This document shows positions 1-64,000 of a stretch of DNA of 64,000 bases, piece by piece (the first letter of the stretch is position 1; every line of letters begins with the position of its first letter). Source of the stretch: Naegleria lovaniensis (Eukaryota; Heterolobosea; Eutetramitea; Acrasida; Naegleriidae); the NCBI RefSeq assembly GCF_003324165.1, contig NW_025407830.1:124001-188000 (forward strand). The letters run 5' to 3'. Made by a program: the position numbers and the translations under genes. The notes below the pieces were generated by a model, which saw only the letters and a program-made list of their open reading frames with translations, had not been told where the DNA came from and did no database searches.

Positions 1-698
1 AGTTGTGCTCTTGAGCTCCTTTCTTAGCTAATTCGTCAGCTTTGATGTTTCCTTTGTTGACATGTCCTTTAATTTTGATTAGTTGAATATTTAGATTGGA
101 TTGTTGAATGACCTGTTGATATTCATGCTTGAAGCAGTTAAACATTCCGTTATAGGCTTTGTTTTTCAAAACGTGGATGGATATTTCACTATCTGTGTGA
201 ATTTTTGCCTTAGATTTAGGTGGAAGTATCTTTAGTGATGTGAGTATTGCTGATAATTCAGCAACGTTATATGAGTATTCGCTGTTAATTTTGTATGAGA
301 AATCTTGGGTTTCTTGGGAATTGTTAACTTTGGCGGTAAAGCCGAAACCTGTTGAGTTGTTGAGATTTGATTTGTCAGTGTAAATAGTAAAATTCTTTCC
401 TTTGAGTTTTGGAAAGATTTCGTTATTGTCAAATTGTTGAGGTCTGATCTTGTATTTCTTGATTGATCTGTTCATTTCTTTAAAAATCGAATTTTCGTAT
501 TTGATTCCTTCTGAATATACTTCTCTAAGAAGTTCATTATTATTGTTAATAAGATACAGGGCTGTTTTGATTCGAATTTCATCTGCAAAGATATCGAATC
601 TTGGAATACCTAGTCCGCCATAGGTGATTGGGAGGTGAAAATAGTTTGTTGGACTAGCATTATGTATGAAAATTTTCTTTCTTATTGCTTTTCTTACT
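1..698 (-). pseudogene. LINE RT C-terminal region and RNase H frame
   Basis: Read on the minus strand in a different phase from the RT frame, this continues with the typical post-RT block (HLPITYGGLGIPRF) and then an RNase H domain. The acidic residues expected of RNase HI are visible: YTDKS, VAELSAI, HTDSE and NIKADELAKK. The frame is open to the window edge with no stop. It is the 3' part of the LINE protein, detached from the RT by one frameshift near 700. Confidence 0.8.
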
Positions 699-2497
699 TC
701 AATGTTATTCTATCAACGAGTGATTCAGGAATGTAATTTGTTCGTAAAAAGTGTGTAAATAAGCTAGTGCATTTGGCAAAAATTACTTTCTTAATGTTTG
801 TTAATTCCATTCTTTTCAGTGGAATATATTTGAGTGAGAGTTGAAATTGGAGGATTCTTTTTTCAATATCTTCATTTAGAGTAGAGTCATCCCAAGGATA
901 GTGTGTATGTACTCGAAGGTTTTTGAATCTTGGTATAATAGTACCGTCTATCATTGGCTTCATTTTGCTTTTAGTTGGGAGAGTGGTTGCCATGGATTTT
1001 GAAGGATTAATTTTTAGACTTAATTGGCCGAGCCATTTAGAGATATTATCAAGTCTTTCGTTATAATTGCAGTATCTATTTGAAACTAAATTAATGTCAT
1101 CAGCAAAGCAAAGCAATCCAATATCGTTAATATTAAGTTTGGTTGGTTTGATTGAAATTTTCCATTGTTGTATGCATTTGTCAATGATGAGTTGAGTAAT
1201 ACAATCACACATAAGAGGGGCTAAAGGGCATCCTTGTGGTATTCCTCTTGTTTTTGTGAATGGTCTAGAGAGATGGTGATCAATTTCTAGCTGTAATATT
1301 TGACTCTTGTATGAGTTTAGTATAAAAGTTTTCAATTCATCTGGAAACTTACAATGAGTGAGAGCTTTTTCAATGATATGATCTTCAACGGAATCATAGG
1401 CACCTTCGATGTCTAAGTTTACCAAAAGGAATGACGATTTGTTCTTTTTGGCTAGAGATGAAAGTAATAATCCATGATTCATTGTGTTTCTGTGTGAAAT
1501 AAATGCTTGTTGCCTTAAGTTGATGTGTTTGGAAGCCCATTGTCTTAATTCGTATGCAATTATATTGAAAAGTATTCTGTAATATATTGGGAGAATGGTT
1601 ATGGGTCTAATATCATTTAGTTTTTGAATGTCTCTTTTGGGGAGTAATTTAACCCAACCAGATTTCCATTCTTCAGGGATATTACCTTGTTGTATGCAGT
1701 TTTCAAATTGGTCAGCAATAAGTTGTAGATGTTCGTCCTTGAGATTACGTATAATTTGGAAGGATATTGAGTCTAGACCGTGTGTGTTGGATTTCATTCT
1801 CGCTATCGCCTCTTTAATTGTTTTAAGGCTTATAACCATTTCTGATATGTCTTTCTGAAGTGCATCAAATGAATCATAGTGTGATTCGTTCAATGTTGTT
1901 GAGATTTGATTCATATCTTTCCTAGAGATGAAGTTTCTCCAACAATAGTCTGTTTCGAACTCAATGTCAATATAGAACGGTAGATGATCATTTTTGGATA
2001 TTGGTGACAGAATAACTTCTCTGATTATTCTAATGTTGTTAGAAACGAAGATATGATCAGGTCGTGATTTTTGAACTGAGTTGATGACTTTTCTGACGTA
2101 TGTGTAATTCTTTGGGATGACTAGTTCTTTGAGTTGGAAACACTCAATAAGTTCTTTCCATTCTTTTTCTCTCGAATTTTGTGGTTTCCTTGTGTTGATA
2201 TTGAAATCTCCTAGCGCATTGTTGAATTCATTTTCACATTTTAGTAGAAGGTGAATAATAATGTTGATTATTTCATCATCATCTTCACCATCAGATGAAG
2301 CATAAACCGTAATGATGTTAATAGGTTTGTTTCTAGAGAAAAACCTTGTCCATTGAAGTTTTCCTTGTATTAGATTTTCGTTGGATATGAATCGTTTTCT
2401 TTTGTTGTTAAGAATATGGAAGAGAGCTGTTCCCTTTTGAGCTTTTCTAGCTCCAAATAGTGAATTAAAGAAGATACTTCCATTCCCTTTGTTATAG
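694..2497 (-). pseudogene. LINE endonuclease-reverse transcriptase frame
   Basis: The frame is open on the minus strand from about 2497 down to the stop at 694, well upstream of the first ATG at 1914. The endonuclease part shows ITVYASSDG, ALGDFNI, SRPDHIF and SKNDHLPFYID, matching the second half of the exo/endonuclease fold. The reverse transcriptase part shows NDIRPITILPIYYRI, a LDIEGAYDSV block, RGIPQGCPLAPL and the catalytic FADD. The N-terminal part of the endonuclease is missing, so this is a truncated copy that cannot be a full element protein. The frame ends in a stop where a one-base shift would carry it into the downstream thumb and RNase H frame. Confidence 0.85.
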
Positions 2498-2507
2498 GGA
2501 GGGCCCT

Positions 2508-2718
2508 TTCAAACCTGCAGCCGCAGGAAACAGCCATTCAGCCAGGATAGTCCTCGCTGCCGAAATTATTTTCAGATGCAATCAACAGAATCCTTTGGCA
2601 TCCGGTTGAAACAGGATTTTTGCGGCTGAGATAGGATTTCGATCAGGTGATCAGTTTATTTTGCTGACTAAAAAACCGTTCTCCACAATGACGGTTCTTA
2701 AAATATTGCGTAAAATCT
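2508..2718. other. Compositionally distinct non-coding block
   Basis: About 200 bp between the LINE breakpoint and the next frame. It is visibly richer in G and C than its surroundings (for example CCTGCAGCCGCAGG near 2516) and contains no open frame. I recognise nothing in it. It could be the remains of another repeat into which the LINE inserted. Confidence 0.4.
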
Positions 2719-3148
2719 TTAGAAACGTCCATCCAGGCAAAGGTTTTTGTTCTTCTTATTCCTTTTTGTCCACTGTTTGATTTGCTTAATTTGGCAGATG
2801 TAGACATGATTGTTTTCATCTAATTGGAGAACATAATCACCAATGCTTAAATATTCGGAATTGAGAGTCATTTGCTTCTGGTTTTTCAATTTGTTGTTTG
2901 TGATAGGTAATTCCTCCAATGGTGATATGTGCGTTGGATTGTTTGTTTTTGAAATTTTGTAGCAAGTTGTGTGGTTGATGTGTTCTGTTCCATTGCTGCT
3001 CCAATTTATCGAATTCCACAATGTCATTATTCGAATATTGTTTCAATTTGAATTCTTTTGTAAGTAAAACTTCAATACCAGGTATATTCAAATTAAACAA
3101 TAGAGTATGAATGGTTGGATTCATATTCAGTATCTGAAAGCATGGCAA
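2719..3148 (-). pseudogene. Decayed open frame, unknown family
   Basis: Two overlapping minus-strand frames (2837-3148 and 2719-3027) look like halves of one coding region joined by a frameshift. The downstream half ends in a small beta-rich segment, IGDYVLQLDENNHVYICQIK, resembling modules found in transposon-encoded or chromatin proteins, but I cannot name it. Lysine- and asparagine-rich stretches surround it. Its position beside a LINE and a GC-rich block suggests transposon debris. It could also be the remains of a host gene. Confidence 0.35.
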
Positions 3149-3306
3149 AAGTGCGACATGCTCTTAGCCACAATATTGTCAAGCCACTCCATAAAAATTC
3201 TCGATCATATATTCTTGCAGTTGAAAAGGCAAAAATACTCTGTTGTTGGGTGATGATTGAACTCTATACATTGTCAAACACAAACCGATCATTAATAACA
3301 ACAATA

Positions 3307-3627
3307 ATGGATAATGACAATTTATCTACCTTGAAGTCGAACTATAAATTGACTCATCATCATCTTCGATGTCAGTATTGTTATGATTTGTTTCTTTTCT
3401 TTGAGGAAGATGCGAACGATTCCACAAAGCTCTTTTGTTATGAACATTTGTTTGACATCATCTTCAAGCCAAAAACAACCACCAAAATCCACAAACATCC
3501 GGATTCTGGAGGATTCTGGATTTCCACAAAGTTTGGGAAGTCAGCAGGAGCTGGCAGCCGTCCTTTTCGGCTGTTTACAATCGAAACATTCCTGCCCTTC
3601 ACTACGTTCAGAACAAATCATCTATAA
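3307..3627 (+). CDS. Doubtful short ORF, unknown
   Basis: An open frame of about 106 codons from an ATG at 3307; the frame is open further upstream but has no well-placed earlier start. It has one CxxC (RCQYCYD) and a further Cys/His pair (LFCYEHL), which could be the remains of a small zinc-binding or BTB-like segment, and a basic Gly/Ser-rich tail. No family is recognised. It sits between transposon debris and a disrupted F-box gene, so it may be a fragment or chance ORF. Confidence 0.3.
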   Translation: MDNDNLSTLKSNYKLTHHHLRCQYCYDLFLFFEEDANDSTKLFCYEHLFDIIFKPKTTTKIHKHPDSGGFWISTKFGKSAGAGSRPFRLFTIETFLPFTTFRTNHL

Positions 3628-4198
3628 AAAAGGCCAACTTTCAAGCATTGAACGTGATCAGAGACACAAACTAATCCAATACTTTCACCATTTAATATAA
3701 AATTTCACATGTTTGTCTTTGGCTATCTTAGTTATTACATCCTTATCAGATTGTGGGATGTTTTTTTTATAGCCCACAATACGAAGCCGTTCTATTGCTT
3801 TCATTTGAAGTGCCAACCTAATACTGTTGGCATTGAGATCAGAGCGTACTAAAGTGAGATCATTAATGCGAAGGTTTCCTTTTGAAAGAATTTTCATATC
3901 TGCATCAGTCACGTCGGTGAGTTCTAGTTTCAATGCATGTGGTAAATATGTTGAGGCAAAAATAGCCATGCCATCACTGGGTATTCTTTTGGTTAAAAAA
4001 AGATTCTTCAGATTTCTTAATTTCCCTTTTGCAAAATATTGTAGGTCAGATTTATCAATGATGAAACCAATTAAAGAAATATCTGTGAGACTTTCTATCA
4101 TAAATATATATTTTGCTCCTTCAAAATTAGATTCCCAACGACCAATGTGAAGAGTTGTTAAATGTTTCAGTTTGGTAAGGTATTTGATACTCGATCCA

Positions 4199-4202
4199 AT
4201 AT
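4199..4202. repeat. Target site duplication ATAT, left flank of copy 1
   Basis: ATAT directly before the left terminal repeat, matched by ATAT at 6068-6071 after the right one. Collapsing the two to one rebuilds the host codons AAT ATT (Asn-Ile) in frame. Confidence 0.8.
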
Positions 4203-6067
4203 CCTCTACGCGACGGCAACTTTAGCTGGCAAGTAATACATAAACCTACTTCTGTTCTCTCCTTATGTGATATCATTCTCTTCTATTGTTTGCTAAGATA
4301 TCGTTTATGCATTTGTTGTGGACTTTTAATGTGATTGGATGGCAATAAAAGGAAAATGCCGCCAACACCCCTTTTTTACCGTTATCAAAAAAAAGTCAAC
4401 ATCATTAAGTAGAGGTATTATAATTCAACAACGGCACCCTATGACCGATAAACAACCTTCTGATGTCACCATAGACTTGATAAACCAGGTGATAGAAACA
4501 AACTCTGGTAGAGGGTTTGGTCCTGGACATTTTGAAGGCTTTCAAAACGATTCCGAACACAATTCTTTTGGGTGTCAAGGACATGGAAACCACTTGAACA
4601 GTCTTACACCTGTTCGTTGTGTTGAGCAATACTTGCCTGATCATTTGATAAAACATATTATTCACTTGTCCAATGATCCAACTATTCCTTGTACTACTGA
4701 AGATCCTGAACCCTCAGACCATATCAAAGCTTGGTACACCTCGCCACCAGCTGATAATGAGCACAATGATGATGATTCACATGATGACGAAGACACTATC
4801 ATTCCATGTTCGAGTCAAGAATCTGAAGATGAACAGGATGACTCTTCCTCTACAACACACACAGCAAATATCACCGTGTCTGACCTATACCTATATTTGG
4901 CAACTGTTATTGCCATCATGCTTGCTCCTCAACCTGAGCTCACAGATTACTTCTCAACAAGTGTATTCTTTGGTAACGAATTCATAAAAAGTATTTGGAG
5001 TGGCAGAGATCATTTCCTTTCAGTTCATAGAAGTGTTCGTGTCAACCCCCACTATTTTACCAGAGTGTTCAATCAAATTTCTTTGATAATTTGGAAACCC
5101 TTCCCGAACGTCACAGTTGATGAAACATTGATACAATTCACGGGCAGATTTAAATTTAAACAACACATCAAAGGAAAACCTGAAGACACTGGTATTAAGT
5201 TTTATATGATGGCCGACGACTTGTGGTTCGTGATAAGATTGTGGCCTTACACAGGTCATCAACCACAAGTTCATATCTTAGTGATGGATTTTGTTTCCTT
5301 CTTACCTTCTCATGAGTACAATATTTGCACTGATTCCTACTTTGGCCACCACAAGACGGCCCTACTATTGAATTACCACAAATTCCGGTTTACGATGATT
5401 TGTCCCAAAAACAGATTAGAAGAAGAATGCAAAAACTTACTCTCAAGGTATACATTATCAAAAGGTGAATGGATTGGTGTCACTAATGGAGATTATGTCG
5501 CAATTCATTACAAAGACAAAAAACAAATTACTTTTCTTTCCAACATGGTTACTTTGAAGAAAAGCAAGAACAAGAAGAAAGGAGCTCCTAAAGTAAAAGA
5601 GCTCTATGAGAAGAAGCATGTGAACGTAGATGTGGCTGATAGATATGCACATATGTATCCCGGTTGCCATCGGGTCAACAAGTGGACTCAAGCAGCATGG
5701 ATGGGAATTTTCCGAATTGTACTCGCAAATTCATGGATTTTCTATAAGAAAGCCAAAAACACTGATATTGATTACAAATCATTCCTGATGAGAGTGGCTG
5801 TCGGATTTGCCCAAAAAGCAGGTGCTGATCTTGATGATGAAGGAAAAAAACTATATGATGTTCATATGATTCAAAGAGTGCATGATCGTCATGGCCATCA
5901 TTGCCATCATTGCAATAAGTATCCAACACACACAAAGTGCTCACAATGTGATGAGTGGGTATGTGAGCAATGTGTTAATTGTGGTTGCCAGAATCCAAAA
6001 CGATCACACACAAAATAACACCAATAAATTCGTTTTTACATATTTTTTTTCATCCGTCGCGTAGAGG
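4203..6067 (+). mobile_element. piggyBac-like DNA transposon, copy 1 (complete)
   Basis: Element of 1865 bp with perfect 14-bp terminal inverted repeats (CCTCTACGCGACGG at the left end, its reverse complement at the right). It is flanked on both sides by ATAT (4199-4202 and 6068-6071). Classical piggyBac uses TTAA; here the four-base palindrome is ATAT. Because ATAT is palindromic, flank and terminal repeat could be divided slightly differently, but only loss of a net four bases restores the host reading frame. One transposase gene fills most of the element. An AATAAA-like signal lies just after its stop near 6022. The copy looks intact and recent. Confidence 0.93.
4339..6018 (+). CDS. piggyBac-like transposase (DDE_Tnp_1_7 family)
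   Basis: A 559-residue protein that would cut and paste the surrounding element. The catalytic aspartates of the family can be matched: D261 in TVDETL, D332 in CTDSYF, D431 and D434 in VNVDVADRY, with the same three-residue spacing between the last two as in insect piggyBac. The final Asp block is followed by a conserved RVNKWTQAAW segment. An acidic low-complexity stretch lies near residues 137-170. The C-terminus is a Cys/His-rich zinc-binding tail (from HHCHHC to VCEQCVNCGC), as in the family. There are no breaks, so an active enzyme is plausible. The start is the first ATG after the left end. Confidence 0.93.
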   Translation: MAIKGKCRQHPFFTVIKKKSTSLSRGIIIQQRHPMTDKQPSDVTIDLINQVIETNSGRGFGPGHFEGFQNDSEHNSFGCQGHGNHLNSLTPVRCVEQYLPDHLIKHIIHLSNDPTIPCTTEDPEPSDHIKAWYTSPPADNEHNDDDSHDDEDTIIPCSSQESEDEQDDSSSTTHTANITVSDLYLYLATVIAIMLAPQPELTDYFSTSVFFGNEFIKSIWSGRDHFLSVHRSVRVNPHYFTRVFNQISLIIWKPFPNVTVDETLIQFTGRFKFKQHIKGKPEDTGIKFYMMADDLWFVIRLWPYTGHQPQVHILVMDFVSFLPSHEYNICTDSYFGHHKTALLLNYHKFRFTMICPKNRLEEECKNLLSRYTLSKGEWIGVTNGDYVAIHYKDKKQITFLSNMVTLKKSKNKKKGAPKVKELYEKKHVNVDVADRYAHMYPGCHRVNKWTQAAWMGIFRIVLANSWIFYKKAKNTDIDYKSFLMRVAVGFAQKAGADLDDEGKKLYDVHMIQRVHDRHGHHCHHCNKYPTHTKCSQCDEWVCEQCVNCGCQNPKRSHTK

Positions 6068-7302
6068 ATATTACATCCTCTGATATCAAGTGTTATCAGA
6101 TTTGAAAATTTATCACAAAACAATTCCAGTGAGGTTGTGTCAATATTTCCACTAAATACTTGGAATGACCTTAAATCATCTATCGTATCAAATATGTTCA
6201 TGATATGACTACTGTTACAAAATAGTAGACCTAAATGTTGTGTATTGTTGGATGTAAGGTATCTCAAAACATTATCAGTGATTTGATTTTTAACATCTTT
6301 AGAAGGCCTGAAGAAACAGTCAAATGAGGATGTAGAGATGATTACTTCTTGGAGAGATGGAATTTTGTCAAGTAAGGAAAATTGAGATCCATTTTGTAAC
6401 AGATTAGCAAATCTCTCAGTTATATGAAATTTTAGAGTATTAAATTGAATTCCACTATTAAGTATTCTCTTTAAGCTCATCATATCCAAGTCAATCTTTT
6501 TTAGTTCAAGGCTACGTAACCATGGAAATCTTGAAGGATCGAAATCGTTAACATTCACAATCTCAATATTCGAGCGCGAGCGAGGGATGCCTAGGATTTC
6601 TGTTTGCCTAAACACATGTTCTATAGAAAGTTCTTTCAAATTTGAAAGACATGTATTTGGTTGAAATAATTTGCTGATACCCTTACTTGTAAATCGACTG
6701 TTGCATATAAACAATGATTCTAACCTTTCTGATAATGGACTGGATAATATTATTTTGATCAATTTATCACCGTTACAATGGTTGTAGTCGAGTTTTAAGT
6801 GTTTTAGTGAAGGAAAGTCTTTTGAGATAGATTTTACATCATTCAACGATAGTTTCAGATGGTGTAGATTGAGCTCTGTCAATGAAGCATTGGAAATGAA
6901 CGGAATAGATGGCACATCATACAGTGTTAATGTTGTTATTTTAGGTGATGTAAAAATGGAATGAAAGTGAAACTTTTTAACTACAGAACTCTCAATGTAT
7001 ACCTTGTCGAAAAACAAGAACACATCTCCGAATTTGTTTGGTAGTTTTGATGAATACGAGCCAAAACGTTCGAACATTCTTCGAAATGTAATACCATCAG
7101 GCCGTGATGACTTGACAATGCTTCTCCATGATGAACAAACACCAGCAAATTTAATAATATCCTCTTGATTTAAATATGAAATAATATGATAATTGATGAT
7201 GTTTGTGTCAAAGATGGAGTGGTTGTGATTCTTTTCGGATACTTCAATATATTCTTTGGTGAGAAAGAAACAATGGAATAAATTCATTTTTTCTGTGGTT
7301 AG

Positions 7303-7895
7303 TTGCCCGCGATAGCTCGGTTGGCACAACATTTCAATCATTACATATTTCAACAAGAGGTGGGAGCACAACATGTAATCAAAATGAATCCAAAAAATTT
7401 TACTAATTTGCAGATACAACAACTCCTCCAACAACAAAACAATATGGCAGCCTTGGAATTGATTAAAACAACAAGACAAGCTCCATACAGAGTGAAGTAA
7501 AAACGGTATTTGGGAGAAATATATTATTTCAAAGAGTCAATGACACAGTTTTGTAGATTGATTTGTTTTGAACGTAGTGAATAGCAGGTATATCCCTTTG
7601 CTTTGCTTAGGGACTTGCTTTCATTCAATAGTTTAGGTCTAATTTCTCATCAACAAGGTCATCAACCTCAAGACATAACTTCAACTCTACTCAATAAAGT
7701 CAAACGACAAAATATGCAGAAAATCCCTCAAAGAGGAAAATATTGGCGCATTTCCGTTTAAACTGACAATGATAAGCGTTTGCGACATTTTGCTTTCCAC
7801 AACCAAACCATTACTGAGAGACGAGTTCAACAATGGAACCTTACTGTTGAAAAAGAGAAAACCTCATTCCTTTGAATATTACCATGATTAGTCAA
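7303..7895. other. Gap with decayed coding fragments
   Basis: Between two F-box genes. On the plus strand a short frame ends at 7500 (…RQAPYRVK, stop) preceded by a 3' splice-like TTTACTAATTTGCAG near 7397. Further short coding-like pieces appear at about 7630-7760 and 7790-7875 (HFAFHNQTITERRVQQW) interrupted by stops. They may be remnants of one lost gene. I see no intact gene here. Confidence 0.35.
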
Positions 7896-9448
7896 TTACA
7901 TTATTATCTTCACCTGTTTCTTCTTCGAAAGCTTTTTAATCATCAGTGATCCAAGAAGCATTTTACGTGGTTTCCTTATGCATAATTCTTCTATGACACA
8001 GTTTTGGAGAATTGAAATTACTCCCTTATAATCTATACCTGCATCACGAACATTGAGTCTTTTTACAGTAATATAATTACCATTGTCAAAATGAATGGTT
8101 CCGTTATTACTAATGTTGTCATTGAGAGAAAGATACAACAAACGACGTTTGAATTTGGTACGCACCAAATATTCAAATCCAATGTAAGTGAAATTATTAG
8201 AATCTAGCATTAGTGTTTGAATGTTGTCCAAGTTATGATTTGATAAATATTTCAATCCTTCATCTCCAATTTCACAAGATGATAGATCAATGTATGTCAG
8301 ACTCTTCATGTGGAAAATATATTTACAGATCTCAGGTTGTATTTTACAGCTACTAAGGTCCAGTTGTGTCAAGTGTTGTAAATTGAATATATATTTTCCA
8401 CAATCTGTCATCATTGGGCTGCCAAAAAGATTCAATGATGTCAAACTAGTGAATTGATCAGAAAGTAGTTGAAATAAACTCAATGATGATACAATATTGT
8501 ATCAAGATAGGAAATTTTTACATATTCAATGTCTGTATTGAGTATTTGTTGAATAGTATCCACGTTGATGGTGTTGTTATAATGAAATAACCTGAGAGAG
8601 GGTATTTGATGAGCATGTGAAAAATCAAACTGATACCTTCCACCGATATTCCATATTCTCAGCAAGGTTAATTGAAGTCCATGATTGAATATTTTATCAA
8701 TCACTGAACGATGAAGTATTGCACAAATCTCCAATGATCTTAAATGAGGAAATTTGATCGTGTCGATATTACAACCAAGAACTTCGCCATTACTTTGAGC
8801 TATCGAAATTTTAAGACTATTCAGTGATGATTCAACATGAGGATTGAATACAATACTGAAACCTCTCAGAGGTATTACGTTGTCTACAATGGAAAGACTT
8901 TCTAATTTTAATGGTCCATTAACAATAAAATCAATGCAATCACAATCAATATTTGTGAATGATAAATGTAGTTTCTTCAAATTCTTCAACTCCACAAAAT
9001 GTTCAATAGTGTCAAGAGAGAGATTTATACGATGAATGGACAAAAATGAAAGTGTGTCAGAAGGAAAAAGAGTAAAATTTGTATATGATAGAGTCAATGA
9101 TGATAGTTTGGGAGATGTGAATATTGTTTTGAATTGTGATAAAGTTAAATGACAATCAGAGAATTCAAAATGTGAAAACATTGATAAAACTTGTTGATTA
9201 TCACTTTTGTGTTTGGTTTCCATTGGTATTTCCTTGTAGTGCTTTCTAGAATATAAAATATTGGAGAATTTACTCTCGGAAGATGAAATGACAATTCTTC
9301 TCCATGATGAACAAACACCAGCAAATCTGATGATTTCATTTTGATTTAAAAATGGAATGATGATGAAAGCAATATCATCAAAAGAAGAATCGAGGAGATG
9401 TTTGTATTTTGTGCTGCTCTTGCTCCAAAGAGGAAAGCATGGGCGCAT
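7896..9448 (-). pseudogene. F-box/leucine-rich-repeat gene with a frameshift
   Basis: Minus-strand gene starting with MRPCFPLW at 9448. It has an F-box (FLNQNEIIRFAGVCSSWRR) and then irregular leucine-rich repeats. The first frame ends at 8480; the repeats continue without loss of similarity in the next frame to 7896, where textbook LRR units appear (LTQLDLSSCKI, LTYIDLSSCEI). No intron-like signals are present at the junction near 8485, so the simplest reading is a single-base frameshift, either a pseudogene or a sequence error. If restored it would be about 515 residues. It is a tandem paralogue of the transposon-split gene next to it. Confidence 0.75.
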
Positions 9449-9641
9449 TGCCGTTATTTTTCGTTGACACCAGTACCAATAATTGCAGAAAAAGTGAAAG
9501 ATGATAATCTATCATGGCTCAACAGAAGAATATTGAACCTGAGAGTTGTACATGACAAATCCATACAGGCCTAACCATTAAAAGTACCTATGAATTCTCT
9601 TTGTGGCAAATAAATAACTGAGAAAAATTTAATGCAAAGAC

Positions 9642-10001
9642 TTAATTTCTTTTGGCTAACTGGCTAACAACAAAACTGTGTGATTTCTTCTCCTTCTTTT
9701 TATAATTTCTTAATGTACGGGCCAACCCACATTTACAACAACAGGCTAAACCAAAAGCAAATAAGAACAGAGCCACACCAACCCAACAAAACACTACCAT
9801 TGCTATGTAAAAACCTGAATAATTCTGCTGGTAGGGGTAAAAGACAGAATCTTTTTCGTATACATAATAAAATGTAGAAAAACCTATATGACCACCTAGT
9901 TGTGTGGAAATCGCTACCAAAGCTGCTGCTATCGAACCATATCTAATAAACTTGAAGAGCTTGGAACAATAAGAAAAAAATGCAACGAGTAAACTCTCCC
10001 G
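9642..10001 (-). pseudogene. Membrane protein fragment, possibly 5'-truncated
   Basis: Open on the minus strand from 10001 to a stop at 9642 with no ATG near its beginning. It encodes two hydrophobic segments (one around IRYGSIAAALVAIST, one around MVVFCWVGVALFLFAF), a CCCKCG cluster and a lysine-rich tail. Its upstream end runs into the first exon of the TerD-like gene on the other strand, so a full 5' end is unlikely. It may be the last exon of a lost tetraspan-like gene. Family unknown. Confidence 0.4.
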
Positions 10002-13000
10002 TCATCGGACCAACCTCCTGTACCATCACACTCCAAGACGCCATTGAAATCAGGGTGAGCTATCTCTCACAACATGAAAACTCTACCTTGACCATTGGTT
10101 GTTTGCAACTCAATGAATTTGGATTTTTAACCGATGGTATGCTTTTTAAATTTTGAAAAATTGTCATCATCAAATTGACATTTCCTAATTTCGAAAAATA
10201 TTTTTGATGATCCACTTGTAATCTTGTGTGTTTGAAATTTGATTTGATTTGTAAATATCAAACAATATTAATGACACACACTCATGAACCCGAAAATAGT
10301 TCTTTTCGATGCAAGTTCTTCCTCCTCATTAAATCCATTATTTCAACTCTCCAATTATCACAACACGCTCCGAATTCCCTCTGCCCATCAACAGTGTGTT
10401 CAATCCGATCCGTATGGATTTGAATACACTCAGAGTATTTGTGTGAAACCAAATTTGGCGCATTTATTTTCAACTCCAAAGGAACCTCTCGATAATGGAA
10501 TGAAACTTTTTCTGAAAGATTTTAAAAAGCAGCCCATGAAAGCAAATACATTTGTCGATGCATTGTATCCTTCCAAAGTTGATACAATGAGAAAATTACA
10601 ACTTGGAAATAGTGAAGAGTTGATGAACCAAGTGGCAGATCCAATGAGATCCTATCGTGGAAGAACGAAATGTATTGTGATTTATTTCGAAGGTGAATTC
10701 GATAAGGTATTGTCTCCACGTTCGAATGTGACTATTGAATGTGGAACAGTTGTCTTGACAAGTGACAGCAAGGAATCCTTTACAAGTATTGGAAAACTTG
10801 TCATTCCTTCCAGTAGTTTCATCAATGTGAATCGTCTTGATTCCAGCAGTGGTGTGTTTTTGGGAGCCATTTTGAAAGTCGAAGGCAATCATCAAGATGT
10901 TGTATCAACACCAAGAGAAGCCATTTCTGGAAATTGTTCATTGGAATTAATTGGAACCAATTTGAGTGCTAACAGTACCTCCATCATGGACGCCTACAAC
11001 AATGGATTGATTCATTCTAGCTTGAAAAAAGGTAAGCGAAGATCCAATAGAGTGTCAACAACAATTTCACACAACTCTTTTCATCATTTTCAGTATTTTC
11101 CAATGAGGAAGCAAAGGCGGTCATTGAAAAGCCCTACAAATACTTTGAACTTAAAAAGTTTAATTCCATCATTCTCTCGACTTCTCATTTCAATACTGAA
11201 GAACGTTTCACTTTTGAAATCAAACATGGAATTGTTGGAAAAAATTTCACAATTAATTCAAAAGCAATTTTATTGGACAATACAAACTATGTCGTTGGAC
11301 AAGTTGGAGATTCTATTTCCAGCAATGATGATATTCCCTCAATTTCTGTACGCAGCGACTCTTTGACGGATTACACTTTTTCCATTGATTTGAATCAAGT
11401 TCCAGAACCAGTTGAAAAGATTTTATTCGTGTCTTATATTAAGGGAGGAGTTGACACAAACTTTGTTCGAGTGAATGACAGTGTGTTGAATGTCTACAAT
11501 TCCCAAGACGAATTGGTGACATCTATTATGGCTACTCCTGGTGCTGAAACTACCTTAATTTTTGGAGTGTTACACAAATTACCATACAAGTCCAGCAAAA
11601 CAAGATGGGAACTCTTCAACATGGATCAATACACGGATGAACATGGTTCTTTGGGTGCATATCGATATGCTGTACGTCATTTACCAATCGTATCTCCAAT
11701 GAACGACAAACATGATGGTGAAAACACGTTTTCTGAACATAATCCAATCTTTAGAAACAAGGGTGGTATTCCATTCTCACCAACTCAACCACTTCAATTA
11801 CGATTGAAATTAGGAAAGCGCTTACCTCCATTTTTGTCTGAAAACGAAACGACATGCAATGTGAGCATTTGTTACTTTGATCCATTGGGATATTATGTCC
11901 ATCAAGAAAATGCCAAACTCATCAAAAACAAGTTCACTCCACAGTTTAAATTGAACATGAAAGAAGATATTGCAGATTGCGTTCACACTGCATTTATTAA
12001 GGTATCATTGAAGTTGCCACAAATCACTCTAAATGATGAACCCAGTCGATATGAGGATATTGATGTTGAAAATGAATCTCCAAAAAGAATTTTTTCACAT
12101 CAACATGTTGCATCTATTTTGGATGAACAATTTAAATTGCTTTTATCTGTAGAGCACAATGTGAATGAATATGGATTTATCGTTCACGAATTTGAAAAGA
12201 ATGAGCAAGAGGCCAAAATGACCACAGAAAACATGTCAAATGAAACAGTGATCAAGCCATTATTTGAAACCAATGTCGTATTGATCAAGTTAGAGAAAAT
12301 TGACAATTCCTCCATTTGGAAGTTCACACCAATTCGTAACCTTGTTCCAAACGATTCTTTGACATGGGCTCAAATTGTTAAACAGAGATATCTTGCTGCA
12401 TTGGTGAAAGCACGAGAACCAACAACCGTTCTGGCCCTCAACACAGCAAAAACTCTACCTTTAACGTCTGATGTGAACTTTAAAGGCAAATTTACTCATG
12501 TCTTGTGTATGGAGAGGTCTGAAAATGTCACGTACAAACCCAAGATCAACATTTTAACTCCTACATCATTTTTAGAGCTTAACGATAGAGGGAACAATGC
12601 ATGTTCTTCAGTTCAAATTATTACAAATCCTGACAAGTTTTATTTATGTGGAGAAAATTCAATCTTTGAAGTGGCTTTTCAAGAATTTGATTTCACCGAT
12701 GTTCTTGAAACTGTGTTAAATTTGGAATTAATGCATGATTTGAATGATCAAACCAGTCAATCTTTAATTTCCTTAAAACTATTTGACTTGAAAACAAGAA
12801 CAGAAACATTTAAAATTGAAATCAATCCATCTTCATCGAATTGGAAAAACAACGGCGATGTATTATCTGTATTGGCTATTTTGAAGGACCTGTCAAGGAA
12901 GATGATTCAATTCAAACGTATCAGTGTCCTGAATGAAAAAAATTACAGTTTATTCATGAGCCCTAAAACCATCAAGGTCACTATTGAAAAAGCAGAAATT

Positions 13001-13550
13001 CTAATTTCCAATATCAAAGAGTAAGTATCATGTATTGCGCAATTCGTTTTTTATATTCATTCTTTAACGACACATAGACCCAAGGCGTATGTGGCATGCA
13101 AGTTTTCTGATGGAAAATCGTTGGGCGCTAAAAAGAATTGTTTATACTCTACACAAGGTATGTTCATTTGAAGACATGATATTATGATTCATGATTCACA
13201 CATTTCAGTTTGTTCAAAATCGTATTCTCCAAGTTGGAACGAAACTTTTGAAATGTAAGTTGTGAAAAGAACATATTCTTGTGTGAATGATTTACAAAAT
13301 ATTATTGTGCCATGATGAAAATCATAGACCAATCATTGCAGGATTAAGAAACGACAAACGATCTTTGGTAGTGCATATTCTTTCAGCCAAAAAATTCAAA
13401 TCTGATCTTTATTTGGGGTGTGTCACTTTGCCCATGCAAAAATTGGTCCCAGGCAGTTATGTCTATCCAATAGAAGTCAATCCACTCGAAAATCAAGTAG
13501 AAAATATTAAGGGAAATATGCACTTGAGCTTTGAATTCAAGTGGGATTGA
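9980..13550 (+). CDS. TerD-like domain plus C2 domain protein
   Basis: Six exons: 9980-10136, 10300-11031, 11094-13020, 13078-13157, 13209-13254, 13328-13550, giving 1054 residues with consistent phases and GT-AG borders. Around residues 335-475 there is a TerD-like region: DNTNYVVGQVGDS, then FSIDLNQVPEPVEKILFVS and a run resembling the second half of the tellurium-resistance fold. The last 130 residues look like a C2 domain (KVTIEKAEIL, SYSPSWNETFEI, LYLGCVTLPM) split by three small introns. In other amoebae TerD-domain proteins include cAMP-binding proteins of Dictyostelium; C2 domains usually bind membranes or calcium. A membrane-associated binding protein is therefore plausible but inferred. 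The next gene starts only 44 bp downstream on the same strand. Confidence 0.7.
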
Positions 13551-13594
13551 ATAAACATGTCACCTGTCAAGATGGTAAATCTCCAAACAAAAAA

Positions 13595-15653
13595 ATGCTC
13601 TCTCCCAACAACACGCCAGCTCTTTCAACTCCACCTCTACTCAACAAGAAACCCATTAAAGATTGGAACACGGATGATGTTATCGAATTTTTTAAACATC
13701 ATCAATTTTCCGAGCCATTGATTGAATGTTTGTATTTCAAAATTTCAAATTTCCAAATTTAGGTCATCATCAATTTTTAAAATTCAGGTCTGAAAAGTCA
13801 TTCATGTATTGGAAATCAATTGATTGGAGATTGTGTTTTGAATGATCTGATGAATATTGGTTTGGATTCCAATGACGCAAAAAAGGCATGTGAATTGTTA
13901 CAGGAATTTGAAAAGTCATTGAATACCTCCTTCGCTTTGGATCAAGCTGCCAGTTGTCAAGCAGTGGATGCCAGCTCTTTTAATGACACTTCTTTCCTCC
14001 CTGATGACCCAGAAAAGTTTGCTTGGTTGCAAAATTTGGTCGTTGATTATGAAAGTTATGAAAAGATCACATCTCTTTCTTATACAGAGTGGTCTCATGA
14101 AGATTTAGCGTTGTTTTTAAAAGCCAACAATTTTCCATTGGATATCATTTACAGTAAGTTGAACTTTTTCATTTTCAAATTTTATACTTTGTATTTGACA
14201 ACAGACATTTACAATAGTGGATGTGACGGGACAGTTGAGCTCGAATTATTGCAAGATATTGTGAACAGTGACATTGCCAAGTCCGTTTATCATCGAATGA
14301 CCCAAACTGTTCCTTCTCCAGTCATGAGTAGTGATATTGAATTGACAAGTATTAAGAATGATCTCATTGGAATATTTGGAAAGGATAGTAAACAAGGAAG
14401 TCGACCAAAAGTTGATGATTCAAAACTCTGGAAAGAGGAAGAAATGATTTCCAAGCATTCAGAACGTAAGTGTGAAATTTATTTTTAACAATTTCACAAT
14501 CCACATGTTACTACAAAAGGAATTCGATTCATCAAACAAAAATTGACATGTTTGAAATTGAATGAAGAAGAATTGAAACAAGTGTCACAAAATTTAGTCT
14601 TTCCACAAAGATTCTTGCACAAGTTCTTAAATCCAAAAAGATTACCACTTTCACAACAATCCACTCAACCACCATCGGAACCATTTATGAAAGTGAAATT
14701 GGTGATTATGAAACAAAGTCATCCTTCCATCATTCGACAAATTCAAGCATTTCCTGATGAGCTTAAAAATAAGGTGACAAAGGAAATGGTAGGTTGTTTC
14801 GATTTGAATGTTCTTTGACATTTTGATTACTGAAATTGAATGTTAAATATTTGACATGGCGATTACTGACATTGAATAGTTACAATTGGCGATCATGGTA
14901 GGACCATGGTTTTTAGAATGGACCGATTTATCGATTGCCATGGTGCGTACAAAACCCTCTTGTACTCCTCTCGCAACGATTGAACTTGGAACTGTTCAAG
15001 GACTTGACAATATGAAAACTGCCATTCGAAAAGTTGCAACTCTTTGCACTTACTGGAATGCAAGCAAGAACTATAACCTTCATCGATATAACACTCATTC
15101 CTTTTGTTATTGCATTTTGAAAGAAATGAGAGTACCATTTGCTCTCCCCAATCATGCCTTTCTTTCCATGATGGAAAATAATGGTTTTTGTGAATTGAAA
15201 TATATATGGAATGATTTGTCATTGACTCAACAATTACGTGAAAGCAATGAAATAAGCTGGGATTTGAAGAATGAGCTTTTTAAAGGGAATAGTGTCACAT
15301 TTCACTCCAGAGAACTGTTGTGGGAGTTTGTGGCATCCATTCAAAAGATTCAACCCAATTATTTCAATGACAGCGAAAGAAAAATGGACTTGCAAATTTT
15401 AACAGGATTTGATCGATTATTCTGGGTGTCAGAATCCAAATCACCAATGGGTGAACAATTGAGAGAAGAACGTATTCGAAAAGAATATCACTCGCCATTG
15501 CTCAAGAATAATCAAGTACATGCAAAAAAGATTCATCGAAATGTGTTTAATGTGGATTTTAGAGTGGAGGAATTTAAGGTGGTCGATCAGCCCTATGAAA
15601 CTATTCTAGTGGGTGATGAGATCAGAGAATATCAAAGTTTGAAAAGAAAATAA
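13595..15653 (+). CDS. SAM-domain protein with inactive-looking PPPDE-like domain
   Basis: Five exons: 13595-13727, 13788-14153, 14205-14465, 14520-14788, 14880-15653 (600 residues). Residues about 20-85 form a SAM domain (IKDWNTDDVIEFFKHHQF … LIGDCVLNDLMNIGL) crossed by the first intron. A middle segment (NLVFPQRFLHKFLNPKRL) and a C-terminal domain match the paralogue at 50593-52237, including the position and phase of the last intron. In the paralogue the C-terminal domain has FHTALIVGPWYLEW and DCNCQHF; here the same places read LQLAIMVGPWFLEW and YNTHSF, so the candidate catalytic His and Cys are both replaced. It is probably a non-catalytic binding partner. The PPPDE/LRAT assignment is my inference from two short motifs. 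Confidence 0.65.
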
Positions 15654-15678
15654 AAGTTATTTGACAAGTGACTGATTT

Positions 15679-16368
15679 TCATTGTGTGAATTTTTCAATA
15701 TTCTCCTTAAACCACTTTTCAATTTCCTGTAAATTAATGGTTCCCGATTTATCCACATCTATGGTATCAAAAAAGTATAACAAATTCTCCTTACTTGGCA
15801 CTCCAAGCTCAAATTGTGTAAACAAGTCAGTGAGAAATTGTTTAAACTCATTTCGATCAATCTGGCCATCCTCATTCAAATCATACTTGTTGAAAATTCG
15901 TTGTAAAATAGCTAATTGTTTTTTTGCATCTTTTTCAGTGAGATATTCATCGAGTAATGTTTTTGATGATAATTTCTTTTTGGAAGGTGCTGCTGCACTC
16001 TTTTTGGAATCTGAAAGTACTGAAACAGCTTCACGAAACCATTTTTCAAATTCAATAAAATCAATCGCTCCGTTTTGATCGGTATCAATACCTTTGATGA
16101 ATTGTTTGACATCATTGGAAGTAATTTGTGCAGGATCCATTCCGAGTTCTATTCATGATCATGAGGAACAATAATCATTGAATTTTATAAAATTAATTTG
16201 GAAACAATAAATCCTACCTTTTAAAAAATCCATAAATAGAGGAATAACCTCCTTTCGATCAATTTGATTATTTCCATCCAAATCATAGGTTTTGAACAAG
16301 CGATACAACACGAGTAATTGTTGTTCTTGATCCGTTGCTGATAAATATTGCTTGACCAGTGAATTCAT
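15679..16368 (-). CDS. EF-hand calcium-binding protein with four EF-hands
   Basis: Two exons on the minus strand (16368-16218 and 16148-15679) joined across a 69-bp intron, giving 206 residues. Four loops fit the EF-hand pattern: DLDGNNQIDRKE, DTDQNGAIDFIE, DLNEDGQIDRNE and DVDKSGTINLQE; all have acidic or Asn residues at the coordinating positions. A short lysine- and alanine-rich linker separates hands two and three. The overall shape is that of calmodulin/centrin-like sensors, but the pairing and linker do not allow a precise name. It is likely a cytosolic calcium sensor. Confidence 0.88.
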
Positions 16369-16520
16369 TTTTTGTGAAATTGATGTCTGTCACTCAGTGA
16401 CAAGAGAAGATCTAACCAAATTGTTACACCCTTTCACAATGTACTTCAAAATATTTAAAAATTTAATATTGAAATATTGCTGTAATACTATTTAAATTTA
16501 TTTATTTTCTCAAACAAAAA

Positions 16521-16952
16521 ATGCAACAACCCTCTCTTTCACAAAGTCCTTTTCATGCTCACTCCAATACATCCACTTCCAAAACCAATATTGCCATCAT
16601 TGGAGTGTGTGAGCATCGAATTCATTGCATTATCGGAGTGAATCCCAATGAGAGAATACAATCTCAGGATATTCTTGTAGATATTGAAGTAGAATTTGAT
16701 ATTACTCAAGCAGCTCTCTCCGATTCTGTAAATGATACTCTGAGTTATGTGGATTTGAGAGATTTATCAACGGAATTAGCGACGACAAGACAATATCAAT
16801 TATTGGAAACGTTTTGTGTAGAATTTGTAAATCGGGTGGAGAAGGATTTTGGTCCGAAGGGAGCTCTCAGTTGTTTCATTCAAATTAAAAAACCACAAGT
16901 GATGAGCACGACCAAATATCCCTATGTGTCATTAAGAAGAAGCTTTAAATGA
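16521..16952 (+). CDS. FolB-type dihydroneopterin aldolase-like protein
   Basis: A 143-residue single-exon gene preceded by an A-run. After a Ser/Thr-rich N-terminus of about 20 residues it has the FolB fold signature: IIGVCEHRIHCIIGVNPNER, then a DILVDIEVEFD strand, LSYVDLRDLST, and a C-terminal IQIKKPQV strand with the conserved lysine. In the folate pathway this family converts 7,8-dihydroneopterin to 6-hydroxymethyl-dihydropterin; the same fold also serves as dihydroneopterin-triphosphate epimerase. The residue length is close to bacterial FolB (about 120) plus a short extension. A free-standing FolB rather than a fused folate enzyme is unusual in fungi but common elsewhere. Its neighbours give no pathway context. 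Confidence 0.8.
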   Translation: MQQPSLSQSPFHAHSNTSTSKTNIAIIGVCEHRIHCIIGVNPNERIQSQDILVDIEVEFDITQAALSDSVNDTLSYVDLRDLSTELATTRQYQLLETFCVEFVNRVEKDFGPKGALSCFIQIKKPQVMSTTKYPYVSLRRSFK

Positions 16953-17370
16953 GTGTTGCCTTAACAAGTGATCTATGACCATTCAATTCTTTCAATTATT
17001 GGAACTCATTTGATCATGTGCAAAGCAATTTCAGTATTATTGAGTATTCATCGTTGCAACAATCGTCATAATTCTCTATTAAATTTTTAGTTTAATTTTT
17101 TTCACATTCCACAAGGAACGCAACTTTATTCGTTTGGTGTAAAGTATATTTTGTGAGCTTGTGTTATATATATGGTACAATTCATGATGATGAGGTGTGT
17201 GAAAAAGAAATTTGAATAAAACATTGCTATGAATGGAGGAAAACATTAGAACTTCCTAGAGGATCATGGATGATCAATGAATGGAACAAAATGTTTGCAA
17301 GAATTGGAAAGGTTTTTTGATGGAAAACGCTTGGATGAATCATGAATCGATCTCGTTCAAGAAACTCAAA
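16953..17370. other. Intergenic gap, nothing recognised
   Basis: About 420 bp of AT-rich sequence between the FolB-like gene and a minus-strand membrane protein gene, with a short TATATATA tract near 17166. No open frame, repeat or RNA gene is visible. Confidence 0.5.
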
Positions 17371-17907
17371 TCATTGATGATGTTTCAATTGAATTCCATT
17401 CTTAATGAGAGGTAAATAGACCAACGAAAGAATGAACAACATGGAAACACAACTCATGATGAGAATGGCATTCAATACGAATTTCAACCAACTAAACGAG
17501 GATGACGACGACGAGGAGTGTTTTTGAATCTTTTTCTGTTGTTGTTGTTGTTTTTGGCTGTTGTTGTTATTATTCACATCAATTCCACTTTCAGAATTCT
17601 TATTTCCAAAATACAATAACAAAATCCAACACATGGCTGTGATGGAATGAACACACAAACTTATCATGTAGAATTGTTTCATTTCCATCAATGCTCTCCA
17701 TTGGAAAAACTTGACATGATTCAATCCGACGCTCTTCAAAAACATGTGAATAAAGAAGAGAATGGAATGTTCGGGAGAGGCGAGTTCTCGTGTGATGAGT
17801 GGGTCTGTTTCATGTTTGCTGTTTGGATCCATTCGGATGAGAATGAATGATAAAAGAACACCACTGCTGGCGAATAAAAGGAGCATCAGGTCAAAACGTT
17901 GTTGCAT
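17371..17907 (-). CDS. Membrane protein with three predicted helices, unknown
   Basis: A 178-residue minus-strand ORF. The N-terminus is a hydrophobic segment (LMLLLFASSGVLLSFILI). A second helix lies at MISLCVHSITAMCWILLLYF and a third near the C-terminus (VLNAILIMSCVSMLFILSLVYL). Between the second and third helices is a hydrophilic loop made of Asn, Gln, Lys and Ser runs, typical of low-complexity inserts in this genome. I do not recognise a family. Location in an internal or plasma membrane is inferred from the helices. Confidence 0.6.
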   Translation of the reverse strand: MQQRFDLMLLLFASSGVLLSFILIRMDPNSKHETDPLITRELASPEHSILFFIHMFLKSVGLNHVKFFQWRALMEMKQFYMISLCVHSITAMCWILLLYFGNKNSESGIDVNNNNNSQKQQQQQKKIQKHSSSSSSSFSWLKFVLNAILIMSCVSMLFILSLVYLPLIKNGIQLKHHQ

Positions 17908-18039
17908 TTTTTTTAACAGAGCTTGTCATGAAACGTCAACTGTCAGAAGGAAACTTTTTTACAGTACTATTCAGAAGCTACATTGTGAGCATTGAGGCAA
18001 CGAACAGAGATTCATACCAATGGTGAATAAACCTTTTGT

Positions 18040-18834
18040 TTAATGCGTCTCTTTAGAGAGAAATTGAACTTGTTCAAAAAGCAAACGCACAAGCTGAATG
18101 CACGTTTGTTGTTCCACTCGTAACATTTGAAGTTGATACTTGAGACTATCAATTTCTGTCCTTAGAGATTGTATTTGTTTGTTCTTTTGGTGTGAAGACA
18201 CTTTTCGAAACCAATTTTGAATGATTGTTGCAGCTTGATGTTGTTTTCTCGTTGGGTTCTTGTATCGTCTCATTAATTCCTTTTTCAATTTCTTATCCTG
18301 CTCTTCTTTCTTTTGTTGAGTGTACTTTTCTTTGACTATGGTTTCAATGGCCTTGTTAATTTCTTTTTGTTTGTTTTTAAACATGACAAGATGTTCCATT
18401 TCTTGATAGAGTTGATCAATATCTTGAGAGAGTGCTATAGTATCGTCGGAAATTACAGGTTGGGAGTGATGATGTGTGAGCATAGTGGGAACATGTTGAA
18501 AACTGTTAGATGAGTGATGTATATTTTCAGGAAGGGATTGAGGTGTTAATGAAGAAGTACCTGTTTGAGCATACGAATGAGATGGTACGGAGGAAGCATG
18601 ATGTTGAGCAGAGGACGATGAAAGAAAATGTGGATGATTACTTCCGTTATTAAGAGACATTAAATTCGGATTTGAAAGTTGAGAACTCAAATAATTATAC
18701 AATTCGATCATTTGTGGATACGACATGGGAGGAATATTTTGAAGAGGAGGATGTGTTTGCTGTGTCGTTGGAATGGTCTGCTGTGGAAGTCCTTGATGAT
18801 GATGATGATGTGAGGGTTGTCCCGAGTGCATCAT
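18040..18834 (-). CDS. IQ-motif, coiled-coil protein
   Basis: A 264-residue minus-strand ORF. The first half is low complexity, rich in His, Gln, Ser and Pro. A lysine- and glutamate-rich helix follows, then a single IQ motif (AATIIQNWFRKVSS), then a leucine-heptad coiled coil (SLRTEIDSLKYQLQMLRVEQ). IQ motifs bind calmodulin or centrin. The combination suggests a cytoskeletal or centrosome-associated scaffold, but nothing more exact can be claimed. Confidence 0.65.
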   Translation of the reverse strand: MMHSGQPSHHHHHQGLPQQTIPTTQQTHPPLQNIPPMSYPQMIELYNYLSSQLSNPNLMSLNNGSNHPHFLSSSSAQHHASSVPSHSYAQTGTSSLTPQSLPENIHHSSNSFQHVPTMLTHHHSQPVISDDTIALSQDIDQLYQEMEHLVMFKNKQKEINKAIETIVKEKYTQQKKEEQDKKLKKELMRRYKNPTRKQHQAATIIQNWFRKVSSHQKNKQIQSLRTEIDSLKYQLQMLRVEQQTCIQLVRLLFEQVQFLSKETH

Positions 18835-18947
18835 TTTTATTTGAGGTTTTGAGGTTTTTAAAAAAAAATTGGCGGTTAAAAAATTGAATTAAAGATTTTA
18901 AAAAAATATTTATTTGGTGTTTGCTCATCCTCGCATGCAGCCGTTGA

Positions 18948-20580
18948 ATGGGATCATCATTTTCAGAAATTTTTCACTTGTCTCGGAATCGGAGTCGATT
19001 TTTGTGGATCGTGGCAATTATTTGTTTTATTATTTTATTTATTTCATTTGCATTGTATCAACATTCATTACTTTCTGCTATTCGAAAAAGATCATCACCC
19101 CTCACAACGTTGAGTCAATTAAATATTGCAAGAAAATACAAGATGGAACAAGAAGAAAATATTATTGGAAATGATGATCGGAGCCATGACAACAACGTTC
19201 AACATACGACAACGAACGATGCAACCACGAGTTCAAAATCCAATCCTAACACTGTAGCAGATATTGCAACAAAATCAAACACAGAATTATCACATCCATT
19301 CCATCCATACGCTCACATCTTCTACTATGCATGGTATCGAAATGAAAAATTTGATGGAAAATATGAACATTGGAATCATAAAGTGTTGCCACACTGGACC
19401 AAACACACAAATGACCAATATAGTCATTTAATTGGAAAACCTCATGATCCAAACAAATTGGAATTGGCAACCAATTTCTTTCCTTCAAGAGGTGCCTACT
19501 CGAGTACAGATCGAGAAACTGTGTTAGAACAATTCAAAGAAATTCGTAAAGCAAACGTTCATGTGATTGTATTGAGTTGGTGGGGCGTTTTTGAGGCTGA
19601 TGAAAATGGTTCTAATACTGAATTAATTACTCCTTTTATCATGAAATGCGCAGAAGAGGTGGGCTTGCAAGTGATTTTTCACATGGAACCTTATCCTAAA
19701 AGAAGTGCCGAAAGTATCAAGAGAGATGTCATGTATGTCATTGACACGTATGGAAAATCGCCAGCGTTTTTCAGATTCAATGGAAAACCCCTTTTTTATT
19801 TTTACGATTCTTATATACTTTCTTCTGTGGAATGGAGAAAAATTTTATCACCAGATTCGTCACAAACACTCAGAAATACGCCGTATGATGCTATATTTAT
19901 AGGTGGGTTTTATAATTTTGTTTCTGATGTGTTTAAAGATTGTGAAAATTTTGGCTATTAATTGATGATGACTTTAAATTGTCAAATTTTGTTATGAACT
20001 TGACAAAGGCCTCTACCTTAACTCTGGAATGAGAAATACATTGAAAGAGTCTAACTTTGATGGATTTTACACATATTTTGCTGCCGATCGTTTCACAGAA
20101 GGTTCGACATGCTCCAATTGGAAAGAAATTAATGAATGGGCCTCATCCAATCATTTACTTTTTATTCCTTCGGTTGCACCTGTAAGTATTCTATTGACGT
20201 GGTTGTGCATTCCATGATTCACATCTTCTTGACACTACCTAAAATCAAATTAGGGATACATTGATGAGAAAATTAGACCATGGAACTCGGCCAATACAAA
20301 ACCTAGAAATGATGGCAAGTATTATGAAAACATGTTCAATACTGCTCTGAGTTTGACTCCACTTCCAAGCTTTATTACCATTACTTCATACAATGAATGG
20401 CATGAAGGTACTCAAATCGAACCTGCCATTCCTAAAAACATTCCCGAGTCGGAAGATGCATTTTCAAGAGCTGCAACGAAATATCTTGATTATTTACCTC
20501 ATGATCCAGAATATTATTTAAAGCTTACTGCAGATTATATTCAGAAATATGTGTCACAATTCACTACTTCGAGCAAGTAG
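18948..20580 (+). CDS. MANEA: Glycoprotein endo-alpha-1,2-mannosidase (GH99)
   Basis: Three exons (18948-19902, 20009-20181, 20254-20580) give 484 residues, close to the 462 of human MANEA. An N-terminal membrane anchor at about residues 20-40 (FLWIVAIICFIILFISF) fits a type II Golgi protein. The GH99 domain begins with AHIFYYAWYRNEKFDGKY and contains HVIVLSWWG, FHMEPYPKR, a DGFYTYFA block, IPSVAPGYID spanning the second intron, and ITSYNEWHEGTQIE near the end; these include the acidic residues of the active site. The enzyme cleaves glucosylated mannose from N-glycans in the Golgi, bypassing glucosidase trimming. Both introns are phase-consistent, and the protein match runs cleanly across them. 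Confidence 0.93.
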
Positions 20581-20695
20581 GGACGAATAGTTTCTTACAG
20601 TAGTAGTAGTTGGAGTGTTAATTTTAAACGACGCAAAAGAATCTAACGACACTTAGTGCACTAAAAACATCATGTATATTTGTCACAGCACATTA

Positions 20696-22534
20696 TTACT
20701 GCATAGTCTTGAGATTGTCTGAATATTTACAAAGTAATTCATCAACTCTTTCATGAGTGCTCTCATCTGTAGTCATAGATTTGATTCGTTGAAGTATACG
20801 AACACCTTTTGAGATATTCTGTTGAACAACTCCTACCTGTCCCATGCAATACCGTTTTCCAACCTCCAACATACTTTTACAATGTCCCATAGCAGCCGCC
20901 TTTTCTTGCCATTTGAACTTTTCTACGACATTCTTCTCTAGCTCAGAAACAGCCACAATGGCATCCAAGTCATTCTCCTTTTCAGCAAGACTTTTGTACA
21001 TATCCAAAGCCATGTAATTGTCCTGATCCACACCATAACCCTTCTCATAGCATCTGGCCAAGTTAAACCATGCAACAACATTTCCTTGTTTGAATGCCTT
21101 TTGATACATTTCAAACGCTCTATGATAGTAACAATACTTTTCACATGCGAGTCCAACTTTTAACTGAGCCATTCCATGTGTGGTAGATGCTTTTAGATAC
21201 CAATACGAAGAAACATGTTGCTCCTTTTTCTCAAAATGCGAGAGTGTATTGGTTCCATATCCCATCATTCGTACGAGACATTCCTTTGCTTGAAGATGTG
21301 CCTTTTTCATCACAGATTCATTTCCCTCCAATTTAGTTTCATACATTTCTCCAATGCAATATCTCACTTCATTCATCTGATTAATTTCATCCTTTGAAAA
21401 TTCTTGCAAACACAGCAAATGAAAGGCCAATTGAATTCCCAAAGAAATTCTTGGAATTTGTTCCAAAGCATGCGTGATTTTAGAAAAATGGTCTTTGGTT
21501 AAATGCTGTGCAATGAGTTCCATTTGAGCTTGTTCATGAAACATTTCATTTAGATCCAAATCAGAGCTGTTCAATCGATCATGCTTCGAGGAAACGTATG
21601 AAAAGAGCTCTCCATTCAGAATGAAAGCACTATTCCCAGATTTTTCACTCTTTCTCAAATCGAAAAGCTTCAAATTCGAAGGAATTTCAACATTGAGGAG
21701 TGCATTCATTCCTTGCTTTTTAAATTTATGTCCATTTAAGCTCAGATAAGTCAATGAAGGAAAATATCCATTTTCCAATCGATGGGCAATGAGTTTGGCT
21801 CCATCATTATTCAGATCGACATGACTCAAAATCAAAGTGTTCAATGAAAGAGGACCATTCTCAACTGGGAACATGATTTCAAGATTCTCGTATTTCATTG
21901 GACAAGAGTAAATGCAAAGTGCAGAAAGATTTGGAAGAGAGCGAGCCAAAGCATGGAAGTGAGCCTCTTCTAATTTACATTTAACTATATTGAGTCGAGT
22001 CACAAGAGACAAGTCCACACGGGAAACGCGAAATTTTCTTTCCTTAAAAAAGTATCTTCCATTAGCTATTGGAATTAATTGTTGATCAAGAACATGGGTT
22101 ACATTTTGAATATTGACATTCATGACATTGTTAGAGAATCTCATTTTCAAATATTCATTTGCAATTATTCTCCAATCTTTGCACACAAGAGAGAAATTGA
22201 AAAATTGATTCTTGTCATGGAAGAATTTAAAGATTTCCAGAAACATATCGAAAGAAAGAAGATCCCACATATTTTTTCCTGCTGGTGGCATACTTTCAAA
22301 CGTGATGTTCATTGGTTGAAGAAGTGACGACTCGTGTATAATAGAAGACAAGTTATTCATGTTGATTTTTGTTGAAAATATTTTGACTTTTTTACTTGAG
22401 GATTCAAATTCATGTGATTGACATCTTTGGAACTGGTCATCATGGTCCATAGAGTGTGGAGAAGCACTTCTCTTGGTAGATGTGTTGCTTCTTGTGGTTT
22501 TGTTGTTGTTTTGAGGAAAATTTTGGTTTGACAT
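20696..22534 (-). CDS. F-box protein with LRR and Sel1-like repeats
   Basis: Start chosen at the ATG at 22534 (MSNQNFPQNN), because the longer upstream frame is hydrophobic and unlike the rest. The protein has 612 residues. A low-complexity N-terminus precedes an F-box (WDLLSFDMFLEIFKFF … SLVCKDWR), then several LRR-like units (LTYLSLNGHKF, LNTLILSHVDL). From about residue 430 onward there are Sel1/TPR-like repeats (AWFNLARCYEKGYGV, SMLEVGKRYCMGQVGV). Joining LRR and Sel1 repeats in one F-box protein is unusual; both regions probably bind partners or substrates of an SCF ubiquitin ligase. Confidence 0.8.
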   Translation of the reverse strand: MSNQNFPQNNNKTTRSNTSTKRSASPHSMDHDDQFQRCQSHEFESSSKKVKIFSTKINMNNLSSIIHESSLLQPMNITFESMPPAGKNMWDLLSFDMFLEIFKFFHDKNQFFNFSLVCKDWRIIANEYLKMRFSNNVMNVNIQNVTHVLDQQLIPIANGRYFFKERKFRVSRVDLSLVTRLNIVKCKLEEAHFHALARSLPNLSALCIYSCPMKYENLEIMFPVENGPLSLNTLILSHVDLNNDGAKLIAHRLENGYFPSLTYLSLNGHKFKKQGMNALLNVEIPSNLKLFDLRKSEKSGNSAFILNGELFSYVSSKHDRLNSSDLDLNEMFHEQAQMELIAQHLTKDHFSKITHALEQIPRISLGIQLAFHLLCLQEFSKDEINQMNEVRYCIGEMYETKLEGNESVMKKAHLQAKECLVRMMGYGTNTLSHFEKKEQHVSSYWYLKASTTHGMAQLKVGLACEKYCYYHRAFEMYQKAFKQGNVVAWFNLARCYEKGYGVDQDNYMALDMYKSLAEKENDLDAIVAVSELEKNVVEKFKWQEKAAAMGHCKSMLEVGKRYCMGQVGVVQQNISKGVRILQRIKSMTTDESTHERVDELLCKYSDNLKTMQ

Positions 22535-23021
22535 TATTTTGCTGTTTTTTTTTTGAAATGAAAAAACATTAAAAAAAAGGTTTCGGAAGGTACAGCCCGA
22601 CGCAAAAAAAATTGCGATTTTCAAAAACACTAAAATGGGATAAGGGAAAACAATGGTCTTCCTTAAAATCAATTTCTGGTTCTTTTTGCTAAACAATAAT
22701 AAATATAACCCAATATGTAAAGTTGTGTTGTGTTGAATTTTATACATTTCTAAGGACTTGACAACAATACAATTTGTTGCCAAAGAACTTGTTGTAGATT
22801 ACAATGATTCTTCTCCTCAATCATCCAAGTCGTATTCATCAGCCATATCATCCTCTTCCCAAAGCTCCATTTCGTAATTCTCAATGTTAAATTCGTTCTC
22901 CATGTCATCATTCAATTCAGTGTCCAATTCATCATCTTCCATTCCATTTTCATCGAAAACTTCAATAATTTCTTCAGAATACCATTCATTGGGTCTTAAC
23001 ACTTTGGAAGGACTGTTAAAC

Positions 23022-23025
23022 ATAT
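23022..23025. repeat. Target site duplication ATAT of copy 2
   Basis: ATAT before the terminal repeat, matched at 24891-24894 on the other side. Collapsing the pair gives host codons AAT ATG (Asn-Met) in frame. Confidence 0.8.
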
Positions 23026-24890
23026 CCTCTACGCGACGGATGAAAAAAAATATGTAAAAACGAATTTATTGGTGTTATTTTGTGTGTGATCGTTTTGGAT
23101 TCTGGCAACCACAATTAACACATTGCTCACATACCCACTCATCACATTGTGAGCACTTTGTGTGTGTTGGATACTTATTGCAATGATGGCAATGATGGCC
23201 ATGACGATCATGCACTCTTTGAATCATATGAACATCATATAGTTTTTTTCCTTCATCATCAAGATCAGCACCTGCTTTTTGGGCAAATCCGACAGCCACT
23301 CTCATCAGGAATGATTTGTAATCAATATCAGTGTTTTTGGCTTTCTTATAGAAAATCCATGAATTTGCGAGTACAATTCGGAAAATTCCCATCCATGCTG
23401 CTTGAGTCCACTTGTTGACCCGATGGCAACCGGGATACATATGTGCATATCTATCAGCCACATCTACGTTCACATGCTTCTTCTCATAGAGCTCTTTTAC
23501 TTTAGGAGCTCCTTTCTTCTTGTTCTTGCTTTTCTTCAAAGTAACCATGTTGGAAAGAAAAGTAATTTGTTTTTTGTCTTTGTAATGAATTGCGACATAA
23601 TCTCCATTAGTGACACCAATCCATTCACCTTTTGATAATGTATACCTTGAGAGTAAGTTTTTGCATTCTTCTTCTAATCTGTTTTTGGGACAAATCATCG
23701 TAAACCGGAATTTGTGGTAATTCAATAGTAGGGCCGTCTTGTGGTGGCCAAAGTAGGAATCAGTGCAAATATTGTACTCATGAGAAGGTAAGAAGGAAAC
23801 AAAATCCATCACTAAGATATGAACTTGTGGTTGATGACCTGTGTAAGGCCACAATCTTATCACGAACCACAAGTCGTCGGCCATCATATAAAACTTAATA
23901 CCAGTGTCTTCAGGTTTTCCTTTGATGTGTTGTTTAAATTTAAATCTGCCCGTGAATTGTATCAATGTTTCATCAACTGTGACGTTCGGGAAGGGTTTCC
24001 AAATTATCAAAGAAATTTGATTGAACACTCTGGTAAAATAGTGGGGGTTGACACGAACACTTCTATGAACTGAAAGGAAATGATCTCTGCCACTCCAAAT
24101 ACTTTTTATGAATTCGTTACCAAAGAATACACTTGTTGAGAAGTAATCTGTGAGCTCAGGTTGAGGAGCAAGCATGATGGCAATAACAGTTGCCAAATAT
24201 AGGTATAGGTCAGACACGGTGATATTTGCTGTGTGTGTTGTAGAGGAAGAGTCATCCTGTTCATCTTCAGATTCTTGACTCGAACATGGAATGATAGTGT
24301 CTTCGTCATCATGTGAATCATCATCATTGTGCTCATTATCAGCTGGTGGCGAGGTGTACCAAGCTTTGATATGGTCTGAGGGTTCAGGATCTTCAGTAGT
24401 ACAAGGAATAGTTGGATCATTGGACAAGTGAATAATATGTTTTATCAAATGATCAGGCAAGTATTGCTCAACACAACGAACAGGTGTAAGACTGTTCAAG
24501 TGGTTTCCATGTCCTTGACACCCAAAAGAATTGTGTTCGGAATCGTTTTGAAAGCCTTCAAAATGTCCAGGACCAAACCCTCTACCAGAGTTTGTTTCTA
24601 TCACCTGGTTTATCAAGTCTATGGTGACATCAGAAGGTTGTTTATCGGTCATAGGGTGCCGTTGTTGAATTATAATACCTCTACTTAATGATGTTGACTT
24701 TTTTTTGATAACGGTAAAAAAGGGGTGTTGGCGGCATTTTCCTTTTATTGCCATCCAATCACATTAAAAGTCCACAACAAATGCATAAACGATATCTTAG
24801 CAAACAATAGAAGAGAATGATATCACATAAGGAGAGAACAGAAGTAGGTTTATGTATTACTTGCCAGCTAAAGTTGCCGTCGCGTAGAGG
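23026..24890 (-). mobile_element. piggyBac-like DNA transposon, copy 2 (complete, inverted)
   Basis: Same 1865-bp length and same 14-bp terminal inverted repeats as the copy at 4203-6067, in the opposite orientation about 17 kb away. The first ~150 bases compared by eye are identical, and the transposase and every shadow frame translate identically, so the two copies are essentially or wholly identical. ATAT flanks both ends (23022-23025 and 24891-24894). The element lies in the same orientation as its host gene, whereas copy 1 is opposite to its host gene. Confidence 0.93.
23075..24754 (-). CDS. piggyBac-like transposase, copy 2
   Basis: A 559-residue transposase identical in translation to that at 4339-6018, with the same catalytic aspartates (261, 332, 431, 434) and Cys/His-rich tail. 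It is uninterrupted. Two identical intact genes in 20 kb imply recent movement of this family in the genome; either copy could supply enzyme for both. Confidence 0.93.
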   Translation of the reverse strand: MAIKGKCRQHPFFTVIKKKSTSLSRGIIIQQRHPMTDKQPSDVTIDLINQVIETNSGRGFGPGHFEGFQNDSEHNSFGCQGHGNHLNSLTPVRCVEQYLPDHLIKHIIHLSNDPTIPCTTEDPEPSDHIKAWYTSPPADNEHNDDDSHDDEDTIIPCSSQESEDEQDDSSSTTHTANITVSDLYLYLATVIAIMLAPQPELTDYFSTSVFFGNEFIKSIWSGRDHFLSVHRSVRVNPHYFTRVFNQISLIIWKPFPNVTVDETLIQFTGRFKFKQHIKGKPEDTGIKFYMMADDLWFVIRLWPYTGHQPQVHILVMDFVSFLPSHEYNICTDSYFGHHKTALLLNYHKFRFTMICPKNRLEEECKNLLSRYTLSKGEWIGVTNGDYVAIHYKDKKQITFLSNMVTLKKSKNKKKGAPKVKELYEKKHVNVDVADRYAHMYPGCHRVNKWTQAAWMGIFRIVLANSWIFYKKAKNTDIDYKSFLMRVAVGFAQKAGADLDDEGKKLYDVHMIQRVHDRHGHHCHHCNKYPTHTKCSQCDEWVCEQCVNCGCQNPKRSHTK

Positions 24891-26827
24891 ATATTCAATA
24901 AGATATTCTCCATTTCCTTGACACAATTCGCCAACTCTTCAATTCTTTCAAAAATATCATCTGAATTGACGTTGTTTCTATTCAAAGAAATATTAATCAT
25001 TTCTTCTGAATTATCTTGCAATGTCTCTAGTTCATGAACAATACAACTGGCTTTGTCAAATACTGCAAAGTTATGAGAGCTAACAAAGTTAAAAAAGATG
25101 TTCAATTGTTTTCTTCTCAGATCAATAATGTCTTTGAGAAATACTTTCATTCTTTCAAAATCAAAGACCTTAATATTTAAATTGAGCATTATTTCTGATA
25201 ACTGATGTTGTTTGGAAGCATCAATATTCTTAAAAGCACATAATTTGATCAAGTCCTGTCTCATTTCATCAATGCGATTTCTCATGTCAGGGTTGTCATG
25301 ATAAAGTTGATACCATGTATGAATCTTCTCAAAATATCTTAACTGAATGGTCTTGGCAACAATATTCTCATTTTTGGACAAGGTATTCCATGGAATGACT
25401 GAGTTCGATCGATGAAAACAATCACTTTCATTACCAACAGCAACCAGTTCCAAACAAGTCTTGAATCTGCATCGAGGGAATGAAAGATTCAGCTCATAGA
25501 GAAGACCATTCACAAACATGGGCCATGCTTCTTCAGAATGTAAAATGGTGATTTTACACAATTCAGAAGGTTCTGCTAGGGACTGATCTTGTGAGGAGTC
25601 AAGTAAATGAGGAGAAGATTTCTCATCAATATTGGCCTTGGAATTATGAAGAATAGATTCTGGCAAAGTGAGATATTTAAGGTTTGGAAAAGCTGTACAA
25701 AAGGCCTTAATTAAGGTTGACAATGGTAAACCTGGTTTCAATGACAATTGATAAATGGTAAGGGAAGAGATGTGAGAAAGTGGTTTGTTAATAACATCTC
25801 TCAATGTTTCTTGTTGACAGTTGCACAGACTTAAATGTTTGACACTATCGGGAATGGAACGAACGGAATTCAACTCAGGAATGGTTAAGGAAGTCAATTC
25901 TGACATGTGCTCAATTTTCAAAACATATTTAAAGGATCCAATGTTGTTGTTAAAATTCAGATTCGAGAAGAATGGACGCCACAACTTTAAACATTTCAAT
26001 TGAGCACCAAAAGATGGGTTTTCCAACTTTTTCAATTGATCTTCACTTAACAAATCATTACATTCGAACGATTCTAAATTCTTGGGAAAGTTGTCAACAA
26101 GCGAAAACAATGAAAGAGAATTATTTAAAATAACGCTTCTCCATCTTTCAGACGATACACGGACAAGGGTACTATTTCCATATGTGAATTGACAATTTTC
26201 AAACGTGAGACTTTGAATGTGGCTTCTTCTTCCCAACAAGTCACTAATGGATCGACTGCTCAAAGAGGTTCCAACAAGAGTCACTGAACGGAAAGCTTCA
26301 CACAATTGAATAGTTTTTGTATCAAGAGTCTTGCATACATTCATTTTCAACTTGGAATGACTTGTAATGTAATTTGAAAATTTTGGTTCACGATGATTGA
26401 CCATATAGTTCAACACAAAATCAACCAAACGTTTGGAAGTCACATTGAGTGATCGATCTTTCCACAATCGATGTTTGGACTCTTCACTCAAACATTCTCG
26501 AGCAATAATCTTGTTGCAACACCGTAACGTTGCCATAGTCTGTAAAAACTCATCGTCACCAATGAATTGTAAAATATGTTCCAACATGTCGAGAATTTCT
26601 AATGGATGAAGTATATGTGTGCGAGTTGGTGCAGTGCTACAACTTTTTGCAGCATCTATGGTTGACTCTAAATCTTGGCATGGATGATCATTGAAAATGC
26701 CACAGCCATCGGGAGAATGATCGGCGTGAGGTCTCTTGCCGCGAGAGGTGTAATAACCTTTTGGAATGATCGAATCGGAGCTTAACATTGGTTGTGGTGG
26801 TGTTGGATTGCGTGTCCATGAGGACAT

Positions 26828-27447
26828 GATGAATGTCTTTCAGTAGAGAGTTTTGAAAAGTTTTTTTGTGAGAATTTTTGCTTGTGGTTGTATCGAATTC
26901 GATCGAATACAAGATCTTAGAGAACGAGAATTCCGAACGCTTTAAAGAACCATTTTGGAAACGTGAAACGTGGTAGGTGGAACGTGAACAATTTCGAACG
27001 AAATGAAGACTTCTCAACCCGCTTCAAGGACGGTTCTCCCCTCATGACGGATTAACATGGGAGGACTCAAGTTGAAAGCGAATCTCCTCTTTCATACTGA
27101 GAGCCAGATTTCGACGTGTATACATACAAAAGAACCAGCTGTTGATTATTGGTTTTAGAAAAACGTAAACGTGTTCGAGAAATCAAACGCTCAAGAGTGG
27201 ATGGATTGAGATTAAGGCCTCAGAAAATTTTGATCTCTCTGTTAGCAGAGCCAAAGCTTACAAAAAAAATATACACATTCAACGGTTCGTATTTGATACC
27301 ATTCCGTGCTCACCCTTCTTTCCCATCAAAATACCATCATGACCATCATCAATGGAATGATCAATTCCTAAACTCATCCGATAATACTGTGTGTTCAATC
27401 TCTCCTTTTATTATCATTTCAGAAATTTTTTGAAAAACAATTTCATC
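26828..27447. other. Divergent intergenic region
   Basis: About 620 bp between the start of the F-box/LRR gene on the minus strand and the RidA gene on the plus strand, presumably carrying both promoters. Short open frames here overlap each other and look like chance. No repeat or RNA gene is recognised. Confidence 0.5.
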
Positions 27448-27999
27448 ATGATCAAAAATTCAACAAGAACTCTCCTCTCTCAACTCTCCAGAAAGAGCAC
27501 TCAGAATGGAGTCGCCGCTGCTACTCTTTTTACCACCTCCCGCTCCTTCTCTACCTCTCTCTCACAAACTCTCACTCCAACCTATCCACCTACCAACAAT
27601 TCTCACAAACTCTTCAATACTGAGAAGGCTGGAAAGGCGATCGGACCCTACAGCCATTGCACTGTATTCAATGAAAGATTAATTTTCGTTTCGGGACAAC
27701 TTGGTCTTGATCCTACCAGTGGTACATTGGTCGAAGGCTTGGAAGGTCAATGCCATCAAGCTCTCAAGAATATGCAAGCTATTTTGGAAGGAGCTGGTAG
27801 TGGAATGGATTGTGTGTTGAAGACAACCATCTTGTTGACTGATATGGCTCACTTTGAAGTCGTCAATAAGATTTATGAAAGTTACTTCTCAAAGAATAAG
27901 CCAGCACGTGCTACTTTTGCTGTGAAGGCTTTGCCAAAGGGAGGCGTTGTTGAAATTGAAGCTATTGCTTATCAAAAAGTCACTCCTCAACATCCATAA
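27448..27999 (+). CDS. RidA/YjgF-family enamine/imine deaminase, mitochondrial
   Basis: The ATG at 27448 gives 183 residues. The first 50 residues are rich in Arg, Ser and Thr (MIKNSTRTLLSQLSRKS) with few acidic residues, as in mitochondrial targeting peptides. The remainder is a full RidA domain: KAIGPYSHC, FVSGQLGLDP, ALKNMQAILEGAGS, KTTILLTDM, and the signature PARATFAVKALPKGGVVEIE with the substrate-binding arginine. RidA hydrolyses reactive 2-aminoacrylate and related enamines made by PLP enzymes. It precedes an enoyl-CoA hydratase gene that also carries a targeting peptide; both probably work in mitochondria. Confidence 0.92.
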   Translation: MIKNSTRTLLSQLSRKSTQNGVAAATLFTTSRSFSTSLSQTLTPTYPPTNNSHKLFNTEKAGKAIGPYSHCTVFNERLIFVSGQLGLDPTSGTLVEGLEGQCHQALKNMQAILEGAGSGMDCVLKTTILLTDMAHFEVVNKIYESYFSKNKPARATFAVKALPKGGVVEIEAIAYQKVTPQHP

Positions 28000-28177
28000 T
28001 CGTTGTGTGAGAATCATGAAACCAAAGAATTTAAAATCGAAATGGAATTAAATAATGTGGAAATCCAAAAAGAGAAATCTATTAAATTCTTTTATTAAAT
28101 TATTACAAAGTAAAGTGAGCAAGAGAACACAACAAAATTTGAAAATCCAAAACGCAACAAAAGAACATTCAAAAAAA

Positions 28178-29185
28178 ATGATTCGTTCTGCAAGTCGCAC
28201 CATTCGCTCTCTCAACAACTCAAAGCTTAACCAACACGCATTTTCATCATCATGTTTGCTATTGAGTAAGAAAAATTTTCAATCGGAAGGAATGAACTGT
28301 GTTAATAACATCATGATGTTGAATGGATGTAACATGATGATCAATCAGCCATTCCGTTGCTTCTCCACTTCTACCTTCTTGCAATCAGCTTCAACAATAA
28401 CCTATCCAACTAATTTACAAAATATTCTCTTTGAAAAGAGAGATAATGGTGTTGTTGTTATTACACTCAATAGACCAAGCCAATTGAATGCCTTGTGTAA
28501 ACAACTCGTTCAAGAATTAGCCCAAGTAGTTTCCTTGTGTGAGAAAGATTCATCCGTTCGTGTCATGATCATTACGGGAAGTAAAAAGGCATTTGCTGCT
28601 GGAGCTGATATTAAAGAAATGAGTACAATGACCTCCATGCAAGTTTATCAAGAAAATCTTTTTGGAGAGCTCGAAGTGGTTGCCAAAGCAAGAAAGCCAA
28701 TTATTGCTGCTGTGAATGGCTATGCTTTGGGTGGAGGTTGTGAATTGGCCATGATGTGTGATTTCATTGTTGCTGGAGATGGTGCCAAGTTTGGTCAACC
28801 AGAAATCAAGCTTGGAACAATTCCAGGAATTGGAGGTACTCAAAGACTCACCAAAGCTATTGGAAAAGCCAAAGCTATGGAATGGAATTTGACTGGTGAA
28901 ATTTATGGAGCTGAAGAGGCTGAGAAGGCTGGTTTAGTCTCTCGTATTGTGAAGAGTGATCAATTGCTCGAGGAAACGATCAAGATTGCAGACAAGATTG
29001 CATCCTTCTCTCAACCTATCGCTCAATTCGCTAAGGCATGTGTCCAAAAGGCTCACGAAATGAGCTTGCAAGAAGGTCTCGATTATGAGAGAAAGTTGTT
29101 CATGACTACTTTCTCTACCAAAGATCAAAAGGAAGGTATGAGTGCTTTTGTTGAAAAGAGACCACCAAAGTTTGTCGATGAATAA
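28178..29185 (+). CDS. ECHS1: Mitochondrial enoyl-CoA hydratase, short-chain (ECHS1-like)
   Basis: The start at 28178 (MIRSASRTIRSLNNSK) follows an A-run and gives a 335-residue protein with a targeting-peptide-like N-terminus of about 70 residues. The crotonase domain shows AFAAGADIKEM (oxyanion region), NGYALGGGCELAMMCD with the first catalytic Glu, and GQPEIKLGTIPGIGGTQRL with the second. It closes with FVEKRPPKF, as in ECHS1. The enzyme hydrates trans-2-enoyl-CoA in fatty-acid and branched-chain amino-acid oxidation. The frame is open 40 codons further upstream, but that part is lysine/asparagine-rich and looks like leader. Confidence 0.93.
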   Translation: MIRSASRTIRSLNNSKLNQHAFSSSCLLLSKKNFQSEGMNCVNNIMMLNGCNMMINQPFRCFSTSTFLQSASTITYPTNLQNILFEKRDNGVVVITLNRPSQLNALCKQLVQELAQVVSLCEKDSSVRVMIITGSKKAFAAGADIKEMSTMTSMQVYQENLFGELEVVAKARKPIIAAVNGYALGGGCELAMMCDFIVAGDGAKFGQPEIKLGTIPGIGGTQRLTKAIGKAKAMEWNLTGEIYGAEEAEKAGLVSRIVKSDQLLEETIKIADKIASFSQPIAQFAKACVQKAHEMSLQEGLDYERKLFMTTFSTKDQKEGMSAFVEKRPPKFVDE

Positions 29186-29375
29186 TAAATTAAGGTATTT
29201 TTAGGACAGGGCTTATTTTCATTTGAAAGCGAATTTGATTTGGGTCAACAATGAAGAATGCAAACCTGAAACGTGCTGTTCCACCTTAATCGAATTATTT
29301 CAAGAGTGACGCTTTTTGCATTGACTGTTTAAGTTTTTTCTGGATTTTATTGATTGGAAGAGGAAGGGAAATAAT

Positions 29376-29804
29376 TTAATCGGACTTTCCGAGGTGCTTC
29401 AAGACAAAGTTCAAAGCATCTTCTTGATCCTCACCAAATCCACTCAAATCAGTAATGACAGCAACTGCACACTTTTGGACTCTTCTGGTTCTCATTTGCT
29501 TATCATACTTGGCAAGACCAACCCATTCACCCAATTGTCTCTTGGATGGGACTTCCAACAAGTCAACCTTCTTGAAAGCACAGAAAGCCTTGATGAGCTT
29601 CTTGTATTGATCCTTATCACAGTCATCAGCAAGGACGCACAATTGGGCCTTATCCTTGGCCAAAGTTCTACAGACTTCTCTCAAACCACGGGCGACAGCT
29701 CTGTTAGCAGAGGCAGTCTTCAAGACTCTCTTGATAGCAGTGTTCAAGTTGAGTTCTTCCTTTGGTTCTTGGACGAGTTGTTCAACAGCTTCAACGTTCG
29801 ACAT
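29376..29804 (-). CDS. RPS12: 40S ribosomal protein eS12
   Basis: Minus-strand single-exon gene with ATG at 29804, 142 residues. After a short acidic N-terminus it matches eS12/RPS12: LKTASANRAVARGLREV, KDKAQLCVLADDCD, LIKAFCAFKKVDLLEV, LGEWVGLAKYD and VAVITDLSGFGE. Length equals the family norm (about 130-145). It is part of the beak of the small ribosomal subunit. It is divergently transcribed from the giant RNF213-like gene across a gap of about 620 bp. The frame is open upstream of the chosen start, but eS12 homologues begin at or near this Met. Confidence 0.95.
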   Translation of the reverse strand: MSNVEAVEQLVQEPKEELNLNTAIKRVLKTASANRAVARGLREVCRTLAKDKAQLCVLADDCDKDQYKKLIKAFCAFKKVDLLEVPSKRQLGEWVGLAKYDKQMRTRRVQKCAVAVITDLSGFGEDQEDALNFVLKHLGKSD

Positions 29805-30422
29805 TTTGGCTAATAAGTGGTCACTACAACAATGTGTAAAGTTGCTCGCACAGAGGTGTGGTAATGATGAATTTTTTTTCAACAAAATTTTTCAAAATTC
29901 TGGACAACCGAAAAGTTGATATTACAATGGCCAAGAAATTTGGGGAAAGGGTGCGAAATGAAACAAGAAACACAACCAAAAGGTACGAGTAACATGTTTT
30001 TGAAGCAATAACCATTTAGCATCACTCTTGTCAAGAGTTTCATAAAATTCAATTTCAGTGTCATGATATTTTTATCCTAAAAAACGCATCAACTTCTCAT
30101 CAGCAGTGGCATTTTACCAAACTTTGGATGCAAGAGAGCATCACATCAACAATTTGTAAATAATTACGATCCCCATTGTACAAACTTTCATCGTTATTTG
30201 TAAATACTGGTACTTGTAACATAGTAATACGCATTATCACAGACAATCATACGAACAACATTGTACAAGAATTCATTCTGATTTCTTTCCGAAATAGGAT
30301 CCTGATCAACCGAACAGATTTTGACTGAGTCATTCAATCATTTTGAAAACGTTCACATCTAATCACTGCAAAATCTCTAACGTGTAGTACAATAACCAAC
30401 TTCCGATCGTTTATTAGTAGAA
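29805..30422. other. Divergent promoter region between eS12 and the RNF213-like gene
   Basis: About 620 bp with no convincing gene. It must hold the promoter of a highly expressed ribosomal protein gene on one side and that of the giant gene on the other. No motif could be assigned. Confidence 0.5.
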
Positions 30423-33400
30423 ATGTCTGATCATCAACAGAAGCAGCAACAACCACCCTCCAACAACACCATTCGACCATCCATTCCAATCTCTTCAAAT
30501 AATGCCACTGGAAGCAAGAGAGGAGGTGTTTTAAAACATTCTCCACCAACTCCCACATCAACCTTTCAACAGCATTTTCCAACCACACCAACCTCGGCTA
30601 CACTTCGCAAGCCACCTCCATCTCCAATTCAGACACCGTCCTCTGGGAACAATAACAACATGTTTAATTTTCAACCTTCAGGCAACACATTTGTCAGTGG
30701 AGGTCATGTGATTGTTCCGAATCGAGCAGCAACAATAGCGAATACATCATCGTCGGTCCAAAATGCTGGAACTTCTTCTCGTTTTAGTTATGCATCCATC
30801 GTTACCAATAGTAGTATTACTAGCAGCAATAGTAGCAGCAATAGTATTACGAATGGCCTTAACAATAGCAACGTCACAGCACCCAATAGCAGTAGCGGAG
30901 CCATTTTGAGGGAGGACGATCTTGATGACTCAACCTCACTCTATTCCAAGTTTTCTCATAATCTTAATAGTAGCATGCATCAACAACCTTCCTCGTCGAA
31001 GGAAAGTACCGAGTTCACTCCTCCCAAACAAAAGAATTCGTCAACATTGGACAACAAATTGGAAATGTCACCACCACAACCCTCATTGGCATTACAGATA
31101 CACACCTCCTCAAACCCTCTTTCGACACCAACAGGAGAGAGAAAGAAAAAACTGAGGAAAAGCGGATCATCATCTTCAACAAATTTATTGTCAAATGCCA
31201 CAAATATTGGGAACAACATTCACAACAATGCTACAACAATTGAAAGTCCTTCATTTAATACTACAGATTTACAGCTCAAAAAAAAGAGTTCTATTACAGA
31301 TGTTGATTCCAATGATGAAGAGGAAGACGAGTTCATTTCGGTAGAGTCTCCAACATTTGCTCTGGCTCCCTCCGTTGTTAAGAAGCACAAGATGAAACAA
31401 CAAAAATTGGGTGGAGGCTCTCCACATCAAAATGAACAAAGCAATTTGGAGATTACGAACGATTTATTAACCTCTATTGAACAATCCATGGAGGACCTTC
31501 TCGATAGCGACAATGTCGAATATAATTTTCCTGGACAAATTTATGGAGGAGGTGTTGGATCTGACGGAGAAAATTCCACTCCTGTGACTACTCATGTTCA
31601 ACAACCAACATATAATCTACCTCCATTCATGTTCTCCTCCACTAACAGCAATAGCTCAATGAGATCGGGCCCTTTCCACTCGACCTTAGACCTTAACATT
31701 CCATACATTTACACTACAAGCGAGGAAGAGATTGAGATTTCTACTAATGGCTCAATCTCTACAAACACAACAAGCACTTCATTGGAGGATTTTCAAAGCG
31801 GGTTTATTGGCTCAATCACTCCAACAACCAATGTCATTATTCAGTCACCAAATAACAAAAACGCAACTCCTTACACTAACAATCAAGCAAGAAGCGAATC
31901 CAATCGTGGAGAGAATCGTTCAACACCACCAACATCTCCTGGGTCTCCTGTAGAGAATAAGAATTTGGCTGCTTTCAACAAGGAACGTACAGGAGTGCAC
32001 GCATCTCCAACAAGTAAAACCCTACCCAAGGTAAAATCAAAGGCCGTTCTAGAGTATGAAGACGATGTCACATCTGATTCATCTGATTCCTCCACAGATG
32101 AAGAGATATTTTCGCAAGAGAGAGCAAACACCAATGGAGTCAACTTGATTGACTATTCTCAATGCCCAACACTGCAAGATATGAATCAGCTTTTTGAAAA
32201 AACGATGGAGGAATATGAATATGAAAAGAAGTTGGGATCTGAAGCACAACTTTTCATTACAAATGCTCCAAGCTTTCAATCTCTGCTGTTTGCATTGAAG
32301 AAATTGAAAGATCAATCCCTGTTGCATCACGAAAACTCCTCTAAGATTAGATCTAACATTTTTCAAACATTGAAGCGGAAAATCAAGGAATTGAACAACA
32401 AATATCAAATGCAAAGCATTGGAGTGATCTCAAGTATTAATTCCAGGAAGGAATTGGATACAGTGTTTGACATTTGTAACTTTTTACTCAATGAGGATAT
32501 CATCTACAGCATGATTCAATCTCCTATTCTATCAGATATTAATTCCGAAAAAGATTTGGAAAATATGGCAACTCTTTTAGAGAATATTCAATCGAAAATG
32601 AATGTATCCTTTAACAACTCAGTACAGGGTTACTTTAGATTATTTGACGGAACAAAGAAATGGCTCATACACGTTTTTACACACAACTTGCGAATAGTAT
32701 TTGATTTACAGTCTTCAGGAACTTTACCTTCGAACCAAGCAAGAAGATCTTCAACATCGCTCCTGTCTCTACTTCAGAGCCAGCAGAATTCTATATCCCT
32801 AGAGAAATTTATGAAATTTCTGGATAGACTTGTGAGGTTAAATTTTCTAAACGAGTATTCTCATGTACTTCTTGACGAGTTGATGTTGACACCATTTTTT
32901 GTTTCCTTGACAGCTTTCGACTTTATAGAGCATATGGGAAAATTCAGTGGGGCCCAATTTTCTGACAAGTTGCGATCCTATATCATTGAAAAATGTTGCC
33001 AGTTAATTTCTCAAACAGCAACAAGCAAGGATACCAGCCTTCTTTTTGAACTGATTGAATCTAAAATTGAAGATGAAACAGTACGCTTTGTATATCTCAG
33101 AACATTACTATTTGCAGCCAATATTCAGCACAATTATGAAAATATTGTCAAAAATCCATTGTGCTATTATTATTTCAAATTTGCCAAGATCAGTCAAAAG
33201 ATTTCTGATGAAAACTATGCAAAAATTGAGAAGGAAGTATCAGAGTTGATGGATATTTATTTCAAGCTAGTTTTTCAGCTCTTAGACAAAACTTGTACCA
33301 TCTCTACTTTGAACATGGTTCTAAAACATGAGAGTCAATTCACTAAGCTTGTTTATGTTATGGGAGATGTTGGATTTAACGAGGGTCATCTAAAGCAACT

Positions 33401-36400
33401 TCGTCAAGAGCTGATTTCATTCAAAACAACTCTAGATGCTGTTCAAAATTTCCTGACCATGTTTGCGGATGATCCTAACTTCTTTGATACAAATACTGTA
33501 CTCGATACTATTATCAAAATTCGTAGAAATATGACGGAAATGGTTCTCAAAAAAGTCCAAAAGCAAGTATCGGATTTAATTCCATTCAGCTTTGAGGATT
33601 TGGCCTTCTTTTACGAGCTTCGAACATCAGAGTTCTTTTTGGTATTATGGAGAGATCTTTATTCAAAGAACACAAACGAAAAATATAGTATTGATTCTAT
33701 CAAGACCAAGCTCATACCTGCGGTCAGAAAAAGATGGAGCGAGTATTACATTTCACTCGATAACCTTTCCATGAAGTTAAGCGAATTTTATAGCATTCTA
33801 AGGAAATGTAGATATGATACCAAACTTGATAACATCTTTTCAGGTGCAAGCAGTCTTTATGAAGACGAGTTGATGAGAGTGAGAATGACTTTCAGCGGAA
33901 AAGCTTCAGACAAAAAACCTTCTAAAGAGGATCTTGAATGGGTTTCAAAGAGGCACAACATCATTAGAAGCTTTGAAAGTATTAATTTATACAGATCATA
34001 TTTGCCAGCACTGATTGCACTTGTGGAGCATTTTGAGCCAAACTTTTCTGTTGATTTGAAAAAAGATCCAGATTACATTCAACTCAAAAAGGAGGCAACC
34101 ATCTTGACTAGTCAGAGTTTGTGGGAAGAGCAAACTTTATCCATGTTTGAGAACCAAAGAACAAGCCTTGATTCATTATCTTTCGCCAAATTTTTTAAGA
34201 ATTTTTCCGATAATCAAATGTCATTTATGAAATTACTGAGTGACAACAGTGGGTTTTCCATCATTGATTGGCTTGCTAGCTACAAATCGAATCTGGAGTT
34301 TGATAACCTGTTAGAGGTGTGCAAGAGTTACACTGACTCTGTCAAAGTTCTTCAATCATTGAAATCTTTGGTTGTAATACGAGATGCTCTTTCGGAGTTG
34401 CTATACTCTGTAGAGTCTACTGCTATTAATTTCACTTGTTTTACACATTTTCACAGTGTATTGACTAAACTTCCGATTGGAAGTGATGAATTGGTACAGC
34501 TGACAAACCTCAAAAAGAACTTCACTCTCCTTCTTGAAATGTTTGAAGAAAGAACGCGAACTGGAGGAGTTCAAGCTCTTTATGATCTTGCTGCCATAAT
34601 TGAAAGAGGTATCTTTGAGTTCAGTCTTGCTTCTCAGAACGTAATTAGTTGCAAAGTGATACCTTCTTCAAGCATGTCATCCTCGTCACCAAGCAGAAGA
34701 ATGAGCAATCAACATCAAATCATCAGCATGGAGGGACTAGTGGAGTTGAGAAACAAGTTGATGTTGAGTGAAATACCAGATAATATTAACAGCTTAGACG
34801 ACGTGCATTCAAAGATCAAACTATTTGTGAGCTATATTACTTTAATGCTTGAGCTAAGGTCATCATTGCTCGAGCTATGTCGATTTGCTCATTTTGACTT
34901 TCAAGATAATTACTTTAAAACAGTTAAGGCTTCAGAATGCACTTTCGATTCCATCCAAGAGTATCATTTGGAGGTTCTGAAAAAGATGGAAGAATGGAAA
35001 AAAATTGTCGATGATTCCCGAAACAAATACTATTTCATTAATCTCTTTAGATCGAAAGAGTCTCTACATATCTTTAATTTGCTGACCAGATACAAGGAAG
35101 ATACCAGACATGATATATTGCGAGAGTTATTAGACATTTTGCAATTGGGTGACCATAGCTTGACTATTAATGAAATTGAATCTTGTATCAACGAAATGCA
35201 AGACTTTACATTCTCCAAAGAACTGAGTGTAGCCACAAAGATGGAAAAATTATGCCTATTTATCGAAGCTTTATTCCGTAATAGAAAGGTACCATATCGT
35301 AGAGCTGATTATTCTATTCCATCAACAGTTGTATCCAAGTACTCAGTCAGCAACTTGGGAGGTTTCTTTAGGATTATAAAGCTGAGCAAGGAAAAAGAGG
35401 TCATGGAAGCCATTTTGACCATTTATTCAACTCAAAACAGACTTCCTTTGAGTGAAGAGGTTTTACTTTGCAACTCTTATGAGACAGATATTGAAGACAT
35501 TTATCTCATTCTAAATAGATGGTTCAAGTCTAGTGCAAATGGAAAAATCAACCATATATTTTGTATTGGCAATATCCACGAGTTACAATTTTCTGTTCAG
35601 TCAAAGATGCTATTACGTATTCAAGAGCAATTATCAATCATGGCTAAAGCATCAAGTAATCATGCCAAGCTGGTACTACTTAGTGGAGCAGATAGCAATT
35701 CTAGACTCTTAGTAGAGTTTTCGCAATATGTAGATGTGAATTTCAAAATTCTTCCTCACAAGTACATTTCAGCGATTCTCAACTCGTATCATGGTAATCG
35801 TGTGAAATATGTGTACTCAAATCGTACAGCCGCCGGAAAAACTCGCTACATACTTAAAGATATTTACATGAGCAAGAAAGGATATAAAAGAATTACAATA
35901 CTTGAAGACTCAACCGTAAGAGATACGGTATTTACTCTTAAAAGAACATTGAACAGTATGGACAGAAAAGACGTTGCTTTTCACTTTTCTTTATGCCCAC
36001 TTATTCCAAAGCACTTTAACTCGCTGTTCTTCGAATTGTTTTATTTGGGGAGAGTTAGAGATCGTGATACAGCGACTGTGTTCCATTTAACACCTTCCAC
36101 CCAATTCTACATTGAAATGCCAAACAGTCTTTGTGTACCTATTTTGAACGAATTTGTCTATTTTTGTGCCTATTTGCCTTCACTGGAAATTACTACAGAC
36201 GAAAATAGCTTTGATTTAACAATCTATGAGCTAACTAATAGCATCGAGGACGCTGTAGAAATTATTACTAGAAACAACTCGAAGAAGGTACAATTTGTCT
36301 GCAAGTTTTTAAAAGCATTTGAGGAAAACGTTTTCAAAAATGCTGCTCCTCATATTGCTGATTTTTCTCCTGATAAGCAATCTGACCTTGATACCAGAAA

Positions 36401-39400
36401 ATGCTTCAAACTTCTTTGCAAATATACCGGATTCAGTTTGGAGAATGCTTCCTTCTCTGTGATCAATCATTTTGTAGGTAAGTTATCTTCCGACTTTTTT
36501 TCTATTGTAACATCAATATTATGCAGAACTACTTTATGGGCAATTCCAATCCACTCTTAGATATGCATGCTTTAAAAATTGTGTCATGGAAGGAACCATG
36601 CAACTTTTTAAGCATGCAATGATCGACTTGATGATTAGATCTGCAAGAGATTTGACAGGTATTGCAGTTGAAAAAGATGCAATTTTGTCCATGGCTAAGA
36701 AATATGAAGGTAAACCGTATACCGAGGTTCTTCTATTACAATATATTGAAATGTTTGAAAACAGAATAGGTCGTTTGGAAGAACAGTCTGCTCAGCACCC
36801 GCTGGTTGCATTCTATCGGACCGAATTGGATGAGATTACAGGTATTGACCTTATTGGAATGGACACCGACAAGTTGGATCTAAACGAAGAATTGAAATAC
36901 TCTCTGATGTGCAATGGAATTAATTTGGATGCTCCTCGAGCACTTTCGCATGAAAGAGCTCAAGAAATTATTAGAAATGTAGCAGGACTAGGTAAAGAGG
37001 ATAAAAACGAGAAAATTAGAAACAATTACGTATTAACAGTTGACAATTTGAGCAAAGTGCTCATTATTTACAACAAGCTCAAGTACAATCTACCAGCAAT
37101 TTTGTACGGTGATAACGGAGTAGGAAAATCAGAGTTAACTAAATATTTAAGCACCGTGCTAGGAATTAAGTTGAAACGATTCGTTGTTAATGAAGGCCAC
37201 AGTAGCTCAGACATTTTGAACTGGATCAGTCCTCTCATAAGAGAGGCCAATCATAACCCTTCCAGGGATGTTATAGCATTCTTTGATAGGGTGAATACGG
37301 CAAACATGATGGGATTATTTAAAGAGATAATATGTGACAAAATTATCAATAACCAAGTACTTCCCAAGAATCTGAAAATTGTTGCCTCTTGTAATCCATA
37401 CCGTCTGAGAAGATATTCTGGAACAGACATAGAACAACCTTCTTCTCAAAGGCTTGATATCCTGAAAGAGAATTTACGAAATCTTCAAAGGACAACCACA
37501 CTTGACGTTCAAGCTTTTGCTCAATGCCTTGTTTACAAGGTTTATCCTCTTCCAGTTTCTTTGTTGGATTCCGTGTTTAGCTTTGGATCGCTTAAAAGTG
37601 ACATTGAACAGCTATACATACGTGCAATATTACTTATGGAAATTAATCAGGAGGATAATACTAGATCCGAAAGATTCTTTGATTGCTTTACCGAGCTAAT
37701 TTTCATATCCCAAAACTTTATTAGAAAAGTATACATGGAACGCAGCGCTGTAAACCTGAGGGATGTGAAAAGATGTATCAATTTGTTCAAGAGCTTTTAT
37801 CAGTCGCTTGCAAAACGAAACTCTTTAGATCCAGAATTTTATTTGGAGGATTCAAACTTCATCATTAAGAACTCAATACTACTTGCTCTTGGTAGCTGTT
37901 ACTATTATAGACTTACTGCTCGTAGAGAAGACTTTGTGACTGAGATTGAGAACTATCTTTCTTCAAACAAATACTTTTTATATCAAAAAGGTGATTTTAT
38001 CAATACACTCAACGAGGAGCAGAGATTTTATACCATGCATTTAAATATTCCAAAAGGTGTGGCACTTAATCAGGCTTTAAGAGAAAATATTTTCATGACA
38101 CTTGTTTGTGTCTTGAATAGAATTCCAATTTTTATCAACGGAAAAAGTGGAAGCTCCAAATCATTGTCGTTAGAAATTCTATCTTCAAACTTGAATGGAA
38201 GTGCGAGCGTGAACGCATTTTTGAAATCTCTGCCCTCTCTTGAAATATTCACATATCAGTGCTCGCAACTGTCAACACCTGAAGACGTGAAGAGTTGCTT
38301 TGAATCTGCGAGAAGATATCAGAAAAATTCTCCCAATTCCATTGCAGTGGTTCTCTTAAACGAAGTTGGACTCTTAGAGCATTCTCCGTCTCATCCATTG
38401 AAGGTGGTTAATAAGGAGCTCGATGAGGAGAGTTCAAATTATACACCCTCTGTCATTGGTCTTTCGAATTGGACTCTTGATCCCAATCTCATTAACAGGG
38501 CTGTTTATTTGTCACGACCAGCTCCCTCGACTTTTGAGTTGAAGACAACACTTTCTGGCATTGTCAATTCGGTACACTTGGATAGTAGTCTGTTTTCGTT
38601 AGCCAAGGCTTTCCATGACGTATACAACAGCCAACAAAGAAAAGATTTCTTTGGATTGCGAGACTTTTACCACTGTGTGAAATTTATCAACAGAAATTTT
38701 GATTTAGGAGCTCTGACACCAGAGCTTTTAACTGATGCTTTGACCCGTAATTTTGGTGGCTCTAGCAATGAAGAGTTTCATACCATTCTCAATATTTTCT
38801 TTTCATGTGTAGGAATGAACATCGTTCCGAATAGAAAGTTAAAATTAGAGTACATTTCAGACAATTTGACCGATACAAAAGCTCGACATCTCATGCTTCT
38901 TACTAAGAACAATGCTGCTCTTTCCATTTTATTTTCTGATTTTGGACAAATAATGCCATACTCTAACTCTGAGGTCATATTCGGCTCATCAAACTTCCAA
39001 AATTCCGCTAAAGAGCTTCAAATATGTATGGATATACAAAGAATTAAGCAGTGTATGGCTATTGGAAAAATAGTTGTACTCGTAAATTGTGAACAGCTCT
39101 ATGAGAGCTTGTACGATTTATTTAACTTGCAGTACATTGAATATGACGAGAATCGAGTTGTTGCAATCTCCTTGGGGACCTACAGCAGAATTTGTTCAGT
39201 TCACAAAAACTTTAGAGTCATTGTGATTGTAGATCAAGATGATGCATATACACGATTACCAAAACCACTGCTCAATCGATTTGAAAAACAGACACTTCAC
39301 AGAGAAGATTTATTCGACAAGCACTCCTCGGCCAATTTGCGAGCAGTGTTATCAAAGCTCCAGAGTTGGGTGAAATCAATATTTGACGAAGATGAAAGAC

Positions 39401-42400
39401 CATTTGTTAACACTCACAAATGTTTGCTTCATTCTTTGGTATTGTCATTGGACTCAAAACAAATGGAAGATAGTACACTGCACGACTTTCTCTTGAACCA
39501 ATGCAAGAATTTATTACTATGGATTACCACTACAGATGCTATAGTTAGAATGGCTTCAAAGAATTTAAGAAATAAGGAATATGCTAAAATGTATTTCGAG
39601 CAGCAAGAGCACAGAGATCTTTGTAAATTTTCTCAGTACTTGTTTGATGCCATAGAGTCACAACAAAAAAGTGGCTTGTTGAACCCACTGATTTTTACAG
39701 GATACTTCCAAGTCTGTGTGCTGACTTATTCGTCAGTCTCTGTTAACTGCAGCTCTCTACTCAGCGCTGATAGAGCCGAATACGTGGAAACGTTGTTTTT
39801 GAGCGACTTAAAATCAGATATTGAATTGTCAGAAAAGCTAAAGCAATACTTTGAAATGCCAGTTTCAACACAAAATTCTCAGCATGTCTTAATAATTCAA
39901 TGTGAGCTTGTGAATTTCGACTTGTTGAATCAAACCAAGTTTATGATTCAAAAACAAAGAAAATGCTCTGGTATACTCAATACTCAGGGAAAGAACGTAC
40001 TTTTAGTTGTTAATGTCATTCCAGGAAAGTCTAACACGACTCAGTATTTAATTGAATTCGATACCCCATGGAAATATGCTTTTATTGACGAAATTAGGCC
40101 AATGCAACATTCCATTTATGACATTTTGAATAGGCCATTCCCTGAACAGATACAACTAGCAAATGTTCGACAAATCATTAGCAACAATTTCAGAACAGCA
40201 TTGGCCATGTTAAGAAAAACAAATACCAAGATTAATGATATCACAGTTCTAATTTCGAGAACTAAAGAACTTCTCGACAATGAAGATTGTTGGAAAGTGA
40301 TTCAACCTAAAATCATGGAGATTTGTTTTGATTACTTTTCTCAGAATCAAACTAATTATTATTCGACCTTTGTTGCACAGCACATGCATGAATATTTTTT
40401 AGTAGCGAATACGTATTACTCGGCCATCCAATACTGCATTGAGAGAATATTAATCAAGTCATTCACATACCTTCTCGCAGAATTAGAGAGGAATAACAAT
40501 CTGGATTTATACTTTGAATTTAAGAAGGCAAATAGAACAGATGGAACAGCACTTTGGCTTCGACTTTTGAGCGATATGAAACGTCCATCCATTACAAACA
40601 TGTTTACTAAATATGATCAAGCAAACTCCTCCGCAGAATTGCTTCGTTGGAAACCCATAGAGGTAAGAAATGACGGAAATAATAACAGAATGTTCAAATG
40701 TCGATTCCCTTTTTCATTTGAAGTCTGTAGACACTTGCACAGCCTGAGAAGCATTTGTGAGAGCTCACGTTTTGGTGTTACAACAGCACTCCAAAATCAT
40801 ATCAACATGCTGTATCCATTCTTGAATAATTTGTCAAAAGAGTTTTCAGAATTCTTTATCTATGATTATATGTGCATGTTCGGAGAGCAATGCACAGTTC
40901 TCACAAATGAAGTACAGTATGAAATTCTCAAGAAAATGCTAGAAACAGAGCATAGCGAATCCAGCGATACAACTAGTCATATTGCTAACGCGCTTTCATT
41001 CTATTGGAAGCAAGAGAGAAGATTACAAGCTTATTATGTACTCTTTGAGACATTCCCCAAGTCTGTACTTCAAAAGAAATTCTTACAAAAGCTACTTGTA
41101 CCATCGTTGAGAGTGACATCAGTTGAGGAAATTGATATTCTACTATTCAGCGTGATTTATCATAATTTGGATCCAAGAAAAGTGGAGATTTCATACGATC
41201 CTGTTATCACAAAACAACGAAGAATGATTTGGGTGAAAACTTTGACAGACATCAAAGGTCCTGTTGAGGTCTTGACGAGTTTGATGCGCCTCACAAATTC
41301 TGGCTCTTCCATGCTTAATAATATTGGTTTTATTCATGAGAAATGGAGAAAACTACAATTCTACAAGGAGTATCTTCAAGAGATTGCTATTCCTTTAGGA
41401 ATTGTTAAAGATATATCCATGATTTTATGGCAAAATATGAAAACAAAGCCTCTCTCTTCGATGAACAGCTTGGAATTAATTCTATACTTTTTAGACTTGG
41501 TTAACAAAATTGGAGATAATCAAAAATCCACGACTGTTGACGCTAGAAAAGCCAATCTTTCGAGATTTTTTGAAATGTTTACCTCCAAGTTTCTTATCCG
41601 ACCAATTGGAAAAGATGATGAAATTGACAAATCATTTTACTCGGTCTTGGTTAGCATTGTGAAAGGAGATAATGAAAAGTTTAAACAGATTATGAAATAT
41701 CCAACCCAAAATCTAAAGGTTAGCATCTTGAAGAAGCTCCTTCTCAACAAACAAACAAAAGTGCTTGTGAATTCTGAGTTGAGAGAAATCATCAAACAGG
41801 AGCTGGGAATATCTACAACTGCATCGATCAATAGCTCAGCATCGCTCGATCAGAGCACATTTTACAGCTATTTGTGCATTTACGAATCGGTTCTTCAAAG
41901 TATTTCTGAGGAGCAAATTGCCAAGCTAATTTCCTCCATTTCAGATTCGTTCATTGATGTTCATACTTGGAAAGATATCATTAAGGAGGTACAATTACTG
42001 GCAGTGATTAGAATATCATTATCTTCGTTTGCAGACAGGTTAATTGCAGCATCTGAAAAAGGAGAATCCATACGAGCAATCATTGGATCTAACACCATCT
42101 ATCAGCAGTTATTGACCCTTCTCGATAAATCAAGTTTCAACTTCTTGAGATTGGTACTATTGAGATTGGTCGTAGAAAGAAAAGGAAGAGTCTTTTTACT
42201 GAAAACTTTCCGTTCCAAAGTTGCCGAGCATATTCCATGGATTTCTTCAGTGCTTCATGGGTTCAAATACACTGACAGCATCCCACAAAACGTCTTGATA
42301 CATGTATTGAATGGACTTGAAGAGATTGGAGCATGTGTGGACATGATTATGAGTTTACGACAACAGCAAGGAGACAACACCTCCAAGACAGAGTCCATTA

Positions 42401-45264
42401 TCAAACTCAAATCCTCACTCGAATCCATCATTCACACAGGACAACAAATTGATATTCATTCTCTTAAAAAACTATGCTACTTGGCTGTTATTGACAAGTG
42501 TTACTTGTCGTTCTGTGCTGAAACATCCATTAAGGAAAGTAGAATTGTCATGTCTGAGGAAGAGTTGGCAAGTAGAAATACCATCGACATCACCAAGCTC
42601 AAAAATTATCTCCTCAAGCATGTCTTGAAGGATGAAAAAGAAGTATTGATGGCTATCAAATTTGCTACCAATGCATTTGATGACAGTAATTTCTTCTACC
42701 TCAATGAGAATACCACTCTGGAGAATTTGACCTTGGTTCACATTGTACATCATGTTTGTTCCATTGCTCTTTCAAATTTCTCTTCCGATCAATTCTGGTG
42801 GATGCTTTTATTTGAACCCTTATCTATGAAAGATAAATATTTACCAAGCGTAACCGATGATGCCAGAAGTCAAGTCATTAACACAATCAATAACAGTGGC
42901 GGCATTATAAATTGGTACCGCTGTGCAAAGGGCCACGTTTACTTTATTGATTTGTGTGGACTTCCTTTGGAACAGGCTCAATGCCCAGAATGTGGGCTTC
43001 CAATTGGAGGCTCTGACCATGTTCCTCACTATTCAAACGATAAGATCAAACATGAAGAGGATCTAGCACCAACAGGCTATGCTGTTTATGAATACTTTAA
43101 AGAACGAGATTTAAAAGCTACTGTTCGTTCCTTGTCACCAATAGCTTTTCGAGTTGTCAGACTTGTTATACATTCATTGCTTATTACTGGATCTTCTCTA
43201 TTTCCAGAAAGAGAAGATGAGTACAAGGCTCTCTTCCACAAGTCAATGGACGTATCATCCATTACCAATCTTCATGAATATCTATTGTCACACATAAGAA
43301 ACGATTGGAGTATTATTATTGAACTGTTGGGAGAAAATAATGAAGAGAAGGCAAGCGTATTATTGTTTAATATTTTGGAACTATTTAGCTACTCATCAAA
43401 ACAAATGGAACTTAAGAGAAAATCGAACACAAAACAACAACCAGGAATTGTTTCACGAGACTTGTCCACCAAGACTGGAAGAAATGCTTGGGAAAATCAC
43501 TTCAATGGCTGCGTTTCAATGGTGATGGAAAATGCTACAAAGAAGTATCAATTATATTTCAAACAATTGGACAATTTCCAAAAGAGAAGTCATGATCCAG
43601 TCACCAATGTATTGCTATTCTCGCCAGAATCGACCTCACAGCCAATATTACCCCTCATGGATCCTATCAGCCAGTTGTGGAATATCAAGGTACCAATTAC
43701 CTATGAACAATTCAAACTCGCCTTTATCAATGACAGAGTAGAGCAGAAATATCCAATATTGAACCTCTTTATTCAGAATGAACCAATGCTCTATGCCACA
43801 AGATACATTCCACATGTGATCAAATGGCAAAAATTGATCATGTCTACCTTTTCCCGAAGAATTGATAGGCACTATGCAAGAACTAGAACTGTTCGAGACG
43901 TGTTATCAGAATTTAATTCTGCCATGGCATTGTCTCCTGTCATTTTACAAATGGGTTCAGACAAGAAGGCATCGATCGAAAAATTATTTGAAGGATGGGC
44001 CAAAGCATTTAACCATAGTTGGAAATTTATTGATCGATACAAGTGCTTGCCTCTTCCTAATTGGTGTAGAAATATTGTCATGACCAAAGATACTCCACTC
44101 TCGTTTTCTATTCCAGACGAGTCGGGGCAAGATGAAGGCATTTGTTCACTTGCTGTGACGCAATTCTTAATTGACAAACATAATGAGGTGATTGAAAAGG
44201 TAGGAAAATTCTTCAATAAGAATGTAGAAAACACTCCAATTGAAATTTCAAGCCGATTTGTTTCCAAACATCACCTTATTGTATTTAATATCGAAGAAGA
44301 GCTTGTATCAGTTATTGCAGAATCGAAATTGAGCGAACCAATATTACTCAATATTACTAGTAGTGACAATTCCAACAAACAAAATTCCAGACACAAGTTT
44401 GACTATGAAAGAATTGAACAATTTATTTTGACCAAATACTTGTCAGGCAAGCCAAAGATCAAGTTAGAATTGGAAGGCTTCTTATTCTTGAACGAAACAC
44501 GATACTCGAGCGGATTTGGAGATCAAATTGGAGGACCAGTGAGCGAACTCAAACGAAAAATCAAGCAATTAGAAATTCCAACAGATATCAAACAAGCGAT
44601 CATTCTCGAGATGAGAGCAAATGAAACTAGTTTAGATTTAATTCAAGCCTGTTTAAGACAAGTGGAGGAATGTATTTCATTCTTGCAAGCTATTTCAAGT
44701 TCTAATAATTTGGAAGGAGTGGAAAAGATGTCCATCAGCGATTATTTACATAACATTTTGCTTGTAGATCCATCTACCACATCCAATCAACCATTATGCA
44801 ACATTTCGAATATTATGATTCATGTCAAATTGTGCCATCTGTTATCATTATGGCAATTGTTGGAGAATGAGCTTTCACCAGGAACCGCCATTGAATCTTC
44901 TATCATTTCAAGCAAGTACAAGCGTGTCATTCCATCACCTGTTCTCACTCACTTGAAAGAATTCAAAGAAAAGCTCTCACTTTCTGATCTTTCAACGTTG
45001 ACATGTTCCATTAAGGAATTGTTACTCTCCTATTTCACAAACGAAACATTGGATTCGGAGATTCCTCTCAAGCAAATGCTGGAAATTACTCCTGCTATAG
45101 AGAGCATGCCACAAATTTCCAAACAAACCAAACAAACGGACAGCGCTGACAATAATGGAGGAAAAAAACTTGGTGATTTCAAGTGGCTGCAATTGTTGTC
45201 TGATGAATTGAAAACAGCACACCTGTTTGAAGTGTATTGTCAACTCACAACTAGCTCTCAATAA
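30423..45264 (+). CDS. Giant RNF213/mysterin-like AAA+ E3 ligase with RZ finger
   Basis: Two exons (30423-36477, 36527-45264) with a 49-bp intron give 4930 residues, close to human RNF213 (about 5200). Residues 1-560 are Asn/Ser/Thr/Gln-rich. A degenerate P-loop (NRTAAGKT) lies near residue 1803. Two well-formed AAA modules follow: Walker A GDNGVGKSE near 2213, with its Walker B region reading FFDRVNT; and GKSGSSKSL near 2556, with LLNEVGLLEHSP and a sensor-like GLSNWTLDPNLINRAVYLS, both diagnostic of RNF213. Near residues 4148-4180 is an RZ-type finger (YRCAKGHVYFIDLCG … CPECGLPIGG). I find no RING finger. RNF213 homologues are giant ubiquitin ligases that act on lipid droplets and on bacterial LPS. 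Walker B residues differ from consensus in both modules (Glu to Arg; Asp to Asn). Confidence 0.9.
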
Positions 45265-45313
45265 AATGAACTTTTGTGATTCAAAAAATTCAGTGTAAAA
45301 ATGTGATTTTAAT

Positions 45314-45970
45314 TTAGTCCAACTTCTTTGAGGCTTTTTTCACGACATTAATAAACCAATAAACCACATAATGCATGAACACTGCCAAAACTGTTGCAAA
45401 CACATAGAATATTGTGAACTCAACGACTCCCCAGGCTTGCATGAATGGATAAGGGAAGGTACCTTTTAGATATCTTGTCAAACCTGTGAACGATAAATAA
45501 ATGACCGGCACCACACAGATCAAATAGAATTTTCGTGTCCAAATTCCGTCAAGTAAATCATTTCTCGATCGTACCACTATCATTTCGATCAATACAATGA
45601 CCAATGGTAAAGTGTGATGAATATGATTCAGTCCATCTGGATAATAAAATCCTTTTGGAACCATATTTTCAGGATTCATCCAATAAATGGACCAGAATAA
45701 AATTACAGTAGCTGCTGACATGATAAACGTCAAATGAAAAAAATCACTCAACAAGGATCTCATCATTGATTTTCCCGATGATACTGAGCCCATTAAATCC
45801 TCTAATAAACATCCGAAAAAGTAAATAATCAAAGCAATTGCAGTCCACAACGTGAACATTTTTGCAACGACCGCAAACGATAGCATCCCTCCGATGTGCA
45901 TCCAATAAAATCCAAACAGAATGGAGCACAGAGAGACAGCATGAAAAACTCCTTGCACAAGTCGCAGCAT
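45314..45970 (-). CDS. AIG1/ADTRP-family membrane hydrolase
   Basis: A 218-residue minus-strand gene with an A-run directly before its ATG. It has about six hydrophobic helices. The family hallmarks are a Thr in the early helix (KMFTLWTAIAL) and the His-containing NHIHHTLPLVIVLIE segment; in mammalian AIG1 and ADTRP such Thr and His residues form the active site that hydrolyses fatty acid esters of hydroxy fatty acids. The C-terminus is basic (KKASKKLD), typical of a cytosolic tail. Function as a lipid hydrolase is inferred from the family. It converges on the RNF213-like gene with only 49 bp between stops. Confidence 0.82.
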   Translation of the reverse strand: MLRLVQGVFHAVSLCSILFGFYWMHIGGMLSFAVVAKMFTLWTAIALIIYFFGCLLEDLMGSVSSGKSMMRSLLSDFFHLTFIMSAATVILFWSIYWMNPENMVPKGFYYPDGLNHIHHTLPLVIVLIEMIVVRSRNDLLDGIWTRKFYLICVVPVIYLSFTGLTRYLKGTFPYPFMQAWGVVEFTIFYVFATVLAVFMHYVVYWFINVVKKASKKLD

Positions 45971-46340
45971 TTTTTTTTTTGATGGAATCGGAATAGATCG
46001 GACTAAGGTGACTGTACAAGGCTTTATTATTCATTAGAACAATTTATTTAATTTATTCAAAATATATTTGTTTAAAACACAAAATTGAGAACAATTAAGC
46101 AAACCAGGGTTGTGGGGAATATCTTGAATTCTCAAAAGTAAAATTAATGTTCTCAGACAAATAGGGTCCAAGTGCATCAAAGAATTACACAAAAGTGCTC
46201 CATTCCATCTCCAGAAACTCAGACCCTCATCCCAAGAAAGGAAATTCTCTAATGTTGTTGTTCACACAAATTCATATCCATTTATGACTCGTGTCTATAT
46301 TAACTCTTTGAAACAATTACAAACCCAAAAAAATCGCAAC
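45971..46340. other. Intergenic gap, nothing recognised
   Basis: About 370 bp between the divergent AIG1-like gene and the Cys-rich peptide gene. An open frame runs upstream of the peptide ATG from 46284 but looks like leader sequence. No other feature seen. Confidence 0.5.
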
Positions 46341-46556
46341 ATGAAGCTTTCTAAAATCATTCTTTCCTTCCTAGTGTTGGCTGTTCTTGTTATTTGTGTT
46401 CTTCAGTGTGGACTTGAAACCACTCACGCTCAACGATTGAGTTTACAATGCACAGCACGTTGTGCTCGTTATTGGAAATGTCGAGCAGATAGTTTCTTTT
46501 TAGGACGTTGTCGTTATCCTCGTGGTTGCCAATGTAACAAATTCTTTTGGCAGTAA
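46341..46556 (+). CDS. Secreted small cysteine-rich peptide, unknown
   Basis: The ATG at 46341 gives a 71-residue precursor. Residues 1-30 form a clear signal peptide (MKLSKIILSFLVLAVLVICV, then a likely cleavage site after THA). The mature part of about 41 residues has six cysteines in the order C-x3-C-x5-C-x8-C-x5-C-x-C, is basic (eight Arg and two Lys) and ends KFFWQ. A C-x3-C with a terminal C-x-C recalls CS-alpha-beta defensins, but the spacing does not fit the classical pattern, so the fold is open. A secreted antimicrobial or signalling peptide is plausible. An upstream in-frame Met at 46284 would hide the signal peptide, so it was not chosen. Confidence 0.65.
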   Translation: MKLSKIILSFLVLAVLVICVLQCGLETTHAQRLSLQCTARCARYWKCRADSFFLGRCRYPRGCQCNKFFWQ

Positions 46557-46767
46557 TTTGTTAAATACGTGTAAAAAACTATTGTGAGAAAACAAGCAAT
46601 GATGATGATGTGTAACACTTAGTAAAAAATAACAAACTATTGTGTTTGTGCTTCAGCCCAAAAAGCAGCCAACGGCACTTGTAAATAAACGTTGTAAATT
46701 GGCGGTAATGGTTGCCTTAATTTAAAAAAAAACCTTAATCTTCTGGTGAGCGTGTGCTTCAGATACA

Positions 46768-47619
46768 ATGCTGCCAGCCCGAGATTTAACTGCTACTTTG
46801 AGTGAGGTGTATAAAATGCAGCCAGTGAAAAATATTTCATGTTCCAAGTTGGAGGAACTGAATTCAAAGAAAGCATTGTACATCGTGAAGAAGTATAATG
46901 AAGAGAGGATTGATGAAGAAAATGACTATGCGTTCATAAGCAAGGCTGAAACAGTTTCTGAACCCTCTTCGACCTCCCAAAGTCCGATTTCAAACATAAA
47001 TATGATTCAGCAATTCAATCAGCAGATGCTCTTAATGAGAAAGGAACTTGATAAAGTCAAGAAAAACAGTGATGATCAAGAGAAAGAAATTACAATCATG
47101 AAGAAACAGAATCAGGATCTGAAGAGCGAAATTACGATCATGAAGAAACAGGTTACAACCTTGAAGAATCAGAATCAGGATCTACAGAGCGAAGTTACAA
47201 CCTTGAAGAAACAGAATCAGGATCTACAGAGAGAAGTTACAACCTTGAAGAAACAGAATCAGGATGTCCTTCAATCTATCCATGAGATGCAGGAGGATAT
47301 TGATGAAATGAAGTATGCTAACACTTTCGGGAAAGTGTTCAAATTTTTGTCATCTCTTATTTTAGGGCACGTATGTGAAGACTTGAAATCGAAATGGGAG
47401 AATGAACAAACTCAAGACAGAAAGGTCTGGATGATGGCAATAGAGCATTATATCAGCAGCGAATTGATTACAACCATCCCAGTTACCAAAGAGCAGCTTT
47501 CTGTTGTTTGGAGTGATTACCTTATCGTCAGAAAGGCAAGAAATAGGAAAACTTTGTCCAAGAAAGAAGCCGAGGTTCTTCTTAGTTGGTACGAGCAACA
47601 TCATTTAAATGAAAATTAA
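46768..47619 (+). CDS. Coiled-coil protein with repeated 14-residue units, unknown
   Basis: A 283-residue ORF. The N-terminal 75 residues are mixed, followed by a long coiled coil (residues about 85-190) built partly from tandem units such as EVTTLKKQNQDLQS, 14 residues each, encoded by a 42-bp repeat. A hydrophobic stretch (FGKVFKFLSSLILG) comes next. The C-terminal 80 residues are helical with WMMAIEHYISSELI and LSKKEAEVLLSWYEQ. I recognise no family. The C-terminal domain may be a small conserved module. The coiled coil suggests dimerisation. Confidence 0.65.
   Translation: MLPARDLTATLSEVYKMQPVKNISCSKLEELNSKKALYIVKKYNEERIDEENDYAFISKAETVSEPSSTSQSPISNINMIQQFNQQMLLMRKELDKVKKNSDDQEKEITIMKKQNQDLKSEITIMKKQVTTLKNQNQDLQSEVTTLKKQNQDLQREVTTLKKQNQDVLQSIHEMQEDIDEMKYANTFGKVFKFLSSLILGHVCEDLKSKWENEQTQDRKVWMMAIEHYISSELITTIPVTKEQLSVVWSDYLIVRKARNRKTLSKKEAEVLLSWYEQHHLNEN
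47086..47265 (+). repeat. 42-bp coding minisatellite
   Basis: Units beginning at 47086, 47128 (partial), 47152 (39 bp), 47191 and 47233 (partial). The last two full units are nearly identical at DNA level (shared TTACAACCTTGAAGAAACAG), while the first differs more, which suggests recent expansion at the 3' side. The period of 14 codons is two heptads, so copy-number change keeps the coiled coil in register. Confidence 0.85.
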
Positions 47620-47783
47620 TATCCCAAATAAACAATGATTTAGCAGGTCTCGTTCAAAATTCTATTGTATTCAATAATCTCAAACACAGTCGTTAAACAA
47701 TCCTTACGTGCTTTCATGGAGCTGGCCAGGTGCAAGTCGAGGTACGAGCAACAACATTCACAATTCTCAAAAGTCCCTCTAAT

Positions 47784-50486
47784 TTACACGTAAAATAAAT
47801 CACTTGAAATCATGCAACGAAAGGTGGTATCAAATTCTGATAACATGGCTGTTTTCATGAGAAACTTGTCAAAAGTATAAATCAAATATCCGTAACTTGA
47901 ATCTTCGTCATCATCACTGTCGTATTGGTCAATGGATTCTAAAAACAACTCTGTTCCATCACTCAAAGTTTGTTGAGTTAATTTTTCATTGGAAAGCATT
48001 TCATGAAGAGGAGTGGAATGGTAGAATGTTAAATACGATCCGTCGTCCCAAATTTCAAATCCAACATCACTAATATCAGAACACTCACTGTCGCTGTCAG
48101 ATCTGCAATCGCTGCATTGTTCAATGGAGATGTTCTCTTCGTTCTCTGCATGATCCTCTTCCATATAATAGTCACAATCCTCGTCACAAAATGATAGAAA
48201 TTCCAGCTCACCATGCATTCGTTTGAGTAGTTCATTCATTGCTGTGGTGTTGTCACAAATAAATTTCAGAGCTATTAAATGCTCCTGTAAATCCGATAAT
48301 TGGAGCTTGATGTTGCTTAATGGTTTTCCACCAAAATACAATATATGTCCACACTTAAACTCGTTTTCTGTAATAACATCATTGGTGTTCAACATAAAGA
48401 AATTGGAAATTTCACAGGCAAGTTTGGAAAGCTCAACCACAGTATTCTCTGAAACTTGTTGTAGTAGAGATAATGCTCCAGGAGTATAATATGCATCAGA
48501 TTTGTAATCATTAGTAATGTCATTCACTACTCTCTTAAAAAGAAGTTTAGGATTTACCATATCTCGTCTTGACTTGAACGGTTGAATTTTTCGTTTCTTG
48601 AATTGGTTCTTGCCTGTCTCAAGGTTATTTTGAGTTTCATTGTGGAATTCTGATAATTTTCGTTTCTTATTTTCATACTCCTCGTTCAAACTTGTTCTAT
48701 TTCGGAGCGTAATTTTGTGATGATAGGTCATGCTGTACAAATGTTCTTTGGTTTCTATTGACTCTGTCAATGAGAGAGCATTCTCGAGATTTAGGTAAGC
48801 ATGTTCTTCCGCAAATTGTTCATCAAAATATGGATCACCACTCTTTGGCAGGTCGTTGGCATTTCTGACAACTTCTTGTAAGTATTCTTCGGAGAGAAAT
48901 TCTTCCTCTTCACATTCATCACTCTCTTCATTGAAGATATTGCTACGTATGGTGTCATATGGCTCACGGAAGACAGTCGAGTGCTTCATGTGAATTGGCA
49001 CGGTATTGGGCCCTTTTTCGAAATCAAGTTTTTCCTTATCCTCTTGTTCTACCTCGTCAAGATTAATCAATTGTTCAGTACAATCTCCACATTCATTGTT
49101 AACCGTTTGTAAATGTGCCTGAACGAATTGAGATCCAAACGTTTGTTCAAATAATGCAAATATTTCTTGGTATACAGTGTCGTTTGCATGACGTTTGACC
49201 ATCAGATGGGATAAATATAGAGGTGAAATGTTAAAGATATTCGTTGATCGAATGAAAGGGTTAGCCTTGAAATCATTCAGCAAGCATTTTACAGTTTCCA
49301 ATTGTTTCATTCTCACTGCATAGTGTAAAATGGTTAATCCAAGTGCATCTACTATTGATGACATGGAATAAGCTGAGACAATATGACTGAGCTGCTTCTG
49401 TTCCTCTCTTTCATAATATTGATTTTGTGTGTCAGCATTCCATTCAATGTTGACTTGTGAATGGTCAGAACTTTGTTGAGAAACTAATAATGAATCAATA
49501 GGATTGGTCAATTGAAGTGACCGATGTTCGAGACACCATTTCACTACATCCAAATTGTTTGCCCACAAAGCCAGAAATTGAAGTGTGAAACAATTTGAAA
49601 CTCTGGGGATAAGATTGCTTTCTGCTCTATTAAAATTTCTATTGTGAAAGCCATCATAGAACAGCATATGACAAACAGGAATTCCCACCTCATTGAGATG
49701 TTGCATGATCCAAAGAGCAGCATTCACTGGTTGATTCGATGGATAGGTTGACTCTTGTTTTGCATACTCATCCCAAGTATGACTTGACAGAGTGACAATT
49801 TTCTTTGCGGAAAAATATTCCAAAGCCATAATAAAATATTGTCGAGGAATTATGCTTTTGAAATCATCCATTTGTATCCAGTGATAGCACACAGAATAAT
49901 CCGTGAGAGAGTGGTCTTGCAAGAACTCGATCATATTCATATTCAATAAAGGTTTTTCAATAATGTCCTTTGTCTCAGCATGTTGCTGCATCGAACGCAT
50001 TTCCTCTAACATGGGCTGAAACATTCTCAGAAAATAATGTTGTATCGATGGAGCCACTCTCTTTCTTCCAAAATATTGCAAAGTATCACCTCCGAGAGCG
50101 ATGAAGAGTAAAAATCTCAATAACTTGTTATTGGCATAATTATCATCGCTCGCAAATAAATCAATCCATCCATTGACTACTCCAACAAATCCTCGGGTAT
50201 CTCCTTCATCCATATTGTAATCATCAACCTCTTCATGGATGCATTTAAAAGTGTTCTCTCTTCGAGTCCGATACAGTAAATCGTGTAGCCAACTATGTAA
50301 TTCATTCTCTTGCAATTGTACTTGAATTAATTCTCTCCAAAATGAAATATCCTCACCATCGGTGAGTGCATACCAGGCTTTGCAAACGTGTCGGAAGGTC
50401 AATACGCTTTGTGAGAGTGAAAACGGGTGACACACGTAACTAGAAATACTGATGATGATTTCGGGAGGCAACTCGTGTATTTTCAT
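47784..50486 (-). CDS. F-box protein with ankyrin-like repeats
   Basis: The ATG at 50486 (MKIHELPPEIIIS) follows an A-run and places the F-box at the N-terminus (LPPEIIISISSYVCHPF … FRHVCKAWY); the frame is open further upstream but this start is the better one. The protein has 900 residues. A central region has ankyrin-like units (DALGLTILHYAVRMKQLETV, ISPLYLSHLMVK). The C-terminal half is acidic with basic patches (KKRKLSEF, FKKRKIQPF) that could act as nuclear localisation signals, and the end is very acidic. It is probably a substrate adaptor of an SCF ubiquitin ligase; substrate unknown. Confidence 0.75.
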   Translation of the reverse strand: MKIHELPPEIIISISSYVCHPFSLSQSVLTFRHVCKAWYALTDGEDISFWRELIQVQLQENELHSWLHDLLYRTRRENTFKCIHEEVDDYNMDEGDTRGFVGVVNGWIDLFASDDNYANNKLLRFLLFIALGGDTLQYFGRKRVAPSIQHYFLRMFQPMLEEMRSMQQHAETKDIIEKPLLNMNMIEFLQDHSLTDYSVCYHWIQMDDFKSIIPRQYFIMALEYFSAKKIVTLSSHTWDEYAKQESTYPSNQPVNAALWIMQHLNEVGIPVCHMLFYDGFHNRNFNRAESNLIPRVSNCFTLQFLALWANNLDVVKWCLEHRSLQLTNPIDSLLVSQQSSDHSQVNIEWNADTQNQYYEREEQKQLSHIVSAYSMSSIVDALGLTILHYAVRMKQLETVKCLLNDFKANPFIRSTNIFNISPLYLSHLMVKRHANDTVYQEIFALFEQTFGSQFVQAHLQTVNNECGDCTEQLINLDEVEQEDKEKLDFEKGPNTVPIHMKHSTVFREPYDTIRSNIFNEESDECEEEEFLSEEYLQEVVRNANDLPKSGDPYFDEQFAEEHAYLNLENALSLTESIETKEHLYSMTYHHKITLRNRTSLNEEYENKKRKLSEFHNETQNNLETGKNQFKKRKIQPFKSRRDMVNPKLLFKRVVNDITNDYKSDAYYTPGALSLLQQVSENTVVELSKLACEISNFFMLNTNDVITENEFKCGHILYFGGKPLSNIKLQLSDLQEHLIALKFICDNTTAMNELLKRMHGELEFLSFCDEDCDYYMEEDHAENEENISIEQCSDCRSDSDSECSDISDVGFEIWDDGSYLTFYHSTPLHEMLSNEKLTQQTLSDGTELFLESIDQYDSDDDEDSSYGYLIYTFDKFLMKTAMLSEFDTTFRCMISSDLFYV

Positions 50487-50491
50487 TTTTT

Positions 50492-50584
50492 TTATTGATT
50501 TTGTAATGTACGGAGTGTTGCCAGCAATGTAGCTTACAAAATTTATGCGCAAAATTTATTGATTTTGTAATGTACGGAGTGTTG
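50492..50584. repeat. 29-bp direct repeat pair, 64-bp period
   Basis: TTATTGATTTTGTAATGTAC and the following nine bases (ending GAGTGTTG) occur at 50492-50520 and again at 50556-50584. The pair lies between the start of the F-box/ankyrin gene and the 3' end of the SAM-domain gene, so it is in leader or intergenic sequence. It looks like a local tandem duplication. Confidence 0.85.
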
Positions 50585-50592
50585 TCTCGATT

Positions 50593-52237
50593 CTAATAAA
50601 GCTTGGTAGGGTCAAAACTAGGAGGTTGCCAACCAAGTTGAGCATCCAACACAAAATCTTGTCCCACCACAGTCATGTTCACATTGTCAATAGGTTCTTG
50701 AGTTGGATTGAAAGGACACAAACAATGATCCGAGCTGGTTGCCATTAAGGGTTCGCAATTAGTCAACCGTTCGTCGTCCTTTTGGATGTTCTCACTTTTT
50801 TTAGCGCTTTGATATTTCAACCAAAAACCTCTGTCAAGCCCTCTCAAAAAAACATAATCTTGTGAAGATGTGAAAAGAGGATGAACAGTTATGGCAAATT
50901 TCACAAATTCATCCAATTCCTTGTGAGTTTTGAAACAAAATGTGGAATTACTTTCAATTTTCTTTCTCATGGTTTGAATTAATTGAAGTGTATCATTGTC
51001 TGTGGTTATGACATTTGAATCCAACAACACTTTCTTCAATTCCTTGTCAACTTTGTAAACACGCTCACCAGATCCCAATTGTTTCATTTTCTTTAGAAAC
51101 TTGTTAGTTTTGGCATCAATGTTGTGATTGAATTCAATTGACATGTTCAAAGCATCAATAGCAGCCTCAGTGAAGTGTTGACAATTACAGTCTTTTCTGT
51201 CATACGTTTTTGTTCCATTCCATTCAGCACAAAGCTTGGCAAGAGCTTCAATTTTTTGATTGACCCTCTGAGTTCCTTGAATGGTACCAATAGGGGCAAC
51301 GAAAACAGCTTTGGCAGAAGAACGGTTTCGAACAATGGCAAGAGATTTGTCACCCCATTCCAAATACCAAGGACCAACAATCAATGCAGTGTGAAACTAT
51401 TATATTCAATTTCAATAACACGTTGTTAATAAAGCTTCACAGATTACCATTTACACTTACCATTCCATAAGTTGTACCACCAGTCAAGCCAAACATTGAT
51501 CCAAATTTTCTAATGAATCTGTGTTGAGTAGCTTCACTCAATTCAGTGATGACAAGTCTCACTTTCATAATGGAGTCGTTGGGAGTTCCAGGTGTCGTTC
51601 GCGTTTTATAATTCTCTAAACGCTGTGGATTCAAATATTCATACTTGAACCTGTCAGGGAATGTCAAATTCTGACAAATTGTTGCCCTGTACTTGGAATT
51701 CACACTTGTGGCTTCTGGAATGAAATCCAACTTTTGCTTACAAAAATCAAAAGCTTTCTTTTGTTCTGAACTGAATTGACTCTCATCCCAAGCAGCACAT
51801 GGAAGAAATCCTAAATGATCAGTAACAGAAACAGTTGATGGGATCGAAACACTATTCATCGATTCATTCGTGATAAAATCTTGAGTGGGATGGATATCAG
51901 TGATCAAGTCTTCCATTTCACGAAAATGAGTGCCGAGATATTTGGCTTGAAATTCTTTCAAAGCGGCAACTTTTTTGACAATGGAATTGGCAAAACCTAC
52001 TGGTACATTAAAACGTTTAAGATCATCGAGAGTCATTTGACCGAGTAATGCTCCATTGATCTGATGAGTTTTCAATACTTTTTTATTCATCATTTGAAAA
52101 TTTTTGATGATCAATGAAAACAACCTACTTTCATGAACTTTTTTGTCTGTAATTTTTTGATTGGTCAAGAATTGAAGAACGACAGAAGTATCCCACTCGG
52201 AGAGAGGAATGTTGTCAACAGCGTCGTTTTGGGACAT
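50593..52237 (-). CDS. SAM-domain protein with candidate catalytic PPPDE/LRAT-like domain
   Basis: Two exons on the minus strand (52237-51461 and 51396-50593) with a 64-bp intron, 526 residues. The N-terminal SAM domain (LSEWDTSVVLQFLTNQK … LLGQMTLDDLKRFNV) matches that of the gene at 13595-15653, as do a middle block (NLTFPDRFKYEYLNPQRL) and the C-terminal domain. That domain has FHTALIVGPWYLEWGDKS and, about 70 residues later, DCNCQHFTEAAIDAL. The order His in a strand, then NC-x-HF before a helix, is the layout of PPPDE (DeSI-type) and LRAT-like permuted papain-fold proteins, which remove SUMO or ubiquitin or transfer acyl groups. This is an inference from short motifs; a structural prediction would decide it. 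Confidence 0.65.
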
Positions 52238-52594
52238 TTTTTTGAGTTAAATTTGAAAAATCAAACCGGTCGATATGTCATTTGTCAGCCTCTGAACCAA
52301 TTTTCTGGGGATTTGAAAATGACAAATCAAACCGAACCTCGGCGTTATAGTTAATGCTTTATTAATAATATTGACTAATTTCAAAACGATTTACAATATC
52401 AATCCAATGACTCTTTTCTAGGAAAAAAGAGGATGATTTGTGATGTAAATCACTTCTCGAAATAATACCCAAACAGAAGTCACAGAAAAAATATATTTTT
52501 GTCGGTGCATGGATCTCGAAAATTCCTTATTAGGACCTGAATTAAAAACATCATTTATTTAGCAAGCAACAATCATTTCCGAACCAACAAAAAA

Positions 52595-53963
52595 ATGCAA
52601 CATAGCCATTTCGTTCTACTAAATGTCAGCACTAATTCAACGACCAATACAACAAGCTCATGTCCAGAAGTGGATCCTTCCGGACTGCAATACATTAAAT
52701 GGATTTATATAATTTTCGGAGAATGTGTTCACTCGAGTTGGGAGCAAGCATCCTTCTATGTAGGAATGGCTAGCCTTTTCTTTTGGATGATTGCATTGTT
52801 TCCTCAAATTATTGCAAATTTTAGAAATAAGAGTGCTTCTTCATTAGCTCTTGGATATTTAATTCAGTCTACTCTCGGAGACTCGTGCAATTTTATCGCG
52901 TGCATCTTGTCGGGCCAATTAATGACTCAAATTTTTGTTGCTGGATATTTTGTGTTGATTGATATTGTTGTGATTGGACAATATATTTTCTACAAATTGA
53001 GAAAATCTAAAATTTTCCAAAAGAAGAAGCAACAACTAGATACCTCGAAAAAGCAAAATGACATTGAAATGGACCATGTATTCTTTCATGAGGAAAATGA
53101 TATTGCTTCCATTCAACGAAATAGTGTGGATGAAAATCAATTTATCATGCACGACGATGAACATTTTAATCATGATGACGAACAACACCATGTCTCATTA
53201 CTGCCAAATAGTAGTTCAAGTGCTTCTCAAACAAAACTGAAAGCATCTTCACTGGCTGCTCTACTCTCCGTTGTGATTGTTGTTTCGTTATATGTCTTTT
53301 TCAATAATCATTACCATCATGACATGATTGAAACAAGGTCTTCAAGTGGAAGAAAGTTACTGAGCTTGCATGAGGATATTACCTCAGACCCTCCCATGCC
53401 AAAACACAATGATTTTGTGTTCCCACCAAATAATGCCTTGTCCATTATTGGTTTCATTATTGGATGCATTTGCTCAATCATGTACATTGGTTCTCGAATT
53501 CCTCAACTCTACAAGAACTTTAAAGTAAGTAGTGATTCCTTTGGTTTCTCTGAGAAGAGCGTTGCTTGATGGATCCTTTTCAACATAATAGTCCAAAGAC
53601 ACTGAAGGTCTTTCTCGAATTTTCTTTTCCCTTGCAATCACGGGAAATATTTGTTATGCCACATCCATTTGGCTCTTTTCATTGGATGGACAATATTTAT
53701 TGACAAGAATACCATGGCTTTTAGAAACTCATGTCAATGTGGTTCTGGACTCGATAATTCTCGCTCAAATATTCTATTACCATCGACATCGAAAAGTGCC
53801 AAGGGATGACTCTGTTTCGAGTGATGAAATGCAGCATAAGGACTCACTCAGTGTGGAACACAGCAACGATTCGAATTCTGTGGACTCTGCCAATCGATCT
53901 TCCCTAGATTCATCTGAAATGAAACTCGTTACAACAACCACAAGCAGCATTTCCAACAATTAA
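52595..53963 (+). CDS. PQ-loop repeat lysosomal-type amino-acid transporter
   Basis: Two exons (52595-53524, 53592-53963), 433 residues. Seven helices are expected, and two PQ loops are visible: FWMIALFPQIIANFRNKSA in the first half and YIGSRIPQLYKNFK ending exactly at the intron, continuing as SKDTEGLSRIFF. A long hydrophilic His/Asp/Ser-rich loop separates the halves and a Ser-rich tail ends the protein. The arrangement is that of the PQLC2/Ypq1 family, which exports cationic amino acids from lysosomes or vacuoles. N-glycosylation sites (NST, NTT) in the N-terminal segment fit a luminal N-terminus. Confidence 0.85.
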
Positions 53964-54041
53964 ATTGTTAATAACGTTTTTTGATCCAATAATGAACTTG
54001 TCGCGAAATCACGCAGCATAGTTTCTAGAACAGAAAAAAAA

Positions 54042-55440
54042 ATGGCTCGTAATTCGGAACCTCACGCATTGATCCAAGAAATACCAGATGAGCTCTGGAT
54101 TGATATTTTCATGTATCTTACGGATTCTCTTTCCTCAGTCTTTCTCAATGTTCCACTCACATGTAAGAGATTCTTCCGAATTATTTATCATATTGATGAT
54201 AATTATAAGGAATTTTTGGTGAACCATGCCACTTTCGGTTCTGATGATGATCATCATCAAAACACGCAAACTCTTACTGATAATCATGAGAGTCTTGTAG
54301 CAAAAGTAGAACGCAAGTTCAACTCCCTTTTTAGAAAAAAAGCAACAACAACCTCTGATCACGATACCACGATAACCACTCAACCAACCATACTAGATGA
54401 TGACTGGCTACTTTATCCGGATTCTACGAGAGTGAATGAACCCTTGTACAAGTTATTGCTGCGGCTGTATAGTTTGAATAGCTTTGATGATGATCAGACT
54501 GAGGAATCGACCACAACTCAAGGTCACAACAACTTGAATACGAAAATGATGAGAGACTATGGTTCCTACAGGACTTGTTTTGAAAGGTTCAAATTATTTG
54601 GTTTTGCAATGAATCATTTACATTTATTTAGAAGAGAGCTCTGTTATACTGGAACCATGATCACCAATTTAGATGCTTACAAAAACACTACAACATTCGA
54701 CATTCATCATTCACTTCCAACTGGAAATACGATTGTCATGACAGAGAATTTTGGCTCCTCCTCAGCTGGTATTAATGTGGTCAATCGACCCATGACCTAC
54801 AATTCCGGAATTCATTATTTCGAATTTATTGTACATAAGAGCGGTCAATATGACAATTTCTTGATTGGAATTTTGTTAACTGAGAAATTGAAATTGGAAG
54901 AGTGTAAAGATAAAATCAATGAATCTGGAGAAAAGCTTGTGGATCGCTTCTTTGATGTGGATATCGAATATAATTTTCAGTTCAGAGACTACCTTGGTTC
55001 GTCCAACAATTTCAGTTTTGCCATTTATGATGAAGGAAATTGTGTGTATCACAAAGCTCACTCCACATATAATTGCTCTGAAAGGAAAAAGTATTGTACA
55101 GTCGATGAGAATATTGTGCGCAATAAGGGATTTGTGATTGGTGTTTATTTTGATTCGAAGAATTTCAAGCTTGCCTTTTCGAAAAGTAAGTGACAATGTT
55201 GCCGATCATCGTTAAATTCACACTTATTTCATATGACAAGATGGAGAGTTTATTTGTTCGATGGATTTTTCACAGAAAATGGTTGATCATCCACGGTTTG
55301 AAGCAGGTCAGCTTGCGTTTTATCCTGCCTTATCGATGGGTCAAACCAACGATGCATGTACTTTCTCTACAAAACTTTCTCTTCAAAAGTGCAGTGCCAT
55401 TAAGAGTGTTGTCAAAGAACTCTTGTTTGAAAAAAAGTAG
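54042..55440 (+). CDS. F-box protein with SPRY-like domain
   Basis: Two exons (54042-55185, 55241-55440) with a 55-bp intron give 447 residues. The N-terminal F-box is clear (IQEIPDELWIDIFMYL … LTCKRFF). A charged low-complexity linker with many Asp and Thr follows. The C-terminal half resembles a SPRY/B30.2 fold: SGIHYFEFIVHKSGQYDNFL, then NKGFVIGVYFD and, across the intron, FYPALSMGQ. F-box/SPRY proteins act as ubiquitin-ligase adaptors that recognise protein partners through the SPRY part. It converges on the DEAD-box gene with 44 bp between stops. Confidence 0.8.
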
Positions 55441-55484
55441 AATACAAATAATACTCGACAACCTTAACTCAGCCAAAACATGGT

Positions 55485-57248
55485 CTACTTTTTTTTATTT
55501 TGTAAAATTTCAAGCTTATCCTTTGCCTTTTGTTGTGACAAGCTCAGCTCTCCATGAGTCTTTTGCGTGAGATCTTGCAATTTCAATAACTTTTCAGGTA
55601 CTTCTTGTTCGGCCTCCTCGAGAACTTTGATGAGTGGTGCACACAACTGAACGTCGTCAGGAGTGAAGAATGAAACAGAATTACCTTCCTTGCCAGCTCT
55701 TCCTGTTCTTCCAATCCTGTGAATATAGGAATCAATGTCATGAGGCATGTCATAATTCACAACATATCTCACATTCTCAATGTCCAAACCTCTTGCAGCA
55801 ACATCGGTAGCAACCAAAATTGGAGTGTCTCCACTTCTAAATTCTTCCAAAACCCACTCTCGTTCCTCTTGCTTTCGCTCTCCATGAATGCTCAGAGAGG
55901 GCCATCCAGATTCCCTTAATTTTTGTGTCACAAAGTCCGTACGTTTCTTGGTTTTGCAGAAAATTAATGTACGACAATCATCAGGATCCTTAATCAGCTT
56001 GTCCAACATGTCAATTAATCTGGCCATCTTGTCACTATCTTGAATAAACATGAATGATTGCTTAACATTGTGATTGGCACTGGTTTCTATCGATCCAATA
56101 TTTACAATAAAGTGTGGCTCACTTTTGCTTACGTATGACATTGCCATCGATTGCACAGCACGATTCCAAGTAGCACTGAAAAATAAAGTTTGTCTCTCGG
56201 GAGTAATTTGAGACGCAATTTGCGAAATTTGAGGATTGAAGCCCATGTCCAACATTCGGTCTGCTTCGTCCAAAACTAAATACGAGCACCGTTTCATGTT
56301 TGTGATACCAGCTTGTAAAAAATCAAGAAGTCTTCCTGGAGTTGCAATAATAATTTCTGGTTTTCCTCGACATTCCTTGATTTGGTTTTTTCGCACTTCA
56401 CCTCCGTATAAGCATGCAATCTTGATGGGCTTGCTTTCCGATTGACTAGCATTACAAAATTTTTCACATTCTCTGTGAATTTGAATGGCTAACTCTCTCG
56501 TTGGTGTCAAAATGACCATGATTGGTCCCTCACCCTTCTTGAGCTCTTTTTGAGCTAACACATGCATTAAACCAGGCAACACAAACGCCAACGTTTTACC
56601 ACTACCAGTCTCTGCTAAACCAATCATATCATAACCTTGCAACACCACTGGCCATGTTTGTTTCTGAATTGCAGTTGGTTCTTTGAATTGCATTTCTTGG
56701 ATCTGTTTTTGAACAAAAGATGGAAAATTGAGTTGGGAAAATAGCAAGACTGGTTTTGGGATAATAGTTCCTTTGCGAGAGCAGAAAACTTTAATGTCTT
56801 CTTTTGCTCTAATCTCTGTCTCGTTTTTCATTGCTTTCACACTTGGATGTTCCACGTATAAATTCTTGACGATGTCCATCTTTTCAAATTCCTTTGGAAC
56901 CTCCAATTCAAAATTGTAAAAGTTATTCAACAAGTCTTCCTTCTTGTTCATTTTACGTTTATCCGAGTCGTTGAGTTGTGAAAGAAAATCTTCATCTTGT
57001 TCCACATTTGTTTCCTGAATTTTGTTGTTGTCAGCTTTTTCATTTCCATTGGTCGAATGATGATCTTGAGGCTTGGAGAGGAGAGTTTTCTTTCGTGGAG
57101 GCTCCGAAGAAGGGGTACGTTTTGATGCGTTAGTCTTCTTTTGTTTTCCGTTATTTTTGCTCTGTGTGAGGTTGTTGGTGGATTCCGATGATGATGAATG
57201 ATTTTTACTGGATGATGATTGAAGCTTTTCTGTGAGTTTTCGTTTCAT
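55485..57248 (-). CDS. DEAD-box ATP-dependent RNA helicase (Dbp2/Dbp3-like)
   Basis: A 587-residue minus-strand gene with an A-run before the ATG at 57248. The N-terminal 150 residues are Ser/Lys/Asn-rich. The helicase core holds every motif: a Q motif (FKEPTAIQKQTWP), AETGSGKT (near residue 215), PTRELAIQ, TPGRLLDF, DEADRMLDMGF, SAT, the ATDVAARGLD block and HRIGRTGRAG. The lysine-rich N-terminus and AETGSGKT box fit the Dbp2/DDX5 and Dbp3 group, which acts in ribosomal RNA processing and mRNP remodelling; which member it is cannot be settled here. Confidence 0.92.
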   Translation of the reverse strand: MKRKLTEKLQSSSSKNHSSSSESTNNLTQSKNNGKQKKTNASKRTPSSEPPRKKTLLSKPQDHHSTNGNEKADNNKIQETNVEQDEDFLSQLNDSDKRKMNKKEDLLNNFYNFELEVPKEFEKMDIVKNLYVEHPSVKAMKNETEIRAKEDIKVFCSRKGTIIPKPVLLFSQLNFPSFVQKQIQEMQFKEPTAIQKQTWPVVLQGYDMIGLAETGSGKTLAFVLPGLMHVLAQKELKKGEGPIMVILTPTRELAIQIHRECEKFCNASQSESKPIKIACLYGGEVRKNQIKECRGKPEIIIATPGRLLDFLQAGITNMKRCSYLVLDEADRMLDMGFNPQISQIASQITPERQTLFFSATWNRAVQSMAMSYVSKSEPHFIVNIGSIETSANHNVKQSFMFIQDSDKMARLIDMLDKLIKDPDDCRTLIFCKTKKRTDFVTQKLRESGWPSLSIHGERKQEEREWVLEEFRSGDTPILVATDVAARGLDIENVRYVVNYDMPHDIDSYIHRIGRTGRAGKEGNSVSFFTPDDVQLCAPLIKVLEEAEQEVPEKLLKLQDLTQKTHGELSLSQQKAKDKLEILQNKKK

Positions 57249-57329
57249 TTTTTTTTTGAATTTCCTTTTTCTGTTGCATCAACAACTGTATGAGAACAAC
57301 CAAAATTAACAACCCTGCCGAGCACACGT

Positions 57330-57335
57330 AAAAAA
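57330..57335 (-). terminator. Pol III T-run terminator
   Basis: Six consecutive T on the minus strand starting four bases after the predicted tRNA 3' end, the usual RNA polymerase III stop signal. Confidence 0.7.
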
Positions 57336-57339
57336 CTAT

Positions 57340-57417
57340 GAGCGAAGAAGGGCTTCGATCCCTTGGCCTTGCTGCTAAACAGGATTCGCAACGCTCTCCC
57401 ACCTGAGCTACTCCGCC
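57340..57417 (-). tRNA. tRNA-like gene, isotype uncertain (enlarged anticodon arm)
   Basis: On the minus strand 78 nt fold as a tRNA: acceptor GGCGGAG pairs with CTTCGCT (two G-U pairs), then TA, a D arm GCTC/GAGC, and a T arm AAGGG-ATCGAAG-CCCTT. The A box (TAGCTCAGGTGG) is canonical. A run of six T at 57330-57335 follows the 3' end by four bases, as expected for pol III. The anticodon arm is five or more nucleotides too long: TTGC pairs with GCAA around a 15-nt loop, or a stem with one mismatch presents CCT (Arg). It may hold a tiny intron or be a tRNA-like gene. Isotype is not assigned. Confidence 0.65.
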
Positions 57418-57518
57418 CAAAGAATATAACTCTAAACCAAGGTTGACTTTGGTTAGAACGTCATAAGGCATGTGGCACGGCAATCAAAATAAGCCCTCGT
57501 AATTACAAACCTAAAAAA

Positions 57519-57893
57519 ATGAATTACGCTGTTTCATTGTCGCTGCTCACAACTGGTGTCATTCACTTGTTGCCACTTTCGGGAGCAATCGGATCCAATC
57601 AATTGCATGCTCTGTATGGTATTCCAATACAGGACCCGAATTTAATTATTTTAATGCGTCACCGAGCTGTGTTATTTGGAATTTTAGGTTCCTATTTGTG
57701 TTATGCTGCATTTCAACCACGACATGTCAAGAGTGCGCTGATGATGGGTTTGACAAGCGTCATTTCGTTTATGGTGTTAGCGTACATGTCTTTGGAAGGA
57801 TATAATAAAGAAATTGCGAAAGTTTTTAAGGTGGATGTGGTGGCATTGGTGAGCTTGGTGGTTGGAACAGTTTTGCATTACAACCAGAAATGA
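57519..57893 (+). CDS. Small four-helix membrane protein, bacterial-type
   Basis: A 124-residue gene with an A-run before its ATG. It has four hydrophobic helices and conserved blocks GVIHLLPLSGAIGSNQLHAL, LYGIPIQDPNLIILMRHRAV and AAFQPRHV. From memory these blocks resemble a short family of bacterial membrane proteins of unknown function, some of them wrongly labelled phosphopantetheine adenylyltransferase. No catalytic motif is visible. Such a gene in a protist could be an ancient transfer from bacteria; its codon use looks like its neighbours'. It has no intron. Confidence 0.7.
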   Translation: MNYAVSLSLLTTGVIHLLPLSGAIGSNQLHALYGIPIQDPNLIILMRHRAVLFGILGSYLCYAAFQPRHVKSALMMGLTSVISFMVLAYMSLEGYNKEIAKVFKVDVVALVSLVVGTVLHYNQK

Positions 57894-57908
57894 GTTATGC
57901 TATTTGTG

Positions 57909-57993
57909 AAACAAGTTGTTCAATAATAGAATATGGGATTAACAAATTCACAAAATTGAAAAACAAGTTGTTCAATAATAGAATATGGGATTA
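57909..57993. repeat. 33-bp direct repeat pair, 52-bp period
   Basis: AAACAAGTTGTTCAATAATA plus 13 more bases (ending GGGATTA) occurs at 57909-57941 and 57961-57993, just after the stop of the four-helix membrane protein, so probably in its 3' untranslated region. It appears to be a local tandem duplication. Confidence 0.88.
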
Positions 57994-58087
57994 TTATAAA
58001 ACAAGGTGCAACTGATGAGAAATGAGATTAATGAATATATATTCTCATTGTTTCAAACGACGATCCATTTATGGTGTCTTTACAAAC

Positions 58088-59338
58088 TCAAAAATCGCTA
58101 AGGGCTGCTGGATCAAATTGATCATCTCTCTCCTCACCCCTACCACTATTGATATGTCGTAAACCATCGGTGAAATGCAACAATTCAATTGAATCATTTA
58201 GAAACTCTTGATCGCTTCTATTATTCAATTGATTGGTATCAATGGTATTATCAATGGTATTGGAATAACAATCCAACGTTGAATTTTGGAGTTCTACATT
58301 TGATGAGGATGTCACCTTACTTGTCGTTGATTCCAATAACAATCGAAGCAATAATTGTCTTAACATGGTATTCACATCCATACCATCGCACGAGGATGAG
58401 CACGATGATAAATTTCCAGAAATCAACCATTCAGAACTGGGCACATTTTGATGCATCGTTTGAGAGGAGGCAAGTGGAGTGCTTTGACCATCAGCAGTAA
58501 CATACGAATATTGATACAAAGAGGATGATGAATGAAGAGCACCAAAATGGTTCGTGTTGAAGGAGTGAACTTGTGAAGAATGATCATTTACAAAAGAAGG
58601 ACGTGCTTCGTGCATGTCATGGCATGGTTTTTGAGTCAACGAGTCATGTTGCAAGGGATGAGACTCAAGAGGAGAGAATGAATACAATTCATCCTCTTTC
58701 TGAGGTGGACTCTTCATAGTATTCAAATAATCTTGCAATGAAACACTTTGATACATCATTGTCTCAATAGACGAGCAGTAATTACTACTATTATTATTCT
58801 TGAATGATGATGAAATGGATGGAGTTGTTGTTGCAATTCTCAATGAAGTATCATGTAAAGTATGAATGGTCTCTGGACCTGCATGTTCATTGGTTAAACC
58901 CACCGAAACAGCATGCTTGTTCTTTTTCATGACTTTTCGTGGTTGTTCAACAATCTCTTTCGAGAGTGAGGAAGGTAATGGGGAAGGTAATAATTCATCA
59001 TTGTTGTGATTATTCATGGAAGGTATCTGTTCTTCATTCGTGTTAGCTGGAGAATGCTTTCTCTTCTTCTTGTTGTTGTTGTTATCGAATTTCAAAGTTT
59101 TGCAATGAAATCTCTTCATCAATTTAGATCGTTCTTCATCCGTTGGTGGGATGTTAAGAGCAAATTTGAGAAGCTTGACATCTTGATCGAAGCTCATGTC
59201 CAGTTCGAAATAATTCTTTTTGAAATCGAGAGTATTGAGTTGCTTGCGAAGTTTTCTAGGTTGAGGAGCGGTAAGCTCGTTTCGCTTCATCTTGTTCTTT
59301 GACTGATCATGGATTGGATTGGAATTTTGATTTGGCAT
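58088..59338 (-). CDS. Low-complexity protein, unknown
   Basis: A 416-residue minus-strand ORF. The N-terminal 90 residues are basic and helical (NTLDFKKNYFELDMSFDQDV, IPPTDEERSKLMKRF) and look like the only conserved part. A lysine-rich NNNNKKKRKH stretch could be a nuclear signal. The rest is Ser-, His-, Asn- and Thr-rich low complexity. A nuclear regulatory protein is possible, but no family is recognised. Confidence 0.55.
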   Translation of the reverse strand: MPNQNSNPIHDQSKNKMKRNELTAPQPRKLRKQLNTLDFKKNYFELDMSFDQDVKLLKFALNIPPTDEERSKLMKRFHCKTLKFDNNNNKKKRKHSPANTNEEQIPSMNNHNNDELLPSPLPSSLSKEIVEQPRKVMKKNKHAVSVGLTNEHAGPETIHTLHDTSLRIATTTPSISSSFKNNNSSNYCSSIETMMYQSVSLQDYLNTMKSPPQKEDELYSFSPLESHPLQHDSLTQKPCHDMHEARPSFVNDHSSQVHSFNTNHFGALHSSSSLYQYSYVTADGQSTPLASSQTMHQNVPSSEWLISGNLSSCSSSCDGMDVNTMLRQLLLRLLLESTTSKVTSSSNVELQNSTLDCYSNTIDNTIDTNQLNNRSDQEFLNDSIELLHFTDGLRHINSGRGEERDDQFDPAALSDF

Positions 59339-59981
59339 TTGACAGCACTAGGCAAGCACGAGGAAACAATTATTTCAAGCAGTGAGCTGAGTATTCGTTT
59401 TTTTCAATATTCCCAAAGCAATTCACTAACTGGCAACATTTAAAGCTGATGCTCAAAGATTCATCTCCAAATCATGGTCGGATCTTGTACGTGATTAGTG
59501 TTAAGCCGTTGTGTGAAAACACTCTTTCGAGCAAAGGAAACCCATTGCTGATCACTCATGAAATCTATTCAGCCAACCGTTTCGGAAAGCACATCTCATG
59601 CATGTGATAGGTGCTACATGTTTGGTCGATCGATCTTCTTGAACTTGAACCATACCAAATCTCTCGCCCAAAAAGTTTCTCAAAATTAGACAAATATGCA
59701 AAGGAGATGGCATTGATGAACAAAAAAAGGTCTCATGGGAGAGCCAATGCATTTGTACTATGGTTTTTGATGGAGAATCCTCAATGTATAATCTTACTAT
59801 TTTCTAAATGAAGTGATACTTGCCAGTATTGGAATTGTCAAAAGTCAAAAATGAATATTTTCAAGAGACGTTTTCAGCGAATGATGCAGAATGGACTTGA
59901 GGCTTGTGAACACATGGACATACGGTGTAAGGTATTTCCAAAATGTCAATAATTATAAACACATAAACAACACAGGAAATG
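59339..59981. other. Intergenic gap with one weak short frame
   Basis: About 640 bp. A plus-strand frame at 59611-59811 (basic, 66 residues) and an overlapping minus-strand frame are open, but neither has a family match or clear start context. Possibly remnants of a gene; nothing certain. Confidence 0.4.
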
Positions 59982-62900
59982 TCACTTGTCATTAATACCA
60001 AAGCAAATCATTTGGTTCAACCTGTTGCAAATCTCTCCAAAATCAGGCCTTTCATTAAAATTAGAATTCCAACATGCCTTCATAAGCTCAATATATTGTT
60101 TGGTAATTTCACATAACACTTGTAGAGAAACGCTCAAATTATCAGGTTGAACAAATTCCATAATCCATTCAGTCATTTCATTCTCTGAACTGAAAGGTAT
60201 GACAGGTCGAATGCCTTTCAACACATTCACAAGAACATTAAATCCATTGAAATGAGTGGAATCGTGGTTCATGAACTTGTAAATTTTTTTGGAATGGCTG
60301 TTCATGTAAGGACTTTCCTCAAAAAATAATTCCCACATGATAATTGCAAAACTGTAAACATCCACTTTGTGATTGTAGGATGAATTTCCTTCCAACATTT
60401 CCTTAAATGAGTAAATCGTTCAAATGTAAAATAAACGGATCACACAGAAATTGTCATGACGTGCGACAGTTAACTATTGCAAAAAAATTATTCTAATTAT
60501 TTTCACACTTACATTGGACATGTAGAATAGAGTTCCAACATTTGTGGTGGCAGAGTCTTTTGAAAATGTATCAGAGGTTCGACTCATTCCAAAGTCACAA
60601 ATCTTGGAAGTGGAATTTTTGTCAATCAGCACATTACCAGGTTTTAAATCTCGATGAATTATACCTTTTGGTTTCAATGAATGTAAATAATTCATGCCTT
60701 TCGCCACTCCCAACAGAATATCAATTTTTCTGAAGAGATCTATTTTTTCAGTTCCTGATTTTGAATTATAAATCAACTTGTCTAAACTTCCCTTTTCCAT
60801 AAATTCCACAACCAAATATTTCTTAGAACCAGCCATAATCACTCCAAAGAATTGCACAATATTAGGATGTCGAATATTTGCTAGTAAAGATGCCTCCTTT
60901 TCAAATTCTTCCTCATCCACATGAATGAGTTGTTCACCATGAGAAATCAATTCCTCTGAATAGTGTTTTAAAGTTTTTAAGGCAACCTTAGTTCCGTTCC
61001 AACTTGCCAAATATACCGTTCCACTTGCTCCTTCTGCAATCCTCTTTACAATTTCAATTTCATCAATTGAAATCATCCATGAGTGAGCTGTTGCAGAAGA
61101 GGATGACTTGTTGTTGATCGAATTTGTGTATTTGGTTATTCTAGAGGAATGACCATCAAAGAGTAATGATGTCTTTTCATCCACAATTTTTGACGATTGA
61201 CCACTTTGTGTGGAATGTGATATCTCATTATCATTGCCATCCATCAACACCACCCTCTTTTCGAGCAATTTTGATTCCATTTTCTTCTCAGCGCGTAATC
61301 TTCGATCGAGCATTTTCAATCTGTGAACAATATTTCGAATTGCTCGAATTGCTAAATAAATCAATAGAACTGTAAATACAAATATAATGATGGTCACAAT
61401 GGCTACCGCAGGAATGATTACATTATATGGAATATATGGTACTGAAGAACACAAATAAGTCCCTCCAGGAACGTTACGCAATGTTAAAAAAGTGCCCTCA
61501 GGGCACGGTAGAACATGAATGAACATTTCAATACTAAATTCTGAATTAATTTCAAGCACGGCCTTATAGGGTGTCGACTCGATAGAATAAATTGAAATGA
61601 CAATGGAACGAAAGCCAATAGAATCGTTGCTTGGAATGTAGCTCACAAACGCATCTGAATTTGACATGGAATATAAAGCCAACGCATCATTTTCCAAAAA
61701 TAATACTCTCTCGGTTTTGTTATTCCACAATTCGAGTTGTAACTTGTAAATTCCCTGACCAGGATAAATGAAAATTTCAGGTGTGGAATTGCTGTTGAAA
61801 ATACTCCTGTTATTCTCTTGATAATAAATTTGGACTTGATAATCAATGTTGTAAAGTGGTATTCCAAAATCGTTGCCATAAGAATTACCAACATTTCCTT
61901 GAAAGACGTTACCGCTCGATTCTGAAAATTTCAATAAATGCTTGTCATGAGGAGAATGGAAAAAGATACATCCTCCCGAGAAGAGAGCTGTGTTGTTCAC
62001 ACAAGTCATCTCAAAGATTGTAGTGGTTAAAGAGGAATCAAATAGTCGTAAATATATGGCTCCTCCTCTAGATTGTGCCAAATTTCCATCAAATATTGAA
62101 TATGTGCCCAAAAATTCACTAGATTCGACATAGAGAGCTCCTCCATTTTGTGCTTGGTTGTTTTTAAACTCACTGGACAAAGTCACAAAATAAGCTTGCA
62201 CATTTAAGGCAGCACCATTGCATGAAGAACATGAATTGTTCACCATTTTACACATGTCCATTGAAAATGAGGTTGTTCCAACACCGCTGACCATGATTGC
62301 ATTCACACAAGGCCCTGAATTTCTATAAAACTGGGTTGCATAGATTCCTACGGTTTGGGCATTGGAAATTGAAATGGGAGGAACTTGATTATCTGTGAAG
62401 ACAGAGTTTTCAATGGACACATACGAGCATGTAATCATTTCTATCATATATCTCACGCCCTGAACGCTATTCACAAAAGAAAATTCAGATTTTGAAATGA
62501 GAATACGATTGGAAATTCCTTGAAAAAGTAAATATAACGCTCCTTCTTTTGCAATCAAGTCAACAAGCTCCACAGAATAGGTAAATTCAAAGAGTATCGA
62601 ATTTTGTTGATACAATCTCACAGATTCAAAAGAAACGTCCTTGAATGCAAAAAGTGTGAAGATGGAGTCGAAAATGTTGCAATTTGAAATTCGAAATAGT
62701 TGATTTTGCCAAGGTGTAATCCACACATCATTTAAGGAACGATACACAAAGCGTCGAACCTCGCACCAGCTCATAGTTATGGTTGCAGCAGAGAGCGTGT
62801 GCAAGTCGCTATCACTCACTACGGAATGTGAAATATTTAAAGAAAATATTTGCAGAATATCAAATTTGCTCGTTATCATTTCACAACCATGCATGACCAA

Positions 62901-63631
62901 AATAATTTCTTCCGTTCCGACCACACTCGATTGTTTTTGTGACTTGAATTCAAATTGAAATAATTTCACGTGACGCATATTTAAAATTCGAGTGCCATCC
63001 ACTCCCAAATGAAGTCTCGAAATATTCAACATGTTAAACAGTAAAGTCTTGATATCAAATTCATGTTGAGATTGAAACAAGACTTGTCCTTCACAATCCA
63101 ATTCAATTCTTTGTTCCATCACACTACTGTCCGATTCAATGATCAAAAAATCAATCGTTTGTGAATATTGAATATTACATTGCTCTTTTCCATAGATTAA
63201 ACTGCCAGAATTAAATTTGGGCATTAACAGTAAACGAATGGCCATTCGAGGAATCAAACTTTCATTGTACATTTTATCGGCCACATGAAGAGCATGTTGA
63301 ATGGAAGGACAAGGATGATTCCGCTTGGTGCAATTAGACTCCAATAGTGTTTCTGGATGATCAGAGGGTCCTTCCGAAGGACTCACAAAAAGAGTAATTT
63401 CAAATTGCATTGCAGAATGATGATTGGAGAGTTGTTGCTGAAAACCATTATTATTTTCGTTGTTTGTTGTACTAATAAATGTGAAGAAGAAGAATGGGAT
63501 AAATCTGAGATGAATTTCGGTTCCGAGGCGGTCAGTTCATCAGATCGACCAAGTTCACACTGTAACCACAACAACACCAAGAAAAACACCAACAAGAAGG
63601 GGAAACGACATGGGAACCCAAACCAAAGCAT
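59982..63631 (-). CDS. Receptor-like TKL protein kinase with beta-helix ectodomain
   Basis: Minus strand, proposed exons 63631-63473, 63437-60513, 60401-59982 (1167 residues). Exon 1 gives a signal peptide (FPFLLVFFLVLLWLQC). The ectodomain has parallel beta-helix repeats with NNQAQNGGALYVESS and NLAQSRGGAIYLR, like pectin-lyase and chlamydial Pmp folds. One transmembrane helix (IIPAVAIVTIIIFVFTVLLI) precedes a kinase: EGASGTVYLASW, VALKTL, HRDLKPGNVL, DFGMSR. The last intron (111 bp) falls inside the kinase; DVYSFAIIMWEL and the C-lobe lie in the last exon. The active-site motifs are intact, so it is probably a surface receptor kinase. The first intron would be only 35 bp; it is the weakest part of the model. 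Confidence 0.82.
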
Positions 63632-63685
63632 TTTTCTTCAATTTCTGAATTGAGTCAACCAAGAGTTCACGACAACTTCAAAAAA

Positions 63686-64000
63686 ATGCCTTCAAAAGCT
63701 AGTTCATCATCGTCATGCAACAATTCAAAGATTTCTACAACTAACAGCAATAACTCAAAGAAAAAATCATATGATAAATATGGAAATTCAGACAAGTATC
63801 ATTTCTTTTGGAAAGATAAATCACCGTTCAGTAATTGGCATACTGCTCCGTATACGCTAAACGGACACAGATTTGAAAATACAGAGGTAGGAATGATGTA
63901 TGAAAAGGCCATGTTGTTTAACGACCATGAAATTGCTTCCCAAATTTTAGAGACATCAAGTCCCTCAACTGCAAAAAACTTGGGAAGGTTAGTCTCAAAT
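63686..64000 (+). CDS. NADAR-domain protein (partial, runs off the window)
   Basis: ATG at 63686 after an A-run. The frame is open to the edge of the window (105 codons seen). After a Ser/Asn-rich N-terminus of about 35 residues comes a NADAR (YbiA/DUF1768) domain: HFFWKDKSPFSNWH, YTLNGHRFENTEVGMMYEKA and KNLGRLVSN, with the conserved Trp, Glu and Lys of the active-site region. NADAR proteins are N-glycosidases; some act on riboflavin-pathway intermediates and some remove ADP-ribose from guanine in DNA. Which applies here is unknown. The start codon lies 54 bp from the divergent receptor kinase start. Confidence 0.85.
   Translation, partial: MPSKASSSSSCNNSKISTTNSNNSKKKSYDKYGNSDKYHFFWKDKSPFSNWHTAPYTLNGHRFENTEVGMMYEKAMLFNDHEIASQILETSSPSTAKNLGRLVSN

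What the first reader, a model, noticed from the sequence alone, without database searches (positions are those of the whole stretch)
4199..6071. piggyBac-like element with ATAT instead of TTAA target sites
Two intact copies share 14-bp terminal inverted repeats and a DDE_Tnp_1_7 transposase, yet both are flanked by ATAT. The host reading frame is rebuilt exactly only if element plus four bases is removed (578 and 714 codons, both multiples of three), which supports a true 4-bp duplication at ATAT. Classical piggyBac is strict for TTAA, so this may be a separate target-specificity subfamily.
Basis: partly seen in the sequence, partly recalled or inferred. Interest (0 to 1): 0.75.

Follow-up and report, generated by a model that had tools for sequence, protein, structure and literature searches.

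The report
piggyBac-like transposon inserted at ATAT
Two identical copies of a jumping gene related to piggyBac sit in this eukaryotic DNA at ATAT sites instead of the usual TTAA, which may mean its enzyme evolved a different landing-site preference, although two copies are too few to prove it.

Summary
Two copies (4203-6067, + strand; 23026-24890, - strand) are 1865 bp each and 100% identical. Both have perfect 14-bp inverted repeats (CCTCTACGCGACGG) and ATAT on both sides. Each carries an intact 559-aa DDE_Tnp_1_7 (piggyBac-type) transposase with the DDD triad. Each interrupts a host gene, and both reading frames are restored by removing element plus four bases (577 and 713 aa). For copy 1, a neighbouring element-free paralogue aligns straight across the insertion point, which makes the single-ATAT empty site more credible.

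ATAT is a palindrome next to both ends, so a 4-bp ATAT duplication and a 2-bp TA duplication (repeat one base longer) give the same empty site. Only the 4-bp stagger known for piggyBac enzymes favours ATAT. 'Strict for TTAA' is overstated: published elements use other NTAN sites, and ATAT is a documented minority site (2 of 21 in CsuPLE1). ATAT in 2 of 2 suggests altered specificity, but relaxed NTAN/WTAW targeting is not excluded (chance about 0.015-0.08). No host assembly or related element was available to count more copies.

Best reading: an apparently recently active piggyBac-superfamily family, probably with altered target preference.

The parts
4199..4202 (.). left ATAT flank of copy 1 (putative target-site duplication)
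4203..6067 (+). transposon copy 1, 1865 bp
4203..4216 (+). left TIR of copy 1, CCTCTACGCGACGG
4339..6018 (+). transposase ORF copy 1, 559 aa, DDE_Tnp_1_7; D261/D332/D431 triad plus D434
6054..6067 (-). right TIR of copy 1
6068..6071 (.). right ATAT flank of copy 1
23022..23025 (.). ATAT flank of copy 2 (low-coordinate side; element's right end)
23026..24890 (-). transposon copy 2, identical to copy 1, opposite orientation
23075..24754 (-). transposase ORF copy 2, identical 559 aa
24891..24894 (.). ATAT flank of copy 2 (high-coordinate side; element's left end)
3685..4202 (-). 3' part of the host F-box/LRR gene interrupted by copy 1 (ATAT at codons 406-407; joined ORF 577 aa)
   Evidence: start of span approximate, from the ORF list
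6068..7479 (-). 5' part of the host F-box/LRR gene interrupted by copy 1 (longest ORF start; the 577-aa reading begins at a later ATG)
7908..8624 (-). adjacent tandem paralogue of the copy 1 host gene, without the element; aligns across the insertion point
24891..26827 (-). 5' part of the host gene interrupted by copy 2 (joined ORF 713 aa; ATAT at codons 645-646)

Best explanation
This is an autonomous cut-and-paste DNA transposon of the piggyBac superfamily, apparently recently active, in a eukaryotic genome (short introns, F-box/LRR gene families; possibly Naegleria-like, not proven). By analogy with piggyBac, its DDD transposase would cut both ends with a 4-nt stagger through hairpin intermediates and insert the element into a 4-bp site centred on TA. 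In this family the site used is ATAT, which is duplicated (TIR 14 bp). Shown here: the element anatomy, the transposase family and triad, two independent insertions, ATAT on all four sides, restored host frames, and continuity of the copy 1 host gene with a paralogue. Inferred: a 4-bp ATAT duplication rather than a 2-bp TA duplication; hairpin excision; that the ATAT preference is a property of the enzyme rather than chance within relaxed NTAN targeting.
For: Two copies identical over 1865 bp with unrelated flanks show two recent transposition events. DDE_Tnp_1_7 E 2.8e-25; sequence similarity to solved piggyBat (2.5e-15) and piggyBac (4.2e-14) transposases. D268/D346/D447/D450 of piggyBac align to D261/D332/D431/D434. 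Host ORFs are restored at a residual of 4 bases (modulo 3) at both loci. An adjacent element-free paralogue aligns across the copy 1 insertion point with at most a one-residue gap nearby (score 130 vs shuffle maximum 72). The 4-bp stagger is dictated by the active-site positions in the piggyBac dimer (PMC7351741), and NTAN cleavage is known for PiggyMac (PMC3408717). Two of two ATAT: expected 0.015 if sites were random NTAN in this window and about 0.08 if random WTAW (from counts); about 0.009 at the CsuPLE1 rate of 2/21 (PMC4273485); about 2e-9 at the human-cell piggyBac rate of 1/23417 (PMC3499496). DNA-contact residues conserved between piggyBac and piggyBat (R275, Y283, K290, N440) are all replaced here (T268, H276, D283, E424).
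Against: Only two copies. Because ATAT is palindromic and present on both sides, a TA duplication with TIR TCCTCTACGCGACGG fits equally well. Loss of conserved residues is general in this diverged protein (29 of 72 piggyBac=piggyBat positions retained), so the contact-residue changes are suggestive, not significant. ATAT is also the commonest NTAN tetranucleotide in the host sequence (12.3%), so relaxed targeting is not excluded.
Confidence: 0.58

Rival explanations
1. A piggyBac-superfamily element with relaxed specificity: it needs only a central TA (NTAN or WTAW), and both copies happened to land on ATAT, the commonest such site in this AT-rich host.
For: ATAT is 12.3% of NTAN and 28% of WTAW tetranucleotides in the host part of the window. 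Pokey in Daphnia has 12% non-TTAA duplications with a constant middle TA (PMC3849761); CsuPLE1 has ATAT at 2 of 21 sites (PMC4273485); PiggyMac needs only a central TA (PMC3408717).
Against: The chance of two of two at ATAT is 0.015 (NTAN) to 0.08 (WTAW).
Confidence: 0.3
2. The duplication is the 2-bp TA inside ATAT and the TIR is 15 bp (TCCTCTACGCGACGG), with a target preference for A-TA-T, as in TA-duplicating transposons.
For: It gives the same empty sites and the same restored frames as the ATAT model; the two cannot be separated from these two loci (flank sequences; arithmetic).
Against: The transposase is piggyBac-type, for which the dimer geometry imposes a 4-bp offset (PMC7351741). With the 4-bp reading the repeat starts with CC, as piggyBac termini do (PMC2872659); with the 2-bp reading it would start with TCC.
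Confidence: 0.08
3. A TTAA-specific element whose flanks are mutated, or non-canonical rare insertions of an otherwise TTAA-specific family.
For: Non-canonical ATAT insertions exist, for instance one T. ni piggyBac line in Macrostomum (asymmetric TTAA/ATAT; PMC8717057).
Against: Eight matching substitutions would be needed around two otherwise identical 1865-bp copies. Two rare non-canonical events in two copies is very unlikely at published rates.
Confidence: 0.04

Closest known systems
piggyBac (Trichoplusia ni) and piggyBat transposases
   Same: DDE_Tnp_1_7 family, DDD triad plus fourth Asp, Trp449 equivalent to W465, Cys/His-rich C-terminus, short TIR starting CC, one-ORF element
   Different: ATAT instead of TTAA flanks; DNA-contact residues R275, Y283, K290 and N440 replaced; only 26-28% identity over the aligned core
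CsuPLE1 of Chilo suppressalis (PMC4273485)
   Same: piggyBac-like element; some insertions with ATAT duplications
   Different: ATAT is a minority there (2 of 21), TTAA the majority; different TIR
Pokey of Daphnia (PMC3849761)
   Same: piggyBac superfamily with non-TTAA duplications keeping the middle TA
   Different: 88% TTAA; no ATAT listed
PiggyMac of Paramecium (PMC3408717)
   Same: piggyBac-derived enzyme that cuts 4-base staggers centred on TA with free outer bases
   Different: domesticated excisase acting on IESs, not a mobile element with its own TIRs
PiggyBac-2_Cvir (PMC10813416)
   Same: piggyBac family reported with a non-TTAA duplication as its characteristic site
   Different: TATG, oyster; TIR not compared

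Membership tests
piggyBac superfamily | DDE_Tnp_1_7 transposase | tested here: met
   E 2.8e-25, 89.8 bits vs cut-off 22.4
piggyBac superfamily | DDD catalytic triad at the positions of D268, D346, D447 | tested here: met
   D261, D332, D431
piggyBac superfamily | C-terminal cysteine-rich zinc-binding domain | tested here: inconclusive
   Cys/His-rich stretch HGHHCHHC...CSQC...CEQCVNCGC near the C-terminus; only a weak Pfam match to the Siva family (E 0.0017, below the curated cut-off); single-sequence structure model too poor to use (pLDDT 34)
piggyBac superfamily | 12-19 bp TIRs with CC[C/T]T terminus (as stated in PMC2872659) | tested here: inconclusive
   14-bp TIR met; terminus CCTC fits CCY but not the fourth-position T
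piggyBac superfamily | 4-bp target-site duplication | tested here: inconclusive
   ATAT on both sides and frame restored, but a TA duplication gives the same picture
TTAA-specific piggyBac elements | TTAA target site | tested here: not met
   all four flanks are ATAT; so it is filed under the superfamily by its transposase, not as a TTAA-specific element
piggyBac superfamily | seamless excision through 4-nt hairpins | not testable with these tools
   needs biochemistry or empty alleles

The most novel reading that the evidence does not exclude
A piggyBac lineage in a protist whose transposase has switched its integration specificity from TTAA to ATAT, that is, swapped the outer T-A pair of the target tetranucleotide for A-T while keeping the central TA, with matching changes in the omega-loop residues that touch the target (Y283 to His, R275 to Thr, K290 to Asp).
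Probability: 0.45. Interest if true: 0.6.

Novelty: new variant of a known kind. Interest (0 to 1): 0.42.

Why it matters
In the piggyBac structures, target choice and seamless excision are coupled through the same melted tetranucleotide, and a hydrogen bond between the first T and last A is held responsible for the near-absolute TTAA rule (PMC7351741). A natural family fixed on ATAT would show that this rule can be rewritten while the 4-bp stagger stays. It would offer a natural comparison for the residues that set specificity, and possibly a genome-engineering enzyme with a different site.

Tried and rejected
No host genome is held, so copies could not be counted genome-wide. Relatives of the transposase: none in viral contigs by single sequence or by a three-sequence alignment with piggyBac and piggyBat cores, none in genome contigs, phages or plasmids. 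Exact left-end 24-mer: none in viral contigs or genome contigs. The 17-mer TATCCTCTACGCGACGG hit one viral contig (L001); the lack of a second TIR and of a transposase there indicates a chance match. A structure model from the single sequence was too poor (pLDDT 34), so no fold search was run. A scan of the window for other TIR pairs with matching 4-bp flanks found only these two credible elements; the other six hits are short pairs with no supporting feature. No paper in the held library was found that describes a piggyBac family with ATAT as its majority site. Sola elements with AT-rich 4-bp duplications were considered (PMC3627910) and rejected because the transposase is DDE_Tnp_1_7.

Full report
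What is there. The window carries two copies of one transposon, at 4203-6067 on the + strand and 23026-24890 on the - strand. The 14-bp terminal repeat CCTCTACGCGACGG occurs only at these four ends (expectation 0.05 in shuffled sequence). The two copies are identical over 1865 bp and lie in unrelated flanks, so they are separate and recent insertions. Each holds an intact ORF of 559 codons.

What the protein is. The protein matches Pfam DDE_Tnp_1_7, the piggyBac transposase family (E 2.8e-25), and is similar by sequence to the solved piggyBat and piggyBac transposases. The catalytic aspartates of piggyBac (D268, D346, D447, and the nearby D450) align with D261, D332, D431 and D434. The C-terminus is rich in Cys and His, as expected for the piggyBac zinc-binding end, but no Pfam model confirmed it firmly.

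Flanks and empty sites. All four flanks are ATAT. The copies interrupt two different host genes on the minus strand. The first host gene is an F-box/LRR gene. Directly upstream of it lies a paralogue without the element (alignment at window 8624 down to 7908), and it aligns with the rejoined protein across the insertion point (residue 406-407) with only a one-residue gap close by (score 130, best of 200 shuffles 72). So, for this copy, the single-ATAT empty site is supported by homology and not only by an open frame. The second gene had no paralogue in the window and rests on the frame alone.

What the frame test cannot do. Residuals of 1, 4 or 7 bases restore the frame alike. More important, ATAT reads the same on both strands and stands next to both ends. 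A duplication of ATAT with a 14-bp TIR and a duplication of only the central TA with a 15-bp TIR (TCCTC...GAGGA) therefore give exactly the same filled and empty sites. The choice of 4 bp rests on the enzyme family: in piggyBac the positions of the active sites in the dimer impose a 4-bp offset (PMC7351741), and the domesticated PiggyMac also makes 4-base cuts centred on TA (PMC3408717).

How unusual is ATAT. TTAA is the rule for piggyBac, but it is not absolute. In human cells 23,026 of 23,417 T. ni piggyBac insertions were at TTAA and one at ATAT (PMC3499496). Pokey has 88% TTAA, and its other duplications keep the middle TA (PMC3849761). CsuPLE1 of the rice stem borer has ATAT at 2 of 21 sites (PMC4273485). 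One Macrostomum line had an asymmetric TTAA/ATAT pair (PMC8717057). [quoted passage not shown] ATAT as such is therefore known as a minority site; no description of a family with ATAT as its main site was found in the held literature.

Is it specificity or chance. ATAT makes up 12.3% of NTAN and 28% of WTAW sites in the host part of the window. Two of two at ATAT then has a probability of about 0.015 or 0.08 under relaxed targeting, about 0.009 at the CsuPLE1 rate, and practically nil at the T. ni rate. This favours a real ATAT preference or a WTAW-type relaxation over a TTAA-specific enzyme, but two copies cannot separate the first two.

A possible structural reason. In the piggyBac structure the target is held by the omega loop (R275, Y283, K290) and by N440 and Y439, with Y283 stacking on the last A of TTAA and a hydrogen bond between the first T and last A (PMC7351741). 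R275, Y283, K290 and N440 are the same in piggyBat but are T268, H276, D283 and E424 here; Y439 is kept (Y423). In ATAT the outer pair is swapped, so a changed partner at the Y283 position is a sensible candidate. This is an inference: overall only 29 of 72 positions shared by piggyBac and piggyBat are kept, so the four changes are not statistically special, and the alignment in the R372-R376 loop is uncertain.

Limits. The host is not identified. Short introns, F-box/LRR families and 36% G+C would suit Naegleria, for which a piggyBac class has been tabulated (PMC6125883), but this was not tested. No whole genome was held, and no relative was found in the searchable collections, which are prokaryotic and viral. 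The decisive count of further copies could not be made.

Verdict. The element belongs to the piggyBac superfamily by its transposase and anatomy, but it fails the TTAA criterion at both loci. Altered target specificity is the leading reading, relaxed targeting the main rival. It is a new variant of a known kind, of moderate interest.

Noticed in passing
window 3685-9448, - strand: Tandem pair of related F-box/LRR genes; one is interrupted by copy 1 and the other is uninterrupted by the element, but its two halves are in different frames (around 8480), suggesting an intron, a frameshift or a pseudogene.
   Followed up: partly
window 47784-50552, - strand: One 922-aa ORF combines F-box-like, ankyrin and core-histone-fold Pfam matches.
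   Followed up: no
window 30423-36560 and 36586-45264, + strand: Two adjacent very long uninterrupted ORFs (2045 and 2892 aa); the first has no Pfam match and the second was not scanned.
   Followed up: no
window 57339-57418, - strand: ARAGORN reports a tRNA-like gene with a four-base anticodon (cctg) and no assigned amino acid; no Rfam family reaches its threshold anywhere in the window, so it is probably spurious.
   Followed up: partly
window 4203-4216 and the other three element ends: The TIR is strikingly CpG-rich (CTACGCGACGG) for a 36% G+C host, where CGCG occurs only 10 times in the 60-kb host part.
   Followed up: no
both insertion points (4199-4202 and 24891-24894): Both elements entered the same codon phase of host genes (AAT-ATK), at Asn codons 406 and 645; perhaps chance.
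   Followed up: no
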